Assembly (NCBI GenBank): GCA_029567325.1
Contig: JAKQLF010000396.1
Span: 1 to 64,000, forward strand
Direction of reading: 5' to 3'
DNA: 64,000 nt
Source: Bacteroidota bacterium
GTDB taxonomy: Bacteria; Bacteroidota; Bacteroidia; Chitinophagales; Saprospiraceae
The position numbers were made by a program, and so were the translations under genes. The notes under the pieces were generated by a model, which saw only the letters and a list, made by a program, of their open reading frames with translations, had not been told where the DNA came from and made no database searches. Below are positions 1 through 64,000 of the stretch, in pieces. Position 1 is the stretch's first letter, and each line of letters starts with the position of its first letter.

Positions 1-843
1 GCGAAACGATTTACAGGTTTTTATATTCGAATATTGACCAAAGTAATAGCCAAAACATTTAAACAATACATGAACTTTATAAACGGGCTTCCAATAAATA
101 GAACAAAACATGCTTTGGCTGCTTAACCGCTCAACTCGTTAATAAAATATCAAAAGATATCAATGCAAAAGTTCGGATAAAATTAGGAATACTATTAAAG
201 ATGAGAGACGAGGGACGAGAGACGAAAGTTCAAATGCGGCAAAAGTGTTCCCTCGCCTTAAAAAAATTGAACCCTTTATGGTCTTTCTGGATTCAAATAG
301 TAAACACCGTTAAGAAAACTTCTTCTCTAAATATGTATCCTCTACATATGTGACGACATTAAAATTTTTGCCGTATACCAATATTTGTTTGGTTATACGT
401 CCTAAAAAACAACCCAAAGGCAACATTTTTTTCAATTTGCCAACACTTACACCTTTTAAAAGCATCATTTTTTAATATTTTCGGGATTTTCACTAATTTT
501 CTATATACTTATTAAATTATAAGTATTATATTTGAACTACTTACTCGTTAAGCAATATTTAATCTCCATCTACCCAATAATTTGACTTTACAAATTCATC
601 CAAACAGGATGACAGCATTTGTGAGTAACAAATAGTGATTTCATTTTATAGTAAATAATTGGATAAAAACTTTGTTTGGTTACAAATCAAACAGCCATTT
701 TTTTTATGACCCCCATCCATGAAATATGAATGGCTGAATAAGGATTTGAAAAAAAGAAAAGTACAGGAAAAAGAAGTGGAGGGTATGCGAAAAACATTCA
801 TGTTTAAAAAGTGTCATCATTTAAAATTTGATCTCGGGTCTCT
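1..843. other. Gene-free left edge
   Basis: No convincing coding frame was seen on either strand in this AT-rich stretch. It contains a purine-rich heptamer-type repeat block (200-233, listed separately). It also has a stem-loop whose arms CGTATACCAA (372-381) and TTGGTTATACG (389-399) pair with one bulged base, and an 8-bp inverted repeat CAGCCATT (692-699) / AATGGCTG (729-736) with a 29-nt loop. Neither stem is followed by a T-tract, so they are not obvious terminators. Confidence 0.6.
200..233. repeat. Dispersed purine-rich repeat, copy 1
   Basis: This 34-nt purine block is built from degenerate GAGACGA-like heptamers and ends in AAAGTTCAA. A block of identical length at 12635-12668 aligns with it without gaps, with six differences by hand count. 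Both copies are intergenic and both begin GATGAGAGA. Such purine-rich heptamer blocks look like short dispersed intergenic repeats; no function can be read from the sequence. Confidence 0.6.
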
Positions 844-1299
844 ATGATAAATATAAGTCAATTGAATGGGCAAGGTTATCCTAGTGAAATTATAGACCCA
901 AAGTTATGCAAACATTTTATAGAGCAATATTTCCTAAATTTAGAGACTAGGGGGTACTACAATATTCCAGAGTTATCAAGTATGAAATATTTGTATTACG
1001 ATCCAAAATATTGCGACCATTTTCGGCCAAAATATGGGATTTGTACAATCGGTCAGAAAGATTTTGTCTTGATTTATGATCAAAGTGTCAATGACTTCTT
1101 TATCAATCATCCTTCAGAAATATTGATCGTCATTTTCCTGATTGGTAAAGATTTCGATGAAATTGATTTCTATTTCCTAACTGCAAGCTTTTACACAGGA
1201 AAGGGGAATCATCATTTTCATTCATGGAAATATCAAGTAACTTTTGATACTAAAACCTTGGAGCCGATGGGTGAAACCATGATAGAAACAGGGTTTTGA
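844..1299 (+). CDS. Hypothetical protein, 151 aa
   Basis: This is an intact ATG-started frame coding for a soluble, aromatic- and acid-rich protein without signal peptide or membrane segment. The family is not recognised. Visible features are a Tyr-rich middle (GYYNIPELSS, then YLYYDPKYCDHF), a hydrophobic strand ILIVIFLIG around residues 93-101, and a His-containing stretch GNHHFHSWKY near residue 123. It stands alone between two gene-poor stretches, so the neighbourhood gives no functional hint. It reads like a small accessory or orphan gene. The frame is clean and codon use resembles its neighbours, which is the main support for it being real. Confidence 0.6.
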   Translation: MINISQLNGQGYPSEIIDPKLCKHFIEQYFLNLETRGYYNIPELSSMKYLYYDPKYCDHFRPKYGICTIGQKDFVLIYDQSVNDFFINHPSEILIVIFLIGKDFDEIDFYFLTASFYTGKGNHHFHSWKYQVTFDTKTLEPMGETMIETGF

Positions 1300-1697
1300 G
1301 GTATTTAAAGTCCTGTTTACTAGGAAAAATTGTCAAGGAATTATAAAATAGAAAAGGCTTTAGGAGAATAAACTGAGCATTTTCTGTCAAATAGGATTAT
1401 AATCTTTTATAACCCTTGAAGTTCTCATTCCTCTCCTAGAATGTAAAGCTCAAACTTTAGATTAAATTTTCGAGCGAGGCTATTATAAATGCCTTGAAAG
1501 GAACTGAATTTGGTGACTACTCAAAAATTTATCACCTAGGTGGTAGTGAATAAACGGTATATGAAAAGAATAACCAACATAGGTGAAATACTATAAGACA
1601 AACAATTATCGTAATGAGATTAATGACCATACTTTTTAAACATTCATTAAAAACAAAATACAGCGGTCATTCAAAAACCGAAAAACAGATACGCTAT
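1300..1697. other. Intergenic, nothing recognised
   Basis: About 400 bp between the orphan gene and the lipoprotein gene. An in-frame upstream extension of the lipoprotein frame starts at 1614, but it would place 28 unrelated residues before a perfect lipoprotein signal peptide. I treat it as noncoding leader. No repeat, RNA gene or terminator was seen. Confidence 0.5.
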
Positions 1698-2726
1698 ATG
1701 AAGGGATTTTTGTATTTAGTCATCATTGTATCTCTCGCTTCGTGCCAAAGCAAAATTGAAAAAGTAGAGAGAGCCTTTTATTATTGGAAAAGTGATGACT
1801 GGAACTTGTCGGATAAAGAACAACAAATTTGCGATGATCTCGATGTACAAAAACTATACATAAAATTTTTTGAAGTAGATTATAACGAAGAAATGGGTGG
1901 TTTTCCGATTTCTAAAACACGTTTAGGTTCTTGGCAAATAAAGAACCTAGATCTTAAATATGTCGTGCCTACTGTATATTTGAGAAATGAAGTTTTCTTG
2001 AAATTATCAAAAAATGAATTGGACATATTAGCTGACAATGTTAATTTTTTGATTAATAAATATAAGACAGAAGAATTTAAAGATGAGACAATCACTGAGT
2101 TTCAAATGGACTGCGATTGGACACCAAAAACAAAAGACAATTATTTCTATTTTCTTCAAAAACTAAAGTCAATTTCAGGTAAACAAATCAGCTGTACTTT
2201 AAGATTGTACCCATATAAATACCGTGAAAAGATGGGCGTTCCGCCTGTGGATAGAGTAACCTTGATGTGTTATAATTTGCTTAGCCCACTCGAAAATTCT
2301 AATAAAAACTCCATCCTCGATTTATCGGAGCTCAAAAGTTATTTGAAAGATGTGAGGCAATATCCAAAACATGTGGATATAGCGCTGCCGATTTATTCAT
2401 GGGCACAGGTGTATCACGATGAGCGTTTTTCTGCAGTACTCTATACCGATACCAAACAGCTAAAAACAATTTTGAAACAGGAAAAGCCACTTTGGTACAC
2501 TGTTCTACAGGATACTGTAGTCAATAATACTTTTTTGCGCGTCGGTGATAACATAAAATATGAAGAAATAGATGATGCGAAAATTAAAGGTGCCATTACT
2601 TTGTTGAAACAGTACATTGAATTTGACAAATACACTACAGTTACCCTTTTTCACCTAGACGAACTGCAATTCAAAAATTTTACCAATGAAGAACTTTCTG
2701 CTTTTTATACTGATTTTAGCTTATAA
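1698..2726 (+). CDS. TIM-barrel-like lipoprotein, unknown function
   Basis: The chosen start at 1698 (MKGFLYLVII) gives a classic type II signal peptide with lipobox LASC, so the mature protein (342 aa precursor) should be a membrane-anchored lipoprotein. The body has the alternating strand/helix layout of a glycoside-hydrolase-like TIM barrel. Strand-end motifs include QMDCDWTPKT, TLRLYPYKYR, VTLMCYNLL, VDIALPIYSW and TVTLFHLDEL. An acidic pair in the DCDW motif is where a barrel could carry catalytic residues, but no family signature is certain. The last 41 bases overlap the start of the following large secreted protein, so the two are translationally coupled and probably act together. Hydrolase activity is inference only. 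Confidence 0.65.
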   Translation: MKGFLYLVIIVSLASCQSKIEKVERAFYYWKSDDWNLSDKEQQICDDLDVQKLYIKFFEVDYNEEMGGFPISKTRLGSWQIKNLDLKYVVPTVYLRNEVFLKLSKNELDILADNVNFLINKYKTEEFKDETITEFQMDCDWTPKTKDNYFYFLQKLKSISGKQISCTLRLYPYKYREKMGVPPVDRVTLMCYNLLSPLENSNKNSILDLSELKSYLKDVRQYPKHVDIALPIYSWAQVYHDERFSAVLYTDTKQLKTILKQEKPLWYTVLQDTVVNNTFLRVGDNIKYEEIDDAKIKGAITLLKQYIEFDKYTTVTLFHLDELQFKNFTNEELSAFYTDFSL

Positions 2727-4989
2727 TATCTCGCATGCCTGCGGATATTATCCTTATGGAGAAAATACACGCATTTCACTTCTCAATCCATTGGCTTTTG
2801 GATATAGTACATATTCGAATTTTAATTATTCCGCAGATTTGTTTTCATCTTATGAAGGTTTTATCCCAGAAGAATTTGTTTTACCGAATAAAAAATTATG
2901 GTTTGAATATTGCCGAGGAAAAGTAGACTTAAGATCAATTGATTTTGCACTTTACCAACTCCCTATTTCAAATATTGATAAAAACTCGCAGAACGTAATG
3001 ATTGATTATCTATATCAACAAAACGACACTGCTGCTTTAAACTATCTTCGGTTTGCAAAGACTTGTGAGTTTTTCAACTCTTTGCAGGAAGACCCTTGGG
3101 AGCGAAAAACAAATATTGTAAAACAGAAACGATCAGAATTGATGCACAAAGCAATTTTGTCTGCGAATCATGTGTTTGATAAAGATCTGAAAAAACGATA
3201 TGCTTTTTTGGCTATCAGATTAGCGTGGTACAATAATCATTTTGATATTATTCAATCGTTGTTTGACTCCACTTTTAAAAATTCTGAAAAAGATATTCTG
3301 TATTATTGGAGTTTATATTTCAATAGCTTTACAGAAAAAAATGATGCGCTTGCCAATTTTGAATTGGCACAAGTTTTTGCCAATGCCGTAGATAAACGTT
3401 TTGCTTGCCATCAACACTTCAATTCAAAAGTTCCAGTAGAACAAACATTGAAGTTTGCAAAATCGCCTGTTGAGAAAGCAAATGTCTACTTGCTACATGG
3501 CATAGAAAAACCTGACAAAGCGTTGCTATATCTCCAAAATATTTATAAAATTTATCCTTCACTGGATGGCCTTTCATTTTTATTACTCCGAGAAATCAAT
3601 AAAATTGAAGACTATGTTTTAACACCATATTATACTTTATTTCAACCATCCGTGACATCTGATTATTGGGTTGGAAAAATAGACAATTCTACTCAACAAA
3701 CACTCAATCGTTCTGAGCGCGATAGATTGTACGCCAAGGAAGTATTAGATTTTGTCAATTCTATTGATTTATTAAAAGTAGAAAATCCGTTTTTATGGCA
3801 ATACTGCAAAGCATATCTTCAATTCATCACCAGAGATTACGATACTTGTTTGTCATTAGTCAATCAATTAGAAAAATCAACATCAGACAAAACAATTTTA
3901 AACCAATTACAAATTATTAAAGCATTAGCACTTACTGCAAATCAAGTCAATGGAAACGCAAAAATTCACCCTGAAATCCAATCAACGATTCTCGCCAATC
4001 AAAAGAACGAGCAATTTATTTTTGCAATAGGAAAAGAGTTGGAATATTTGGGAAACACCACTGAAGCGTCTTTGCTTTATTCCACGCTTGATAACTCTTG
4101 GGATGAAAATTCACCCGTGTCTTGGAAAACAATAAAAAACAAAAAGCATTCGTACACTGATTATTTTCAGGATTACTTTGACTATATGGATGTTATTTAC
4201 ACGCCAGAACAAACGCAATTTTTGATAGATAATATTCAAAAAAACAAGGATATAAAAGACTCTTTTTCAGTATTCATTTATAAAGAAATAAAAGAAGATC
4301 TACCACGATTGTATGATTTGCTGGGTACAAAATATATTCGACAAAATAAGTTGGAAAATGCACTTGTTGCGTTTTATAAAATAAACCAACCGTACTTGTC
4401 CAGATATTATTCCATGTGGGAGGACAAGAACAACGTCTTTGACAAAAACCCCTTTTATCATTTAAAATATACACCAAAATTTATAAATCCCAAAGACACC
4501 ATTCTATTAAATAAGTACACGATTACTAAACAACTCCTTACATATTTAAAAAAAGCTGAAAACACAAATGAAATAGATAGAGATTACTATTATTTTTTAG
4601 TAGCTAATGCATATCACAATATGGGGCATGAAGGAAATGTGTCGATGATGCGAAGAATCAACACTTGGTCTAGATATTCCTTTTCATTGATTGAAGATGA
4701 AGCAGAATTTCGTCAATCAATTTTAGCTAAAAAGTATTATTTACATGCAAAACAGCACGCCAAGACAGATAAATTCAAAGCTTTATGTTTGAGAATGTTA
4801 ATTCGTTGTGAGAATTATACGCTGGGTTACAAATTCTTTGAAGACGAGCATTTTCAATACTCCAACAATGATTCGCCTTTGGTTACTAATCAATATTATA
4901 AAGAGTTACATGAAGACTATCATGATTTCTTCGATGATTTGGTTTCATCTTGTGATAATTTTGAATCTTATTTTAACGCGAGAAGATAG
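2686..4989 (+). CDS. Large secreted protein of unknown function
   Basis: This 767-aa protein has a Sec signal peptide (MKNFLLFILILAYNISHA) followed directly by CGYYPYGE, so the mature N-terminus carries a Cys and aromatic residues. The rest is a long, mostly helical protein with features of repeated helical hairpins. Examples are recurring ALANFELAQ, KANVYLLHGI and ENALVAFYKI segments resembling TPR-type repeats, ending with HAKTDKFKALCLRMLIRCEN. It overlaps the preceding lipoprotein gene by 41 bp. Together they make a two-gene unit in which an outer-surface lipoprotein is paired with a large periplasmic or surface helical partner. I do not recognise an established function. Confidence 0.65.
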   Translation: MKNFLLFILILAYNISHACGYYPYGENTRISLLNPLAFGYSTYSNFNYSADLFSSYEGFIPEEFVLPNKKLWFEYCRGKVDLRSIDFALYQLPISNIDKNSQNVMIDYLYQQNDTAALNYLRFAKTCEFFNSLQEDPWERKTNIVKQKRSELMHKAILSANHVFDKDLKKRYAFLAIRLAWYNNHFDIIQSLFDSTFKNSEKDILYYWSLYFNSFTEKNDALANFELAQVFANAVDKRFACHQHFNSKVPVEQTLKFAKSPVEKANVYLLHGIEKPDKALLYLQNIYKIYPSLDGLSFLLLREINKIEDYVLTPYYTLFQPSVTSDYWVGKIDNSTQQTLNRSERDRLYAKEVLDFVNSIDLLKVENPFLWQYCKAYLQFITRDYDTCLSLVNQLEKSTSDKTILNQLQIIKALALTANQVNGNAKIHPEIQSTILANQKNEQFIFAIGKELEYLGNTTEASLLYSTLDNSWDENSPVSWKTIKNKKHSYTDYFQDYFDYMDVIYTPEQTQFLIDNIQKNKDIKDSFSVFIYKEIKEDLPRLYDLLGTKYIRQNKLENALVAFYKINQPYLSRYYSMWEDKNNVFDKNPFYHLKYTPKFINPKDTILLNKYTITKQLLTYLKKAENTNEIDRDYYYFLVANAYHNMGHEGNVSMMRRINTWSRYSFSLIEDEAEFRQSILAKKYYLHAKQHAKTDKFKALCLRMLIRCENYTLGYKFFEDEHFQYSNNDSPLVTNQYYKELHEDYHDFFDDLVSSCDNFESYFNARR

Positions 4990-5660
4990 GTGGGTGATGA
5001 CATAAAACTAAGACAAAAATATAATGCTAAAGCAGTACATTAGCGTAAAAGTACTAGTTTGAATCCCAGGTAACTTTCTCAATATTTTCGTTTCCGTTGA
5101 AATTTTGATGTTCCAATTCAACTTCCTTCTCAACCAATTGTCAATCTAAAGTTAATCAAAATTCCATTTTAATAATTTGTAGGTGCATGCAAGTCTTCTT
5201 AATTTGGTTGTTGTGATTTTGTCATGATTTTTGGAAATTGGCCAAAAATCCCGCCAAAATCATATGCACGTTTCATTTTTCGCCATGGACTTCATCCATG
5301 GTTAATAACATTTTACCTCGCTGGGTATTAAAACCGAATTTATGAAATGGATCTTAAATTATATACAAAGTCATTGAAGAGAAGAGGATCAGTTTTATGC
5401 TACACATTTAGACCGTTATTAAAAAAGGAAATGAATTTGACCATTTTCTTGTTGCGTACTTAAGCGATACCTTGTACATTAAATTTTGCAATCCCATCAC
5501 TGCTATGGAAGGTTACCTTAATTTCTTTCTTCGAACTCGACCAGAATTTCTACTCAATATTTGTGGTTTATTTATTTTTTCGTTTACTATAAAGAAAAAA
5601 CAAGTAGTTTCGCGTGAACGAAAAATATATTAATTTGGTTTATCTTTAAAATAAAAAAGC
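4990..5660. other. Gene-free stretch with a small hairpin
   Basis: About 670 bp without a credible gene. The notable element is a perfect hairpin CCATGGA-CTTCA-TCCATGG at 5283-5301, with 7-bp arms and a 5-nt loop, and no T-tract. Other weak AT-rich symmetry was not pursued. The downstream edge should contain the promoter of the toxin-antitoxin operon, but no box is clear enough to call. Confidence 0.5.
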
Positions 5661-5894
5661 ATGGTGTCGGTAGAACTTAAACAAAAAGTTTTAAGAAAAC
5701 TTGAAGATGTTGAAGATAACTATTTGTTGGAAGAAGTTTTGGCTTTACTTGAATTTGAAACAACTACCGAGCCTTTTAAACTCACAAAGCCTCAGATATC
5801 AGCAATTGAAGAGGCGAGATTACAAATAAAAAAAGGTGAGGTTTATTCTAACGCTGAGGTTGAAGAAGAAATTGACCAATGGTTAAACAAATAA
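5661..5894 (+). CDS. Antitoxin of a RelE/ParE-type pair
   Basis: A 77-aa acidic, helical protein. The N-terminal part (VELKQKVLRKLEDVED) and the C-terminal segment (ISAIEEARLQIKKGEVYSN, then EVEEEIDQWL) match the layout of small RelB/ParD-like antitoxins, in which a helical N-terminal part is followed by a toxin-wrapping helix. The phrase 'IKKGEVYSNAEV' with a downstream EEID is common in Bacteroidota antitoxins paired with RelE/ParE toxins. Its end overlaps the toxin start by 16 bp, giving translational coupling. As in other type II systems it probably neutralises the toxin and autorepresses the operon, though no operator is obvious. Confidence 0.8.
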   Translation: MVSVELKQKVLRKLEDVEDNYLLEEVLALLEFETTTEPFKLTKPQISAIEEARLQIKKGEVYSNAEVEEEIDQWLNK

Positions 5895-6187
5895 TTTGGT
5901 CCAAGAAGGCAAAAGAAGATAAGACTGAAATTTTGAGATATTGGCTGAATCGAAATAAATCCAATGTTTATCCCAAAAAATTAAACGATCTTATCAAAGA
6001 AGCCATCCTTTGGATAGTTGAAAACCCTTTTGTTCGAAGAAGCACAGATTATGAAGGTGTATATGTAAAGCAAGTTAGAGACTACTTTATCTTATTTGAA
6101 GAAACCGAATCAACAATTTATATCTTAACAATTTGGGACACACGACAGGATCCTAAAAAAATAGAAGATATCATAAATCAAAAATAA
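5879..6187 (+). CDS. RelE/ParE-family toxin
   Basis: A 102-aa basic protein with the RelE/ParE fold pattern. An N-terminal strand (QIIWSKKAKED) is followed by two helices, then antiparallel strands (VYVKQVRDYFILFEE, then TIYILTIWDTRQDP). The terminal IWDTRQDP is the typical end strand of this superfamily. Members either cleave ribosome-bound mRNA (RelE) or poison gyrase (ParE); the sequence alone does not decide which. The ATG lies inside the antitoxin gene with a 16-bp overlap, so the two proteins are made in a fixed order. Both frames look intact, so the module may be active. Confidence 0.85.
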   Translation: MVKQIIWSKKAKEDKTEILRYWLNRNKSNVYPKKLNDLIKEAILWIVENPFVRRSTDYEGVYVKQVRDYFILFEETESTIYILTIWDTRQDPKKIEDIINQK

Positions 6188-6423
6188 ATTCTTGATTATA
6201 ATACGCCTTAAACCTATGGCTTTCCAACTATCGTTTAGGCAATATAAATTAATGAGCCTATTGATTTTGATTTCTTTCAACTTAATCAGTCTTATGCTCT
6301 GAAAATAAATATTTATCGATAGGAGTGTTTATCTTCACTTACGTTTTCCAAATGACATTACATCTTGGTTACCAGCCAATTGTAGTAAATGTGCACCAAG
6401 AATGAATTACAAATTATAAAAGA

Positions 6424-6798
6424 ATGAAAACAGAATTGTTAAGTATCATTCCTGTTTTACCATCGGCAAACATTGAAAGGGACATCGTTTGGTATATGGA
6501 AAAAATGAATTTTGAAGTCTATTTTTCTGATAAAATGTATGCGGTGCTTTATAGGGAAAATATTTGCATACACTTACAATGGCATGCTGACACCGATGAT
6601 GACCCATTACTGGGTGGGTCCGTAGTGAGAATTTATGTAAAAAACATATCTGAACTTTTTAATGAATTGGTTGATAGAGGTACGGTTGAACCGGGCTGTC
6701 TGAAACTTAATACGCCTTGGAATACCAATGAATTTGGATTTTTTGACCTGAACAAAAATGCAATTTTTATAATGGAGGATGTGGTTAATAACAGTTGA
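6424..6798 (+). CDS. VOC (glyoxalase/bleomycin-resistance) family protein
   Basis: A 124-aa single-chain protein with the vicinal oxygen chelate fold. The start LLSIIPVLPSANIERDIVWY is the usual first strand and helix, followed by MYAVLYRENICIHLQWH, VVRIYVKNISELFNEL, and the closing GFFDLNKNAIFIME. The His in HLQWH and the Glu near the end (FIMED) sit at positions used for metal binding in this superfamily. Substrate is unknown; antibiotic binding and dioxygenase-like roles both occur. The following ankyrin gene starts 28 bp downstream on the same strand, so co-transcription is likely. Confidence 0.8.
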   Translation: MKTELLSIIPVLPSANIERDIVWYMEKMNFEVYFSDKMYAVLYRENICIHLQWHADTDDDPLLGGSVVRIYVKNISELFNELVDRGTVEPGCLKLNTPWNTNEFGFFDLNKNAIFIMEDVVNNS

Positions 6799-6825
6799 CC
6801 CTACTCACCAATTTAAACATTAATT

Positions 6826-7554
6826 ATGGAAGTTGATCAAATTATGACCTTAATAAGTCGTGGACGCACGGACTATATTTTTGAATTATTTAAATTTCCC
6901 AACTGGCAGGATTTATTAAATAAAGGACCAGTAAAGCTTTTACAATGGTTGGTGTATTATAATGACACAACTGCTTTGAAGGCTGTTTTAAATCATGGAG
7001 GAAATCTTGACAGCATCGATCTAAATGAAGAGTTGGGAAATGCTGCATTCTTTGGACACTGGAAAGTATGCGATTTCTTAATAAATAATGGCGCAAATGT
7101 GAATGCATTCGTGGACAAAACGAATGAAACCCCATTGCACAATGCGCTTGCCAAGGCAGGAAGGCCTTACTATTTCTACGTGGTAAAGCTTCTGGTGGAT
7201 AAGGGTGCAAATGTAAATGCCAAAACTATTCCGGGTATAGAAACTGGTGCATTTATGCGGGATGTAAGGACCAAAGGAGAAAGCCCTCTGCACCGGGCCG
7301 CAGCTTACGCAGATGCAAAAACCATTCAATATTTAATAGATCATGGCGCAGACAAAACTACTAAAGATGCCAATGGAAATTCCCCTTTAAGTTGGGCGAG
7401 CGAACATTTGCGACCAGGTGTTATTTTGTCTTTACTTACTTATGCTGGATTTCAAATTGGGGAGGCGCATAAAACTATAAATACGAGCGACCACGGCCAT
7501 GGCTGGGGAAATAGTATGGATTGGAATTTATTGGGAGATTATTTGCCGGAATGA
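6826..7554 (+). CDS. Ankyrin-repeat protein
   Basis: A 242-aa cytoplasmic protein made mostly of ankyrin repeats. Clear units are NAAFFGHWKVCDFLINNGANVNAF, TPLHNALAKAG.. VKLLVDKGANVNAK and SPLHRAAAYADAKTIQYLIDHGADKTTK, followed by a partial last repeat NSPLSWASEH. Repeats like these mediate protein-protein contact and carry no catalytic function of their own. The C-terminal tail (TSDHGHGWGNSMDWNLL) is His/Gly/Trp-rich and not part of the repeats. The gene follows the VOC gene closely and precedes a lipoprotein gene by about 47 bp; a specific partner cannot be named. Confidence 0.85.
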   Translation: MEVDQIMTLISRGRTDYIFELFKFPNWQDLLNKGPVKLLQWLVYYNDTTALKAVLNHGGNLDSIDLNEELGNAAFFGHWKVCDFLINNGANVNAFVDKTNETPLHNALAKAGRPYYFYVVKLLVDKGANVNAKTIPGIETGAFMRDVRTKGESPLHRAAAYADAKTIQYLIDHGADKTTKDANGNSPLSWASEHLRPGVILSLLTYAGFQIGEAHKTINTSDHGHGWGNSMDWNLLGDYLPE

Positions 7555-7601
7555 TTGAGGTTTTGAGAAATGACTGTGTCGGGGTTTAGCCACTTTATAA
7601 T

Positions 7602-8129
7602 ATGAAAGAAAAACTAGTTTATTTATTTATTTTTCTAGGTTTTGCCTCTTGCATTCAAAAAGAAAAAGGAAGTAGATCTGAAAAGGCATTCAACAATAAT
7701 GATCCTTTAAATGTGATTACAGAGCAAATAATTAAAAATGATCCCTTGTTAGCAACTCTGGAAAATGATCTAAACGAAATGGTAAAAAATCCAAAATTTT
7801 CTGTTGAAAAAGAATTTGTAAATAATCGACACGTTGACAATGTGATAGATACTATTTCAACTTTTAAATTCAATGAAACTACTATTCAATCTTATAAAAC
7901 ATCAACAGGGGCAGAATGGATAATCGAAGCTCAAATTCAAAATACTGATTTTAAACTTGCACATGAAATTACAGTCGGTATGGATAAAAAAAGTCTGGAA
8001 AATATTTTAAAAACAAAATTGAATTCCGATTTAATAAAAATCAGCAATGAAGAAGAAACTTCAGCCTTCGTTTTCAAATTTCAAAAAGATATTCTTACCG
8101 TAATTCTTTATGAAGGTTATGTGGATTAA
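7602..8129 (+). CDS. Small lipoprotein, unknown function
   Basis: A 175-aa protein beginning MKEKLVYLFIFLGFASCIQK, a lipoprotein signal peptide with lipobox FASC. The mature part is charged and mixed helix/strand, with a cystatin-like or NTF2-like feel (FNETTIQSYKTSTGAEWIIEA, then HEITVGMDKKSLENILK). The segment 'VGMDKKSLENIL' resembles the helix found in small beta-lactamase-inhibitor-like lipoproteins, but this is too weak for a call. It is the last gene of a loosely spaced plus-strand run. Confidence 0.65.
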   Translation: MKEKLVYLFIFLGFASCIQKEKGSRSEKAFNNNDPLNVITEQIIKNDPLLATLENDLNEMVKNPKFSVEKEFVNNRHVDNVIDTISTFKFNETTIQSYKTSTGAEWIIEAQIQNTDFKLAHEITVGMDKKSLENILKTKLNSDLIKISNEEETSAFVFKFQKDILTVILYEGYVD

Positions 8130-8300
8130 TAATGAGGTTTTAAACAACTGTACCAGTATGAAAGAGATAATAACTCCTCTAACACTGGTCAGACATTTTC
8201 ATTAGAGACTTTCATGTATTAGAAACTTCCTTGTATTAACGGATATTCTCAAGTGGTAGGCTATCAATTCAGCCCTTCAATAAAAATTATTGCAAAAAAT

Positions 8301-8350
8301 TTTGCGAAAGCAAATACTTACATTACATTTGTGTAAGTAAAAGGTTACAC
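8301..8350 (+). promoter_or_regulatory. ArsR promoter with overlapping operators
   Basis: A Bacteroidota-type promoter is visible: TTTG at 8301-8304, a 19-bp spacer, and TACATTTG at 8324-8331, matching TTTG-N19-TAnnTTTG. A perfect inverted repeat ACTTACA (8316-8322) / TGTAAGT (8332-8338) lies across the -7 box. A second one, GTGTAA (8331-8336) / TTACAC (8345-8350), lies just downstream. The regulator's start codon follows at 8355. This is the expected layout for autorepression by the ArsR protein. Confidence 0.75.
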
Positions 8351-8354
8351 AATT

Positions 8355-8705
8355 ATGCCTGCAGAGACAAGACGAGATGTATTTCAAGCCATTGCTGACC
8401 CAACACGAAGGAAAATTATTGATTTACTTTCCGATGAACCAATGACTTTGAATGCCATAGCTGATAAATTCCTCATTAGCCGGCCTGCTATTTCTCAACA
8501 TATCAAACATTTGGAGGAGTGTGACCTCATAGAAATCGAACAAAAGGGAAGAGAGCGATTCTGTAAAGTAAAGCCTCAGAACCTTATTCCCGCTTTTATG
8601 TGGTTGGAGAAATATCAACAACAGTGGGTGTCGAGAGTTGATAATTTTGAACAATATGTAACATCAATCAAATCAAAATCAGATAAAAATGACCAACAAA
8701 AATGA
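8355..8705 (+). CDS. ArsR-family transcriptional repressor
   Basis: A 116-aa winged-helix protein. The start DVFQAIADPTRRKIIDLLSD is the signature of ArsR/SmtB regulators, followed by the recognition-helix region LISRPAISQHIKHLEECDLI and the wing IEIEQKGRERFCKV. There is no metal-binding Cys pair of the ELCVCDL type, so this is not a metal sensor. It matches instead the subgroup coupled to SRPBCC proteins. It overlaps the next gene by 17 bp. Two inverted repeats containing TGTAA/TTACA halves overlap its own promoter, so it very likely represses its own operon. Confidence 0.9.
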   Translation: MPAETRRDVFQAIADPTRRKIIDLLSDEPMTLNAIADKFLISRPAISQHIKHLEECDLIEIEQKGRERFCKVKPQNLIPAFMWLEKYQQQWVSRVDNFEQYVTSIKSKSDKNDQQK

Positions 8706-9159
8706 CATGAGCAGTCGAACACTCACGCTGCAAAAAGTAATAGACGCCCCAGTTGAATTAGTTTGGGAAGCATGGACCAACGTTGAACATGTAATGCAAT
8801 GGTGGGCTCCTCCTGGCATGAAAATAAATATGATAAGCCATGACTTCAAAGTGGGCGGAAAATGGAAATACAGTATGCCTATGCCAAATGGAAACGAATT
8901 CATTTCGGAAGGAACCTATTTGGAAATTGAAAAATTTAAAAAAATCGTTTCCTCTGCAGACTTCAAACCCATGACTGAAGGGGTAGAATTACATGTTTCA
9001 TTTGAGGCAGATGGTGATAAAACAATTTTCACTTTTAGCGTTGTACATGAGACAGAAGATTATTGTAAAGCACAAGAAAAAATGGGTTTTTACAACGGTT
9101 GGGGCTCCACATTCAATAGAATGGAAACCATGATTACCACGCAATTGAAAAAAATATAA
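8689..9159 (+). CDS. SRPBCC (AHSA1-like) domain protein
   Basis: A 156-aa START-like protein of the activator of Hsp90 ATPase homologue family. It begins with the typical RTLTLQKVIDAPVELVWEAW and continues with VMQWWAPPGMK, the FKVGGKWKYSMPMPNG segment, and the C-terminal helix GFYNGWGSTFNRMETMI. These proteins form a hydrophobic cavity and are thought to bind small lipophilic ligands. The ligand is unknown here. Its start overlaps the ArsR gene by 17 bp. The ArsR-SRPBCC pairing is a widespread operon type, suggesting that the ligand or its stress is sensed by the repressor. Confidence 0.9.
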   Translation: MTNKNDMSSRTLTLQKVIDAPVELVWEAWTNVEHVMQWWAPPGMKINMISHDFKVGGKWKYSMPMPNGNEFISEGTYLEIEKFKKIVSSADFKPMTEGVELHVSFEADGDKTIFTFSVVHETEDYCKAQEKMGFYNGWGSTFNRMETMITTQLKKI

Positions 9160-9357
9160 TTATTCATTCCAGAACACCGGCCAAAAAATTGGATGCTTAT
9201 TGTTAAATAAATTGCATGCTCATTTATATTTGATTTCAAGGGCTTAATGCATGAGTAATTGAAGATTTTGGGTGGCTTGAATTTCCATCTTTTTTGTTAC
9301 TATTCAACAGCATACAATTTTGCCTAATTAATTCCAATATAAACCTATCATTCCAAG

Positions 9358-10644
9358 ATGATAAACACAAAACCTAAATTTTACTTTATCTGTTGCATCT
9401 TGCTGATTTGTGTAATGGGCTGTAAGTCTTCATTGAAAAACAACCATACACTCCACGCTTCCATTGACCATCAAACGACTTTGGACTCCTTGGATGCAGC
9501 ATTGAGTCAACTTTCGTCAACCAGTTTAATGCCCGGTTTCTCTGTTGCCATCGCCAAGGAAGGCCAGGTTCTTTTCAAAAAAGGTTATGGCTTTGCTGAC
9601 CTTTCCAGCAAAACAAATTTCACCCCTCAAACCATCAATGGTGTCGCTTCCGTTTCAAAAACATTTGTTGGTTTGGCGATCATGCAATTGGTGGATAATG
9701 GTAAACTGAGCCTGGATGAACCTATCAATACCATTTTACCTTATAAAATCATCAACCCACATCATCCACAAACTGAGATAACTGTCAGGCATTTGGTCAC
9801 TCATAGTTCCACACTTACAGAAGAATTTGACCCTGAAGAAGTGGGAGAGGCAAGTATCTATCTTGTGGAAGACTACCCCATCAATACTACTACCCCTGAA
9901 GACATAAAAGATGCCATCACATATTTTAAAATGGGCCGACAAATCAGCCTTGATGAACACATCAAACGATATACACAGCCGGAAGGTAAATGGTACACCC
10001 CTGAAAACTTTCTCTCTAGTCTCCCAGGAAAAAAATTTGATTATACTAATTTGGATGCAGCCATTGCCGCTCGAATTGTAGAGATTACAACAGGTATTTC
10101 TTTTGAAGAATATACGAGATTGCACATTTTCAAGCCACTCAATATGTCCCATTCTAGCTGGAAAAATAAAGACATAGAAGCTACAAAAAGGAGCAAGATC
10201 TATATGCCAGACAACCGAAAATCGCCATCCAAAGCCGTCAAAATGCCCCAGTATGAAATGACTGACTTTCCTGCAGGAGGCTTAAAAACGAATATCGAAG
10301 ACTTGAGTAAATATCTCATTGAGATGATAAACGGTTACCATGGCAATGGCAAACTTTTGAGTGCTGGCGCTTATCAAACACTTTTTAATCCACAACTTGC
10401 AGAGGATTCCTTTGAAAACCACAACGACTTTGCATTCAACGACCAACAAGGTGTAGCGGTTTTCTGGGCAATTTCTCCTACAGGGTACCGATTACATAAT
10501 GGGGGATCTGTCGGTGTTTATTCTTTCATTTATTTTGATCCGGCTACTAAAAGTGGCGCTGTTGCATTTTGTAATCTGCCAGTTGATGATTTTGGAAAAG
10601 TGAGAGATCTCGTTCATAAATACCAGCAGTTGTTAGTCAAATAG
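9358..10644 (+). CDS. Serine hydrolase, class C beta-lactamase fold, lipoprotein
   Basis: A 428-aa lipoprotein (lipobox VMGC, Cys21). The domain is the beta-lactamase/D-alanyl-D-alanine carboxypeptidase fold with all three active-site motifs: SVSK (Ser98, Lys101), a YTN in FDYTNLDAA, and HNGG in place of KTG near the end. In this fold the Ser is acylated. Members hydrolyse peptides, esters or D-amino acid amides, and few are true beta-lactamases. An insertion of about 50 residues between the HSS segment and the YTN motif (DPEEVGEASIYLVEDYP onwards) is longer than usual. It stands next to a sulfatase and near a second homologue at 12848, but shared substrates are unproven. Confidence 0.85.
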   Translation: MINTKPKFYFICCILLICVMGCKSSLKNNHTLHASIDHQTTLDSLDAALSQLSSTSLMPGFSVAIAKEGQVLFKKGYGFADLSSKTNFTPQTINGVASVSKTFVGLAIMQLVDNGKLSLDEPINTILPYKIINPHHPQTEITVRHLVTHSSTLTEEFDPEEVGEASIYLVEDYPINTTTPEDIKDAITYFKMGRQISLDEHIKRYTQPEGKWYTPENFLSSLPGKKFDYTNLDAAIAARIVEITTGISFEEYTRLHIFKPLNMSHSSWKNKDIEATKRSKIYMPDNRKSPSKAVKMPQYEMTDFPAGGLKTNIEDLSKYLIEMINGYHGNGKLLSAGAYQTLFNPQLAEDSFENHNDFAFNDQQGVAVFWAISPTGYRLHNGGSVGVYSFIYFDPATKSGAVAFCNLPVDDFGKVRDLVHKYQQLLVK

Positions 10645-10872
10645 TTGGTCTATTACAATGCATTTGCATTACGCTAATATGTGGTTTTAGATTTCTTAAA
10701 ACTGGTTTCACAATTAGTAAAAGCCATATTTGGATCGCTCGGTGAATCCAAAGAATAGGTTTCTATTTATTAATATTCCCATTATTCCCCATTTCATTCA
10801 TAAAAATAAAGAGACAAGTTATTTGGTAAATTCCTCCCCTATTGACTACCTTCCATTCAGAAATACTTCATC

Positions 10873-12600
10873 ATGATGTTTAGCCACAATCGTTCAAGTA
10901 CCTCTTGGAAGGTGCAGATACTACACTTAAATCTGATTTTATGCTTCATCCTGATGTGGGGATGCAAAGAAGAGGCAAAACCAACACTCAAGAGACCCAA
11001 CATTGTCTTCATAATGTCTGACGATCATGCATATCAAGCCATCTCCGCCTATGATAAAAGTTTGATTGAAACTCCAAATATTGACAGAATCGCCAAAATG
11101 GGTATGCTGTTTACCAATGCCAGTGTAACGAATTCCATTTGTGCGCCATCCAGGGCGACCATACTTACAGGAAAACATTCGCATATAAACGGTAAGGTTG
11201 ATAATGTCGCTCCTTTCGACACAAACAATGTCACTTTTCCGCAGTTATTGCAGAAAGCCGGATACCAAACAGCCATGTTTGGCAAGTTGCATTTTGGCAA
11301 TAACCCAAAAGGTTTTGATCAATATAAAATATTACCTGATCAAGGGTTTTACTACAATCCTGATTTTATTACCAAAAATGAGGGCGAGATCAAAGTGAAA
11401 GGTTATGTTACCGACATTGTTACAGATATGACGCTAGACTGGCTGGATAAAGAACGCAAAAAGGACAGCCCTTTTATGCTCATGTATTTGCATAAAGCTC
11501 CGCATCGTCCTTGGCTCATGGCCGAAAGACACATGGAGGAATTTACCAAAAAAGTATTTCCGGAACCGGCTACTTTATTTGACGATCACGAAGGAATGCC
11601 TGCAGCAAAGGTGGCAACCATGAATATTCAAGGTGATATGGGTTGGGCTGCTGATAGCAAATTGTATCCTGAGTTGATGGACGAAATGGGATTGAAAGAA
11701 GAGATTGGTGCAGACAAACGTCGCTATGAAATGACTGTCGGTAGGATGGATGCCTCACAAAAAGCAAATTTTGACAAATCATACCAGGTGATTGCTGAAG
11801 ATTTTAAAAAGCGATATCCTACTATGACTGCAAAAGAACTCACGCAGTGGCGCTACCAACGATATATGCAAGACTACTTAGGTACAATAAAGGCGGTTGA
11901 TGAGAATGTCGGTCGGGTTTTGGATTATTTGGAAGCCAATGATTTAATGGAGAATACCATCATCGTTTATACTTCTGATCAGGGATTTTACCTGGGTGAA
12001 CATGGCTGGTTTGATAAGAGGTTTGTTTACGACCAAAGTTTTAAAACGCCTTTATTGGTATCGTGGCCAAATAGAATCAAAGCCGGAAGTGTATCTGATG
12101 AACTTGTGCAAAATTTGGATTTTGCTCAAACATTTTTGGATGCTGCTGGCGTGAAACCACCGGCTGATATGCAAGGATTGAGTATGCTTCCTGTCCTAAC
12201 TGGTGAGGTGGGAAATTGGAATCGAGATGCTGCCTATTACCACTATTATGAACATCCTTCAGAACACAACGTGAACAGACATTATGCGGTCATCACAAAG
12301 GAATATAAACTCATCCATTACTATTTTGATCTTGATTATTGGGAATTGATCGACCGGAAAAAAGATCCTTTAGAGCAGCATAATTATTACAATGATCCGG
12401 CTTATGCTACAATAAAAAAAGATTTACACCTCCAGCTAGACAAGCTACGAAACCAATACGGAGATTCTGATTCTTTAAGCCAGCAGTATGTTGATAAATT
12501 CATGCCCCTGGCCAAAGAAGGAAAAGTATATGGCGTAGAAGATCACATTTTGAAGCCGATCGTTGAAAAATGGGAAGCAATAAAAAGTAAGATTAAATAA
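10873..12600 (+). CDS. Sulfatase, GlcNAc-6-sulfatase-like (S1 family)
   Basis: A 575-aa lipoprotein (lipobox MWGC, Cys31) of the formylglycine-dependent sulfatases. The metal-site start NIVFIMSDDHAYQ carries Asp50/Asp51, and the activation motif CAPSR has Cys90, which an anaerobic- or FGE-type maturase would turn into formylglycine. The middle segment LFDDHEGMPAAKVATMNI and the phrase WRYQRYMQDYLGTIKAVDENVGRVLDYL are characteristic of the S1 subgroup acting on 6-O-sulfated N-acetylglucosamine. DQGFYLGEHGWFDKRFVYD completes the active site. Substrate assignment is from resemblance, not proof. It would act in the periplasm or on the surface on sulfated glycans. No maturase gene is in the window. 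Confidence 0.85.
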   Translation: MMFSHNRSSTSWKVQILHLNLILCFILMWGCKEEAKPTLKRPNIVFIMSDDHAYQAISAYDKSLIETPNIDRIAKMGMLFTNASVTNSICAPSRATILTGKHSHINGKVDNVAPFDTNNVTFPQLLQKAGYQTAMFGKLHFGNNPKGFDQYKILPDQGFYYNPDFITKNEGEIKVKGYVTDIVTDMTLDWLDKERKKDSPFMLMYLHKAPHRPWLMAERHMEEFTKKVFPEPATLFDDHEGMPAAKVATMNIQGDMGWAADSKLYPELMDEMGLKEEIGADKRRYEMTVGRMDASQKANFDKSYQVIAEDFKKRYPTMTAKELTQWRYQRYMQDYLGTIKAVDENVGRVLDYLEANDLMENTIIVYTSDQGFYLGEHGWFDKRFVYDQSFKTPLLVSWPNRIKAGSVSDELVQNLDFAQTFLDAAGVKPPADMQGLSMLPVLTGEVGNWNRDAAYYHYYEHPSEHNVNRHYAVITKEYKLIHYYFDLDYWELIDRKKDPLEQHNYYNDPAYATIKKDLHLQLDKLRNQYGDSDSLSQQYVDKFMPLAKEGKVYGVEDHILKPIVEKWEAIKSKIK

Positions 12601-12634
12601 GCATCTATCTGCTGAGTAGTTTATAAAATCTCAA

Positions 12635-12668
12635 GATGAGAGATGAAAGAAGAAAGAAGAAAGTTCAA
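12635..12668. repeat. Dispersed purine-rich repeat, copy 2
   Basis: A 34-nt purine block starting GATGAGAGA and ending AAAGTTCAA, colinear with the block at 200-233 and differing at six positions by hand count. It lies in the gap between the sulfatase and the second serine hydrolase gene. Here most of the cytosines of copy 1 are replaced by adenine or thymine, giving AAGAAAGAAGA-type runs. Confidence 0.6.
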
Positions 12669-12847
12669 TTAAGAGCACTTACTTAAATTTGATTGGAAAA
12701 AATACTTTTATTTTTTCTAGTTAGCACTTTGATGTTTTCCAGTATTAAAGCACCGTCCATTCTATCTCGAAGCCAATATTTCATAACACAGTTCGTTATC
12801 GGAATTAATTGCTCGTTTCCGAATAATTAAAACAACTTTTGCTAAGT

Positions 12848-14281
12848 ATGAAACACTTATTTATACAATCCTTTGTTTTTTATATCGCTATCCATGTGCT
12901 GTCTGCCCAGATGAGTGACCCAATTGAAAAAAGAATTGATTCTTTATTTTCAAAATACAATGATCAAACAGCTGGTGTGTCTGTTGCGGTTGTGAAAAAT
13001 GGTGAAGTTGTTTTAAAGAAAGGATATGGAATGGCCAATCTTGAATATGACGTAACCAATTCACCTCAGACAATATTTCATGTTGCTTCAGTTTCAAAAC
13101 AATTCACGTCTTTCGCTATCTTTCTTTTAGAAAAAGAAGGCAAAATAAAATTTGATGATGACGTCAGAAAATACATACCAGAACTTCCTATTTATGATAA
13201 GCCAATAACTATAAGTCATTTATGTGCTCATACCAGTGGTCTCAAAGATCAGTGGGCTTTATTAACTTTGGCCGGGTGGAGAATGGACGATGTCATCACA
13301 ACAGAGCAAATACTCAAGTTGATTTACAAGCAAAAGTCATTAAATTTTACTCCAGGAACACAATATAAATATAGTAATACGGGCTTTACATTGTTGGCTG
13401 AAGTGGTAAAAAGGGTATCGGGAAAAAGTTTCGCAGCATTTACGGATGAGTTTATTTTTAAACCGCTCCAAATGAACAACACTTTATTTTATGACGACCA
13501 CCAAAAAATTGTAAAAAACAGAGCTTATTCTTACGGTAGCGAAAATGGAATTTATGAAAAAAGGAATTTAAATTATGCCACAGTTGGACCAACAAGTTTA
13601 TTGACAACTGCCGAAGATTTAGTCAAATGGGTATTGAATTTTGAAAAGCCAATCGTTGGTGATGCCGATTTAATCCCTCGATTTAATCAAATTTCCTACC
13701 TCGAAAATAAAGAACCTGCGATTTTAGCAGTTGTCGATGGTGAAACTATTTATCATTTGAAAGGGCAGTTCATAAGAAATTACAAAGGGCTGGAGGTATA
13801 CAATCACACAGGTAGTGATGCCGGCTTTAAATCCTATTTAGGTCGCTTCCAAGACAATCGTTTATCCATTATTTTGCTGAGCAATGATGAATCTTTTCTA
13901 TCCTATAAGACCGGTATGGATATCGCAGAATTTTATTTATTTGACAAATTCAAACAACGTGAAGTACCAAATGCAGAAGCACCAAAAATGGTTGCAGAAA
14001 CAAAGCCAATTGAAGTTGTAAACCTAAAAGAATATGGAGGGGTATTTCGAAATGAAGCATTATCCTCAGCTTTCACTTTAAAAACAGTCAATGGCCAATT
14101 GGTTATGACCCATGATAGATTGAGTGATGTCGTTTTAACTCAAATAGGAAATGACAAATTTAATGGTGCGATCACTTTTTCCTGTGAGATCACTTTTACA
14201 AGAAATAAAAAAGGAAAAATTGGCTCGTTATCTATAACAAATTTTGGGGCAAATGATGTTGTTTTCAATCGGATTAAATAA
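12848..14281 (+). CDS. Serine hydrolase, class C beta-lactamase fold, secreted
   Basis: The ATG at 12848 is preferred over an in-frame TTG at 12839. It gives a 477-aa protein with signal peptide (MKHLFIQSFVFYIAIHVLSAQ). Active-site motifs are SVSK at about residue 81, YSN in QYKYSNTGFT, and HTG in VYNHTGSDAGF. The catalytic domain ends near residue 360 and is followed by about 110 residues of beta-rich C-terminal domain (EYGGVFRNEALSSAF to the end), as in DUF3471-like tails. Compared with the homologue at 9358 it lacks the large insertion and is not a lipoprotein. It is probably a periplasmic peptidase or esterase; no substrate can be inferred. Confidence 0.85.
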   Translation: MKHLFIQSFVFYIAIHVLSAQMSDPIEKRIDSLFSKYNDQTAGVSVAVVKNGEVVLKKGYGMANLEYDVTNSPQTIFHVASVSKQFTSFAIFLLEKEGKIKFDDDVRKYIPELPIYDKPITISHLCAHTSGLKDQWALLTLAGWRMDDVITTEQILKLIYKQKSLNFTPGTQYKYSNTGFTLLAEVVKRVSGKSFAAFTDEFIFKPLQMNNTLFYDDHQKIVKNRAYSYGSENGIYEKRNLNYATVGPTSLLTTAEDLVKWVLNFEKPIVGDADLIPRFNQISYLENKEPAILAVVDGETIYHLKGQFIRNYKGLEVYNHTGSDAGFKSYLGRFQDNRLSIILLSNDESFLSYKTGMDIAEFYLFDKFKQREVPNAEAPKMVAETKPIEVVNLKEYGGVFRNEALSSAFTLKTVNGQLVMTHDRLSDVVLTQIGNDKFNGAITFSCEITFTRNKKGKIGSLSITNFGANDVVFNRIK

Positions 14282-14433
14282 GGGTCTATGTGAAAAAAAT
14301 CTACTCGGTTGCATAATATGTCTCACCTGTATATTACAACCCTTTGAAAATTTTATTCGTCTGATTAGAATATTCAACTAATCTGCTACTAATGGATAAT
14401 AAAAATACAATCGAACATCATTAAGATGATGGT

Positions 14434-14832
14434 GTGAGCGTCCCAAATTGGAGGCTTCATGTAATGAGAAGTTTGTTTTTTCTGAATTTTATTAGTTTAT
14501 CATATGACAACTGGTCTACAATCCTATTTCCAGAAGAACAAATGGACACTTTAACTGGAGTTACCATTAGTTTCTGGGCTGCTTTTTCAGTTCTTAACTT
14601 ATTTGGAATACGTTTCCCGCTAAAATTTATACCTATTCTTTTACTTCAGTTGCTCTACAAATCCGCATGGATCATAGGAACTTATTTACCCGCAAAAAAT
14701 TCGGGACAATTAGATGAAGATTTAATCTCTTTCTTCTGGATTTGCGTTGCTGGAATTATTTTGAATCTTTTGGTTTTACCTTGGAGATTTGTATATCATG
14801 AGTACTTAAAAAACTTCTTTAGATTGGGGTAA
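14434..14832 (+). CDS. Small integral membrane protein
   Basis: A 132-aa protein with four likely transmembrane segments (LFFLNFISLSYDNW, VTISFWAAFSVLNLFGI, FIPILLLQLLYKSAWIIG, FFWICVAGIILNLLVLPW) and a C-terminal cytoplasmic WRFVYHEYLKNFF. The GTG at 14434 is chosen because the NWRLHVMR segment it adds looks like part of the conserved start of this family; an ATG at 14464 is the alternative. The frame opens only at 14425, after a stop. Function unknown. It ends 80 bp before the convergent hybrid regulator gene. Confidence 0.65.
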   Translation: MSVPNWRLHVMRSLFFLNFISLSYDNWSTILFPEEQMDTLTGVTISFWAAFSVLNLFGIRFPLKFIPILLLQLLYKSAWIIGTYLPAKNSGQLDEDLISFFWICVAGIILNLLVLPWRFVYHEYLKNFFRLG

Positions 14833-14912
14833 AAGTGGTCAAAAAGAACTTGCAAAGTATAAAAAAAGACTGAATGGATGCTCCGACCTTTTGTCTCTTA
14901 ATTCATATCGAT

Positions 14913-17900
14913 TTATTTAAGTCGCCATTCATGTGGCGACACACCAAACTCTTGTTTGAAAACTTTACCAAAGTAACTGGGGTCACTAAATCCACAGAGC
15001 ATGGAAATATTTAAAATGGTATCATCGGTGTTTATTAGCAATTCTTTGGCTTTTTTGAGTCTCAAAATCCGTATGTACTGGTTGGGTGACATACCCATGA
15101 TGGCACTGAGTTTACGATGTACTTGCGAGTAAGACATAAATAGATTTTTTGCAAGTTGTTCGACACTTAGATTTTCGTCCGATAAGTGGGCTTCAATTTC
15201 TGTTGTTACTTTTCTGACAAATTCATTTTCAATCGTAGGAATGACGATAGACTGAAAATGGGTTGTTGTACTTTCATTATTTGATGTTTCTGTGAGGTCC
15301 CAATTAAATCCCATCTGACTTGCGTATGCTTTTTGTAGGATGACCCTTTGGTCTAATAGTTTGCGAACACGCAAGACTAGTTCGTCAACATTAAAAGGTT
15401 TTTCAAGGTAGACCTCTGCGCCATATTCAATTCCTTCCAACTTGGAGTCGATGTCGGCCTTGGCAGTGAGCATGATGATGGGTATATGACTAGTGCGTTC
15501 ATCATTTCGCAATCTTTTGGTCATTTCATATCCATCCATAAACGGCATCATTACATCCGTTATAATAAGGTCAGGCACCATATCACATGCTATTTCAAAA
15601 CCTTCTTGTCCATCTTTACCAATTGCCAAACGATAATCATTCAGACAACTTGCCGTATAAGCCACGACATCCGCATTGTCTTCTACTAGGAGTATCAAAG
15701 GTTTATCCGAATTTAATTTTTTTAGACCATTGATATACTCAATTGAGTGAGTTTTATCAGTCCGTGCATTATCCATTTCTTTCAGATAAGACTTTTCTGA
15801 TTCTTCTGCAAAATCATGGATGATATCCAAAGGAAGAGTGACCGTAAATTCTGTCCCAATTTTGGACCCTATTGGAGGGCTTTTTACAGAAATCTCTCCA
15901 TCCATTAGCTGCACCAATTCTTTGGTCAAGGCAAGACCAATGCCTGTCCCTTCGGCATTTCGTGTGACCGTTGTGTCTGCTTGATAAAATCTGTCAAAAA
16001 TAAAATGGATTTGGCTTTCAGAAATTCCTTTGCCTGTGTCTTTTACTTTAATGACCAATTGACTTAGATTGTCAATAGTAATAGAAATATAAATATCTCC
16101 TTTTTTGGAAGTAAATTTCAAGGCATTAGAAAGTAAATTAGATACTATTTGCCGCAATTTTTCTTCATCATATTTTACGTACATTTGATCGAGTGCAGAA
16201 AGATAATGCATCTTTTTTTCCTGGCTTTCTGCCACTGAATGGAATGATTCTACAATGTATCTGATAAAATTTATGACATCGCCTTGGATGAGATTCAGTT
16301 CCATTTTGCCCGCTTCAAGTTTGGACAAATCCAACATTTCATTGACGAGACGCAAAAGATTATTGCCGTTGCGCTCTATCATTTCCAAACCATTTTCCAA
16401 ATGTTCACTTGCTGATTTTCTGATGTGCTGCACCATGCCCAAGATGACGGTGAGCGGTGTGCGAAACTCATGGGTAATGTTTGTGTAGAGATGCGTTTTG
16501 ATCTTATCTAATTCTTTGATCCGGTGACTTTCATTTTGCTCAAATTGGAGTTGCGCCGCCATTTTATTTTGATCAATCTTGTATTGGTAATACGCCTTAA
16601 TTCCCCAACCAAACAAAACCAAATAAAATAAATAAGCATACCAGGAAGTGTACCACGGTGGTAGAATTTTGATGGTAAGTGCTTTTATTTGATTATTCCA
16701 AATTCCTAAACTATTACTTCCTTGGACTCTGAAAGTGTAGTTGCCTGCTGGCAAATGCGAGTAACTTACATTTCTCCGATTTCCACTTTCTATCCAACTA
16801 TCATCAATACCTTCTAATTGGTAACGGTATTTTATTTGATCAGGAGCTCTGAAATCTAAAGAAGAAAACTCAATCGTAAAAACATCTTGTTTATGATCTA
16901 AAGTGATAGATTCAGTAAATTCAATGGCTTTTGTCAAAATGCCAGTCTCATCATTATTCTTAATGACCTGATTACCAACAATGAGTTTTGTAATAAAAAT
17001 ATTCGGAGCAAATGTGTCTAGTAAAATCTCTTTGGGATTGAAAAGATTGAGTCCACTGACACCTCCAAACGCCAGATTTCCATTGGGCATTTTACAATAA
17101 GCATTCGTATTAAATTCTGAGTCTTGAAGGCCCGCTGCTTCGGTAAAATGTCTTATTTCAAAATCTGCTGTTCTGTCCTTGGTGGCCAAAATACAAAAGA
17201 GCCCATTGTTGGTACTGCCCCAAATATTACCAGAATCATCGGTTAATAATCCGTAGACTGTATTATTGCAAAGACCTTGTTGGGTGGTGATGTGTCTGAT
17301 CTTACCTGTAGATTTTTCCATGAGGTTGAGCCCACCGCCTTTAGTGCCAATCCAAAGTAATTGGTTATTTATTGGGTCTTCCAAAAAGCTACTGACACTA
17401 TTATTATTCAGCGATGTCTTATTATCTGGGTTATTCTCGTACCAAGTGATTCTTGGGCCTTTTTCAAATATATTTTTGTTTTCAATGCTCGTAAATCCAA
17501 ACTCGGTTCCTATCCATACAGTTCCAGCTTTGTCATGATATATGGATGTGATTAATGCATCGTCGGATAGTGGGCTTTTTGGATTTGTATTGATTGTAAA
17601 TTCTATGAAATCACCACTTAAGGTATCGAATACACCAATCGCACCTCCATGTCCACCAATCCATAATCTACCTAATTTGTCTTCTGAAATATGCTGTTCA
17701 TGATAATAACTGTTTTTGAATGTTGTTTTATAAACCTTCACTTGTCTGGTTTCAGGATTGATTTTTTCTATAGCTGAAATGAAGCCTGATTTTTTATCTG
17801 TTCTTTTAGTGATCCAAAGGTCTCCTTGTTTAGAAATGAAATAATCCAATACCCTTGGATCCGTTCCTTTCATAAGACTGTTGAGTATTTTGCCCTTTGA

Positions 17901-19052
17901 ATCTATCAGTGTTTCTCCATTCCAAGATCGTATATATAAGTTGTTCCTTGGATCTGCAAAAATATTTTTGATGCTTTGATTTGGGACTAAGTGATTAAAC
18001 TTTTCAGACTCAAAAGAATATTTTTTTAGTCCGTGACCGTTCAATCCCACCCATACCAATCCCGTTTTGTCTTTGAAAAAAAAATTGGCGAATACATTAT
18101 TTACCGTTAAAAAAAGACTTTCTTTGGGATCAACTGCATTTCCTTTTTTCCATTTAGAGACATCAAAAATTTCTATAACTCCCAGATTATTATTAGATCG
18201 CCACAAGCGACCATTTTCTTCAAATAAAATGCTACCAGTATGCCCGTTGAAAATTGGTTTTTTAAATGTTGGGTAGGCAGATATTCCATCATAAAGAGTC
18301 ACATATTCATCATTATTCCATACACTTCCATCATCGTTTTTTATGATTTGTGTTCCTCCAATGTTGATATTTTTTTGCAATTCAAATTGGTAGGTTTTTT
18401 CATTCAATCTGTATGTTAAACTGTCGCATTTGTACCAAGTGCGGCCAACTTTATCGGTATAAGACACTTGATTGTAGTAGTTACCCGGGTTAAAAGAGTT
18501 TTTGGGTTTCTTTATATGCGAAATCCTGATGCTTTTTTGATTTTCAAAAAAATCTTCATCAATGGTTACCAAGTCAAAATTTTCATGAGAGGTATTGACC
18601 AAAAATCGTCCGTCAGCTAGCTCTGTAATTTGTTCCAATACTTCGTTGCCACTAAGACTGTTTGCATCTTTGGGGTCGTGAAATAATCTGTAAAACTTTT
18701 CTGTTTTTTTATCAAAAATATTGAGCCCGTGGTCAGTGCCTACCCAAATGCGACCTTTACTGTCTTCATACAAATAGTAGGTGGCATTATTGGAGATTGT
18801 GTATGGGTCAAAAGCGTCATAGTCATAAACTTTAAAAGAGTAACCATCGTATCGATTGAGTCCAGCTTTTGTCGTCATCCACAGGAAACCATCTTTACAT
18901 TGTAAAATTTGCCAAATATATCCTTGCGAAAGACCTTGTGCAGTGGAAAGTGTTTCGTATTTGAATTGACCAAAAGCAGAGTGGCTCAAAATGAGACACA
19001 ACAATGCCAAATAAAAAGCATAAAACTTAACCTTTTTAGGCTGCAAATTCAT
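14913..19052 (-). CDS. Hybrid two-component system sensor/regulator (HTCS)
   Basis: A 1379-aa single-polypeptide signalling protein; the ATG at 19052 is preferred over an upstream TTG. After a signal peptide come repeated reg_prop propeller blades (DSKGRIWVGTDHGLN-type units) to about residue 690, a Y_Y_Y domain (YRYQLEGIDDSW, then YSHLPAGNYTFRVQGSN), and one transmembrane helix near 803-822. The histidine kinase follows with HEFRTP (His861), N-box LLSNALKF, DTGKGI and GTGIGLALTK. Then come a receiver domain with phospho-acceptor Asp1166 in LIITDVMMP and an AraC-type HTH at 1277-1379. HTCSs sense oligosaccharides in the periplasm and switch on glycan-use genes. All catalytic residues seem intact. 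The nearest candidates are the sulfatase and hydrolases upstream; no SusC/SusD pair lies nearby. Confidence 0.95.
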   Translation of the reverse strand: MNLQPKKVKFYAFYLALLCLILSHSAFGQFKYETLSTAQGLSQGYIWQILQCKDGFLWMTTKAGLNRYDGYSFKVYDYDAFDPYTISNNATYYLYEDSKGRIWVGTDHGLNIFDKKTEKFYRLFHDPKDANSLSGNEVLEQITELADGRFLVNTSHENFDLVTIDEDFFENQKSIRISHIKKPKNSFNPGNYYNQVSYTDKVGRTWYKCDSLTYRLNEKTYQFELQKNINIGGTQIIKNDDGSVWNNDEYVTLYDGISAYPTFKKPIFNGHTGSILFEENGRLWRSNNNLGVIEIFDVSKWKKGNAVDPKESLFLTVNNVFANFFFKDKTGLVWVGLNGHGLKKYSFESEKFNHLVPNQSIKNIFADPRNNLYIRSWNGETLIDSKGKILNSLMKGTDPRVLDYFISKQGDLWITKRTDKKSGFISAIEKINPETRQVKVYKTTFKNSYYHEQHISEDKLGRLWIGGHGGAIGVFDTLSGDFIEFTINTNPKSPLSDDALITSIYHDKAGTVWIGTEFGFTSIENKNIFEKGPRITWYENNPDNKTSLNNNSVSSFLEDPINNQLLWIGTKGGGLNLMEKSTGKIRHITTQQGLCNNTVYGLLTDDSGNIWGSTNNGLFCILATKDRTADFEIRHFTEAAGLQDSEFNTNAYCKMPNGNLAFGGVSGLNLFNPKEILLDTFAPNIFITKLIVGNQVIKNNDETGILTKAIEFTESITLDHKQDVFTIEFSSLDFRAPDQIKYRYQLEGIDDSWIESGNRRNVSYSHLPAGNYTFRVQGSNSLGIWNNQIKALTIKILPPWYTSWYAYLFYLVLFGWGIKAYYQYKIDQNKMAAQLQFEQNESHRIKELDKIKTHLYTNITHEFRTPLTVILGMVQHIRKSASEHLENGLEMIERNGNNLLRLVNEMLDLSKLEAGKMELNLIQGDVINFIRYIVESFHSVAESQEKKMHYLSALDQMYVKYDEEKLRQIVSNLLSNALKFTSKKGDIYISITIDNLSQLVIKVKDTGKGISESQIHFIFDRFYQADTTVTRNAEGTGIGLALTKELVQLMDGEISVKSPPIGSKIGTEFTVTLPLDIIHDFAEESEKSYLKEMDNARTDKTHSIEYINGLKKLNSDKPLILLVEDNADVVAYTASCLNDYRLAIGKDGQEGFEIACDMVPDLIITDVMMPFMDGYEMTKRLRNDERTSHIPIIMLTAKADIDSKLEGIEYGAEVYLEKPFNVDELVLRVRKLLDQRVILQKAYASQMGFNWDLTETSNNESTTTHFQSIVIPTIENEFVRKVTTEIEAHLSDENLSVEQLAKNLFMSYSQVHRKLSAIMGMSPNQYIRILRLKKAKELLINTDDTILNISMLCGFSDPSYFGKVFKQEFGVSPHEWRLK

Positions 19053-19294
19053 AAGGGAAAGATAGGTCAAGTTTCACTTTATTTTTGATCTAAAAGCCAT
19101 CAAAAAATCCTACTGATTTGAAAATGCTCAAATAATCGGGTAGATGCTTAAATTTTACGGTTATTATAATACTTGTGACTCAAATTTTTAATAAAATTAG
19201 CTTTCAAAATTAACTTTGACTATTATGGCCTTCTACCACTTATAGACGGCCTTTTGACGTACTAAAAGCTTGGTTTGTTTTAACTTATTAAAAA

Positions 19295-19852
19295 ATGACA
19301 CTTGACCAATTTAAGTTGACGATTCATATGGTTTCAAGCCTTGATGGATTTATTGCCAAAAAAGATAATAGTATTTCATGGTTCGAAACTTCTCACAGTT
19401 ACGATAACGGTGTAGATGGAGAAGACCCGGTAGAGTTTTTGAAAACAATTGATTGTTATGTAATGGGTTATCACACCTATGAACTCGCTTTATTGCTCTC
19501 TAAGGATTATGGCTGGGCTTATGGAGATAAACCAACCGTTGTATTAACTACGCGCCCATTACAATCCGATAGAAAAAATTTGACTTTTTATTCTGGCAAT
19601 TTAAATACTTTGATCATTGACCGACTAAAACCAAATTTTAATAATGTATGGGTTGTTGGCGGATCAAAATTGACTAAAGAATTTCTCACACAAAAATTAG
19701 TCGACGAAATACGAGTAAGCATATTGCCAATTATTTTAGGTGAGGGATTAGCGTTCTTTGACCAAATAGGCCAAGAACATCTTTTGATTTTAAAGGATGC
19801 CAAAGCCTACAAAAATGGGATGGTAGAATTGTGCTATGACGTAAAAAAGTAA
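19295..19852 (+). CDS. RibD C-terminal/dihydrofolate reductase-like protein
   Basis: A 185-aa protein of the RibD_C family. The opening LTIHMVSSLDGFIAKKDNSISWF is the family's NADPH-binding first strand and substrate loop. It continues with DCYVMGYHTYELAL, PTVVLTTRPL, the VWVVGGSKLTKEFL nucleotide-binding motif and RVSILPIILGEGLAFF. Stand-alone members of this type are common in Bacteroidota and reduce pterin- or pyrimidine-like substrates that are seldom known; it is not the housekeeping FolA. The last 14 codons reappear as a decayed direct copy at 26286-26326. An intergenic repeat follows the gene directly. Confidence 0.85.
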   Translation: MTLDQFKLTIHMVSSLDGFIAKKDNSISWFETSHSYDNGVDGEDPVEFLKTIDCYVMGYHTYELALLLSKDYGWAYGDKPTVVLTTRPLQSDRKNLTFYSGNLNTLIIDRLKPNFNNVWVVGGSKLTKEFLTQKLVDEIRVSILPIILGEGLAFFDQIGQEHLLILKDAKAYKNGMVELCYDVKK

Positions 19853-19873
19853 AACTTTTAATTCAGGTTTGAG

Positions 19874-19943
19874 TCAATTCCTTGCTGTAAGAAGGAACAG
19901 GTGGACAACTGGTTGTGCCAGCAAAGTATCGCCTTTAGCCTAC
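19874..19943. repeat. Dispersed intergenic repeat, copy 1
   Basis: A stretch of about 70 bp immediately downstream of the reductase gene. It matches 26214-26290 in order: CCTTGCTGTAAGAAGGAACAG corresponds to CCTTGCAATAAGCAGGAACGG, then GTGGACAACTGG to GTGGGCAATTGG, and GCAAAGTATCGCCTTTAGCCTAC to GCAAAGTATTGCCTTTAGTCTAT. The second copy has a few extra bases in the middle. Neither copy encodes a plausible protein. The two copies lie at the two ends of a 6.4-kb block. Confidence 0.7.
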
Positions 19944-20109
19944 CGCATAGCGTGGTCGTAGGCAGAAAATGAAGTATCGCCACCATATAATGCGGCAACG
20001 GTCAACAGGTGAATTAAAATAGAGATTTTGAAGACTACGTTGAGATATAATAAAGTGTAAATTGTACTTTTATATTACGTTATAGAATTCTTTTAAGATA
20101 TTTAATCCA

Positions 20110-20898
20110 ATGTATTTCAATAATAACAGCGTCCAACAAATCAAAGATGAACTACAATATTGGTGGACTCATCAAGATTTTTCTGATAATTCTATAAAAT
20201 CCTTGCCAAGTCATCTAGTTGATAATAATATATTGAAAGCGTTAGCGCAAAATACCAACACGGTTGTGCAGATATATGACATGAGTGGTTTTAAATCTAT
20301 TTATACATCACCCAATTGCAAAGCTATCTGTGGTTTTACTTCTGAGGAGCTAAATAATAAAGGCTTTCTTTACTGGATATCTACAGTGCCTATGAAAGAA
20401 ATGATGTTCTATATTAAAAGCTCTAAATTTGTAAATGAACAAGCCAAATCCGAAAAAACAGACCAAAAGCACTTTTTAAACCAAGTGGTCAATATGTCCT
20501 ATAAAAATAAAGCTGGCGAAAAAAGAAAAATGATAACCACCAATATCTGCCTTGAGACCACTCCAGAAGGTAAACAAAGATACCAGCTCATCATGTGGCA
20601 AGACATGTCACCGCAGTCAAAATCGGATGATTTCATAGCGCGATACCGCTTTAGTGAAAATGAAATCTACACCTATTTTTCTACCACAGGAAAATTTGAA
20701 AATAGAGATATTCTGACAGATAGAGAACATGAAGTGATCAACCTTACTGCACAAGGTCTGACTTCAAAAGATATTGCTAGTCAATTATTTTTAAGTGCTT
20801 TTACCATAGATAATCACAAAAAAAATGTGATGCAGAAATTTCAAGTGGGCAATATGATAGATGTTATTTCAATTTGTCGATTTCTTAATGTCTTGTAA
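20110..20898 (+). CDS. PAS-LuxR transcriptional regulator
   Basis: A 262-aa cytoplasmic regulator. Residues about 50-170 look like a PAS fold (TVVQIYDMSGFKSIYTSPN, then ICGFTSEELNNKGFLYWIS, and KNKAGEKRKMITTNICLE with a closing RYQLIMWQDM). This is the small-ligand or redox sensing arrangement, but no cofactor Cys or His is evident. The C-terminus is a LuxR/GerE HTH (ILTDREHEVINLTAQGLTSK, then IASQLFLSAFTIDNHKKNVMQKF). There is no receiver domain, so it is not a classical response regulator. It is the first gene after the reductase and repeat, and lies upstream of three co-oriented lectin-like genes, making it a candidate regulator of them (inference). Confidence 0.85.
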   Translation: MYFNNNSVQQIKDELQYWWTHQDFSDNSIKSLPSHLVDNNILKALAQNTNTVVQIYDMSGFKSIYTSPNCKAICGFTSEELNNKGFLYWISTVPMKEMMFYIKSSKFVNEQAKSEKTDQKHFLNQVVNMSYKNKAGEKRKMITTNICLETTPEGKQRYQLIMWQDMSPQSKSDDFIARYRFSENEIYTYFSTTGKFENRDILTDREHEVINLTAQGLTSKDIASQLFLSAFTIDNHKKNVMQKFQVGNMIDVISICRFLNVL

Positions 20899-21335
20899 CG
20901 TGTCTCTTATTTTGATTTTCTGATAGAATGACTAAATTAGTCATTGCTCAATAATGACGGTGTCCTTAACATTGCAAAACACTAATTTTTGCAAAATTGA
21001 AAAATACACTCATCCAAAAAATTTACCTGCAGGTACTTGATGAAACTAAAAAAAACTATCCTATTGCACAAATTATTGGAATAAAGGTGGCCGTGCTAAA
21101 CTATTGTAAAATCCCTTTACAAAATCAAAATATTTTTATTCTAATACCTCTTAATCGATTTTCTGAAATTTTAGCTCTCCATCTTATAAGACTTCATAGC
21201 AAGTATTTTATCAATGCTCATGCTTTTTAAAAAGGTGGAGAAATGTTGTATTAGAGATTTTGAAAGCACCTGCTGCTATATAAAATCAAAAAAAGTAATT
21301 AATCCTAAACTGTATTAATATAAAAGTAATTCATC
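20899..21335. other. Intergenic with a 19-bp palindrome
   Basis: About 440 bp between the regulator and the lectin operon. It holds a perfect palindrome at 20927-20945 (listed separately) and a 77-codon TTG-started frame (20997-21230) that I do not accept as a gene. The lectin operon promoter should lie at the right end but no box is clear. Confidence 0.5.
20927..20945. promoter_or_regulatory. Perfect 19-bp palindrome, possible operator
   Basis: AATGACTAA, a central A, then TTAGTCATT: 9-bp arms around one base, 29 bp after the regulator stop codon. A half-copy AATGAC recurs just downstream (20953-20958). There is no T-tract, so it is not a typical terminator. It could be a dimer binding site for the neighbouring LuxR-type regulator. 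Confidence 0.35.
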
Positions 21336-23114
21336 ATGAAGAAAATAATTGTCGTATTTCTAATTTTGATAAAAGGATTTTCTTCTTTTTCTCAAAATGT
21401 GGGCATCGGTACAACTACACCTCAGACTAAACTTCAAGTCATTGGAGAAACCACATCAGACAGTATAAAGTTAAATAAATTAATGCGCATAGACAGCCTC
21501 GGCAGCTTAGAGTTTGGAGCAAATAAAGCAGGAAAAGAAGAAAATGCCGGGCGAATCGGGTATCAAATTTTTAGTGATGGTTTAGATATTGTTGGTGCTG
21601 GAAATTCAGGTTTAGATAGAAAAATTAAATTTTTTAATGAAGGAGGAGCTACATTTTCAGGGATGTTGGGCATAGAAAATATAGCTCCGATTGAATTTGG
21701 TGTGGGCTTATTTAAAGATCCAAACTCAGGAAAAATTGGCTATAATTTATTTTCCGACGGGTTGGATATAACCGGTGCAGGATTAAGTAATAATGATCGT
21801 CGTATTAAGTTTTGGAATGAAGGAGGAGCATCATTTGTAGGTAAAGTTGGAATAGGCAATTCTAACCCTGAAAGTATGCTTCATGTCAATGGCCACATGA
21901 AATCTGATAGTTTCACTACTCAACAAGTGGTAGTAGAAGATATCCTACCCAATCATGATTTAATACGAATAGCGGGATCAACATCAACGCAAGTAGATCA
22001 AGAAAATAATGCTGGAAGCTTTTCACAAGCCCCATGGAATAATATATGGCAATCTTTTACAGCAGGACAAACTGGCATCTTAGCAAATATAAGTCTATTG
22101 TTTGTATCTGGTGAATCTTTAGTTAGAACATTAAAGATTTATGCCGGAGAAGGAACAAGTGGAGCAGAACTTTTCTCCACAACTTGGATAACACCCCAGA
22201 TCTCTTCAAGTCAATTTATTACATCTCCTAAAATAAACATCCCTATTGCAGCCGGTCAAAAATATACGATATTTTTAGATGTTGGAGCACGGTGGCGTAG
22301 GGGGCTTGATAATTACACTGGTGGTATGTCTTCTTTAAATCCACCTTATGACTTTAATTTTAGGACGAATATGATGGGTAATTATGATGAATATTTTAAA
22401 GTTAACAGCGAAGGGAAAGTAATCATATCTGGCTCGATAATGTTACCTACAGACGCATCTGCAGGTCGTGTACTCACATCAGATGCTACAGGCAACGCTA
22501 CTTGGCAAATACCTAGCAATTCTCAATTTGATTCAATAGTTATCAATGGAAATAATGGAGCTATTCGTTATAATAATAAGCAGAATAATCTAGATTGGCG
22601 TTTAATCTATAATGATAATTTTAATGATAATACAAGCCAAGGCTGGAACGCATATTCAAATTATAATAACTCTTCACCTTTACCTGCAACTGTTATAAAT
22701 AACCCTACTTTAGAACAGGTATTAACAAATTATAATGTTTTAGACAACTCGCACGTATTTAAAAAACTATATGATATGAGCGGCATTTCTTTTACACAGG
22801 TAAAGGTAAAATTTACATATATAGCAATAGATTCTTGGGATGCTGGTGAAATAGGATGGCTTGGAAAAGCAAACCAGCTGAATCAAGATCCAAACTTGAT
22901 TTGGCACAGCCAATTTAATACACAGCTATTAAAATATAACGCTTCAATTAATTCAGTGAGCTTTATTGGTGGTACTTCAAGAGATGTTAGTTACACAGGA
23001 GAAGCTACCTTCCCTGATAATAACAATTTTACCTTAACTTTTGGAAACAGCTTAAACAAGACCACGACAAATGGATCATTCGCTATTGATAATATCGAAA
23101 TATGGGTTAAATAA
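21336..23114 (+). CDS. Secreted modular surface protein, lectin-like (paralogue 1)
   Basis: A 592-aa protein with signal peptide (MKKIIVVFLILIKGFSSFSQ) followed by NVGIGTTTPQTKLQVIG, the stalk motif common in Bacteroidota surface and tail-fibre-like proteins. Two internal repeats follow (GRIGYQIFSDGLDIVGAG and GKIGYNLFSDGLDITGAG, each ending KFxNEGGA). Next is a module of about 150 residues shared with the two next genes (WQSFTAGQTGILANISLLF, then LKIYAGEGTSGAELF). The C-terminus differs from its neighbours. It is a jelly-roll type domain, LIYNDNFNDNTSQGWNAYS to FAIDNIEIWVK, resembling concanavalin-like carbohydrate-binding domains. It is probably a surface adhesin. The next gene starts 4 bp after its stop, so the trio is an operon. 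Confidence 0.75.
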   Translation: MKKIIVVFLILIKGFSSFSQNVGIGTTTPQTKLQVIGETTSDSIKLNKLMRIDSLGSLEFGANKAGKEENAGRIGYQIFSDGLDIVGAGNSGLDRKIKFFNEGGATFSGMLGIENIAPIEFGVGLFKDPNSGKIGYNLFSDGLDITGAGLSNNDRRIKFWNEGGASFVGKVGIGNSNPESMLHVNGHMKSDSFTTQQVVVEDILPNHDLIRIAGSTSTQVDQENNAGSFSQAPWNNIWQSFTAGQTGILANISLLFVSGESLVRTLKIYAGEGTSGAELFSTTWITPQISSSQFITSPKINIPIAAGQKYTIFLDVGARWRRGLDNYTGGMSSLNPPYDFNFRTNMMGNYDEYFKVNSEGKVIISGSIMLPTDASAGRVLTSDATGNATWQIPSNSQFDSIVINGNNGAIRYNNKQNNLDWRLIYNDNFNDNTSQGWNAYSNYNNSSPLPATVINNPTLEQVLTNYNVLDNSHVFKKLYDMSGISFTQVKVKFTYIAIDSWDAGEIGWLGKANQLNQDPNLIWHSQFNTQLLKYNASINSVSFIGGTSRDVSYTGEATFPDNNNFTLTFGNSLNKTTTNGSFAIDNIEIWVK

Positions 23115-23118
23115 TACA

Positions 23119-24576
23119 ATGAAAAAGAAATCAATTCAAATTAAAACAAGTGAGTATCTATTAGTAATTACTTTATTATTTACTTTAACAGATATTGGCT
23201 ATAGTCAAAATGTCGGTATCGGCACCACTAATCCACAAAGTAAGTTACATGTAGTAGGAAACACGAAAATTGATGGTAAAATACTTGCGACTGATTCTGT
23301 TTTTGCCAATCAAAGTATAGCAGTAGGAGGAGAAATAAGTGGCGACAGTATGGAATTACATGGTATAAACTACAATTACAAGGCCCTCAAAATCGGAAAA
23401 ACGATAGTGGGTGGTCTTGATCAAACATTTCAACCAAGTAGTTCTTCAGCTGGCATTGGAGATAATAGTTCAGCATGGCAATCGTTTACTGCAGGGTACA
23501 CGGGAGTTCTTACAAACGTTGAATTACGTTTTGGATTTGTGCCGGACCCATTAATATTAAGGTTATACAATGGTCAAGGCAATTCTGGACCTATTTTATT
23601 TGAAACCATGTGGACACCAGGGATTGCCGGTTATGCATTATCACCTACCATTAACATACCACTTATAGGCAATAATATTTACACAATTGTAATTAGCAAC
23701 TCTTCTAGTAGATGGTACAAGGCAGTAAATAATCCATATCCTGGAGGTAGGGCAAATAGTGATGCCAATCATGATTTTATCTTCAGGACATATATGGCTG
23801 CAGGAAATTATCAAGAAACTGCTAATATAACCATAGATGGTGACATAAGTACTGTTGGCAATGTTTCTGCTGCTTCACTCCAACTTACAGAAGGAGCAAG
23901 TATCAATAAAGTATTGCTATCAGATACCCAGGGAAATGCTCATTGGGGCAATCTTGTTAATCAAAATATTGCCTATTGGTTATTAAACTCAAATAATGAT
24001 ATTTACAATGTTAATACAGGTAATGTAGGAATAGGGACCAACACTCCAAATGCTAAGCTACACGTCAACACTAATGATAATGCTCCATTTGCAGTAAGTG
24101 GTACTAATAGCCAAGTAAGAATTGTAGAGTCAGACAATAGTAACAAACAGTGGAAAGTTGAAGTTCAGGCAGGTAATTTTTCTGTTACAGAAAATGGGGT
24201 AAGCGTGCCACTGACCATCGAAGCAGGTGCTGGTGATAATGCATTGCGCATCACCAATAACGGAATTACCCAGGTTCAAAAGATCAAAGTGGGAAATAAT
24301 GGTTCAGTATTCAATAATATACAAAGAGGGACTTTTTTAATCGGGCCACAAACACTTTCTCAACCCACTTTAGAGGTGACCAGGGCCTTTCCGACGGCAT
24401 TTGCAACCATACCAAGACTAAATGCTATATGCCGTAACGAAGCACCATTTTCCAATCAATTTTCTGTCACAATAAAGGCAATTACTACAACAGATGTAAC
24501 ATTCATCATTCGTAGGTTGGATAATGCAGGGGGTTGGGGACAACAACTTTTGCTGGACTGGTGGGCATTTCAATAA
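23119..24576 (+). CDS. Secreted modular surface protein, H-type lectin-like (paralogue 2)
   Basis: The start at 23119 (MKKKSIQIKTSEYLLVIT) gives a signal peptide and avoids a 44-bp overlap with the previous gene (485 aa). Order: NVGIGTTNPQSKLHVVG stalk, the shared module (WQSFTAGYTGVLTNVELRF, then LRLYNGQGNSGPILFE, and HDFIFRTYMAAGNYQ), a second VGIGTNTPNAKLHV motif, then a domain with FAVSGTNSQVRIVESDNSNKQW. The last about 85 residues look like an H-type lectin: ICRNEAPFSNQFSVTIKAI followed by GWGQQLLLDWWAFQ, with the terminal WWA typical of that fold. H-type lectins bind GalNAc- or Gal-containing glycans as trimers. The lectin call is by pattern, not by search. Confidence 0.75.
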   Translation: MKKKSIQIKTSEYLLVITLLFTLTDIGYSQNVGIGTTNPQSKLHVVGNTKIDGKILATDSVFANQSIAVGGEISGDSMELHGINYNYKALKIGKTIVGGLDQTFQPSSSSAGIGDNSSAWQSFTAGYTGVLTNVELRFGFVPDPLILRLYNGQGNSGPILFETMWTPGIAGYALSPTINIPLIGNNIYTIVISNSSSRWYKAVNNPYPGGRANSDANHDFIFRTYMAAGNYQETANITIDGDISTVGNVSAASLQLTEGASINKVLLSDTQGNAHWGNLVNQNIAYWLLNSNNDIYNVNTGNVGIGTNTPNAKLHVNTNDNAPFAVSGTNSQVRIVESDNSNKQWKVEVQAGNFSVTENGVSVPLTIEAGAGDNALRITNNGITQVQKIKVGNNGSVFNNIQRGTFLIGPQTLSQPTLEVTRAFPTAFATIPRLNAICRNEAPFSNQFSVTIKAITTTDVTFIIRRLDNAGGWGQQLLLDWWAFQ

Positions 24577-24619
24577 AATTTCCTTAATAATTTGAGTCAT
24601 TCCGTTTAAAAAACTGTCC

Positions 24620-26059
24620 GTGAAAAAACTTTTATATTCAATATTGATAATAGGATCTAGCATTAGTTTATCTGGCCAGAAAGTAGGTATTGGTATTCAG
24701 AATCCAGATAGTACGTTTCATGTTTTGGGAAATACTTTACACAATGGAAAAGTAAACATTCAAAACAATTCTGAACTGAATAAAGGGTTGACCATAAAAA
24801 AAGGTGGAAAGGCAAATAGTATGCTGCTATATAATGAAAACACAAATTATGAGGCACTTAAGATCGGAAAAAATATTGTCGGAAGTATAGAATTAAGCAA
24901 TCAACCAAGCATTTCAGTGACTTCTTCAAGTTTAAGTTCGGGCTCTGCTTGGCAAGAATTCAGACCACTCACTACAAAAATATTAACAAATATTGCTTTT
25001 GATTTTGGAGGAATATCAAATACCAGCAGAACGATTAGGATTTATGCTGGTAGCGGAATAAATGGAGCTATACTTTATGAAAACAACAATTATAAACCAC
25101 TTGCAGGATGGTCGATTTCACCACCCATCAATCTACCAATTGTTGCTAATCAAGCTTATACCATTTGGCTTAGTGCTGATAACTGGCTAAAAAAACCACT
25201 AAACGCGAATGAAGGAAACACATATCTTCCTGGGAAGTCTTCAATGGGCGATCATGATTTTAGGTTTCGTACTTTTATGATCAACGCTGATGAAAATTAC
25301 AGACAGGTTACTTCAATTAATATTAATGGTGATATAAAGACGGTAGGCAAAGTAAAGGCAGCATCTCTAAAAATCAACGAGAATCCTGGCCTGAATAAGG
25401 TTCTAATTTCTGACGCAAACGGCAATTTAACTTGGCAAACCAATGCACCTACTGTGCCAGCACTTTGGCTACCATTGCAAACCAATAATATTATTGCCCT
25501 AGAAAATATTAAAATTAATAACCCACCCACGAATGCACGCTTAAGCATTGCTGCTGATGCAAATGTTTTTCAAGTGAGTGGGCCCAATTCGCAATTAAGG
25601 ATAAGAGAGTCAGACAACTCAAATAAAGAATGGGGGGTATCTGTTAACGGTGGGCAATTGAGAATATCAGAAACATCAAATGCAACTATACCTGTCATAA
25701 TTGAGCAAAACAATCAAAATAATGCGCTGGTTTTGAAAAATGATAATATTGTGGCTACTCAAAACTTACAAGTCAGCGAACTAGGCACACCCATACAAAA
25801 CATCGTAATGAGTGAGTTTACAGTGGGTCCTTCAGCAACAGCAGTAAAAGAAGTTACCCTAAATTTTGGAGCGGGTACTTTTTCGAGCCCCCCTTTGTTT
25901 TTCCCTCAATGCAGAAACGAAACTTCAGCAATTAGTGACCAATTCGCTGTGACTATTAAATCCATAACTAGCACTTCAACTGTGATAATAATAACTCGTT
26001 TAGATGCACCAACGGGCTGGGGACAACAATTAAAACTAGATTGGTGGGCTTTGCAATGA
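24620..26059 (+). CDS. Secreted modular surface protein, H-type lectin-like (paralogue 3)
   Basis: A GTG-started 479-aa protein with signal peptide (KKLLYSILIIGSSISLSGQ). It has the same architecture as paralogue 2. The stalk VGIGIQNPDSTFHVLGN is followed by the shared module (WQEFRPLTTKILTNIAFDF, then IRIYAGSGINGAILYE, and HDFRFRTFMINADENY), the segment FQVSGPNSQLRIRESDNSNKEW, and a C-terminal H-lectin-like domain ending GWGQQLKLDWWALQ. It lacks the second VGIGT motif of paralogue 2. The separation from the previous gene is 43 bp. Divergence between the two lectin tails is moderate while the WWA end and CRNE segment are conserved, suggesting selection on binding. Confidence 0.75.
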   Translation: MKKLLYSILIIGSSISLSGQKVGIGIQNPDSTFHVLGNTLHNGKVNIQNNSELNKGLTIKKGGKANSMLLYNENTNYEALKIGKNIVGSIELSNQPSISVTSSSLSSGSAWQEFRPLTTKILTNIAFDFGGISNTSRTIRIYAGSGINGAILYENNNYKPLAGWSISPPINLPIVANQAYTIWLSADNWLKKPLNANEGNTYLPGKSSMGDHDFRFRTFMINADENYRQVTSININGDIKTVGKVKAASLKINENPGLNKVLISDANGNLTWQTNAPTVPALWLPLQTNNIIALENIKINNPPTNARLSIAADANVFQVSGPNSQLRIRESDNSNKEWGVSVNGGQLRISETSNATIPVIIEQNNQNNALVLKNDNIVATQNLQVSELGTPIQNIVMSEFTVGPSATAVKEVTLNFGAGTFSSPPLFFPQCRNETSAISDQFAVTIKSITSTSTVIIITRLDAPTGWGQQLKLDWWALQ

Positions 26060-26130
26060 TTTTTACATTGAAGTGTTGCGTTTATCAATTCCTTGGGAGT
26101 AATTCGGCAATTCCTTGCAATAAGCAATGG

Positions 26131-26220
26131 GCAATTCTCTTCGAGGCAATTTGGCACCGGACAATTCTCTTCGAGGCAATTCGGCAATTGGCAATTCTCT
26201 TTGAAGCAATTTGGCAATCC
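26131..26220. repeat. Three tandem 30-bp repeats
   Basis: Three consecutive units of exactly 30 bp (26131-26160, 26161-26190, 26191-26220) share CAATTCTCTT and GAGGCAATT (or GAAGCAATT) cores. The flanks carry the related phrase CCTTGCAATAAGCA twice (26113-26126 and 26220-26233). The array is adjacent to the dispersed repeat copy 2. Because the period is ten codons, both strands stay open and give repetitive peptides, but no credible gene. Confidence 0.75.
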
Positions 26221-26290
26221 CTTGCAATAAGCAGGAACGGGTGGGCAATTGGCAATTGGCTACTTCTGCAAAGTATTGCCTTTAGTCTAT
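26214..26290. repeat. Dispersed intergenic repeat, copy 2
   Basis: This is the counterpart of 19874-19943, colinear with it and diverged. Where copy 1 continues past GCCTTTAGCCTAC into further noncoding DNA, copy 2 runs at TTTAGTCTAT straight into a fragment of the reductase gene's 3' end. The short word AGCCTAC occurs both in copy 1 and in the reductase gene (19804-19810), so the junction sits on microhomology. Confidence 0.7.
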
Positions 26291-26326
26291 AAAAATTGGA
26301 GGGTAGAATTGTGTTATGAAGTAAAA
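26286..26326 (+). pseudogene. Remnant of a reductase gene 3' end
   Basis: About 40 bp align without gaps with 19806-19846, the end of the RibD/DHFR-like gene, with five or six mismatches by hand count. The shared core is GGTAGAATTGTG. Read in frame it still spells ..VELCYEVK, against VELCYDVK in the intact gene. Nothing of the remaining reductase is present. It lies in the same orientation as the intact gene, 6.4 kb away, and 16 bp from the stop of the IPTL-CTERM gene. Confidence 0.7.
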
Positions 26327-26342
26327 TTTTTATTTCCAGTTC

Positions 26343-26864
26343 TTAAATCTCTATTTCTGTGCTTTTATTTAGTGCCTTAGCATAAATAACCCCGCCAATT
26401 AAAATAGATAACAATAAACAAACAATGGCCCAATCTGACATGGTTGGTATTTGTGTCGGACCGCCGATTACCAACGGATATGCCCCATCGGTGGCTTCAA
26501 TAAATTCTGTTTGTCCTGCTGGTCTGATCAAGAAAGATGGAGCAAGTGATCTTTTTTTACCTTCATTTTCCCTTGCTGCAAGACAAACAGGCGGTATGAC
26601 ATAATCAAAGCGGACATAATAGGTTCCCGGACTTGCATAGGTGTATGTTGCAGGGAAGGGCAACAGGTTTGCAGGATTTTCTGCATAACTGGGTATTATG
26701 GATTCTACCAGACAGTTATCATTGTTAAGGAGAGTGAAGGTGACTGCCTGTCCGGCTATAGGATTGGCAGGTGCATACTCCACCTGGTAAGTGGAAATTC
26801 CTGCATAGGTTGTATGCATACATGCAACAAATATGGATAGGACAATAATAATTTTTGATTTCAT
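26343..26864 (-). CDS. IPTL-CTERM domain surface protein (1)
   Basis: A 173-aa protein with signal peptide (MKSKIIIVLSIFVACMHTTYA). A beta-sandwich-like body of about 110 residues follows, with PKD-like phrasing (YAPANPIAGQAVTFTLLNND, then YASPGTYYVRFDY). The C-terminus is an IPTL-CTERM sorting signal: IPTMSDWAIVCLLLSILIGG, a transmembrane helix, then a short tail. Such tails are processed by an exosortase-type (XrtH-like) enzyme, which is not in the window. Its 3' end lies beside the reductase-tail remnant. It is followed on the same strand, upstream, by the propeller gene with a 35-bp gap, so the two may be co-transcribed. Confidence 0.8.
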   Translation of the reverse strand: MKSKIIIVLSIFVACMHTTYAGISTYQVEYAPANPIAGQAVTFTLLNNDNCLVESIIPSYAENPANLLPFPATYTYASPGTYYVRFDYVIPPVCLAARENEGKKRSLAPSFLIRPAGQTEFIEATDGAYPLVIGGPTQIPTMSDWAIVCLLLSILIGGVIYAKALNKSTEIEI

Positions 26865-26899
26865 TTTATTTTGATTGTTTCTGATTTATGATTTAAGAC

Positions 26900-28729
26900 T
26901 TAATTGGATTTGTTGAAAATGTAGGCTCCTTCCTGGTTGCCTGCAATCAAATGGTCCTTTGACATGGACAATGCATTGAATTTGCCAAAACCAAATGTTT
27001 CAAGCAAGGCTTGGACAACCCAAACAGAACCATCAAACTTATACATGACTGTTGGGGTAGACAGTGAACCACCTACTACAATATATTCCCCATAACAGGC
27101 CAGATGTGATCCTAAAGCGCTTTGACTCAGATCACTGGGAAACGAAAGTTTTATCTCTGTTGAAGGACCAAAGCCTAATTTTTCATAGACATAAACTGAG
27201 CCCTGGTTCGTTGTAGGCCCTCCCAAATCATCACCAACAGCCCCCACAACCAGATATTCAGTAGAGTACGGCGGATAGGCCGAAATGGCAACGTTGTATC
27301 CAAACTCATCTCCGGCTGCTCCATCAGAGGCAATAATAGTTTTGGTGTATGCATAACCAGAAGTTAATCCGAGATATATGAATACAGAACCCTGATCTAC
27401 TTTTCCGTTGATGTCATCGCCAATTGATCCGATTGCCGCGTATCGCTCATGTAAAGCAACTGAATACCCAAAATAGTCATATGCTTGTGGGCTGGAATTG
27501 TTTGTAATTTTTTGAAAGACATTCCATGAACCACCAGATTGGACATAAGCATAAACAGAACCCTGATGATTGTTGGAGTTGATATCATCTAGTGGTGCAC
27601 CAATCAACAAGTCATTCCCATAAATGGCAATTTGCCAGCCAAACCAATCATTGGCCGATCCATCAATTGCAGAAAGTTTATTTTTGAATATCCACTGACT
27701 GCCCTCCCGAAAGTAGATATATACAGAGCCTTGATCTACATTGGCCCCAATATCATCGAAAGGAACTCCCACTGCCAGATAATCTCCCCATAGGGCCACC
27801 TTGGTGCCAAATCGATCGCTTGTACCACCATCATTTGCTTCCAGCTTTGTTTGAAGAATCCAATCTGATCCGTTTTTGCGAAATATGAAGACAGAGCCCC
27901 GGTCGTCATTTAATGTATAATCGTCGCTGGGAGAGCCAACTGCTGCATAATCACCATAAATGGCAACAGAAGCTCCAAACAAATCTCCCGGTGCCCCATT
28001 ATAATCCGATAGCTTGTAGTTAGGGCTTATTTTTGAGGAAGCGATTGTTCCAAAGGACTCCGCATTTGATTTGGTCAGCGACAGCCATATTGTGCCGTTG
28101 TAGCCTTCAAAATCTTTTATAGCGTTATTCCAACGTATCGATCCGGCTGAAGGCTGCTCACTTGTATCGCCCAGTTTTATTCTTCCGCTGACATCCAGAG
28201 CAGCTTGTGGTTTACTGGTATTGATTCCCACCTTCGGAGGTGGGGGAGGACAGGTCAGACAGATCACTTTTGTAGTTCTCCATTCAGTATCTTCTCCGCA
28301 AGGTGGTAGTGATGTATGAATATGGACCGCTATCACATCCGGATTTGCAACTGATTGATAATCGTACGGTGCGATACCGTGTCCCAGTAATGCGTTGGTA
28401 TATTTATTTCTGATGGTAAAATAATCGCCGTCGGCGCTTGAAGTAATGCGGTAAACCTGATTGGCTTTTAATTCTTTCAGTATAAAATATGAACCAGGGT
28501 AACTTTTATCAGTAATGAGTAAGGTGTCATTGAATGCTGAGACAGAAACCTCATCATAAGGAAACATTTCATCTATTGGACTTATGCATTGTGGAAAAGC
28601 ATTATTTCCTAATCCGCAGCAAAAAACAAAAATGATCAGTTTTAGTCTTATAATGGACGTTGATCCGTCCAGAGCGGGTATCTCTTTATCAACTGCTCGT
28701 TCAAAAATTAGTTTGAGAATATTGTTCAT
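26900..28729 (-). CDS. Secreted FG-GAP beta-propeller protein
   Basis: A 609-aa protein. A hydrophobic export segment (LKLIIFVFCCGLGNNAFPQ) begins near residue 30, later than usual. An N-terminal domain to about residue 165 precedes PKVGINTSKPQAALDVSG, the same stalk-type motif as in the lectin-like proteins. Seven FG-GAP-like repeats then follow. Examples are DLFGASVAIYGDYAAVGSP, RFGTKVALWGDYLAVGVP, WFGWQIAIYGNDLLIGAP and YFGYSVALHERYAAIGS. They predict a seven-bladed propeller. No T9SS C-terminal domain is seen. It is probably secreted or surface-exposed. It is divergent from the sensor kinase gene, sharing a 197-bp intergenic region with it. Confidence 0.8.
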   Translation of the reverse strand: MNNILKLIFERAVDKEIPALDGSTSIIRLKLIIFVFCCGLGNNAFPQCISPIDEMFPYDEVSVSAFNDTLLITDKSYPGSYFILKELKANQVYRITSSADGDYFTIRNKYTNALLGHGIAPYDYQSVANPDVIAVHIHTSLPPCGEDTEWRTTKVICLTCPPPPPKVGINTSKPQAALDVSGRIKLGDTSEQPSAGSIRWNNAIKDFEGYNGTIWLSLTKSNAESFGTIASSKISPNYKLSDYNGAPGDLFGASVAIYGDYAAVGSPSDDYTLNDDRGSVFIFRKNGSDWILQTKLEANDGGTSDRFGTKVALWGDYLAVGVPFDDIGANVDQGSVYIYFREGSQWIFKNKLSAIDGSANDWFGWQIAIYGNDLLIGAPLDDINSNNHQGSVYAYVQSGGSWNVFQKITNNSSPQAYDYFGYSVALHERYAAIGSIGDDINGKVDQGSVFIYLGLTSGYAYTKTIIASDGAAGDEFGYNVAISAYPPYSTEYLVVGAVGDDLGGPTTNQGSVYVYEKLGFGPSTEIKLSFPSDLSQSALGSHLACYGEYIVVGGSLSTPTVMYKFDGSVWVVQALLETFGFGKFNALSMSKDHLIAGNQEGAYIFNKSN

Positions 28730-28926
28730 TGATCAATAAAATAAAAGGTAAACCTACATAGCTATTGGAGGTTTTGTTTGCTAATCTAGGGAACGGCGAT
28801 TTCTAAACAGGGAAAGGAAAGATGCCTTTATGGTTTCGAAAAAGGGCTAAATTTTATTGCTTGATTCACATTCATCTGGCCTTAAAAATCCTCATTTTGC
28901 TTACATTTGACTGACAATAAGATATC

Positions 28927-30993
28927 ATGATCAGGGCAATTTCTTGCATCATATTTTTACTGGTAGTAACCTTTGTTAATGGGCAGGTTAATGCAGATTC
29001 TTTGCGTTCTAGTATAATGTCTATGCCAGCAACAGTTCACACTATAGAAAAAATGTTTGCTTTGGTATCCCAATACCGTCGAAGTGACTTGAAAGCAAGT
29101 CGGTTGATTTATGAAATCGCTGCAGAAAAAAGTTCAAGAATCGGTAATGATACTTTGTTATGCAAAAGTTTTCTCAATTGTGGCGTCTTGTGCAATGAAC
29201 TTGGAGATTTTAATGCAGCAGGAAATTACCTGCGCAAGGCAGACCAGCTGGCCGAGAAATCTGGTCATCTGGAATTGCAAATCAAGGTGCTGGGCGAAAC
29301 GGGTAGGATGTATGTGTTTAATGATCAACCAGAAGAAGCTCTCCGGTACTACATTCGTGTGGTGGAAAAATGCAAAGAGCCAAAATTTAATCACATTAAG
29401 TCAATTGTTTTGGGTAATATTGGTGGGATCTATTATGAAAAATCTAAAACGGAAAACGATAAGCACCTTTTAATTAATAAAGGTCTTCCTTACACAAAGG
29501 AATCCTTTTTCCTTGCTGAAAAACTGAATAATAAACAATTGCTCATCAATCAAGGTAATAATCTGGCATTGATGTACGCAGACTTATCAAGAGCAGACTC
29601 CAGTATGTATTACTTGGATATTATAAAGCCACTGATTCAGAAAGATAATCTGAAGTCGTTGAGCACATATTTTTCAAATCTGGGGAAAGTGCAAATTCTA
29701 CAAGGTAAACCTCAAGAAGCCCTTGTGGCTTACAAACAGTCTCTGTCAATGACTATGCAGACATACGCCGCCTATGATGCTTACAACATTTATAAATCTC
29801 TCTCTGTCTTATATGAGGATTTAGGTCAGATCGATCAAGCTTTATTGTACGAAAAAAAAGCCGGCATTCTCCACGATTCATTGGTAAATGCAGAAAACTT
29901 TAAAAAGCTGGTAGAATTGCAATCATTGTATGAAAAAGAAAAGAGTGAGGGGCAAATTATGGAATTAAAAGCCAATCAAAGCTTTCAGGAGTTACAGATT
30001 TCAAAACAGAAGGCTTTGTCAAAGTACTTAGCTTTTGAAGCAGAATTGCAAAGAAATCAAGCGCAATTGTTTTCACAGAAAAATCAGATGCAGGCATTAG
30101 AAATAGGCCGACAATCAGATCGCCTTGAAAAAAATAGACTTCAGTCAAAAGCAGATTCATTAGCCATAAAACTTACACTACAAGACAATACTCTTAAAGC
30201 CAATCTTATTAAACGTCAAAGATACATTGGTTTTGGTTTGTTGTTAACTTCTTTGTTTTTGAGTTTGTTTGCAACAGGTTTATATGCTTTAAACCAATCC
30301 AGAAAAAAAGCTTATAAGCAATTGGCCGATACCAATGAAGCCATTAAAGTGCAATCGGAAGTCATGCGATTACAGACAAAGACCATTGCAGGCTTTCAAG
30401 CGCAGATGAGTCCTCATTTTGTTTTCAACGCTCTGCATAAAGTACAAGGTTCCATCCTTTCTGGTCGATCAAATGAAGCGGCTTTACAGGTTAGAGAAAT
30501 GGCTGGTCTTATGCGCAGCACTTTTGATAATGCAAATCGAGATGAAATACCGCTTGAAGAAGAGCTTTCTTATCTCCATAATTACTTGGATTTCGAACAA
30601 AAATATGGGTCCTCTCCAATTGCCTTTTATACAGAAACTTTTGGCGACATTGATGGTCTATTATTACCTCCAATGATGTTACAACCTCTTATAGAAAATA
30701 GTCTCAAACATGGTTTTTCCTTAGAGGTAAAAGATGCATATATAAAACTTATTATTGATGCCAGACAAGGCGAGAAACTATTTGTTTGTATTGAAGACAA
30801 TGGAAAAGGCATTCTTAAATTACCAGATGCCTACAACGAGGTCCATGCACTTTCTATTTTAAAAAGCAGGGTTGCATTGGCTTTCGGGCATCATCATACC
30901 GTTAATGAGGAGGTTTTCAAGGTCGTTAGCCCTATAAAAGATGGTGGTGGCACTAAAATTGAGTTTTATTTACCCCTAAAATATGCCTTTTGA
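28927..30993 (+). CDS. TPR sensor histidine kinase, LytS/YehU type
   Basis: A 688-aa membrane sensor. Signal peptide or N-terminal anchor (AISCIIFLLVVTFVNGQ), a periplasmic array of TPR repeats to about residue 330, a coiled-coil segment rich in Gln/Lys (340-425), one transmembrane helix near 433-457, then a His_kinase domain. The phospho-acceptor is His497 in QMSPHFVFNAL. The ATPase half has LPPMMLQPLIENSLKHGF and EDNGKGI. This non-orthodox kinase class works with LytTR regulators, and the gene for one follows directly (2-bp gap). It would sense an envelope signal. The adjacent surface-protein genes are the obvious candidate targets, by location only. Confidence 0.92.
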   Translation: MIRAISCIIFLLVVTFVNGQVNADSLRSSIMSMPATVHTIEKMFALVSQYRRSDLKASRLIYEIAAEKSSRIGNDTLLCKSFLNCGVLCNELGDFNAAGNYLRKADQLAEKSGHLELQIKVLGETGRMYVFNDQPEEALRYYIRVVEKCKEPKFNHIKSIVLGNIGGIYYEKSKTENDKHLLINKGLPYTKESFFLAEKLNNKQLLINQGNNLALMYADLSRADSSMYYLDIIKPLIQKDNLKSLSTYFSNLGKVQILQGKPQEALVAYKQSLSMTMQTYAAYDAYNIYKSLSVLYEDLGQIDQALLYEKKAGILHDSLVNAENFKKLVELQSLYEKEKSEGQIMELKANQSFQELQISKQKALSKYLAFEAELQRNQAQLFSQKNQMQALEIGRQSDRLEKNRLQSKADSLAIKLTLQDNTLKANLIKRQRYIGFGLLLTSLFLSLFATGLYALNQSRKKAYKQLADTNEAIKVQSEVMRLQTKTIAGFQAQMSPHFVFNALHKVQGSILSGRSNEAALQVREMAGLMRSTFDNANRDEIPLEEELSYLHNYLDFEQKYGSSPIAFYTETFGDIDGLLLPPMMLQPLIENSLKHGFSLEVKDAYIKLIIDARQGEKLFVCIEDNGKGILKLPDAYNEVHALSILKSRVALAFGHHHTVNEEVFKVVSPIKDGGGTKIEFYLPLKYAF

Positions 30994-30995
30994 AT

Positions 30996-31754
30996 ATGAA
31001 AGCTATTATCATAGATGACGATTTCGAAAGCATTAAAACGCTATGCATAATGTTAGAAAAGTTTTGTCCGCATGTTTCCATTATAGCAACTTGCAGCGAA
31101 ACGGTTTCTGCCGAAACTGTCCTTGCTGAAGTCAAGCCTGATTTAGTTTTTCTTGACATAGAAATGCCTGGCAAAGATGGTATCACTTTTTTGAAAGACC
31201 AAAATTCTCCAGAATTTGAAGTCATTTTCGTTACGGGTCATGACGAGTTTTTATTGCAGGCTCTTAGGCTAGCTGCCGTTGACTATTTACTTAAACCTGT
31301 TGATCCTTATGAATTAATCTATGCCGTTGAGCAAGCAAAGTCCAGGTTTTCAACTAAAACCATTTCTAAACGGTTAGAAGTTCTTACAGAAAATTTGATA
31401 AACAAAGAAAACATAAAGAATGGTAAAATTTGCTTGTCTGATGCTGATGGTTACTACATTGTCCGCTTCAAAGATGTATTATATCTTGAGGCTGACAATA
31501 CTTATACTTTGTTCTTTCTGATGGATGGCCGCCAGATGCTCATTTCAAAACCTCTGATAGAATATGAAAGATTGCTTCCAGAGGAAGAATTCTTTAGGAT
31601 ACACAAATCATATCTTGTTAATATGTCACATGTTACAGGCTTTAAAAAAACAGAAGGAGGATGTGTTGTCTTGAGTAGTGGTCGGGAGCTTGAGGTGAGT
31701 AGACGGAAAAAAGACGAACTATTAGAAAGGATAAAAAATCTCTTTTTATTTTAA
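30996..31754 (+). CDS. LytTR-family response regulator
   Basis: A 252-aa protein (ATG at 30996 preferred over a TTG two codons earlier). The receiver domain has IIIDDDFES, phospho-acceptor Asp54 in LVFLDIEMPG, and the LLKPVDPYEL segment with conserved Lys. A LytTR DNA-binding domain fills the C-terminus (DVLYLEADNTYTLFFLMDG, then EEFFRIHKSYLVN and ELEVSRRKKDELL). LytTR proteins bind direct repeats at promoters of surface or extracellular product genes. The gene starts 2 bp after its kinase partner, an obligate pair. No binding site could be recognised by eye. Confidence 0.92.
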   Translation: MKAIIIDDDFESIKTLCIMLEKFCPHVSIIATCSETVSAETVLAEVKPDLVFLDIEMPGKDGITFLKDQNSPEFEVIFVTGHDEFLLQALRLAAVDYLLKPVDPYELIYAVEQAKSRFSTKTISKRLEVLTENLINKENIKNGKICLSDADGYYIVRFKDVLYLEADNTYTLFFLMDGRQMLISKPLIEYERLLPEEEFFRIHKSYLVNMSHVTGFKKTEGGCVVLSSGRELEVSRRKKDELLERIKNLFLF

Positions 31755-32004
31755 ATTGTTTTGGTCTCCGAAACCGATTGAGCATTTAAAACACTTTCTT
31801 TGATCCTTTTCTTCTGAGCTATTGAATTTAGCAGAATACATTATTTATATTGATTTTTTTAAACTCGGAACGAGTTCGGTGAATATCAAAAAATATACGT
31901 CCTCGTAACTATATTTGATGCTAAATAGCCTGCTTACGCGTGCAAATTGTTTGCTAATGAGTGCCATAATTAAAGGATTGCTTCCAACCTAAATAACCTT
32001 CACC

Positions 32005-32934
32005 ATGCAAAAACACATTTATCTTGTTTTCATACTTTTCATGTCCTTCCTTTCATATGGCCAGGAAATGGAAACGGTTTATTTAAATGCACAAGACAGT
32101 ACCACAAACATGTTTGTAGCTGTATTTCCTGAAAGTGGACAGATTAAATCAATACTGATTTTATTAGACGGTTTTGGAAATTCACCAAAAGACGTTTTAT
32201 TTCAAACAGATATTCCTAAATATGCCTCACAACAAGGTATGCTCACCATCATTCCTCTTTTAAAGACTGGCCCTTCTTATTTTGGAAGTGATGCAGATTC
32301 TCAACAATCGTTGAAGGAAATTATTGACATCGTTGTTACAAAATATCAATTAAATGGCAAGGACTTATACATTGGTGGCTTTTCAATTGGTGGAACATGT
32401 GCAATAAAATATGCTGAGTTGTCTATTCGAGAAAATTATTCAATAAAACCCAAAGCCGTTTTTGCCATTGATCCTCCACTTGATTGGGAGCGTTATTATA
32501 AAGGTGCCAAAAGAGTTGCGAGACTTTCAAATCCAGAACAAGTAAATGCAGAGGTATTTTATATGATAGAAAGGATAGAAAAAGAAATGTCGGGAACGCC
32601 GGAATCTTCATTAGAAAATTATTATGCCAATTCGCCTTATTCCTTTTCTGATACAAGCCAGAAAGCTGTTAAAAATTTAATTAATACACCAATTATGATC
32701 ATCTCAGAGCCCGACATTCAATGGTGGTTGAAAGAAAGAAATTATGACTATTCTTACAACAATATTATGGACCATGCAGCTATGATTAATGAACTCCAAA
32801 GATTAGGCAACAAAAATGCTGTTTTAGTAACGACAATAGACAAAGGATACAGAAAACCAAATAATATGAGACATCCTCATTCCTGGAGTATTGCAGACCC
32901 TGAACAATTAGTAACGTGGCTGCAATCTCAATAA
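32005..32934 (+). CDS. Secreted alpha/beta hydrolase
   Basis: A 309-aa protein with signal peptide (MQKHIYLVFILFMSFLSYGQ). The fold elements are an oxyanion region ILLDGFGNSP, nucleophile elbow GGFSIGGTC (GxSxG), an Asp-bearing strand IMIISEPD, and a late His in RHPHSWSI. It resembles small secreted esterases or dienelactone-hydrolase-like proteins. Substrate unknown. It stands between the two-component system and a second propeller protein. A hairpin follows at 32940-32961. Confidence 0.75.
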   Translation: MQKHIYLVFILFMSFLSYGQEMETVYLNAQDSTTNMFVAVFPESGQIKSILILLDGFGNSPKDVLFQTDIPKYASQQGMLTIIPLLKTGPSYFGSDADSQQSLKEIIDIVVTKYQLNGKDLYIGGFSIGGTCAIKYAELSIRENYSIKPKAVFAIDPPLDWERYYKGAKRVARLSNPEQVNAEVFYMIERIEKEMSGTPESSLENYYANSPYSFSDTSQKAVKNLINTPIMIISEPDIQWWLKERNYDYSYNNIMDHAAMINELQRLGNKNAVLVTTIDKGYRKPNNMRHPHSWSIADPEQLVTWLQSQ

Positions 32935-32939
32935 TGATA

Positions 32940-32961
32940 AAGGCTGAATATACTCGGCCTT
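32940..32961. terminator. Possible weak terminator hairpin
   Basis: Stem AAGGCTGA (32940-32947) pairs with TCGGCCTT (32954-32961) with one G-T wobble and a 6-nt loop, 6 bp after the hydrolase stop codon. No T-tract follows, so a termination role is uncertain. Confidence 0.35.
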
Positions 32962-33018
32962 CAAAACCTCTTCCATCAAATGGGCAACTAAAAAATAATT
33001 AAACCTCAAATAACTATC

Positions 33019-34173
33019 ATGAAAATTTTCTTTTTTCTATTGTTTGTTTTAAGTATTCAACCTAAGTTTCTTTTTGCTCAGAATAGCCCGGTTGAAAAAA
33101 GTACAAATACATTTCCAGATTACTCCAGTGTATTAATCTTGGAAGAGCACCCTGATACAACTGCCAATATGAGTTTTGGTGATTTTGATGGTGATGGTCA
33201 TCTAGATATTTTGTTGGTCAAAGGAAGACATTGGCCTATCGTTGACCGCGTTTTTCTTGGTGATGGAATAGGTGGTGTGCGAAAGTCATATAATTTGGGC
33301 GAGATTTCAGATCGTTCATACACTGGTGCTTTGGCTGATTTTAATGGAGATGGATCTCTTGATATTGCAATAAGTAATGATTCCCCGGATAAGAAACTGA
33401 TTTATAATAATGACGGTAAAGGAAATTTTACTGTTGGTTCTGAGTTTGGAATTCCGAAATGGCCAACTCGTAATTTATCAGTTGCTGACATAAACGGTGA
33501 TAAATTGCCCGATCTCATTTTAGCGAACAGGGGTAGAAACCCCACTTCCAATTACTTTTGTTTGAATCTGGGTCAAGGGAAATTTAACGCTGATTGTATT
33601 CCTTTTGCTCATTACCCTTCTTCTACCATTACGACGGTGGACATTAATAAAGATGGATTTATTGACCTGGTTGTGCCTCATCGTGACGGAGGTCAGAGTT
33701 ATGTTTACATAGGTAGTGCTGATAGTAATTATCCAGACAATCATCGCATACCATTTGGACCATCTGACGCATCCATTCGCACCGCATATGTAGCAGATTT
33801 TAATGGCGATCAAATACCAGACATTGTTGGTATTGATGAAAACAAAGGAATTTTGCTTTTTTATGGCCAAAAAGATCAAATTTTTTCTGCAGGGATTTAT
33901 CTATTTGAATCATTGATTGTGCCCTACGCTTTGAACATTGCTGATCTGAATAATGATGGCAGAATGGATATCATCGTTGGTTACGTCTTTGCTCCGTCAA
34001 AAATATTTTATAGTGAAGGAACAGATTCCAATTTTAAATCAATTTCATTTGGTGATTCCAATGGTACCGTCTATGGCTTTGATGTAGGTGATTTCAACGA
34101 AGATGGTATTCAGGACATCGCTACCGCACGTTCAGATGCTACCAATATGTTGCATTTTGGTAAAATCAAGTGA
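33019..34173 (+). CDS. Secreted VCBS/FG-GAP propeller protein
   Basis: A 384-aa protein with signal peptide (MKIFFFLLFVLSIQPKFLFAQ). Seven calcium-binding-type blade motifs recur at about 50-residue spacing: GDFDGDGHLDILLV, ADFNGDGSLDIAIS, ADINGDKLPDLILA, VDINKDGFIDLVVP, ADFNGDQIPDIVG, ADLNNDGRMDIIVG and GDFNEDGIQDIATA. This is the integrin-alpha-like seven-bladed propeller with DxDxDG Ca2+ loops. No C-terminal sorting domain is present. It may bind a surface ligand or a glycan; no enzymatic residues are evident. Confidence 0.85.
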   Translation: MKIFFFLLFVLSIQPKFLFAQNSPVEKSTNTFPDYSSVLILEEHPDTTANMSFGDFDGDGHLDILLVKGRHWPIVDRVFLGDGIGGVRKSYNLGEISDRSYTGALADFNGDGSLDIAISNDSPDKKLIYNNDGKGNFTVGSEFGIPKWPTRNLSVADINGDKLPDLILANRGRNPTSNYFCLNLGQGKFNADCIPFAHYPSSTITTVDINKDGFIDLVVPHRDGGQSYVYIGSADSNYPDNHRIPFGPSDASIRTAYVADFNGDQIPDIVGIDENKGILLFYGQKDQIFSAGIYLFESLIVPYALNIADLNNDGRMDIIVGYVFAPSKIFYSEGTDSNFKSISFGDSNGTVYGFDVGDFNEDGIQDIATARSDATNMLHFGKIK

Positions 34174-34348
34174 AAATTTGATCCTTCAATTTGTCTAATA
34201 GAATACCCTAATTTTCTTGTCTGCGAATACTATTATTGACCTAGCCAGAAAATCATATTTTAACAAACATAACAATTGATTTGAAGGCACAGATCTTCAA
34301 TAAGATATCTGTCTAATCCCTGAATTATTTGATACCTCTGAATTGATC

Positions 34349-35797
34349 TTATGGAGCCCTAAAATTCCACTTACCGTTGTCGTTTTTCATATCAAATTTA
34401 CCCAAAGTTGGCCTGGTATCTCCAAAAGATATAAGCACCAGCTCCTCTTTGGAGTTTGGTATTTCTTTGGGCATGATGCGGTATGAACCATCTGTAAGTT
34501 GATCGATCCTCCAAAGTTGTTCTGATGTGCCACTAAATGTTGGTACGGTGATAACCTCTCCATCTGCTGTTGCTGCCAACGCTCTTTCTGTTCCTGCAAT
34601 TACGATTTTATAATAAGCTCCCCCAAAATAACCTCCTGCCTCAGGCACGGGAACAACAGTCCATTTTTGATGAGGTCGAAACATGTAATCTCCTACCCTT
34701 GCATTGATGTTACCTGTTGGCCACGTTTGGATGACATCTGCAAGTTCTTGTGATGCTACCGGTTTTATTGGCTCGTCATTATTTCGACCAAATCCTCCAC
34801 CTGCTCGGGCCATTCTAGCAAAATCGATGTCCAATTCAAGGCCATAACCTCTCCTCACTGATTCGATTTCATAAGTTCCCTCTTTTATATTTTCGCCTGC
34901 AATCGGCCAGCCATCTTTCCAGACTATAGGTAAAATAGCAAGCACACTCCTGCCACTTTGGTCTAAATCTGCTTCATAATGAAGTGACATTTTTTCAACA
35001 CCATCAGAAAGAATATTACGTCCAAAGTGTCCTGGACCAATCAACCTTCCTCTGGTTGCGGCAACCATTTTACCACCACCTTCCAACATACTTCTTCCTA
35101 CATTATCGATAAAGGGACCAGTTACTTTTTTAGAACGACCTACGACAATGTTGTAGGTAGAATTGGCTCCATCACAACAGGTGCCGTGATTTGCAAGCAA
35201 ATAATACCAACCATCATGATAGGTAAGGATAGAAGCTTCACAGACGATGGCTATATCTACGGACTTATTTCCTACAACGCGTTTGCCAGTTTTTGGGTCC
35301 AACTCTACGACGCGTGTAAAACCATAATACGTTCCATAAGTGAGCCAAAGACGACCTGTAATTGGATCCAACATCATACCTGGGTCGATGGCATCGCAAT
35401 CTTCATACCCGTCTGAATAAGCCACTGCTACGGTATCGGTATACTTAAAATCAGGAGAATTTGGGTCCAGCGTTTTGTTCCACATAGTGTAAATTTTTCC
35501 TCGGTGTCCTACAGCAGCTCCTCCACCTGTTGCTCCGTATGCTATCAGGTATCGATTGCCGATTTTGATGGCATCTGGTGCTGCTCCACCTCCCGGACGC
35601 ACTGCGCCACCATTCCAATTCCATCCATCTTCAGATATCAGGCCACCTCCTCCTGTGCCAAAGGTGTAATATTTTCCCTCACATTCTACAATGGTTGACG
35701 GATCGTGTATAAAAGGTTTGCCGACCTGCCCTGACAATGAACTTGATAAAATCATTGATAATAAAGTGCAAAGGCTCAATATGTTGATTCGCTTCAT
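34349..35797 (-). CDS. GH43 arabinanase-like enzyme with ricin-like tail (copy 1)
   Basis: A 482-aa secreted protein (signal peptide ending SSSLSGQ). Catalytic residues of the five-bladed GH43 propeller fit: base Asp in FIHDPST, pKa-modulating Asp in DAIDPG, acid Glu in VCEASI. The segment GTCCDGANSTYNIVVGRSK matches the Cys-Cys/NSTY motif of endo-1,5-alpha-arabinanases. About 170 C-terminal residues have a ricin-type beta-trefoil look (HQKWTV, EQLWRIDQL, GKWNFRAP). It is paralogous along its whole length to 41729-43183. The partner gene 35903-36682 lies upstream on the same strand. It probably cleaves arabinan or a similar furanoside-containing glycan outside the cytoplasm. Confidence 0.85.
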   Translation of the reverse strand: MKRINILSLCTLLSMILSSSLSGQVGKPFIHDPSTIVECEGKYYTFGTGGGGLISEDGWNWNGGAVRPGGGAAPDAIKIGNRYLIAYGATGGGAAVGHRGKIYTMWNKTLDPNSPDFKYTDTVAVAYSDGYEDCDAIDPGMMLDPITGRLWLTYGTYYGFTRVVELDPKTGKRVVGNKSVDIAIVCEASILTYHDGWYYLLANHGTCCDGANSTYNIVVGRSKKVTGPFIDNVGRSMLEGGGKMVAATRGRLIGPGHFGRNILSDGVEKMSLHYEADLDQSGRSVLAILPIVWKDGWPIAGENIKEGTYEIESVRRGYGLELDIDFARMARAGGGFGRNNDEPIKPVASQELADVIQTWPTGNINARVGDYMFRPHQKWTVVPVPEAGGYFGGAYYKIVIAGTERALAATADGEVITVPTFSGTSEQLWRIDQLTDGSYRIMPKEIPNSKEELVLISFGDTRPTLGKFDMKNDNGKWNFRAP

Positions 35798-35902
35798 TTT
35801 ATTTCTAATTTTTGTGGTCCATTTAAACGTTTTATGTTTCTCTTAATAGACCAGTTTTCTTGTTTATAGATTTGAATGCTTTGTATAAAATGGATTTTTG
35901 GA

Positions 35903-36682
35903 CTATTGATAGCTAATGGTGTAACCCTTCACTGGTTGCATTTTGCTGTCAAGAAATCGCACACAAAAATCAATCATTCCCGGGCCATTGATAATAGCTC
36001 CACGAATGACATTCCTTCCTTTTTTCAATGTCAGCTTTTCAGACGAAAAATTGTCGACAACCATATCTCGGTCACCAGAAACCATAACCGCTTCTTCTCC
36101 GTTGAGCCAAAACATTCCTCCAGAATTACATCCTGCAGTCATCCTCACATCTTTGATTTCTTGTGGACAATCAATGACTGTCACTACCCAATACAATATG
36201 CCGTTTTGTGGCTTATTCATGGCGTAAGAAAAACGATGCAACTTAAAATTAAAGAGTTTGCTATCTAGGGCATGCCACTTCAATTCTTGCTCGCCCACTT
36301 TGACCATTTCTCCTTTTTTGGGCACAATAGTAAAATCATCAGAAAAATTATCTGCTGCAAAAGTGGTCCTGAGATATTTGTCTGTAAATATGCTATTTCT
36401 GGTTATGTCTTTTTTGATAGGCTCAAGAACCAACCATCGTTGAATGAATCCTTTGGGATCGGGTGTTTTTTTTGCTGTCGTCGCCAGTGAAAAGTACGTT
36501 CCTAGCGTTCGTGAAGTATCACTTTGGATCGGTACAGAAATATTAGGAGGTCTGAAGCCCCCTGGGCCCGGACCAGGAGGTGTTCCTGCAGGAGGTCCTT
36601 GTTGAGCAAATGAAACCATTTGTGTCCCAATAATAAGGATCAAAGGCATGGTCCACCTTAACGATTTGAATTTTCTGATCAT
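35903..36682 (-). CDS. Secreted beta-sandwich protein, GH43 partner (copy 1)
   Basis: The ATG at 36682 (259 aa) is preferred over a GTG at 36721. It gives a clean signal peptide ending MVSFAQ. A Pro/Gly-rich linker (QGPPAGTPPGPGPGG) precedes a conserved segment GFIQRWLVLEPIKK and a beta-sandwich with MFWLNGEEAVMVSGD, LTLKKGRNVIRGAIIN and FCVRFLD. The WLNG...KGRN pattern resembles galactose-binding-like non-catalytic domains of glycan-acting enzymes. No catalytic residues are evident. It and the following GH43 gene (105 bp downstream) form the same pair as at 40944-43183, with about 60% identity to that copy over the last 130 residues by hand count. Confidence 0.7.
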   Translation of the reverse strand: MIRKFKSLRWTMPLILIIGTQMVSFAQQGPPAGTPPGPGPGGFRPPNISVPIQSDTSRTLGTYFSLATTAKKTPDPKGFIQRWLVLEPIKKDITRNSIFTDKYLRTTFAADNFSDDFTIVPKKGEMVKVGEQELKWHALDSKLFNFKLHRFSYAMNKPQNGILYWVVTVIDCPQEIKDVRMTAGCNSGGMFWLNGEEAVMVSGDRDMVVDNFSSEKLTLKKGRNVIRGAIINGPGMIDFCVRFLDSKMQPVKGYTISYQ

Positions 36683-36871
36683 CAGATTGTTTTTGTAAAA
36701 ATTATTAATTGTGTTATACACACTTAATATGGCTTGGACAAAGATATAAAAGAATGGATATGTTGGATGGCGAGGCAGATTCTTTAAGAAAATATTTTGG
36801 AGAAGTAGGAGAACAGAAGTGTTAATGCCTGGGATATTGCTATTTAAGGATGAATTGATATCTTTACTAAC

Positions 36872-37501
36872 ATGTTGGCTAATGGACCATTAAAGGCAAT
36901 ATTGTTAATGCTACCTACGATAGGAATTCTAATTTTCATTGGGCTTTATGTCTATGCCGCAAATCAATACCCTGGAGGTTCCCAGGCAAATATAAACTCC
37001 CTGGAATTTGACTGGATCAATAATTATTGGTGCAATTTATTGAATGAGGAATCCATAAATGGCAAACAAAATCCAGCAAGGCCTATTGCAATTTTAGCAA
37101 TGTTGATTTTAAGTGGCAGCCTATTGATGTTTTTCTTTCAATTTTCTAAACACTTTGAAGAAAATAAAATATGGAAATTGATCATACAGGTTTGTGGTAC
37201 AATTTCAATGGTTACTGCAATTTTTATATTTACAGAGTACCATGACCAAGTGACAATTCTAGCAAGTGTATTTGGCTTTTTTGTGATGATCGGTATAATC
37301 AAAGGAATTTATCAAAGTGATATGCAATTATTTAAAATAAGCGGAATACTTTGTCTATTTATGTTAGGAATTAATAATTACATTTATTATTCTGGAAGTT
37401 TTATTAAATATCTGCCCTTGATACAAAAAATAACATTTGTTTTGGTTCTTGCTTGGGTAATGGGGTTGAATTTAAAAATGATAAAAGGATATAAATCCTA
37501 A
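36872..37501 (+). CDS. DUF998-like integral membrane protein
   Basis: A 209-aa protein with six predicted membrane helices (residues about 9-29, 71-91, 103-121, 129-147, 157-173, 180-200). The first loop carries YPGGS followed by FDWINNYWCNLLNE, the characteristic signature of DUF998-like proteins in Bacteroidota, and then NPARPIAI. It is a multi-span membrane protein of unknown activity. The following DUF1801 gene starts 10 bp downstream, so the two are co-transcribed. Confidence 0.75.
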   Translation: MLANGPLKAILLMLPTIGILIFIGLYVYAANQYPGGSQANINSLEFDWINNYWCNLLNEESINGKQNPARPIAILAMLILSGSLLMFFFQFSKHFEENKIWKLIIQVCGTISMVTAIFIFTEYHDQVTILASVFGFFVMIGIIKGIYQSDMQLFKISGILCLFMLGINNYIYYSGSFIKYLPLIQKITFVLVLAWVMGLNLKMIKGYKS

Positions 37502-37511
37502 CACAAGAATC

Positions 37512-37937
37512 ATGAATATAAATGAGCAAATCAACAACTATTTAACATCTTTATCTGAATCAAAAAGTACAGAAATGAATGCATTGCATCAGCGCATCCT
37601 TTTTTTGTTACCTGATTGCAAATTATGGTTCTTAGATGGCAAAGATGAAAATGGAAAAATTGTTTCCAATCCTAACATTGGTTATGGAAAGCAGACAATG
37701 CATTACGCCGATGGAAAAACGAAAGAGTTTTATCAAGTTGGAATTAGCGCTAATTCGACTGGAATTTCTGTGTACATTATGGGGCTCGAAGACAAAAAAT
37801 ACTTGCCAGAAACTTATGGAAAAACTATTGGCAAGGCTAGCGTAACTGGTTATTGCATCAAATTCAAATCTACTAAAGATATAAATCTGGAGGTACTCGA
37901 TGTTGCCATACAAGACGGAGTTGGGCAAACAGCTTAG
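37512..37937 (+). CDS. DUF1801 (YdhG-like) protein
   Basis: A 141-aa soluble protein of the DUF1801 family. N-terminal helix INEQINNYLTSLSESKSTEMNALHQRI is followed by CKLWFLDGKDENGKIV, NIGYGKQ, the strand EFYQVGISANSTGISVYIMG and YCIKFKSTKDINLEVLDVAI. These single-domain proteins have an iron-sulphur-chaperone-like or frataxin-like fold in some structures, and their biological role is not settled. Co-oriented and nearly contiguous with the preceding membrane gene. Confidence 0.8.
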   Translation: MNINEQINNYLTSLSESKSTEMNALHQRILFLLPDCKLWFLDGKDENGKIVSNPNIGYGKQTMHYADGKTKEFYQVGISANSTGISVYIMGLEDKKYLPETYGKTIGKASVTGYCIKFKSTKDINLEVLDVAIQDGVGQTA

Positions 37938-38058
37938 TTGATGGTTTTTGCAGCCAATCAGCCCTTTTGGTCTCCTTTTATAAAGCTCCCGCCATACATC
38001 TGAAATAAATAACTGTAGCTTTTCGACAAAATATTTTGTAAAACAAACTATTCTCATT

Positions 38059-38077
38059 TACTTTGTGTTTCAAAGTA
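38059..38077 (+). promoter_or_regulatory. Inverted repeat at likely promoter
   Basis: TACTTTG, a TGTTT loop, CAAAGTA, with a further CTTTG immediately after. The 7-bp arms resemble -7 boxes with a missing base, and a second TACTTTG (38075-38081) follows. The start codon of the small membrane protein is 67-71 bp downstream. It is consistent with an operator over a promoter. Confidence 0.4.
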
Positions 38078-38147
38078 CTTTGTTTCTGCGGCTCGGATTT
38101 ACTGTGGATAGCTCTTTAACTGTTTAATTTGATTAAATAAAAAAACA

Positions 38148-38432
38148 ATGACAAACAAAAGATTAATGATTATTTTGGCCATAGTAGTAACACTTTTGTC
38201 CATTCCTTTGATTGCCATGCAGTTCTCAGAGGAAGTTGATTGGGACATTTTTGATTTCACCTTCATGGGGGCCCTACTACTAGGAACAGGCTTATTGTGT
38301 GAATTTGTATTGAGAAAAGTAAAAACGATGCAAAACAGAATTTTGCTCTGTGGTGCAATTTTGTTGGGGTTCTTCCTAATTTGGGCAGAATTGGCTGTAG
38401 GAATATTTGGAACACCTTTTGCAGGATCATAA
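38148..38432 (+). CDS. Small three-helix membrane protein
   Basis: A 94-aa protein with three membrane helices (LMIILAIVVTLLSIPLIAM, FTFMGALLLGTGLLCEFVL, ILLCGAILLGFFLIWAELAVG). It ends with FGTPFAGS, a conserved tail I have seen in small Bacteroidota membrane proteins of unknown role. The 60-bp leader holds the operator-like repeat at 38059-38077. A VanZ-like gene follows 46 bp downstream on the same strand, so they may form one unit. Confidence 0.7.
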   Translation: MTNKRLMIILAIVVTLLSIPLIAMQFSEEVDWDIFDFTFMGALLLGTGLLCEFVLRKVKTMQNRILLCGAILLGFFLIWAELAVGIFGTPFAGS

Positions 38433-38478
38433 ACTCATCAAAATGATTAGAAGATGAAGTTTAAAAAACAAGCTTATC

Positions 38479-39009
38479 ATGATTGAATATCGCGATAAGG
38501 CAAATAAGGTAACTGTCACCTTATTTGCTATGTACTTCATTATTTTGTTTTGGATTTTGCTTTTAAAGTTGGGTGTGCGCTTTACTTACATGGAAAGTAG
38601 GAGTATAAATTTAATACCTTTTGAAGATGCTTTTCTACCCGATGTTAAACTGGATCTTGGCGAAATCATTTTGAACGTTTTGGTTTTTATACCTCTGGGT
38701 ATTTATGTTGCCATTTTATTTAAGCTGTGGACTTTATCTAAAAAGCTTTTAGTCTTGTTCATGATCAGTTTAATGTTTGAAACCCTGCAGTTTATTTTAA
38801 AAATCGGGGCTTTCGATATTACAGATTTAATTACAAATACATTAGGAGGAGTCATTGGGTTGGTGGTTTTTAAAATCATTGAAAAAGCATTCAACAATAG
38901 AGTCAAGGCGCAACGGTTCATCAATGTATTTGCAGCACTTGGGAGCGTTTTGTTAATCTTGTTGTTGTTATTATTAAAAATGAATCTGTTGCCTGTGAAG
39001 TATCAGTAG
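38479..39009 (+). CDS. VanZ-like membrane protein
   Basis: A 176-aa protein of the VanZ family. The first helix is followed by SINLIPFEDAFLP, then LGEIILNVLVFIPLGIYVAILF, KLLVLFMISLMFETLQFI, and the diagnostic GAFDITDLITNTLGGVIGL. A last hydrophobic helix ends the protein. VanZ-like proteins occur in teicoplanin resistance and in phosphate or phosphonate gene clusters, but most members have no assigned role. Nothing near suggests glycopeptide resistance. Confidence 0.85.
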   Translation: MIEYRDKANKVTVTLFAMYFIILFWILLLKLGVRFTYMESRSINLIPFEDAFLPDVKLDLGEIILNVLVFIPLGIYVAILFKLWTLSKKLLVLFMISLMFETLQFILKIGAFDITDLITNTLGGVIGLVVFKIIEKAFNNRVKAQRFINVFAALGSVLLILLLLLLKMNLLPVKYQ

Positions 39010-39189
39010 TTTTTTTTGAATCCATTAAGATTTCAAAAGATTGTCATTTCAACATATCCATGTAGAAACCACTTAATGGTAGAGGTTCCCCGCACACTCT
39101 AAATCCTTGAACATTTAATAACAAATCTTTTTACGAAGACAAAATTCTTTCAACTCGCTATAAAACTTTAGTTATACTTATTTCGTTTG

Positions 39190-39197
39190 TATATTTG
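39190..39197 (+). promoter_or_regulatory. -7 box of the PIN toxin-antitoxin operon
   Basis: TATATTTG matches the TAnnTTTG consensus, ending 18 bp before the ATG at 39216. This position would place transcription start inside the region of a possible TTG start at 39195, supporting the ATG as the real start. Confidence 0.5.
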
Positions 39198-39215
39198 AAT
39201 AAAGTATTTATTAAA

Positions 39216-39665
39216 ATGGAGGCAATAACCATAAAAACGACCAAACAAGACCAGATTGAGGCTAATAAATCGATAGATTCGTTGCAAAAAATTAAGAAAA
39301 ATAAATTATTGAAAAGCATTGTCAAAATCCAGGTAGAGGGTATAGAGGAAGTTGTAGAAATTCCTCAGAAAGCTTTTTCATTATTCAAAGGTATTTTAGA
39401 GCATATGAGTGAAGGCAAAAATGTTTCCCTCATCGCAAATGATTCTGAATTAACTACTCAAGAAGCCGCAGATATTTTGAGCGTATCCAGACCTTATTTA
39501 GTTCGCCTTTTAAAGCAGAACAAACTGCCTCATATCAAAGTTGGCACTCATCGAAGATTACTATTGAAAGATGTTTTAAAGCATGATAAAGAAACCAAGA
39601 AGAAAAGAAGAAGTGCATTAAATGAACTTTCTCAACAAGCTCAAGAATTGAATTTAGGCTACTAA
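39216..39665 (+). CDS. Excisionase-fold antitoxin of a PIN pair
   Basis: A 149-aa protein. The N-terminal about 60 residues are charged and helical (KQDQIEANKSIDSLQKIK). The C-terminal half holds a MerR/excisionase-type winged helix: LTTQEAADILSVSRPYLVRL followed by LPHIKVGTHRRLLLKDVL. Such DNA-binding antitoxins precede PIN toxins in many bacteria and both neutralise the toxin and repress the operon. The ATG at 39216 is chosen over a TTG at 39195. The PIN gene follows 7 bp downstream. An excisionase role in integrative DNA is the alternative, but no integrase is nearby. Confidence 0.85.
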   Translation: MEAITIKTTKQDQIEANKSIDSLQKIKKNKLLKSIVKIQVEGIEEVVEIPQKAFSLFKGILEHMSEGKNVSLIANDSELTTQEAADILSVSRPYLVRLLKQNKLPHIKVGTHRRLLLKDVLKHDKETKKKRRSALNELSQQAQELNLGY

Positions 39666-39672
39666 CTTTATC

Positions 39673-40224
39673 ATGAATGTAACTCTAGATGCTTGTGTAT
39701 TATATCCTGCACCTATAAGAGATTTACTTCTAAACCTAGCAGATTTAAATTTATTTCGTCCAAAATGGTCAGAGAAAATTCATGAGGAATGGATAAGTAA
39801 TTTGTTGAGAAATAGAACAGATTTACATCGATCTCAGCTTGAAAGAACTATGAAACTAATGGAGGAGGCCTTTCCAGATGCTAATGTAAAGAGGTTTGAA
39901 AAAATTATTCAACCTCTATCATTACCTGACGAAAAGGATCGCCATATTTTGGCCGTTGCTATTAAATCAAAATCTGAATTTATTGTCACTTTCAATCTCA
40001 AAGATTTCCCAAATGAACTTTTGCTACCTTTTAATGTAGAAGCAATACATCCTGATGAGTTTGTATGTAATTTATTGGATTTAAAAGAAATGATGGTTAA
40101 TTTAGCCTTTAATAATCACTTGAATTCTCTAAGGAATCCTCCTACATCCAAAAAAGAATTACTAGCTACTTTAAAGATGTTAGGAATGATAAAATCGACG
40201 CAAAGAATAAATTCTAGCAACTAA
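39673..40224 (+). CDS. PIN-domain toxin
   Basis: A 183-aa protein with the PIN ribonuclease fold. The first acidic site is Asp in TLDACVLYP, the second in LPDEKDRHILAVA, the third in VTFNLKDFP. These three clusters line the Mg2+ site in VapC-like enzymes, which cut RNA, commonly initiator tRNA or 23S rRNA, though the target here is not known. The C-terminal extension of about 50 residues (KEMMVNLAFNNHLNSLRNPP) is longer than in minimal VapC and typical of the excisionase-paired type. Both genes look intact. Confidence 0.85.
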   Translation: MNVTLDACVLYPAPIRDLLLNLADLNLFRPKWSEKIHEEWISNLLRNRTDLHRSQLERTMKLMEEAFPDANVKRFEKIIQPLSLPDEKDRHILAVAIKSKSEFIVTFNLKDFPNELLLPFNVEAIHPDEFVCNLLDLKEMMVNLAFNNHLNSLRNPPTSKKELLATLKMLGMIKSTQRINSSN

Positions 40225-40302
40225 ACGCTGAAAATCGAACTTTGTTTCTTCTGCTCAAAAGTTGTCTGAAATTCTAAAATTAACACTTAAAATCACAAAC
40301 AT

Positions 40303-40686
40303 ATGAGCAACAAACTGACACATTTTGCAATCCATATTGACGACATAGATCGCGCAAAACGTTTTTACGACGGGGTTTTTGATTGGGGTTTTAACTCTTA
40401 TGGGCAAGCAGACTTTCTGCAGATCAAAGCTGATAAATCAGAGACGGGAGAGCTCATTGGTGCATTGCAGTCAAGAAAATTTTCGCCTGTACCCGAAAAG
40501 CTTATTGGTTTAGAATGCACCATTGGAGTTGAAAACCTTGACGAAATCGTCGAACGTGTAAAGGACAATGGCGGACAAATCCTTTTGCAAAGGACATCCA
40601 TTCCTTATGTGGGCTGGATCGCGAAATTTTTGGATACAGAAGGAAACTTGATTTGTGCAATGCAATACGACAATGGCGCAAGGTGA
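40303..40686 (+). CDS. VOC (glyoxalase/bleomycin-resistance) family protein
   Basis: A 127-aa VOC protein. The first half is LTHFAIHIDDIDRAKRFYDG, with the metal His in the second strand, then VFDWGFNSYG and FLQIKADKSETGELIGALQ. The second half has IGLECTIGVENLDEIVERV, GGQILLQRTSIPYVGWIAKF and LDTEGNLICAMQYD. This layout (paired repeated halves, PxxGW segment) is common in Bacteroidota small-molecule-modifying VOC proteins. Substrate unknown. It is the last gene before the second GH43 unit. Confidence 0.8.
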   Translation: MSNKLTHFAIHIDDIDRAKRFYDGVFDWGFNSYGQADFLQIKADKSETGELIGALQSRKFSPVPEKLIGLECTIGVENLDEIVERVKDNGGQILLQRTSIPYVGWIAKFLDTEGNLICAMQYDNGAR

Positions 40687-40943
40687 CAAAATCTTGACCT
40701 AAACACCCAGACTTCCAATTTTTATTGGATTTAATAAGTAAAGAAATCGTTGAATAAATATCATCTACAAATTCATGCTTTTTATCATCATATTTTTGCC
40801 CGCAGTCGATAAAGTGTAAAAAACACACTAATCGTTGACTTTTTATAAAACCCTTAACATATCGGGATAATCCTTTTCGTACTTTTACACTCAATAGTTC
40901 ATCTATTTTCAAAAATCATTAAAGCAAAAATTAAAAAGCACTT

Positions 40944-41687
40944 ATGAACATCAGACACAAAACATTGTCACAAGCGATGGGATTTGTATTTTTTGTGGGA
41001 TTGGTATTATCTGGAAATTCTGCTCAAGCGCAGACAGTCGGAGAGCGTGCCCCCATAGTAGATACTTCTAAAACCCCGCGCACTATCGCCCCTTATTTCA
41101 CACAAGCAACAAAGCTTAAAATGACACCTGATGCTGATGGTTTCATCAAACGTTGGTTGCTTTTGGAACCCATCATCAAGCCAAATCGTAGTAATACAGT
41201 ATTTACCGATAGTTACCTCAGAAAGGCTTTCGACACTTTGTACTTTGATAATCAATTCACCATTATGCCTAAGCATGGCGATATGGTCAAAGTGGGAGAT
41301 CAAAATCTAAAATGGCATGCATTGGAAAGTACCAAATTCAATGTGAAACTATTCCGTTTTGCTTATGGTTTGGAGAAACCCATTTATGGTGTGTTGTTTT
41401 GGGCATTTACCATCGTTGACAGTCCGGTAGAAATGAAAAATGTAAGACTGGCCGTAGGATCCAATTCTGCGTCCATGTGGTGGCTAAATGGCAAAGAAGC
41501 AGCATTACTTTCTGGAGACAGACGTATGGTGATGGATGATGTCATGTCTTCCCGTTTGACACTCAACAAAGGTAAAAACATCATTCGCGGAGCAGTCATC
41601 AACGGTCCAGGTATGAGTGATTTCTGTGTGCGGTTTCTGGATGAAAAAGGTAAGCCGATAAAAGGTCTCACGATTAGTTATCAATAA
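40944..41687 (+). CDS. Secreted beta-sandwich protein, GH43 partner (copy 2)
   Basis: A 247-aa secreted protein (signal peptide ending SAQA), paralogous to 35903-36682. It keeps GFIKRWLLLEPIIK, KVGDQNLKWHALES, MWWLNGKEAALLSGD, LTLNKGKNIIRGAVIN and DFCVRFLDEKGKP. It lacks the Pro/Gly-rich linker of copy 1. The GH43 gene follows 41 bp downstream, closer than in copy 1, so the pair is clearly an operon. A carbohydrate-binding or scaffold role for the pair is inference. A catalytic role cannot be excluded but no conserved acid pair is obvious. Confidence 0.7.
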   Translation: MNIRHKTLSQAMGFVFFVGLVLSGNSAQAQTVGERAPIVDTSKTPRTIAPYFTQATKLKMTPDADGFIKRWLLLEPIIKPNRSNTVFTDSYLRKAFDTLYFDNQFTIMPKHGDMVKVGDQNLKWHALESTKFNVKLFRFAYGLEKPIYGVLFWAFTIVDSPVEMKNVRLAVGSNSASMWWLNGKEAALLSGDRRMVMDDVMSSRLTLNKGKNIIRGAVINGPGMSDFCVRFLDEKGKPIKGLTISYQ

Positions 41688-41728
41688 TATTAATTAATCT
41701 CCTATTTAAATTCTCAATTGTATTTAAT

Positions 41729-43183
41729 ATGAAATCAAATATAAAAATATTGGGCTTTGCCCTTTTAACTTTTGTCTTAGCTGGAAATGCTTTGGCACAA
41801 ATCGGAAAACCATTTATTCACGATCCATCTACGATAATGGAGTGTGAAGGAAAATATTATACGTTTGGTACGCGTGGTGGCGGATTAATTTCTGAAGACG
41901 GGTGGACTTGGAACAGTGGTGCTGAGAGACCTGGTGGTGGTGCAGCTCCTGATGCTATAAAAATAGGTAATCGTTACCTGATCACCTATGGTTCTACAGG
42001 TGGTGGTTTGGGCGGTGGCCATGATGGAAAGATCAATACCATGTGGAATAAAACGCTAGATCCTAAATCTCCTGATTTTAAATTTTCAGACCCTATCGTA
42101 GTGGCTGAATCCAAAAATATGGAAGATAATGACGCCATAGATCCAGGTCTTTTACTAGACCCAATCACTGGCAGACTATGGTTATCGTATGGTACTTATT
42201 TTGGCAATATCCGTTTGATAGAACTTGATCCCAAAACTGGAGACCGGGTAAAAGGAAACAAAGCTTTGGATATCGCCATAGATTGTGAAGCTACCGATTT
42301 GGAATATCGTGATGGCTGGTATTATTTGCTTGGTACACACGGAACCTGTTGCGATGGCGCGAATTCAACTTATAACATCGTTGTAGGTCGTTCTAAAAAA
42401 GTGACAGGACCTTACCTTGACAATATGGGGAGAGACATGTTGAGAGGTGGTGGTAAAATGGTTGTTTCTTCTGGAGGAGGAAGAACAAACGGTGCCGGGC
42501 ATTTTGGTCGTACCATCCTTGAAAATGGTGTCGAAAAAGTTTCCTTACATTATGAGGCAGATTTAGATCGTAGCGGTCGCAGTGTTTTGGCAATCAAACC
42601 TTTATTGTGGAAAAATGGTTGGCCATACGCAGGAGAGAATCTGAAAGACGGAACCTATCAAATTGAATCTGAAAGAAGAGGATACGCACTTGAGTTGATT
42701 GTTGATTTTGTAAGAATGGCCCGTACCGGTGGAGGATTTGGTCCTAATGCCGCAGAACAGCCAATAGTTCCTGTACCTTCTCAACAATTATCAGACGTAA
42801 TCAATACCTGGCCAGCTGGTAATATTGATGTAAGAATCGGTGATTATGTTGGTCGCCCACACCAAAAATGGAACATCTCAGCTGTTGCAGATGCCCCTGG
42901 TTTTTTTGGAACTCCATCATATAAGATATTAATTGAAGGTACAGAAAGAGCCTTGGCAGCAACTGCAGACGCTGAATTGGTTACTGTTCCTGCATTTACA
43001 GGCGCACCAGAACAATTGTGGAGAATCGATCAATTGACAGATGGTACTTTCAGGATCATGCCAAAAGTTGTTCCAAATTCAGATAAAAAATTAGCCTTGA
43101 TATCCGCTGGAGATAGTACACCAACACTTGGCGAGTTTGATATGAACAGTGACAATTCTAAATGGAATTTTAAAGCTCCTTAA
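41729..43183 (+). CDS. GH43 arabinanase-like enzyme with ricin-like tail (copy 2)
   Basis: A 484-aa secreted protein (signal peptide ending GNALAQ). GH43 residues are conserved: Asp in FIHDPST, Asp in DAIDPG, Glu in DCEATDL, plus GTCCDGANSTYNIVVGRSK. The C-terminal ricin-like segment has HQKWNI, EQLWRIDQL and SKWNFKAP. It aligns with 34349-35797 along the full length. A strong bidirectional terminator follows at 43222. Sharing of the trailing domain and partner with copy 1 shows that the whole unit was duplicated, in inverted orientation. Confidence 0.85.
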   Translation: MKSNIKILGFALLTFVLAGNALAQIGKPFIHDPSTIMECEGKYYTFGTRGGGLISEDGWTWNSGAERPGGGAAPDAIKIGNRYLITYGSTGGGLGGGHDGKINTMWNKTLDPKSPDFKFSDPIVVAESKNMEDNDAIDPGLLLDPITGRLWLSYGTYFGNIRLIELDPKTGDRVKGNKALDIAIDCEATDLEYRDGWYYLLGTHGTCCDGANSTYNIVVGRSKKVTGPYLDNMGRDMLRGGGKMVVSSGGGRTNGAGHFGRTILENGVEKVSLHYEADLDRSGRSVLAIKPLLWKNGWPYAGENLKDGTYQIESERRGYALELIVDFVRMARTGGGFGPNAAEQPIVPVPSQQLSDVINTWPAGNIDVRIGDYVGRPHQKWNISAVADAPGFFGTPSYKILIEGTERALAATADAELVTVPAFTGAPEQLWRIDQLTDGTFRIMPKVVPNSDKKLALISAGDSTPTLGEFDMNSDNSKWNFKAP

Positions 43184-43540
43184 TTTTCTTTTTAAAAGTC
43201 GGCTAAATTAATATTCACTATAAAAAGCCTTGATGTTTAGTAAAACGTCAAGGCTTTTTTAATGCCGAGCTTAGATCATTTTAAATGCTGGAATACCGGA
43301 AAATAAATTGATCATACAGAAAGTGTTGCATATGCAGAAGGTAGTTTCTTAATGATGATTTACTGAACCGTTTAATTATAAACCAGAAGTAACGGCGATG
43401 ATTTTCAGCTAATTTTTAAATTTTTATACTGTAGGTTTTATCATACTTCTTTTTTTTGCCTAACATTGTCTATATGCAATTTATTGAAAAGAATCTATCA
43501 AATATTTTGTGTTTTTAAAACTCACAAACAAAGTAGTCAC
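43184..43540. other. Intergenic with terminator
   Basis: About 360 bp between the GH43 operon and a small membrane gene. Apart from the terminator listed separately nothing was recognised. A TTG-started extension of the next frame reaches back to 43466 but adds nothing conserved. Confidence 0.5.
43222..43259. terminator. Strong rho-independent terminator
   Basis: AAAAAGCCTTGA (43222-43233) pairs perfectly with TCAAGGCTTTTT (43248-43259), loop 14 nt, followed by a T-tract on the plus strand. The A-tract on the left makes it work on both strands. It lies 38 bp after the GH43 copy 2 stop codon and ends that operon. Confidence 0.9.
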
Positions 43541-43750
43541 ATGAAAAGTAGTCATAAAAAAATACCGTGGTACGTAATTGTTTTTAATGTATGCGTTTTA
43601 TTATTATTGACTGAAAGTTTAATTTTAGATAAACCCATCGTTTATTCCAAGCTTTGTTTTCCAATTATGATTTTATGTTCATTTTATATTTTGCGAGATA
43701 AATGGAATGAGCATGATGATAAATCTATATTGAAAATAAGGCAGCATTAA
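43541..43750 (+). CDS. Short membrane protein
   Basis: A 69-aa protein from the ATG at 43541: a basic N-terminus (MKSSHKKIPW), one or two hydrophobic helices (YVIVFNVCVLLLLTESLIL and LCFPIMILCSFYIL), and a charged tail RDKWNEHDDKS. The upstream TTG at 43466 is less likely. No family recognised. Small and alone, so function and even reality are uncertain. Confidence 0.5.
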   Translation: MKSSHKKIPWYVIVFNVCVLLLLTESLILDKPIVYSKLCFPIMILCSFYILRDKWNEHDDKSILKIRQH

Positions 43751-43840
43751 TTTATCATATGTTCTTTATTGCATGCTTCATTTGAAAAGAAGATAACTCC
43801 AAACCTTGACTAGGGATAAGAATAGAGAAAATAATCTGCC

Positions 43841-44674
43841 ATGAATTACCTCACCATAGGCCACTGCTGTCACGACAACGTCAATGGACATTATGTTCTA
43901 GGGGGTTCAGCGTCGTACTGCTCTTTTTTAGCAAAATCACTCGGCCTTGATACCACAGTGCTGACTTCAGTGGGGCCAGACTTCTTATTTCAAAGTAAGT
44001 TTAATGAGGCAAACATAACCTTCATAAATAAACTGGCAACACATACCACCCAATTTGAAAATACGTCTATTGGCAATGAACGCTCTCAAAAACTGTTAGC
44101 TAAGGCAGATAATATCACATTAGAAGATAAAAAGTTGCTTGCTGGCAAAGTGCCTGATATTGTCCATCTTGGCCCTATTTGCAATGAGGTTGACATCACT
44201 TTTAAGACCATTTATCCAACAGCAATAATTGGAGCAAACATCCAAGGTTGGCTTAGACACACAAAACCAGATCATGAAGTTTATTTAATAGAAATGGACT
44301 GGACAACGTTACATGGAATAGATATTGTTTTCTTTAGCGATGAAGATATTAAACTCTTTCCCACTGCACTCGATCAGATAAGACAAAATTGTCCAACAGT
44401 AGTTGTAACTCATGGAGACAAAGGAGCTACCGTATACAATCAATTTGGGCAACAAAAATTTAGGTCATATCCTGTACTTGCTTTAGATACCGTTGGTGCG
44501 GGTGATGTTTTTTCAACCGCTTTTTTAGTCAATTATGCCCAACAAAAAGATCTGGACCAAGCATGTATTTTTGCAAATTGTGCGGCCTCTTATATTGTAG
44601 AAGGATCTGGACTGGATAATTTACCAACTTTGGAAATGATTGAGGCTAGGGTTGGTAAATACTTGCTGTTATGA
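43841..44674 (+). CDS. PfkB-family sugar kinase
   Basis: A 277-aa ribokinase-like protein. The N-terminal half carries LGGSASYCSFLAKSLGLDTTVLTSVG, the first family pattern. The C-terminal half has VVVTHGDKGATVY and the diagnostic ALDTVGAGDVFSTAFL with the catalytic Asp in GAGD. The family phosphorylates sugars or nucleosides with ATP; the sugar cannot be inferred. It is shorter than typical ribokinase (about 300 aa). Its last 17 codons (TLEMIEARVGKYLLL) reappear as a decayed copy at 45553, on the other side of the following IPTL-CTERM gene. Confidence 0.85.
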   Translation: MNYLTIGHCCHDNVNGHYVLGGSASYCSFLAKSLGLDTTVLTSVGPDFLFQSKFNEANITFINKLATHTTQFENTSIGNERSQKLLAKADNITLEDKKLLAGKVPDIVHLGPICNEVDITFKTIYPTAIIGANIQGWLRHTKPDHEVYLIEMDWTTLHGIDIVFFSDEDIKLFPTALDQIRQNCPTVVVTHGDKGATVYNQFGQQKFRSYPVLALDTVGAGDVFSTAFLVNYAQQKDLDQACIFANCAASYIVEGSGLDNLPTLEMIEARVGKYLLL

Positions 44675-44810
44675 AATGAAAATCTTAGTCAGAAAAAGTT
44701 TAGATAAGCATACACTGGAAATGGCTAAATTCTGGGTTGGTGAGTTGATTTACCGGCATCAAAGATTGTTGCCAAAAAAAGGTGTCAAATTAACCTTTAA
44801 GCGCTATATC

Positions 44811-45413
44811 CTAATTGCTTTCCAAAATGGTTTTATAACTTTTTTGAATTGACAATAATCCAAAAATACATAAAAACAAAAACAGCACGATCAAAGACCA
44901 CTGACCAAGAGTTGGAATCGGTGCAGGACAAATAATTGCTTCAATTTGGGCCATTTGCTCAGGAGTAATCGTGTTTGAATATTGGACATATGAAACAAAG
45001 CCTGAAGCAGAAGGTAAATTATCATCAAAAGGAGCTACAAGTAATAATTGATTGAACACAGCCAATGGTAGTTCTGGAAAAACTGTCATCTCCGTTTCTG
45101 AAAAATAGTCAGCAGAATAAATACATTCCTGATCAGGGCAAGCAGTTGAAATTGCTCCAATTACCTGCTCATAGGTTAAAGGATTTGTCACGGTAAAGAT
45201 TGTGCTGTTCATATCATCCATTGTGCTTACAACAGGATTAACTCCATTTAAATATGCTGTAATTGCCATGATGTTCTGAGCACTCATGATGGGGTTGAGT
45301 TCAAGGGACATCGCACCAATAGGATAAGAAGACAAACTTTCAACGCATTGTGTTCTGGCTTGAAAAAAAGTAAAAATTATGATTACTGTTGAGAGGAGTA
45401 GTTTTTTGACCAT
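44811..45413 (-). CDS. IPTL-CTERM domain surface protein (2)
   Basis: A 200-aa protein with signal peptide (VKKLLLSTVIIIFTFFQARTQ) and a mixed, largely helical body (PIMSAQNIMAITAYLNGV, TYEQVIGAISTACPDQ, SFVSYVQYSNTITPEQMAQIEA). The C-terminus is a clear IPTL-CTERM signal, PIPTLGQWSLIVLFLFLCIF, followed by a basic tail. The mature protein would be processed by an exosortase-type enzyme located elsewhere. It is transcribed convergently to the PfkB gene. Its sequence is not obviously related to the first IPTL-CTERM protein outside the sorting tail. Confidence 0.8.
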   Translation of the reverse strand: MVKKLLLSTVIIIFTFFQARTQCVESLSSYPIGAMSLELNPIMSAQNIMAITAYLNGVNPVVSTMDDMNSTIFTVTNPLTYEQVIGAISTACPDQECIYSADYFSETEMTVFPELPLAVFNQLLLVAPFDDNLPSASGFVSYVQYSNTITPEQMAQIEAIICPAPIPTLGQWSLIVLFLFLCIFGLLSIQKSYKTILESN

Positions 45414-45769
45414 GGTTTTTTGTTTTCCTAATACAATTTATAATTAAAATTACAAAATATACAATTTTAGTAATGGTTTTATTTGAGGTCCTATTTAAAT
45501 TAACATTCTGAAGCTTTCAATCAGACACAGGAAACATTGCCTTTGCAAAATCAACTTTGGAAATAATTGAGGCTTGGGTTGCAAAGTGCCTAATGTTATA
45601 TAAATGAACCTCTTGACCATATTTTTAAATTTTTATTCTCTCGCTCTATTTTGTTTTTCATTCAATTATATCGAAACTTCGTATTTAAAAAATTGTTAGT
45701 TTTAACTTTACCGAAAGAAGGTCCTTAGAAAAATCGTACATATAAGTCTTTCATCAAAAAGTAATATCA
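45414..45769. other. Intergenic holding a kinase-gene remnant
   Basis: About 360 bp with the PfkB-tail remnant at 45553-45608 and little else. The remainder has no repeat, and no tRNA-like structure was seen. The promoter of the amidohydrolase should lie at the right end but is not evident. Confidence 0.5.
45553..45608 (+). pseudogene. Remnant of a PfkB gene 3' end
   Basis: The first 31 bp align with 44626-44656 with four mismatches; the remainder to about 45608 is more diverged. Read in frame, the remnant spells TLEIIEAWVAKCLML, against TLEMIEARVGKYLLL in the intact kinase. Upstream of it the frame no longer resembles the kinase. Orientation is the same as the intact gene. A weaker third likeness (TLEMAKFWVGEL, 44712-44745) lies between. 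Confidence 0.65.
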
Positions 45770-47491
45770 ATGGTTTTCCAAAAACTTCTTTATATCATTC
45801 CTCTTGTTTTCCTGATTGGTTGTAAAAATCCGGAAATATCTGATGCTGCAACACTCATTATAAAAAATGGAATTATTTATACTGCCGACGATAAACAACC
45901 TATCGCAAAAGTTATTGGTGTAAAAGATGGCATTATCGTGTACGTTGGTGAGGATGAATCCAAAATATCAACAGATGCAAATACCAAAATCATTGATTTG
46001 AATGGTAAAACACTTACTCCTGGATTTATTGAAGGTCATGGACATATATTGGGCATCGGGTATAATGAGATGAACCTGGATTTGATCAACGTGAAAAATT
46101 ACGATGAACTTTTGGATCGAGTTAAAGAGGCTGTTGCTGTTGCAGAACCTGGTCAATGGATAGTCGGTCGCGGCTGGCACCAAAGTAAATGGACACCTCA
46201 ACCAGATGAGCTGGTGAACGGTTTTCAAACACACAATAAACTGAGTGAAATCAGTCCGGACCATCCCGTCTTCCTGAGTCATGCTAGTGGCCATGCCACC
46301 TTTGCCAACGCCAAAGCCATGGAAATCGCAGGCATATCATCCTCAACAGTTAAAGAATTATCACAATCCCTAACTGATGGGGAAGGTGGTGAAATTATTG
46401 TCGATGACAAAGGAAATCCTACGGGAATTTTTACAGAACGAGCATCCAAATTGATTTCAACATTTATGCCCAAAAATGACCGTGCACAGGATAAAAAAGC
46501 ACTTTCTTTGGCACAGGACGCTTGTTTGCGATTAGGCATAACTGGTTTTCATGATGCCGGACAAAGTCGTCAGGCCATCGAAATTTTGCAAGAATTAAAA
46601 GAAGAAGGTAAATTGCCTGTGAGAATGTACGTGATGCTCACAGGTTTTGATGAAGATTTGCTCAACGAATGGTACGAAAAAGGTCCTATGATAGACAGTG
46701 CTTATCATACTCTGGACATCAGAGCCATAAAACTCAATTGTGACGGAGCACTGGGTTCACGAGGCGCTTGGCTTCTGGAACCTTACTCAGACAGGCACGG
46801 ACACTATGGTCATGAAACTTTACCAATGTCTTTTGTGGAAAGTACTACAAAAAAAGCATTACAAAATGGTTTTCAAGTTTGCTCACATGCTATTGGAGAT
46901 CGGACAAACAGAGAAATATTGGACCGATACGAAATGGCATTTAATGCGTTTCCTGAAAAGGCAAATGATCACCGGTTCAGAATAGAGCATGCACAACACC
47001 TCAATCCAGCAGACATCGGGCGGTTTGCGAAGTTAAAAGTTATCCCAGCTATGCAGGGCATTCATATGGCATCGGACAGGCCATGGGCTATAGACAGATT
47101 GGGTGAAAAAAGGATTGTGGAAGGTGCATATGTATGGCAGAAATTATTGCAGATGGGCGTCAAAATTGTAAACGGAACTGATGCGCCAGTAGAGCCTTTA
47201 AATCCTTTGCCTAGTTTTTATGCTTCTGTATCCCGAAGAACGCTCGCAGGTAGCCCAGCAGGAGGTTACGAGCCCGATCAAAAAATGACCAGAGATCAAG
47301 CATTGAAATCCTACACCATTTATGCAGCTTATGGAGCCTTTATGGAAAATGAAAAAGGAAGCATTGAAGTAGGAAAACTCGCAGATTTTACCATTTTTGA
47401 TCAGGATATTATGACTATACCAGAGGACGATATTTTGAAAACTAAAGTGAAAATGACCATCATTGGAGGGGAGGTAAAATATGAGTTGTAA
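45770..47491 (+). CDS. Amidohydrolase (YtcJ-like), lipoprotein
   Basis: A 573-aa lipoprotein (lipobox LIGC). Metal-dependent amidohydrolase fold: composite-domain start LIIKNGIIYTADDK, metal motif PGFIEGHGHILGIG (HxH), substrate-side GRGWHQSKW, DLIN and SHASGHATF, the later VCSHAIGDRTNREIL and RIEHAQHLNP, and NGTDAPVEPLNP with the final Asp. It matches the amidohydrolase-3/YtcJ subgroup, of which characterised members act on aromatic amides. The substrate here is unknown. It would face the periplasm. Confidence 0.9.
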   Translation: MVFQKLLYIIPLVFLIGCKNPEISDAATLIIKNGIIYTADDKQPIAKVIGVKDGIIVYVGEDESKISTDANTKIIDLNGKTLTPGFIEGHGHILGIGYNEMNLDLINVKNYDELLDRVKEAVAVAEPGQWIVGRGWHQSKWTPQPDELVNGFQTHNKLSEISPDHPVFLSHASGHATFANAKAMEIAGISSSTVKELSQSLTDGEGGEIIVDDKGNPTGIFTERASKLISTFMPKNDRAQDKKALSLAQDACLRLGITGFHDAGQSRQAIEILQELKEEGKLPVRMYVMLTGFDEDLLNEWYEKGPMIDSAYHTLDIRAIKLNCDGALGSRGAWLLEPYSDRHGHYGHETLPMSFVESTTKKALQNGFQVCSHAIGDRTNREILDRYEMAFNAFPEKANDHRFRIEHAQHLNPADIGRFAKLKVIPAMQGIHMASDRPWAIDRLGEKRIVEGAYVWQKLLQMGVKIVNGTDAPVEPLNPLPSFYASVSRRTLAGSPAGGYEPDQKMTRDQALKSYTIYAAYGAFMENEKGSIEVGKLADFTIFDQDIMTIPEDDILKTKVKMTIIGGEVKYEL

Positions 47492-47603
47492 TCTTGCTGT
47501 TGCCTTTACTCACTGATGTTATTTTTACTGAAATAGAAAAAGGTAGTATCTTCGACAAGAATTCATCACCTGCGGCTTATTGTCCACAGTCAAATTAAAA
47601 CAC

Positions 47604-48782
47604 ATGAAAAGAGTATATATCCTCAGCGCTTGCCGCACTCCCATCGGTTCATTTGGTGGGATTTTTGCCGGTTTATCAGCCATTGATCTTGGTATTACCG
47701 CGTCTAAAGCTGCTGTGACAAAAGCCGGTATAGAGTCTTCCACAATCAACGAAGTCTTTTATGGGAACGTTTGCTCTGCAAATCTGGGTCAAGCACCTGC
47801 CAGACAAATCACCATAGGCAGTGGCTTGGGCAATCACGTTCCGTCAACCACAATCAATAAAGTTTGTTCTTCTGGTTTGAAATCTGTGATGATTGCGGCT
47901 CAGTCCATCATGTTGGGTGACAATGAGGTTGTATTAGCTGGCGGAACGGAAAGCATGTCCAATATTCCTCATTACTTACCCAGCATGCGTTGGGGTACTA
48001 AATATGGCGCTAGTCAGATTATAGACGGATTACAAAAAGACGGTTTGACGGATGTTTACGACCAAATAGCCATGGGAAATTTTGCCGATGAAACAGCGGT
48101 AGAAGAAGGCATTTCAAGAGCAGAACAAGACCGATACGCTATACAATCTTATCATCGTGCACAGGAGGCTACCAATTCTGGACGGTTTCTCAAAGAAATT
48201 TGTCCTGTCTCTGTGCCACAAAGGAAAGGTGATGCTTTGATGATTGACAAGGATGAAGAATGTTTCAACGTGATGTTTGATAAAATACCTGGATTGCGAC
48301 CTGCTTTTTCTAAAGAGGGTACTGTTACTGCGGCCAATGCAAGTACAATTAATGATGGTGCTGCATCAATATTACTCGCTTCGGAAGATTTTGTCAAGGC
48401 TCATGGTTTGACTCCTTTGGCAGAAATTGTTGGCTTTAGTGATGCTGCACATGCACCTCAAAGATTTACAACAGCGCCTTTGATTGCTGCACCAAAAGTG
48501 CTCGAAAAAGTGGGAATGAATAAAAGTGATATGGACTATTTTGAGGTCAATGAGGCTTTTGCCGTCGTTTCCTTGGCATTCATAAAATCCCTGGGTTTGT
48601 CTGAAGAACGCGTAAACGTCAATGGCGGTGCTGTATCGCTGGGGCACCCACTTGGTGCTTCCGGGGCCAGAATTCTCACTACCCTCATCCACACACTCGA
48701 AGATAAAAATGCCAATCTAGGTTTGGCAGCTATCTGTAACGGTGGAGGCGGAGCAAGTGCCATGATCATTAAGCGGCTATAG
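47604..48782 (+). CDS. Acetyl-CoA C-acetyltransferase (thiolase)
   Basis: A 392-aa thiolase (ATG at 47604 preferred over a TTG at 47580). All catalytic motifs are visible: nucleophilic Cys in NKVCSSGLKSV, GGTESMSN, the GHPLGASGAR His motif and the second Cys in AAICNGGGGASAM. It condenses two acetyl-CoA to acetoacetyl-CoA or works in reverse in fatty-acid breakdown. The short thiolase type (about 392 aa) with these sequences is the acetoacetyl-CoA type, but a wider acyl range is possible. It is transcribed with the downstream methyltransferase (17-bp gap). Confidence 0.92.
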   Translation: MKRVYILSACRTPIGSFGGIFAGLSAIDLGITASKAAVTKAGIESSTINEVFYGNVCSANLGQAPARQITIGSGLGNHVPSTTINKVCSSGLKSVMIAAQSIMLGDNEVVLAGGTESMSNIPHYLPSMRWGTKYGASQIIDGLQKDGLTDVYDQIAMGNFADETAVEEGISRAEQDRYAIQSYHRAQEATNSGRFLKEICPVSVPQRKGDALMIDKDEECFNVMFDKIPGLRPAFSKEGTVTAANASTINDGAASILLASEDFVKAHGLTPLAEIVGFSDAAHAPQRFTTAPLIAAPKVLEKVGMNKSDMDYFEVNEAFAVVSLAFIKSLGLSEERVNVNGGAVSLGHPLGASGARILTTLIHTLEDKNANLGLAAICNGGGGASAMIIKRL

Positions 48783-48799
48783 GACTTTTATTCCCCAAT

Positions 48800-49606
48800 A
48801 TGAAAATAAATACAGTTGCTTTTGCTGGTTTTGTAAGGTCTTTCGGTCTGATCCGTACCCTCAACTTTGTCCGATTTCTTGTAGAAAAGGTATCGAATAG
48901 AACTGCTAACAAAGCTTTCAAAAAACATTACCCAAATATTCCTTTGCCTCCTGATTATTTAATGTTTGAATCCTTTGGCTTAGATTATAGTCGTTATTAT
49001 CTCAATGGAAGAGAAACTTTTAAATGGATCGTGGATGAAGCTCAGCACTTTATAAAATTAGAAAATACCAACTTTCTGGACTGGGCTTGTGGTCCCGGAA
49101 GAGTTGTCAGACATATGCCGGATTTTGTACCCAAATCTGTTGCACTATTTGGCACGGATTATAATTTAAAATCAATTCTTTGGTGTAAAGAAAACATAAA
49201 CGGCGTCACATTTAATCATAATTCTGATCAGGCAACTTTGCCTTATGACGATGATTTTTTTAGTTTGATTTATGGGATTTCCATCATTACACATTTATCT
49301 GTCGAAAAACATAATGAATGGATACAGGAAATGTATCGTTTACTTAAACCCGGAGGAATTTTGATGTTGACAAGTCATGGTGATAATTTCAAATCAAAAC
49401 TCAATCGTGAAGAACTTCTTATTTATAATTCAGGACATTTGGTGATACGGGGGAATACAAAATTGGGGCATCGCACATTTGCAGCCTATCATCCTACGAA
49501 AGCCATGCAACAATTATTTACAAAATTCGAAATATTAAAACACGAACAATTTGATCAGGCAGGATTATCATACATTCCACAAGACCTTTGGATTTTGAGA
49601 AAGTAA
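48800..49606 (+). CDS. Class I SAM-dependent methyltransferase
   Basis: A 268-aa protein. The SAM-binding core has motif I FLDWACGPGRVVRHMP, an acidic follow-up ALFGTDYNLKSILWC, and LPYDDDFFSLIYGISIITHL. The late motif WIQEMYRLLKPGGILMLTSHG belongs to the Methyltransf_11/25 class. The first 75 residues look like an alpha-helical cap with substrate contacts. The last 20 residues form a strand pair (FDQAGLSYIPQDLWIL). The substrate is unknown. Co-transcribed with the thiolase. Confidence 0.85.
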   Translation: MKINTVAFAGFVRSFGLIRTLNFVRFLVEKVSNRTANKAFKKHYPNIPLPPDYLMFESFGLDYSRYYLNGRETFKWIVDEAQHFIKLENTNFLDWACGPGRVVRHMPDFVPKSVALFGTDYNLKSILWCKENINGVTFNHNSDQATLPYDDDFFSLIYGISIITHLSVEKHNEWIQEMYRLLKPGGILMLTSHGDNFKSKLNREELLIYNSGHLVIRGNTKLGHRTFAAYHPTKAMQQLFTKFEILKHEQFDQAGLSYIPQDLWILRK

Positions 49607-49718
49607 TTTTTGAGCTTTAAGTCTCACAAAATATGCCTGATTTCCTTTGAGAACTCCAGCCATTTTAAACCATTTGCCCATCTTTTCCTTTACATTTGTC
49701 AAATACATTGATAAAAAG

Positions 49719-50126
49719 ATGAAATTATCTGTTTTTAGAATGGCCCATTTCAATGCTGCACATCGATTGAATAATCCTCAATGGGACGAAGAGACCAATA
49801 AATCTGTATTTGGTCCTTGCAACAATGAATATTACCACGGTCACAATTATGAATTGGAAGTACGTGTAACCGGGGAGGTAGATCCAAATACTGGTTATGT
49901 TTATGACTTGGGCAAATTGGCTCGTATCATTGATGAGCACATTGAGAAAAAACTAGACCATAAAAACTTAAATCTTCAGGTCGAAGAATTCAAAACATTG
50001 ATTCCATCTGCAGAACACATTGCATTTGTGATTTACAATATCTTACGCTTACACATTGAGCCCGAATACGAGATCGGAGTGAAGTTGTGGGAAACTCCAA
50101 GAAACTATGTACAATATCCTGCCTGA
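49719..50126 (+). CDS. queD: 6-pyruvoyl-tetrahydropterin synthase/QueD family
   Basis: A 135-aa protein (ATG at 49719). Zinc ligands are His in HFNAAHRL and the two His of YYHGHNYELEV; the catalytic Cys is in VFGPCNNEYY. Other landmarks are GYVYDLGKLARII, LDHKNLN, and TPRNYVQY at the end. The family makes 6-carboxy-tetrahydropterin for queuosine (QueD) or 6-pyruvoyl-tetrahydropterin. The Bacteroidota role is usually QueD, but other queuosine genes are not in the window. It overlaps no neighbour; a methyltransferase-like gene follows 14 bp downstream. Confidence 0.85.
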   Translation: MKLSVFRMAHFNAAHRLNNPQWDEETNKSVFGPCNNEYYHGHNYELEVRVTGEVDPNTGYVYDLGKLARIIDEHIEKKLDHKNLNLQVEEFKTLIPSAEHIAFVIYNILRLHIEPEYEIGVKLWETPRNYVQYPA

Positions 50127-50140
50127 TCAAGTAATTTTAT

Positions 50141-50842
50141 ATGGCGCAACTCATTCTCATTCCAACACCCATAGCTGAAGATCGGCACCAAAATACAGCG
50201 CCTGACGTGATTGCAGCAACATTACCATTGAAACACTTCGTTGTTGAGCGAGTCAAAACTGCACGCCGTTTTTTGAAAGTCATAAACCCACAGGTCGTGA
50301 TTGATGACTTGTCTTTTTTTGAAATAGATAAGGGTTTTTCTGAAGCTGATTTATATAGCTTTTTAGAGATTATGAAATCTGGTGTTCCCGTAGGTTTGAT
50401 GTCTGAGGCGGGGTGTCCTGCGGTTGCTGATCCTGGACATTTGGCCGTTGCCTGGTGTCACAAAAATAAAATTGATGTGCGCCCATTAATAGGACCATCA
50501 TCCATTATGATGGCATTGATGGCGTCTGGTTTCAATGGTCAGCAATTTACTTTCCATGGGTATTTGCCAAATAAAAAACCTGAGTTGATTCCGCGTTTGA
50601 AAAACCTGGACAATTTGATTGAAAAACAAGGCGCGACACAAATATTTATTGAAACTCCTTACCGAAATGGGTTTATGATTGAAACTTGTCTGGAAGCACT
50701 TCCACCACACAGATTGTTGTGTGTAGCTGCGGCTCTGGATCAGGAAAATGAGTACATCAAAACACAAACCATTGCTGCTTGGAAAAAAGTGGATCTGGCT
50801 TTTTTACATAAACAACCTGCTGTATTTTTACTGGGTAAATAG
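50141..50842 (+). CDS. SAM-dependent methyltransferase, RsmI-like (tetrapyrrole methylase fold)
   Basis: A 233-aa protein of the tetrapyrrole-methylase superfamily. It starts LILIPTPIAED and continues with HFVVERVKTARRFLKVINP, GLMSEAGCPAVADPGHLAV, RPLIGPSSIMMALMASGFNG, FTFHGYLPNKKPEL and TQIFIETPYRNGF. These match the layout of RsmI, which methylates the ribose of C1402 in 16S rRNA, but the Bacteroidota variant without the extra C-terminal part may have a related role. Co-oriented with the QueD gene. Confidence 0.85.
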   Translation: MAQLILIPTPIAEDRHQNTAPDVIAATLPLKHFVVERVKTARRFLKVINPQVVIDDLSFFEIDKGFSEADLYSFLEIMKSGVPVGLMSEAGCPAVADPGHLAVAWCHKNKIDVRPLIGPSSIMMALMASGFNGQQFTFHGYLPNKKPELIPRLKNLDNLIEKQGATQIFIETPYRNGFMIETCLEALPPHRLLCVAAALDQENEYIKTQTIAAWKKVDLAFLHKQPAVFLLGK

Positions 50843-51147
50843 GTTGTTGATGCAAATTAGTTGTTCTTTGCCTCTTATAGAATCTTTTAGGATATTAAAA
50901 TGATTGCATGAGGTGCTTTAAGATATGTTCTACGAAAAATTTTTTTCGGCAACCTTATAATTCTGAATTTAAAAGGGCATTGAACTATGATTTGGTAAAA
51001 GAGTTATACAAAACGTTGAGTGTGAATCTGTGTTTGAGTTCCCGTGATTAATAAAAACCTTCGGTTAATTAAATCACTTTTGAAATCAGACCGAGATCTT
51101 TCAACATTGGTAAGTTTAATTGAATGCTAATAATTAAAACAAGATAA
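50843..51147. other. Intergenic, nothing certain
   Basis: About 305 bp. It has a 47-codon frame (50908-51051) with no recognisable features. No terminator or repeat was found. The reductase promoter should lie near the right end. Confidence 0.5.
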
Positions 51148-51873
51148 ATGCCTAGAAACTGGTATGATGCAAAAGTTGTCAACATCATTGACGAAAGCCC
51201 AACTGTAAAACGTTTTTTCCTTCATGTAGAATCTGAAGATGTTTTCACTTTTACGCCCGGTCAATTTGTCACTTTTGATCTACCTGTTGGCGATAAACGC
51301 TTGGATCGCTGGCGCAGTTACAGCATTGCTTCCACTCCATCTGGAGATAATATGTTTGAGCTTTGCATTGTCCTGTTGGACGATGGCAAAGGTTCTGGAT
51401 ATTTTTTTACAGAAGTTTTTGTTGGTACGATACTAAAATTCAAAGGTCCAGATGGAAGTTTTATACTTCCTGCTGATACGGATCCACTTTATGTATTGGT
51501 TTGCACAGGTACAGGAGTAGCACCTTTTCGCTCCATGATCAAACATGCTTACGAACATGGGCTTCCTTATCGTTTTCATTTGATTTTTGGTTGCCGGACA
51601 AAAAAGGATATTTTATATTACGAAGAGTTTCATAAAATTTCAGAAGAACAACCTTTGGCACTGCGTTATGATGTAGTGCTGAGCCGCGAAAATGAAGATG
51701 ACTTTTACCACGGCTATGTGCATCAAGTTTACGAAAAAGCCTATACCGCTCTTGATAGTAATGTTGTTTTCTTATTGTGTGGCTGGTCAAAAATGATCGA
51801 TGAGGCACGAAGTAAGTTGATAGATGAAATGGGTTTTAGAGAATCTCAAGTTTTATTTGAGCTGTATGGCTAA
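51148..51873 (+). CDS. Ferredoxin-NADP reductase-like flavoprotein
   Basis: A 241-aa FNR-fold protein. FAD-binding motif RWRSYSIASTPSG, with the flavin-proximal TPGQFVTFDLP before it. The NAD(P)-binding motif is VLVCTGTGVAPFRSMIKHA, followed by HLIFGCRTKKDILYYEEF and the terminal FLLCGWSKMIDEARSKLIDE. There is no N-terminal ferredoxin-like or globin domain. It probably supplies electrons to a ferredoxin or flavodoxin or to an oxygenase; the partner cannot be identified. A T9SS-sorted protein gene follows 30 bp downstream. Confidence 0.85.
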   Translation: MPRNWYDAKVVNIIDESPTVKRFFLHVESEDVFTFTPGQFVTFDLPVGDKRLDRWRSYSIASTPSGDNMFELCIVLLDDGKGSGYFFTEVFVGTILKFKGPDGSFILPADTDPLYVLVCTGTGVAPFRSMIKHAYEHGLPYRFHLIFGCRTKKDILYYEEFHKISEEQPLALRYDVVLSRENEDDFYHGYVHQVYEKAYTALDSNVVFLLCGWSKMIDEARSKLIDEMGFRESQVLFELYG

Positions 51874-51903
51874 ACCTTTTTGTATTTTTTCTGTCCAATA
51901 AAC

Positions 51904-52722
51904 ATGGCTTTAAACTATAAGATCAGTCGACATTTTATTGTTGTCTTTATTGCCCTTGGTTCGCTCCTATTGCTTTCCAATCGTGAGGGTCGTGATGTAG
52001 GAAATGCCAATGCGCCTGGTGAAACGGGCACCACTTGTCTCAATTGTCATATCCGAGGACCATACACACCTGTTTTCGACCTTTTAATCCGTGATGGCGC
52101 GGGAAATAGAGTAAGCTATTACCTTCCCGGCCAGCAATACAGTTTTGAAGTGAGAGTTGCTGATGTCTCTGCAAAAGCCAAAACTTTTGGTTTTCAAGTC
52201 GTACCTCTTGACGAGGACGATAATTTTGTTGGAACTTGGTCACAACTGGGTAGTCGAGTACGTAAAATTAAGGACCTTGGACGAGAATACTTGACTCATT
52301 CTGCTCCTAGTTCTACCGGTATTTTCAAAGCCGTATGGACTGCTCCCGAAAAGGACCTTGGCAACATTACTTTTTACCTCGCTGGTGTGACCGCCGATGG
52401 AGAAGGGGCTTCCATTGGTGACAATTCAGATACCACCAAATTCATCATTCCTTCTTTGACCAGTGATCTTTCCAACATCAAATTCATTCCTCTTGAGGTA
52501 TTTCCCTCCATCACTTCGGATAGAATAAATGTGCTGTTAGACTCAGATTTGGAATCCTTGCTTGTTTTTGATATTCATGGTAAATTGGTAAAACAATTTC
52601 ATGACTTACCACTAGGCAATTTTCCTATTGACGTTATTGACTTTGGAGCAGGAAGCTATTTTATTCAAGGCTTTGGTAAAGATGGAATTAAAACGGGGAC
52701 TGCACGCTTTTTAAAATTTTAG
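51904..52722 (+). CDS. CxxCH reeler/choice-of-anchor-type protein with T9SS domain
   Basis: A 272-aa protein (ATG at 51904). After a signal peptide (HFIVVFIALGSLLLLSN) comes a segment with CLNCH, a single c-type heme motif, in GTTCLNCHIRGPYTP. The domain that follows has YLPGQQYSFEVRVADVSAKA and FGFQVVPLDE, matching the reeler-like or 'choice-of-anchor V' architecture. The last about 80 residues (PLEVFPSITSDRINVLLD to SYFIQGFGKDG) fit a type A T9SS sorting domain. The mature protein should end up on the cell surface. One heme site only; whether heme is really attached is unknown. Confidence 0.75.
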   Translation: MALNYKISRHFIVVFIALGSLLLLSNREGRDVGNANAPGETGTTCLNCHIRGPYTPVFDLLIRDGAGNRVSYYLPGQQYSFEVRVADVSAKAKTFGFQVVPLDEDDNFVGTWSQLGSRVRKIKDLGREYLTHSAPSSTGIFKAVWTAPEKDLGNITFYLAGVTADGEGASIGDNSDTTKFIIPSLTSDLSNIKFIPLEVFPSITSDRINVLLDSDLESLLVFDIHGKLVKQFHDLPLGNFPIDVIDFGAGSYFIQGFGKDGIKTGTARFLKF

Positions 52723-52747
52723 ATTATCGTATTCCCTCACTGTCGAA

Positions 52748-53857
52748 TTAGCCCATCGATAATTCACCTAAAAAAAGACCATTTTCATAGATCAATTTTC
52801 CGTCAGTAAATATTTTTCCTCCATTCCTCATATTTGCAATCATGTCCCAATGGATCTGTGAATTGTTTTTTCCTCCTGTTTGGATATAGGACTGACCGAT
52901 GGCCATATGCACACTTCCCCCAATTTTCTCGTCAAAAAGGATGTTTTTTGTTGCTTTTTGAATGTTGTAGTTGGTGCCAATAGCGACTTCTCCAAACATA
53001 TTAGCTCCCTCTGTTGCGAAAATGTCATCTAAGAATGCCGCGCCAACTTCTGCGTTCCATTTTATAACAACGCCATCTTTTACCTCAAGGGTAATACCCT
53101 TGATTTCATGTCCTCTGAAAATAGATGGAAAATCAAAATGTATGGTCCCGTTGACGGTTTCTTCCACTGGCCCTGTAAAGACCTCTCCAGAAGGCATATT
53201 GGCTTTGCCGTCACTGTTGATCCAAATTCTGTCTTTGACACTGAATGAAATGTCCGTTTTTTCGTTTACATATCTAACTTCACCTGCTTGATTAAGGTGG
53301 TCGACAATTTTTTGTTGGTCACGGCCCAATGCTTTCCATGCTGCAATGGGGTCTGGTTTGTCCAATTTACATGCGGTGTATACAAAATCCTCATATTCTT
53401 CCAAGCTCATGCCTGCTTCCTGGGCTGATGCCTGCGTAGGGTATTGACAAAGACATCGCCTCATAGAGCCATCTGCTGTTCTTTTTGAATAAATGTCATT
53501 GATGATTCTGCCTGCCTCTCCTTTTGTACGGAGTTTTTCCTTGTCTATGTTTTGATCTTCTCTCAAATTATGCGGAGCTCTGATGTGCAAATACGCATCA
53601 AATGTTTCGAAAATCAATTTGGAAATTGGATTGACATAAAGGAGTTGGTCCTCATTGGCGTGATCATAAAAAATCTTACTTGCGCCGGGTAGCGTTAGGT
53701 TTATTTCAATATGTGCGCCTCTTTTTGTAGCCTCTCTATAAACCTCCCTCACTAAAGGTTCGGCGAGTGTTGTACTTGCCACATATAATTTTTCCCCGTT
53801 TTGAATCGCAAGGCAGTAGTCTAGCAATAGACAGGCATATTGGTTTAATATATTCAT
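52748..53857 (-). CDS. M29-family aminopeptidase
   Basis: A 369-aa cytoplasmic peptidase of the AmpS/PepS family. Metal ligands fit: Glu in NMPSGEVFTGPVEE, Glu in MFGEVAIGTN, His in GGSVHMAIGQ, and His/Asp in QIHWDMIAN. It starts LNQYACLLLDYCLAIQNGEKL with the family's N-terminal arm. These cobalt- or zinc-dependent enzymes remove N-terminal residues from peptides. It starts 7 bp after the hflX stop codon, so the two form one operon. Confidence 0.92.
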   Translation of the reverse strand: MNILNQYACLLLDYCLAIQNGEKLYVASTTLAEPLVREVYREATKRGAHIEINLTLPGASKIFYDHANEDQLLYVNPISKLIFETFDAYLHIRAPHNLREDQNIDKEKLRTKGEAGRIINDIYSKRTADGSMRRCLCQYPTQASAQEAGMSLEEYEDFVYTACKLDKPDPIAAWKALGRDQQKIVDHLNQAGEVRYVNEKTDISFSVKDRIWINSDGKANMPSGEVFTGPVEETVNGTIHFDFPSIFRGHEIKGITLEVKDGVVIKWNAEVGAAFLDDIFATEGANMFGEVAIGTNYNIQKATKNILFDEKIGGSVHMAIGQSYIQTGGKNNSQIHWDMIANMRNGGKIFTDGKLIYENGLFLGELSMG

Positions 53858-53864
53858 GGATAAA

Positions 53865-55076
53865 TTACCAGGTTTTTGTTTTATAAGGATATCTCAATTG
53901 ATATTGAATGGTGATTAATTCTGCCATTTTATCTTTGAGATAATCTATATTTTCCTTCTGCGTAGCTGAGATAAACACATTGTCGTGTTCGTAGGTGTTT
54001 TTCAACTTTTCAGAAAGCTCTTCCATGATCTCCTTTTTGTTTTCTGCATCCAGATAGTCATCAAAATATTTTTCCCGATAAGCATCAATTTTATTGAATA
54101 CCATAAGTGTTGGTTTCTGATCTACGTTCAATTCCTTCAGTGTTGCATTTACTGTCCGGATCTGGTCTTCATATTGGGGATGCGAAATGTCAACAACATG
54201 GACCAGGATATCACTTTCTACTGTTTCATCAAGGGTTGATTTAAAACTCTCTACCAAATGATGTGGCAATTTTCTGATGAATCCTACTGTGTCTGTCAGC
54301 AAAAACGGCATGGTACCAAATACCACTTTCCTGATGGTCGTATCCAGCGTTGCAAACAATTTATCTTCAGCAAACACATCTGATTTACTCAATAAGTTCA
54401 TGACTGTTGATTTACCCACATTGGTATAACCAACAAGTGCAACCCTGATCATTTCTCCCCTTGTTTTCCTTTGGGTTTGCGCCTGAAGGTCTATTTTTTC
54501 CAATTTGTCTTTGAGCAAAGAGATTTTATCCCTTACAATCCTCCTATCGGTTTCTATCTCTTGTTCTCCAGGTCCTCTCATACCGATACCCCCTTTCTGT
54601 CTTTCCAAGTGAGTCCATAATCCTCTCAACCTTGGCAACAAGTATTGCATTTGTGCCAGTTCTACTTGCGTTTTGGCCTGCGAGGTTTGTGCTCTTTTGG
54701 CAAATATGTCTAGTATCAAAGAACTCCTGTCTACAATTTTTACTTTGAGGTATTCCTCTAGAATATTGGTTTGTTTTACCGTGAGGTCGTCATCAAAAAT
54801 GACCAAATTGATGTCTTCATAAAACTCCAATATTTCTTTTATTTCTTCAAGTTTTCCTTTTCCTACAAATGTCCTTTTGTCAGGGTGGGGCAACTTTTGA
54901 ATAACTCTCTTTTTGGTAAGGGCTCCAGCTGTCATTGCCAAAAATTGCAATTCGTCCAAGTATTCTTCAACTTGTTCTAGTGTTTGATCTTTCGTGACAA
55001 GCCCTACTAAAATGCAATATTCTTGTTCCGCAACTATGCCACTACTTTTTTCTTTACTTATGTTCCATTCTGCCAT
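53865..55076 (-). CDS. hflX: GTPase HflX
   Basis: A 403-aa GTPase. The N-terminal HflX domain has EYLDELQFLAMTAGA, FVGKGKLEEI and LVIFDDDLTVKQTN. The middle glycine-rich part is QKGGIGMRGPGEQEIETDR. The G domain has VALVGYTNVGKSTVMNLL, LTDTVGFIRKLPHHLVESFK and LMVFNKIDAY. HflX binds the 50S/70S ribosome and rescues stalled ribosomes under stress. A -7 box TATCTTTG (minus strand) lies 34 bp upstream. It heads an operon with the M29 aminopeptidase. Confidence 0.95.
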   Translation of the reverse strand: MAEWNISKEKSSGIVAEQEYCILVGLVTKDQTLEQVEEYLDELQFLAMTAGALTKKRVIQKLPHPDKRTFVGKGKLEEIKEILEFYEDINLVIFDDDLTVKQTNILEEYLKVKIVDRSSLILDIFAKRAQTSQAKTQVELAQMQYLLPRLRGLWTHLERQKGGIGMRGPGEQEIETDRRIVRDKISLLKDKLEKIDLQAQTQRKTRGEMIRVALVGYTNVGKSTVMNLLSKSDVFAEDKLFATLDTTIRKVVFGTMPFLLTDTVGFIRKLPHHLVESFKSTLDETVESDILVHVVDISHPQYEDQIRTVNATLKELNVDQKPTLMVFNKIDAYREKYFDDYLDAENKKEIMEELSEKLKNTYEHDNVFISATQKENIDYLKDKMAELITIQYQLRYPYKTKTW

Positions 55077-55462
55077 TAATTATCGGGCTTTATTTATTTT
55101 TTCAATGATCAAAGATAAGAATAGATTATGGTATTAAAATGTTTCAATGGTTCGATCTGATTTTGAAGACAATGTGTTTTGTTTTTACCTACAATTGTTG
55201 TCTACAATACAAAGGCGGAATTTAGCCGTTTTTAGCTCGATCTATTCAACAAAAATGAACGTGTTTTTTAAAAGAAAGAGCATTTATTCATGCATCCTTT
55301 AAGTAAGTCCCTAAGAATCAAAGCCTTTGTTTTAGCGCCTCAAAGAGGTTTTTTGTTCTAATTCCTAAAAACTTATGTACTTTTTTTTAATAAGATTTAA
55401 AACCACAATTATCTTTACTTATCTGTCATTCCTGATTTTCAATCTAATCGATACGCTAGGCC
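55077..55462. other. Intergenic between divergent genes
   Basis: About 390 bp separating hflX (leftward) from the T9SS type B protein (rightward). It contains the hflX -7 box and, at 55338-55354, a small stem CCTC-AAA-GAGG followed by six T, which is too short for a confident terminator. Confidence 0.5.
55110..55117 (-). promoter_or_regulatory. -7 box of hflX
   Basis: On the minus strand TATCTTTG, matching TAnnTTTG, about 34 bp before the hflX start codon at 55076. No clear TTTG box was found at the expected distance upstream, so only the -7 element is called. Confidence 0.5.
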
Positions 55463-57451
55463 ATGTTGAGACAGCTATTTTGTATCTATTTAATTTGTTT
55501 CTATTTTCATTCGTATTGTCAAAAATCTTTTGAATGTACTGGGCAACCTTTTGCTTTCCGTTTAGATACTTTTTATTCATTGCAAATGAATATAGAACAA
55601 AAGGAATCAATCATTTGCAAACAAGAGCAAGTAACATTTGAAAAGACCAATGCTCTTGCATACCGCCCTACTGATAATCTAATTTATTTTATAGAAAACA
55701 GCAAATTCAACCCTGCAGGTCCCCTAATTAAAAACCTTTATCGCTTAGATGCTCGAGGAAATAAAGAATTTATCACTGAGATTTTTGATAACTTTCAGAT
55801 TAAATATACTGGTGCTGCCATTTCTCCAGATGGAAGATTTTTTTACGCCGTTGGACACAGCATGATAACCAATCGAACCGACTCGATTTCTTTTCTTCAG
55901 ATAGATTTAGAATCAAGCAGTTTTAATGCTTCTAATATTACTTTATTTCCTAAATCTGGTAAATACCTCGGTTTGGAGTCGCTTGTTTGCCATCCAATCA
56001 CTGGGCAGATTATCGCTTTTGATGATTATTCAAATCGGCTGGTTACCATTGATGTAGAGAAACAGTTGGTGATTAATGATTTGTATCCTGTTCAGTCGCA
56101 AATTGATTTTATTTCAGGATTATTTTTTGATGCCTTTGGTGAATTATTTGGGATTGGTAGAGCTCCACAGCCTCCAGATTCTGGAGCTCCAACTCCATCA
56201 AAGTATTATAAATTTGACTCACTAAGAGGAATCGGTGTAGAATTTGGTCCTTCCATCCATATAGATGATGTTTGTTCTTGCCCCAATATCGTTGCCTTCG
56301 AACAAAGCATTGCTCCTTCCATAACATATCCTTGTACAGAAGCGACCATCACTTATCGATTGGGCAATATGTCGGGTAAAATCCAAGAAAACGTAACACT
56401 TAAACAAACTTTTCCTGCACAATCAATCATTCTTGATTTTGTACATAATCCTTTTGGAGGTGATCCCGGTTCTTCTATTGGTACTAATCAACTCAACATC
56501 TCAGGTCTTACCATCCCTTTAGGCGGAGACAGCATTGTTGTAAAGATTTCCTTGGGAGAACTTCCTCTTGGAAACCATAATTTTCAGGCAGAATTGCAGG
56601 GTATTGAGCAACCTTATAGATCTGGCTCCATCGTTCTTTCTGATGATTCACGCACTTGTGAGTTAATGGATCCTACGGTCTTAAACATTGTTCCCCTTTA
56701 TGTTGATCTTGAAAATAATCAACATTTCTTTTGTAAAGATGGGTCTGTCCTTTTAGATGCCAATGTCTCCGATGCCATCACTTACGAGTGGAATGATGGG
56801 TCTACAAATTCTAGTTTAGAAGTTTTTTCATCAGGCCTATATTTTGTCACGGTTTCAACAGATTGTGAATTTTATAGAGATTCAATTTTTGTGACTGAAG
56901 CTGACATTGGTGTCACTCTTGGGCAGGACTTACAGATTGATTTGGGTGATAAAGTCGATCTTAAACCTGAGATTGTTTCAACAGGAGATATTGCTAAAAT
57001 TAAATGGTTTTTACTTCCTGATACTACGGCTTTTCAAGAATGTCTTTCTTGTATATTGTTGAGTATTGATCCTCTGGAAAATTCCTCTTACGCCTTACTT
57101 GTCATAGACCAGTTTGGGTGTATTTCTCTTGACACCATAAATATTCGTGTAAACAAAAACTATAAAATTCATTTCCCCAACATTTTTTCTCCAAATGGTG
57201 ATGGTCTAAATGACGTTTTTTATCCTTCGTCCAAACACCCAGTTGATATCCTTTCTTTTCTTGTTTTTGATCGCTGGGGCAACCAAATATTTATGCTTGA
57301 AAATGGAACGACCAATGACCCTACAATGGGATGGGATGGTAAAACTAACGGCCGTGACTTGCTTCCAGGAAGTTATATCTGGAAAATGGTTTTATCTTTT
57401 AAAGACGGAACAAGCCAGTCTTTGGTTGGCGATGTTTTCTTGGTTAAATAA
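55463..57451 (+). CDS. T9SS type B sorted surface protein
   Basis: A 662-aa protein. Signal peptide (MLRQLFCIYLICFYFHSYC), then beta-propeller-like repeats to about residue 260 (DNLIYFIENSK, GAAISPDGRFFYAVGHS, GLESLVCHPITGQI). Next is a beta-sandwich with TLKQTFPAQSIILDF, then a PKD-like segment VSDAITYEWNDGS. The end is the gliding-motility-type C-terminal domain: FPNIFSPNGDGLNDVFYPSS, LVFDRWGNQIF, then MGWDGKTNGRDLLPGSYIW. That is the type B sorting signal of the type IX secretion system. It should be exported to the surface or released. No enzyme active site seen. Confidence 0.85.
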   Translation: MLRQLFCIYLICFYFHSYCQKSFECTGQPFAFRLDTFYSLQMNIEQKESIICKQEQVTFEKTNALAYRPTDNLIYFIENSKFNPAGPLIKNLYRLDARGNKEFITEIFDNFQIKYTGAAISPDGRFFYAVGHSMITNRTDSISFLQIDLESSSFNASNITLFPKSGKYLGLESLVCHPITGQIIAFDDYSNRLVTIDVEKQLVINDLYPVQSQIDFISGLFFDAFGELFGIGRAPQPPDSGAPTPSKYYKFDSLRGIGVEFGPSIHIDDVCSCPNIVAFEQSIAPSITYPCTEATITYRLGNMSGKIQENVTLKQTFPAQSIILDFVHNPFGGDPGSSIGTNQLNISGLTIPLGGDSIVVKISLGELPLGNHNFQAELQGIEQPYRSGSIVLSDDSRTCELMDPTVLNIVPLYVDLENNQHFFCKDGSVLLDANVSDAITYEWNDGSTNSSLEVFSSGLYFVTVSTDCEFYRDSIFVTEADIGVTLGQDLQIDLGDKVDLKPEIVSTGDIAKIKWFLLPDTTAFQECLSCILLSIDPLENSSYALLVIDQFGCISLDTINIRVNKNYKIHFPNIFSPNGDGLNDVFYPSSKHPVDILSFLVFDRWGNQIFMLENGTTNDPTMGWDGKTNGRDLLPGSYIWKMVLSFKDGTSQSLVGDVFLVK

Positions 57452-57557
57452 TGTATTTTGTTTTTTGAATGACCATCCAATTTATATTTTTTTCCTAAAA
57501 GCTGCCTCTTTAGATTCCTTTTGATATCTTGTTTTTGAATATTCAAAACAAATAATC

Positions 57558-58685
57558 TTGGCGTTAAAACACTTTTATTTTTTGATTTTTGCTGTTACTT
57601 TTTACGCTTGTGGTTCTGTCAAAAACTTGACAATCGATCCTCAGGCCAACATGGAAACGAAAATTTTATTCCATAACCTCCAAACCATTTCAAAAAACCA
57701 TATTCTTTTTGGTCACCAACACGCAACAGAATACGGTCATGGTTGGTCTGGGGACTCAGATCGATCAGATGTGAAAAGTGTCGTTGGTAGTCATCCAGCA
57801 GTTATTGGCGTGGATTTCTCGGGATTTAGCGGACGATCACAAAGAAGCATTGATGCATTCAAAGAAAAGTTGCGTGAGAATATTCGAGCTACCTATGATC
57901 GCGGTGGAATCGTTACCATTGCCTGGCATTTCAACAATCCTGTGGGCGGCCGTGGATATCAATGGACTTTCACTGATTCCATCACCGTTGTTGATAAAAT
58001 TATACCCGGGGGCTCACATCATGAAACGTATAAAAATATCTTGACCGACATTGGTCTTTGGCTGCAAACAGTAAAGGGCAGCGATGGCAAACACGTCCCA
58101 ATGATTTTCAGACCTTTTCATGAGTTTGACGGTTCATGGTTTTGGTGGGGAAAGCCCCAGACTTCTAAAGATGATTTTATTGCCTTATGGCGTTTTACGG
58201 TTTCTCACCTCCGCGACACCATGGGTATTCATCATCTTTTGTATGCTTATTCTCCAGATAATAAATTTTCTACAGAGGATCAATTTGCAGAAAGATATCC
58301 TGGCGATGAATGGGTTGATATGGTCGGTATGGATAATTATGGCGACATGGGTAGAAATCGATATGCAGTAGATACGGCCGCAGCAAAACTAAAAATCGTG
58401 TCTGATTTTGCATTGAAGCGCAACAAATTAGCCGCATTTACTGAAACGGGTCTTGAATCTATACCAAACACCACTTGGTGGACAGAAACACTCCTCAAAA
58501 CCCTGCGTAAAGAAAAGATAAACTTGTGTTATGTGCTGGTCTGGCGCAATGACCAACGGAGTGAAACCCATTATTATGCTCCTTTCCCTGGCCAAGTGAG
58601 TGTCCCTGATTTTATCAAGTTTTATGAGGACGACTATACCCTCTTTGAAAAAGATCTAAATCAAATTTATTTCAAAAAAATGTAG
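57558..58685 (+). CDS. GH26 endo-beta-mannanase, lipoprotein
   Basis: A 375-aa lipoprotein with lipobox FYAC (Cys18). The start must be a TTG: no ATG precedes METK at residue 32, which would remove the signal peptide, and the frame opens only at 57525. The GH26 catalytic pair is visible: acid/base Glu189 in FRPFHEFDGSWFWWG and nucleophile Glu296 in AFTETGLES. Substrate-site motifs are HILFGHQHATEYGHGW, IVTIAWHFNNPVGG and YSPDNKF. It hydrolyses beta-1,4-mannan or glucomannan. It would be anchored in the outer membrane. A bidirectional terminator follows. Confidence 0.9.
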   Translation: MALKHFYFLIFAVTFYACGSVKNLTIDPQANMETKILFHNLQTISKNHILFGHQHATEYGHGWSGDSDRSDVKSVVGSHPAVIGVDFSGFSGRSQRSIDAFKEKLRENIRATYDRGGIVTIAWHFNNPVGGRGYQWTFTDSITVVDKIIPGGSHHETYKNILTDIGLWLQTVKGSDGKHVPMIFRPFHEFDGSWFWWGKPQTSKDDFIALWRFTVSHLRDTMGIHHLLYAYSPDNKFSTEDQFAERYPGDEWVDMVGMDNYGDMGRNRYAVDTAAAKLKIVSDFALKRNKLAAFTETGLESIPNTTWWTETLLKTLRKEKINLCYVLVWRNDQRSETHYYAPFPGQVSVPDFIKFYEDDYTLFEKDLNQIYFKKM

Positions 58686-58701
58686 TCACTCCATAAAATG
58701 A

Positions 58702-58743
58702 AAAAGCCTCAACAATTACTTGCTAAGGCTTTTCTCAATTCTT
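58702..58743. terminator. Bidirectional terminator between GH26 and ahcY
   Basis: AAAAGCCT (58702-58709) pairs with AGGCTTTT (58736-58743), flanked by A and T runs on both sides, so it serves both convergent genes. The loop is 26 nt. Position between two convergent stop codons (58685 and 58760) fits. Confidence 0.75.
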
Positions 58744-58759
58744 TTATACAATCTTTCGA

Positions 58760-60064
58760 TTAATATCTGTAGTATTCTGGCTTGTATGGTCCAGCAACTT
58801 CTACTCCGATGTAGTCTGCTTGATCTTTAGAAAGCTCTTCCAATTCCACACCAATTTTAGCTAAGTGTAATTGGGCAACTTTTTCGTCTAGGTGTTTAGG
58901 GAGTGTATAAACCTGGTTCTCGTATTTATCACCATTCATCCACAATTCTAGTTGAGCCAATACCTGATTGGTAAAACTATTTGACATCACAAATGATGGG
59001 TGACCTGTTGCACAACCCAAGTTTACCAATCTACCTTCTGCAAGCACTAAGATGTCTTTACCGTCAATGGTATATTTATCAACCTGTGGCTTTATTTCTA
59101 TTTTAGTTGAACCATAATTTTTATTCAACCACGCCATATCGATTTCATTGTCAAAGTGGCCAATGTTACAAACGATGGCTTTATCTTTCATTCCTTTGAA
59201 ATGCTCTGGTTTTACTATGTCCTTGTTACCTGTAGCAGTCACGATGATATTAGCCTCACCAACTGCATTGATCAATTTTTTAACTTCGAATCCGTCCATT
59301 GCCGCTTGTAGTGCACAAATTGGATCTATTTCTGTAACAATTACTCGGCATCCTGCTCCTTTTAATGATGCAGCACTACCCTTTCCTACGTCACCATAAC
59401 CGCAAACAACGGCTACTTTTCCAGCCATCATCACGTCTGTAGCTCTTCTGATTGCATCAACACAAGATTCTTTACAGCCGTATTTGTTGTCAAATTTTGA
59501 CTTTGTTACAGAGTCATTGACATTTATTGCTGGCATGGGTAATGTTCCTGCTTTCATTCTTTCGTACAATCTGTGTACTCCAGTTGTAGTTTCCTCAGAC
59601 AAACCTTTGATGTTTGGAATCAATTCTGGAAATCTATCAAAAACCATATTGGTAAGGTCGCCTCCATCATCCAAGATCATATTGAGTGGTTCTCCACTTT
59701 CAAAAGCAGTGATCGTTTGCTCAATACACCAATCAAATTCTTCTTCGTTCATCCCTTTCCAGGCATAAACTGGAATTCCTGCAGCAGCAATAGCTGCGGC
59801 AGCGTGATCTTGAGTCGAAAATATATTACAAGAAGACCAAGTAACGTCTGCTCCAAGCTCCACCAATGTTTCAATAAGTACTGCTGTTTGGATGGTCATG
59901 TGCAAACAACCCGCAATTCTTGCGCCTTGCAATGGTTTTGATTGGCCATATTCAGCTCTCAATGCCATCAATCCTGGCATTTCCGCTTCTGCCAATTCTA
60001 TTTCCTTTCTTCCCCAATCTGCTAGATTGATGTCTTTGACTTTGTATTTAGCCTGTGTAATCAT
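58760..60064 (-). CDS. ahcY: Adenosylhomocysteinase
   Basis: A 434-aa protein that hydrolyses S-adenosylhomocysteine to adenosine and homocysteine, keeping SAM-dependent methylation going. The pattern [16 protein letters not shown] carries the substrate-site residues. NAD-binding is in [19 protein letters not shown], and the signatures [16 protein letters not shown]-like (here [17 protein letters not shown]) and [11 protein letters not shown] are present. The end is KPEYYRY, the typical C-terminus. It follows metF by 83 bp on the same strand and shares one-carbon metabolism with it. It has its own -7 box at 60088. Confidence 0.97.
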
Positions 60065-60087
60065 GAATAAAAATTTTATTAGAGTCG

Positions 60088-60095
60088 CAAAATTA
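60088..60095 (-). promoter_or_regulatory. -7 box of ahcY
   Basis: On the minus strand TAATTTTG, which fits TAnnTTTG, 24 bp before the ahcY start codon. A TTG lies about 23 bp further upstream, slightly beyond the usual spacing. It suggests ahcY can be transcribed on its own. Confidence 0.5.
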
Positions 60096-60147
60096 ATTTA
60101 TTCCTATAAGATTAATAGCAACCCTTTGTTGTTTAATAGTAATTTTA

Positions 60148-61098
60148 TCAAAGTGATGACGCAATTTTGATCGTTGTTTCTGCATCACCCATGGTATAAT
60201 AGTGTAAACATGGCACTCCTTTTGCCTTCAATTCTTTGGACTGTTGTATGCACCACTCAATTCCAAGTTGTTTGATGTTTTTATCGTCAGCCTTTGCAAC
60301 CTCTTTAACCAATGCTTCAGGAAAATTGATGAAAAATTTGCGTGGAATAGAATTGAGTTGGTATTTCCTTGTCAAGGGTTTTAAACCTGGCACAATGGGG
60401 ACCATAATTCCTGCTGCCCTGCACTTGTCTACAAATTCGAAAAACTTTTCATTATCAAAAAACATCTGCGTTACAATATAACTTGCTCCTGCCTTCACCT
60501 TTTCAATCAAGTATTGTATGTCTTGATCCAAATTTGGCGCTTCAAAATGCTTTTCCGGGTAACCTGCAACTCCAATACAAAAGTCCGTCTTTGAACCTTT
60601 ATCTATGTTGGTGTCAAGATATATCCCTTGGTTCATCTCTTGCATTTGTTTTACAAGATCTACAGCAAACTTATGTCCGTTTGGTTCCGGAATAAATTTG
60701 TCTTCAAATTGCCTGGCATCGCCTCTCAAAGCAAGCACATTGTTGATTCCCAAAAACTGTAAATCTATCAGTGCATTTTCTGTTTCTTCCTTAGAAAAAC
60801 CTCCACAAATCAAGTGTGGTACTGCATCCACTCCATACCTATGCATGATTGAAGCGCAAATCCCTACCGTTCCTGGTCTTTTTCTGATGGCGGTTTTTTC
60901 GTAATAACCCGTCTCTTGCATCTTGTAAACAAACTCTTCCCGATGATATGTTACATCCACAAAAGGTGGCTTAAATTCCATCAAAGGATCCAGTATATCA
61001 AAAATATCCTGCATGCTACCTCCTTTCAATGGTGGAAGTACTTCAAAAGATATCAATGTCTGGCCCTGTGATCGTTCAAAATAGTCGGTAACCTTCAT
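60148..61098 (-). CDS. metF: Methylenetetrahydrofolate reductase
   Basis: A 316-aa protein (ATG at 61098 preferred over a TTG at 61131). It starts MKVTDYFERSQGQTLISFEVLPPL, the flavin-binding start of the barrel, and continues with VDVTYHREEF, VPHLICGGFSKEETENAL, LALRGDA and YIVTQMFFDNEKFFEFV. It reduces 5,10-methylene- to 5-methyl-tetrahydrofolate for methionine synthesis. It precedes ahcY in the transcription direction. A -7 box TATCTTTG lies 31 bp upstream of the start. No SAM riboswitch was recognised in the leader. Confidence 0.97.
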   Translation of the reverse strand: MKVTDYFERSQGQTLISFEVLPPLKGGSMQDIFDILDPLMEFKPPFVDVTYHREEFVYKMQETGYYEKTAIRKRPGTVGICASIMHRYGVDAVPHLICGGFSKEETENALIDLQFLGINNVLALRGDARQFEDKFIPEPNGHKFAVDLVKQMQEMNQGIYLDTNIDKGSKTDFCIGVAGYPEKHFEAPNLDQDIQYLIEKVKAGASYIVTQMFFDNEKFFEFVDKCRAAGIMVPIVPGLKPLTRKYQLNSIPRKFFINFPEALVKEVAKADDKNIKQLGIEWCIQQSKELKAKGVPCLHYYTMGDAETTIKIASSL

Positions 61099-61128
61099 AA
61101 ATCCCTCTAGATTTTTGTAATTGGAGCG

Positions 61129-61136
61129 CAAAGATA
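61129..61136 (-). promoter_or_regulatory. -7 box of metF
   Basis: On the minus strand TATCTTTG, a perfect TAnnTTTG match, 30 bp before the metF start codon. It also explains the upstream TTG at 61131 as part of the promoter rather than a start codon. Confidence 0.6.
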
Positions 61137-61185
61137 CAATAGTTGCGTTTAGTTTTTGATATCTATTGGCATATAAAAGCTGATA

Positions 61186-62178
61186 TTACAGTAGGTTTTC
61201 AATGATTCTATGCTGAAAATCAAAGCTTTCTTTGATATTGAGTCCCAAAGCTTGACTTACCCGATCCCATTTCTCTTTTTCATTCGTTGTCAAAATACCT
61301 AGGTGATACGCGGCATCATCGACTGCTTTTTTAGGAATAAGGCCTATGAGTTCTGAAGACGTTACAGTAACTCCAAACTTTTTTGCTTCTTCTTTGCAGG
61401 CATTAAAAACAGTTGAAATGGTATTTTGATTGATGTCAGTAATGTTTGTAGAAACTTGGCAACATTGAAACTCTTCGACGTACCACCCAATTGCTTTGAC
61501 TCCCTTGAGATAGCCAGCATGATGAATTGCCTGTCCATTTTGTATTTCCTTATACCCACTTTCTCTGATCTTGGCTGCGATGGTTTTTGCAACCATGAGC
61601 TCTTTGGTCTCTAAGTTCACATTGAATGCAAGAAGAAATTTCCGCACACCCAAGACAGTTGCTCCTGCTGCAGCATTAAATGAAATTCCATTGTCTGCCT
61701 GCCAGTCCTTTTGTTTCATTTTATCTGCCAGTCCTTCATATTCCCCCCTTCTTATCTCGGCTAGATTTTTTCTTTGACTTGACTTAGCACTTGATTCATA
61801 ATAATAAATTGGGATGTTTAGCTCCTTTCCCATTCTTGTACCCAATTGTTCTGCATAAACAAGTAGTTCATCAATACCAATACCAGATATAGGAATCAGA
61901 GGACACACGTCCAGCGCACCAATCCTTGGATGATTGCCCTGGTGTCGACGCATATCTATTTTTGAAACAGCATATTTAGTTGCTTGAAACAATCCTTCAC
62001 AAACCAGGTGAGGGTGACCAGCAACTGTAAAAACGGTCCTATTTGCATCTACTCCAATATCGGTATGTAATAGTTTTAGCCCATCAATGGAATTGAAGAC
62101 TTTAATGATGCCTTCCACAACTTTTGTGTCCCTTGCAACACTAAAATTTGGTACACTTTCTATGATGACATTTTCCAC
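61186..62178 (-). CDS. ftcD: Glutamate formimidoyltransferase
   Basis: A 330-aa GTG-started protein. Signatures are IIESVPNFSVARD, DIGVDANRTVFTVAGHP, MRRHQGNHPRIGALDVCPLIPI and RRGEYEGLADKM, and SFNAAAGATVLGVRKFLLAFNVNL. It transfers the formimino group of N-formimino-glutamate (from histidine breakdown) to tetrahydrofolate. It is the single-domain form without the cyclodeaminase part. It lies upstream of metF and ahcY, joining three one-carbon genes. No other histidine-degradation genes are in the window. Confidence 0.92.
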   Translation of the reverse strand: MENVIIESVPNFSVARDTKVVEGIIKVFNSIDGLKLLHTDIGVDANRTVFTVAGHPHLVCEGLFQATKYAVSKIDMRRHQGNHPRIGALDVCPLIPISGIGIDELLVYAEQLGTRMGKELNIPIYYYESSAKSSQRKNLAEIRRGEYEGLADKMKQKDWQADNGISFNAAAGATVLGVRKFLLAFNVNLETKELMVAKTIAAKIRESGYKEIQNGQAIHHAGYLKGVKAIGWYVEEFQCCQVSTNITDINQNTISTVFNACKEEAKKFGVTVTSSELIGLIPKKAVDDAAYHLGILTTNEKEKWDRVSQALGLNIKESFDFQHRIIENLL

Positions 62179-62227
62179 CCTAAAATTTGATTTGGTGTTT
62201 TCACTAATTTACATTTATTTTGCACCA

Positions 62228-62235
62228 CAAAATTA
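62228..62235 (-). promoter_or_regulatory. -7 box of ftcD
   Basis: On the minus strand TAATTTTG, fitting TAnnTTTG, 50 bp before the GTG start of ftcD. The divergent small gene starts at 62243, so the two promoters overlap. Confidence 0.5.
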
Positions 62236-62242
62236 AGAGAAT

Positions 62243-62377
62243 ATGAGTGGTAATAGTCATAATTTCGGACCAAAAGGCATCATTTTTGGTAAGATCATTT
62301 TAGGAATATTTATTTTCCTCATTCTGATCATATACATATATCACCACAGCCACAATGGATTAACTTTTCCTCAGTAG
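62243..62377 (+). CDS. Small single-helix membrane protein, 44 aa
   Basis: A short frame beginning ATG at 62243. It has a hydrophilic start (MSGNSHNFGPKG), one transmembrane helix (IIFGKIILGIFIFLILIIY) and a His-rich tail (YHHSHNGLTFPQ). An AAGAGAA stretch just upstream may help initiation. It is divergent from ftcD, and its stop lies 15 bp from the end of the next gene on the opposite strand. The clean helix with the charged/His flanks is better than expected by chance, but no family is recognised. Confidence 0.55.
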   Translation: MSGNSHNFGPKGIIFGKIILGIFIFLILIIYIYHHSHNGLTFPQ

Positions 62378-62392
62378 TTCCATTTTGAAATT

Positions 62393-62968
62393 CTAAAATC
62401 TAAGTTTTAGTCCAAGGCTATAAAATTTATTTTTAGACTTTATCAAGCTTGTTACTCCATTTTGATCTGAAAAAATCAGTTCTTGGGGTAAAAAGCCAGT
62501 ATTGTATGCCGCCTCAATTCCCAACATTTTTATTGGAAATACTTCTGCTTTTAGTACTCCCGATAGGTCATATTTCCTGTAATAGAATTGTTCTAAGCTA
62601 CTTTGGTTTATAAATATGGAGGGCATAAGGCCAATACCGACATTCACCAATTGAGAGGGTTTAAACTTGAGTACTGCGGGCAAGGCCAAGATTGAGCCGT
62701 TAATAAAATCTGTATTACTTTGTTGGAGTTCATCCACCTTGATTTTATAATAGTTTGCTCCTATTTCTAAGCCAAGCGCTTTAATCAGATTTACTTCCAT
62801 TCCTCCTCCAATAAAGTAACTTGTCTTTTCGTCCACAGTAACGAATTGTTCTAATAGGGTCTTTTGGTCAAATTGAAATAAAACAGTTCCCGCTCGTATA
62901 AAAGCTTGTGAGGAAACATTGGAATAGATCAAAGCAGCAAAAATGGATAAGATGATTTTCTGTTTCAT
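62393..62968 (-). CDS. Outer-membrane beta-barrel protein
   Basis: A 191-aa protein (ATG at 62968 preferred over a TTG at 62983). Signal peptide (MKQKIILSIFAALIYSNVSSQ), then a string of amphipathic strands (SYFIGGGMEVNLIKALGLEIGANYYKI, then VLKFKPSQLVNVGIGLMPSIFI and GIEAAYNTGFLP). The last residues FYSLGLKLRF end in Phe, the usual barrel-insertion signal. It is probably a small eight-stranded porin-like or structural outer-membrane protein; no specific function known. Confidence 0.75.
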   Translation of the reverse strand: MKQKIILSIFAALIYSNVSSQAFIRAGTVLFQFDQKTLLEQFVTVDEKTSYFIGGGMEVNLIKALGLEIGANYYKIKVDELQQSNTDFINGSILALPAVLKFKPSQLVNVGIGLMPSIFINQSSLEQFYYRKYDLSGVLKAEVFPIKMLGIEAAYNTGFLPQELIFSDQNGVTSLIKSKNKFYSLGLKLRF

Positions 62969-63012
62969 TTTGCTAAAACGCAAATATTTTACATTCTATA
63001 TATTTTACACCA

Positions 63013-64000
63013 TTAAAATAAAGACATTTGAAAAACTTTTGGCGCTTTATAAAGTGATAGATTATACTCAAAGGGCGGATCATTCAATAAATATAGGCGT
63101 TTTGCGAGCGCAAATTGCTGACCAATGATGTCCGCAATAATGCCCTCTCCCTTCATCCTTTTGCCAAAATCGCTATCATTGAGTTTGCCTCCGTGTAAGT
63201 TTTTGATCTTGTTAAGCACTTTCTCGGTTCTATCACTGTGTGTCTTTTTGAGCCAGTCTTGGAATATTGGTGCTACATCACCGTTGAGTCGCACAACAAT
63301 GTGACTCAATCTTTTTACACCTGTTGCTGCTACTTTTTTTGCAAGGTTGAGAATACCGCTATCGTTAAGACCAGGAATAATAGGCGCTGCCAAGACTGTA
63401 ACAGGAATACCTGCCTGATGTAAGGTTGCAATCAATTGTAATCTTTTTTGGGTAGTACTTGCCCGTGGCTCTAACTGTCTTCTCAGATGATCATCTACCG
63501 TATTGATACTCACTGCCACACTGACTAGACCCAATTTATTGAGTTGTGAAATGATATCCATATCTCGTAAAATCAGGCTGTTTTTGGTAACAATGCCAAC
63601 TGGATGTCTGTGTTTTAAAAAGACCTTGAGTAATTCCCTGGTTATTTCTGTTTCTTTTTCTATTGGCTGATAGCAATCTGTATTTCCTGACATCATGATG
63701 GGTGCAACTTTCCATGATTTTGATGACAACAAATTGTCTAGTAATTCCGGTGCGTTTCTTTTGACCAAAATTTTTGATTCAAAATCAAGACCCGCGCTAT
63801 AGCCCCAGTAGGTATGCGTATTTCTTGCATAACAATAAACACAGCCATGCTCACATCCTTGATATGGATTTAATGAATAACTATGATGTACGTCTGGGCT
63901 TTCCACTTTATTTACGATTGTTTTTGGAAATACATCCTGAAAAGATGTTTCGACTACTTCCAATTCTTCGTCGTATTCGTCTTGAAATACATTGTATTTC
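63013..64000 (-). CDS. Radical SAM protein (PA0069/SplB-like), 5' end cut by window
   Basis: The frame runs off the right edge: upstream of the TTG at 63963 it stays open (..QDEYDEELEVVET) to 64000, so the start lies outside. The 4Fe-4S motif is CEHGCVYCYARN (CxxxCxxC). Flanking motifs are VHHSYSLNPYQG, HTYWGYSAGLDFE, MSGNTDCYQPIE, GIVTKNSLILRD and EPRASTTQKRL. These match PA0069/Rv2578c-family radical SAM proteins related to spore photoproduct lyase. The biological substrate of this family is not established. The C-terminal end PKVFQMSLF is intact. Confidence 0.9.
   Translation of the reverse strand, partial: KYNVFQDEYDEELEVVETSFQDVFPKTIVNKVESPDVHHSYSLNPYQGCEHGCVYCYARNTHTYWGYSAGLDFESKILVKRNAPELLDNLLSSKSWKVAPIMMSGNTDCYQPIEKETEITRELLKVFLKHRHPVGIVTKNSLILRDMDIISQLNKLGLVSVAVSINTVDDHLRRQLEPRASTTQKRLQLIATLHQAGIPVTVLAAPIIPGLNDSGILNLAKKVAATGVKRLSHIVVRLNGDVAPIFQDWLKKTHSDRTEKVLNKIKNLHGGKLNDSDFGKRMKGEGIIADIIGQQFALAKRLYLLNDPPFEYNLSLYKAPKVFQMSLF

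Follow-up and report, generated by a model that had tools for sequence, protein, structure and literature searches.

The 3' end of an intact reductase gene and the noncoding repeat behind it recur, in direct orientation, beyond a block of regulator and fibre-like genes in the window (the whole 64,000-nucleotide stretch analysed here). We tentatively read this locus, from its sequence, as the possible scar of an integrase-free illegitimate recombination (insertion-duplication) that would have left copies of one gene end on both sides of a lineage-specific block. The locus appears to be an ordinary trace of DNA misjoining, of a known kind, and a new type of mobile element is not indicated; a single locus of this sort is of little importance in itself.

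Duplicated gene end and repeat

The gene (19295–19852, forward strand) is an intact open reading frame, and its earlier labelling as a RibD/DHFR-like reductase is supported by the Pfam RibD_C model (E 7.3e-16). In a phylogenetic tree it groups with the genes of the congeners G002 and G005 (99/86); a recent import displacing an older allele was therefore rejected, despite a 76% match to Ginsengibacter. As the original prediction had stated, the end of this gene recurs downstream: positions 19804–19846 match 26284–26326 directly, at an offset of 6,480 bases, with 37 of 43 positions identical. Six positions differ (14% divergence), the longest exact run is 12, and with an 8-base gap the match extends beyond the stop codon to 19869 and 26341. 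By this alignment, tail copy 1 (19804–19869, forward) comprises the reductase 3' end and about 17 bases past the stop, and tail copy 2 (26284–26341, forward) is a relic joined to the second repeat copy at AGTCTA. The local-alignment score of 62 is far above the best value (37) from 60 dinucleotide shuffles against the whole 64 kb. Searching the 5.8-Mb assembly with the tail returned the reductase gene itself as the sole other significant match (E 4e-7), along with some partial matches that reach into the tail at E of at least 2.7.

The noncoding repeat had likewise been predicted to recur before the tail copy, and a gapped match of 19855–19942 to 26199–26289 bears this out (score 76, as compared with a maximum of 40 among 60 dinucleotide-shuffled versions run against all 64 kb). 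R1 (19874–19942, forward) consists of the core of a dispersed repeat, here named family A, and an extension, AAAGTATCGCCTTTAGCCTA, at 19923–19942; sequence of another dispersed hairpin family, B (19940–19990, forward), abuts it. The part at 26092–26289 (forward) is R2 together with a small array of 30-base units ahead of it. Family A is an intergenic repeat of GGCAAT-type hairpin units, which, with R1 and R2 counted, form 18 clusters over 1.26 Mb, none of them within open reading frames of at least 200 residues. Rfam gave no match at gathering score across 19000–27000, and the RNA folds of three stretches were no better than those of shuffles.

Since the repeat is dispersed, the arrangement could in principle be a coincidence, with a decayed reductase paralogue lying beside the flank next to independent copies of the repeat. 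Reductase paralogues can indeed adjoin each other, as they do in G005, and the 35-base core of R2 has only 3 differences to other family copies as compared with 7 to R1. However, the 20-base extension common to R1 and R2 has no other copy within two mismatches (all other matches have three), and the two also share two substitutions missing from 16 other matched segments; from these private features, R1 and R2 are probably a duplicated pair. Moreover, tail 2 matches the tails of 24 orthologues at only 23–33 of 43 positions, against 37 to tail 1, which points to duplication within this lineage; one of the 24 named loci, L162, was omitted from this comparison as a partial match. Tail 1 itself reaches 36/43 with two orthologue tails, leaving a thin margin to its 37/43 with tail 2. 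Coincidence thus appears improbable. A near-copy of the R2–tail junction, met in G293 when 298 genomes were searched (27/30, single-genome E 1.4e-4), is intergenic, has no reductase beside it and is probably due to chance.

Block genes, flank and distribution

Between the two repeats lie four main genes, all on the forward strand. The product of the first (20110–20898) had been described as a PAS-LuxR regulator; its LuxR-type helix-turn-helix (GerE) is supported by Pfam, whereas no PAS model was found at E ≤ 1. The three that follow are fibre- or lectin-like: gene 1 (21336–23114; 592 residues) is partly related to genes 2 and 3, and gene 2 (23116–24576) is 43% identical to gene 3 (24620–26059). 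A profile of genes 2 and 3 matches the Bd2133 fibre (8ond) at E 5e-5. The predicted C-terminal fold of gene 3 is similar to those of H-type lectins and of phage tailspike tips, with middling Z scores (8.4–9.7), in a model that is poor overall (mean pLDDT 39; 56–80 by blocks over residues 401–479). This fold, together with an H_lectin match of gene 2 that stays below the cut-off (E 0.44), suggests the label 'lectin-like'. The gene flanking the block on the right (26343–26864, reverse strand), which the original prediction presumed to be of the IPTL type, matched no family above the cut-off in a profile search.

At E ≤ 1e-8, gene 3 finds matches in 4 of 298 genomes of the family; one of these is its own genome, and the matches in the other three, including the congener G004, are weak and partial. 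The regulator has no close counterpart among five congeners. From these searches, the block looks confined to this lineage in the genomes covered. Its GC content and codon use fall inside the range of its neighbours, and a compositionally foreign block is unsupported: the GC3 of the fibre genes is low (0.245–0.289), a level that further genes in the window also reach.

An empty site in relatives had been named as the sign of an insertion, and a repeat scattered at many loci as a sign against it. The outcome is mixed. A limited search, covering the counterpart of the right flank in G005 alone, yielded no empty site; the repeat is indeed scattered, but R1 and R2 share the private features given above. 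On contig C91 of G005, the FG-GAP and IPTL-type genes have exchanged places, their neighbour is peptidase-like and the reductase is absent; for these reasons C91 was rejected as an empty site. Partial FG-GAP matches also occur in G001–G003.

Origin of the arrangement

Because the copies are genuine and the block seems confined to this lineage, an old insertion, as originally proposed, is plausible. The composition is native-like, and integration of the att type is unsupported. An integrative element that has since lost its integrase, with the two tails as attL and attR, would agree with the location behind a gene and with a 3' end that is restored. Yet no recombinase was detected with Pfam and NCBIfam among the four main block proteins (four short overlapping open reading frames of 81–103 residues, at 24418–26292, were left out), there is no exact att core in tails that differ at six of 43 positions and share no exact run beyond 12 bases, and no inverted pairs of at least 20 bases, the length covered in looking for terminal inverted repeats of a transposon, link the two block ends. 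The integrase/att reading was rejected on the inexact core and the missing recombinase, and we regard it as very improbable.

At the junction of R2 and tail 2, where the word CTAY was noted earlier together with its occurrence in the intact gene and in R1, stands the six-base word AGYCTA, present as AGCCTA at 19804–19809 (gene) and 19937–19942 (R1) and as AGTCTA at 26284–26289 (junction), a short microhomology at the joint that is found at both parental places. Tail 1, being homologous to tail 2, could offer a homologous anchor, in which a crossover tract is not visible at such divergence. Under illegitimate recombination, the incoming molecule would have carried a reductase gene end, the repeat and the regulator/adhesin block; its left end would have been anchored through the gene end common to it and the resident reductase, and its right end joined through AGYCTA into another copy of the reductase gene end, giving the order gene–tail 1–R1–block–R2/tail 2. 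We infer an outside origin of the block and one main event, with either a linear molecule or a circle. Several observations speak against this reading: the paired copies of R require an additional duplication step, the reductase bears no sign of recent import, the block is native-like in composition, and over its core R2 is closer to other members of the family than to R1.

A native duplication followed by deletion accounts for the copies nearly as well and is a close rival to insertion. Here the segment from inside the reductase to the repeat would have been doubled through AGYCTA, and later deletions would have removed the second copy of the block and left a 5'-truncated tail, with no foreign DNA involved. 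Tandem duplication places 5'-truncated copies of a gene behind it and in the same direction, as seen here, and the native-like composition also agrees with it. However, at least two events are needed and no second block copy is left, the relic tails are short, and the block genes lack close relatives in congeners; taken by itself, we consider this course of events rather unlikely.

Similar scars and known systems

The illegitimate recombination proposed above may have parallels. Within the window, the end (44625–44686) of a gene at 43841–44674 (forward), which we take to encode a PfkB-like kinase, has a diverged direct copy at 45552–45614 (forward; 50/62). The stretch 31740–32010 holds no relic tail. 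Two congeners carry scars of the same form with uneven identity: in L126 identity is complete over the final 56 bases and 77/78 over the final 78, against 119/153 in the preceding part, and in a nadA relic (359/375 identical) 11 of the 16 mismatches fall inside 49 bases. Such unevenness is as expected from homologous exchange. The small cargo gene and the downstream genes of the nadA scar are absent from the fetched flanks (up to 1.5 kb) of 25 other nadA loci, which gave no polarisation.

A scan for copied gene ends, its totals summed over the own genome, G004 and the named and related loci (samples that are not random), found direct copies of tails downstream of the gene in 9/1680 cases, of which two are tandem gene pairs and one (L152) follows its own gene at a distance of about 110 bases. 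The controls gave 2/1629 for direct tail copies upstream, 1/3309 for inverted tails, 4/1659 and 4/1630 for gene heads downstream and upstream, and 8/13240 for mid-gene segments (Fisher p for the downstream tails, 3e-5 versus mid-gene, 0.065 versus upstream tails and 0.12 versus heads; with the present case and the tandem pairs removed, 0.0027 versus mid-gene and 0.031 versus upstream tails). The excess of tail scars is clear only against the mid-gene controls. Both upstream cases are tandem gene pairs, and the imbalance between downstream and upstream also favours native duplication. Queries with more than two copies in a sample (dispersed repeats, spurious reading frames within arrays of repeats) were excluded from the counts, and 14 pieces of the own genome, all below 3 kb, were left out. 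A PepSY case scored 41, below the cut-off of 42, and stands outside the nine. Of four detailed re-alignments, those of G004 C11, L143 and C363 were left out because each aligned a gene flank to itself; the C363 case is supported by other alignments.

More generally, gene 3' ends might be recurrent integrase-free landing places in Saprospiraceae, where lineage-specific genes would enter behind a gene, the gene end being restored and the relic tail staying as a datable scar. Two scars about 25 kb apart in the window, a possible third in the genome and the younger, uneven ones in two congeners point this way, but we hold the generalization to be quite doubtful. If relic tails were common insertion scars, they would be a simple mark by which integrase-free gene gain could be counted in environmental genomes without sequenced sister strains.

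Genomic islands located at the 3' ends of genes have their extra genes enclosed between direct copies of the gene end. The present locus has the same outline, but no integrase was found in it and there is no exact core. It is also similar to insertion-duplication and homology-facilitated illegitimate recombination: a stretch of gene common to both molecules could anchor one end, with the other joined at a short homology, and part of the target gene can become duplicated around the insert, whereas at this locus no donor, empty site or crossover tract is visible and the tails are 14% diverged (PMC3240628, PMC2884548). In one report on Escherichia coli and a small plasmid, 56 of 60 clones gave a PCR product of a partial target-gene duplication (14 sequence-confirmed); its authors ascribed these duplications to single crossovers of circular molecules rather than to the illegitimate route, and homology-facilitated illegitimate recombination was expected to yield deletions and was rare (PMC3240628). 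Finally, the locus recalls the displaced 3' regions behind new modules in T6SS and Rhs loci, where old gene ends remain downstream of new cargo; there the effector is replaced and the immunity gene retained for function, whereas the present relic is a noncoding remnant of about 43–66 bases and the reductase is intact (PMC5361080).

Copies of a gene tail and a repeat around the block

The 3' end of the intact RibD_C/DHFR-like reductase gene (tail 1, 19804-19846) recurs directly at 26284-26326 as a relic (tail 2), with 37 of 43 positions identical; allowing an 8-base gap, the match reaches 19869/26341, beyond the stop codon. Two copies of a noncoding repeat, R1 and R2, alignable over 19855-19942 and 26199-26289, bracket a block of one LuxR-type regulator and three mutually related genes. 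Both pairs of copies reported in the original prediction are real: with the whole window searched, the tail alignment scores 62 and the repeat alignment 76, while the best of 60 dinucleotide shuffles of each reached 37 and 40, respectively. In the assembly containing the window (402 contigs, 5.8 Mb; window on contig C225), the sole other significant match of the tail is the reductase gene itself. Tail 2 is closer to tail 1 than to the tails of 24 orthologues (23-33 of 43 identical), which points to its origin by duplication within this lineage; tail 1 itself matches two Mucilaginibacter tails at 36 of 43 positions, near the tail 2 figure. R2 runs into tail 2 at AGTCTA, and the same word, as AGCCTA, stands at the start of tail 1 and the end of R1. 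The fusion of R2 with tail 2 would be the product expected from microhomology joining.

The dispersed repeat family

A repeat scattered at many loci was expected to speak against an insertion, and here the evidence is divided. R2 matches many sites in the assembly, and the 12 that were read out consist of arrayed GGCAAT units together with small words resembling hairpins. The family forms 18 clusters, R1 and R2 counted, in 1.26 Mb of genome, where none lies inside an ORF of at least 200 aa; the flanking genes are co-oriented at 11, convergent at 3, divergent at 2 and unknown at 2. On the other hand, the 20-base extension AAAGTATYGCCTTTAGYCTA is exact at R1 and R2 only (two further sites have 3 mismatches), and these two copies have in common two substitutions absent from 16 other matched segments. 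Over a 35-base core, R2 differs at 3 positions from some other copies and at 7 from R1. R1 and R2 are probably a duplicated pair taken from this dispersed family; that the whole arrangement is a coincidence of separate parts seems improbable. The stretch directly after R1 belongs to a second repeat family, and several families of low-complexity intergenic arrays (GGCAAT, GGAAATC and CACGAGC types) occur on many contigs of this genome.

Block genes and their relatives

The three tandem fibre-like genes occupy 21336-26059, the third with an H-type-lectin-like tip: the predicted structure of its C-terminal domain (pLDDT 56-80 by blocks) has a fold like those of H-type lectins and phage/pyocin fibre tips (Z 8.4-9.7). 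A profile from genes 2 and 3 matches the Bdellovibrio fibre Bd2133 (8ond, E 5e-5), which belongs to the mosaic adhesive trimeric fibres (PMC10769870) and to which these two genes bear a distant resemblance. Gene 3 has matches at E<=1e-8 in 4 of 298 family genomes and the profile in 5 of 395 phylum genomes, own genome counted in both. The GC content and codon use of the block are inside the range of neighbouring genes.

A close reductase orthologue is present in only two of five congeners, G002 (65%) and G005 (56%), with neighbours unlike those in the window. Contig C91 of G005 retains the FG-GAP, IPTL-type, kinase and response-regulator genes of the right flank, but there the first two have changed places, and the contig contains neither reductase nor block. 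The FG-GAP and IPTL-type genes at 26343-28729 correspond to 10788-13193 of the G005 locus L126, where they lie beside the same kinase in swapped order. G001-G003 have partial FG-GAP matches. Neither state of the site, empty or occupied as in the window, came to light in this comparison, in which the flank examined was that of G005. The proposal of an old insertion is borne out in part: the copies are real and the block seems confined to this lineage, which makes an insertion plausible.

Other gene-tail copies and known systems

A second case lies in the same window, where the tail of a PfkB-like kinase gene (gene and copy, 43841-45614) at 44625-44686 recurs at 45552-45614 (50 of 62 identical); the intervening stretch holds a small ORF as well as an IPTL-type gene. 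A third, weaker case on contig C363 of the same assembly (153709-153798 versus 155196-155283, 65 of 88) falls within 153166-155283, where a presumably PepSY-like gene is followed by a presumably desaturase-like gene that runs into a copy of the first gene's end and takes its last five residues from that copy. At L126 (16521-16753 and 19271-20719), a 233-base relic lies 2.5 kb behind its gene, which we take to be arabinanase-like, with two genes, one peptidase-like, between; identity is complete over the last 56 bases, 77/78 over the last 78, and 119/153 over the part preceding these. In congener G004 (contig C7, 69696-71806), a gene that we take to be nadA is followed by one small gene, which was not found within flanking stretches of at most 1.5 kb at 25 other nadA loci, and by a 375-base relic of itself (359 of 375 identical, 11 of the 16 mismatches within 49 bases). 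Within the window, a two-gene unit is also apparently present twice, inverted (34349-36721 and 40944-43183), its arms 72-80% alike across the first gene and matching more weakly in the second.

Downstream direct gene-tail copies in noncoding DNA number 9 in 1680 over all samples, which are small, non-random and include the given reductase case; two are tandem gene pairs. These copies clearly exceed the mid-gene controls (p 3e-5); their excess over tail-upstream copies (p 0.065) or gene heads (p 0.12) is not clear. We judge the locus to be of an ordinary kind, and tentatively read the tail duplication around the block as an anchored insertion-duplication of the general kind described below. Native tandem duplication with deletion is somewhat less likely, and an element with a lost integrase appears very improbable. 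Homology-facilitated illegitimate recombination is a documented process; in an E. coli study of it, however, most clones (56 of 60 by PCR) had part of the target gene duplicated instead, an outcome that the authors put down to a circle integrating by one crossover (PMC3240628). Other reports tentatively propose an illegitimate route for the displaced 3' regions behind new modules at T6SS/Rhs loci (PMC5361080), and argue that illegitimate recombination ranks among the main sources of small variable segments (PMC2884548).
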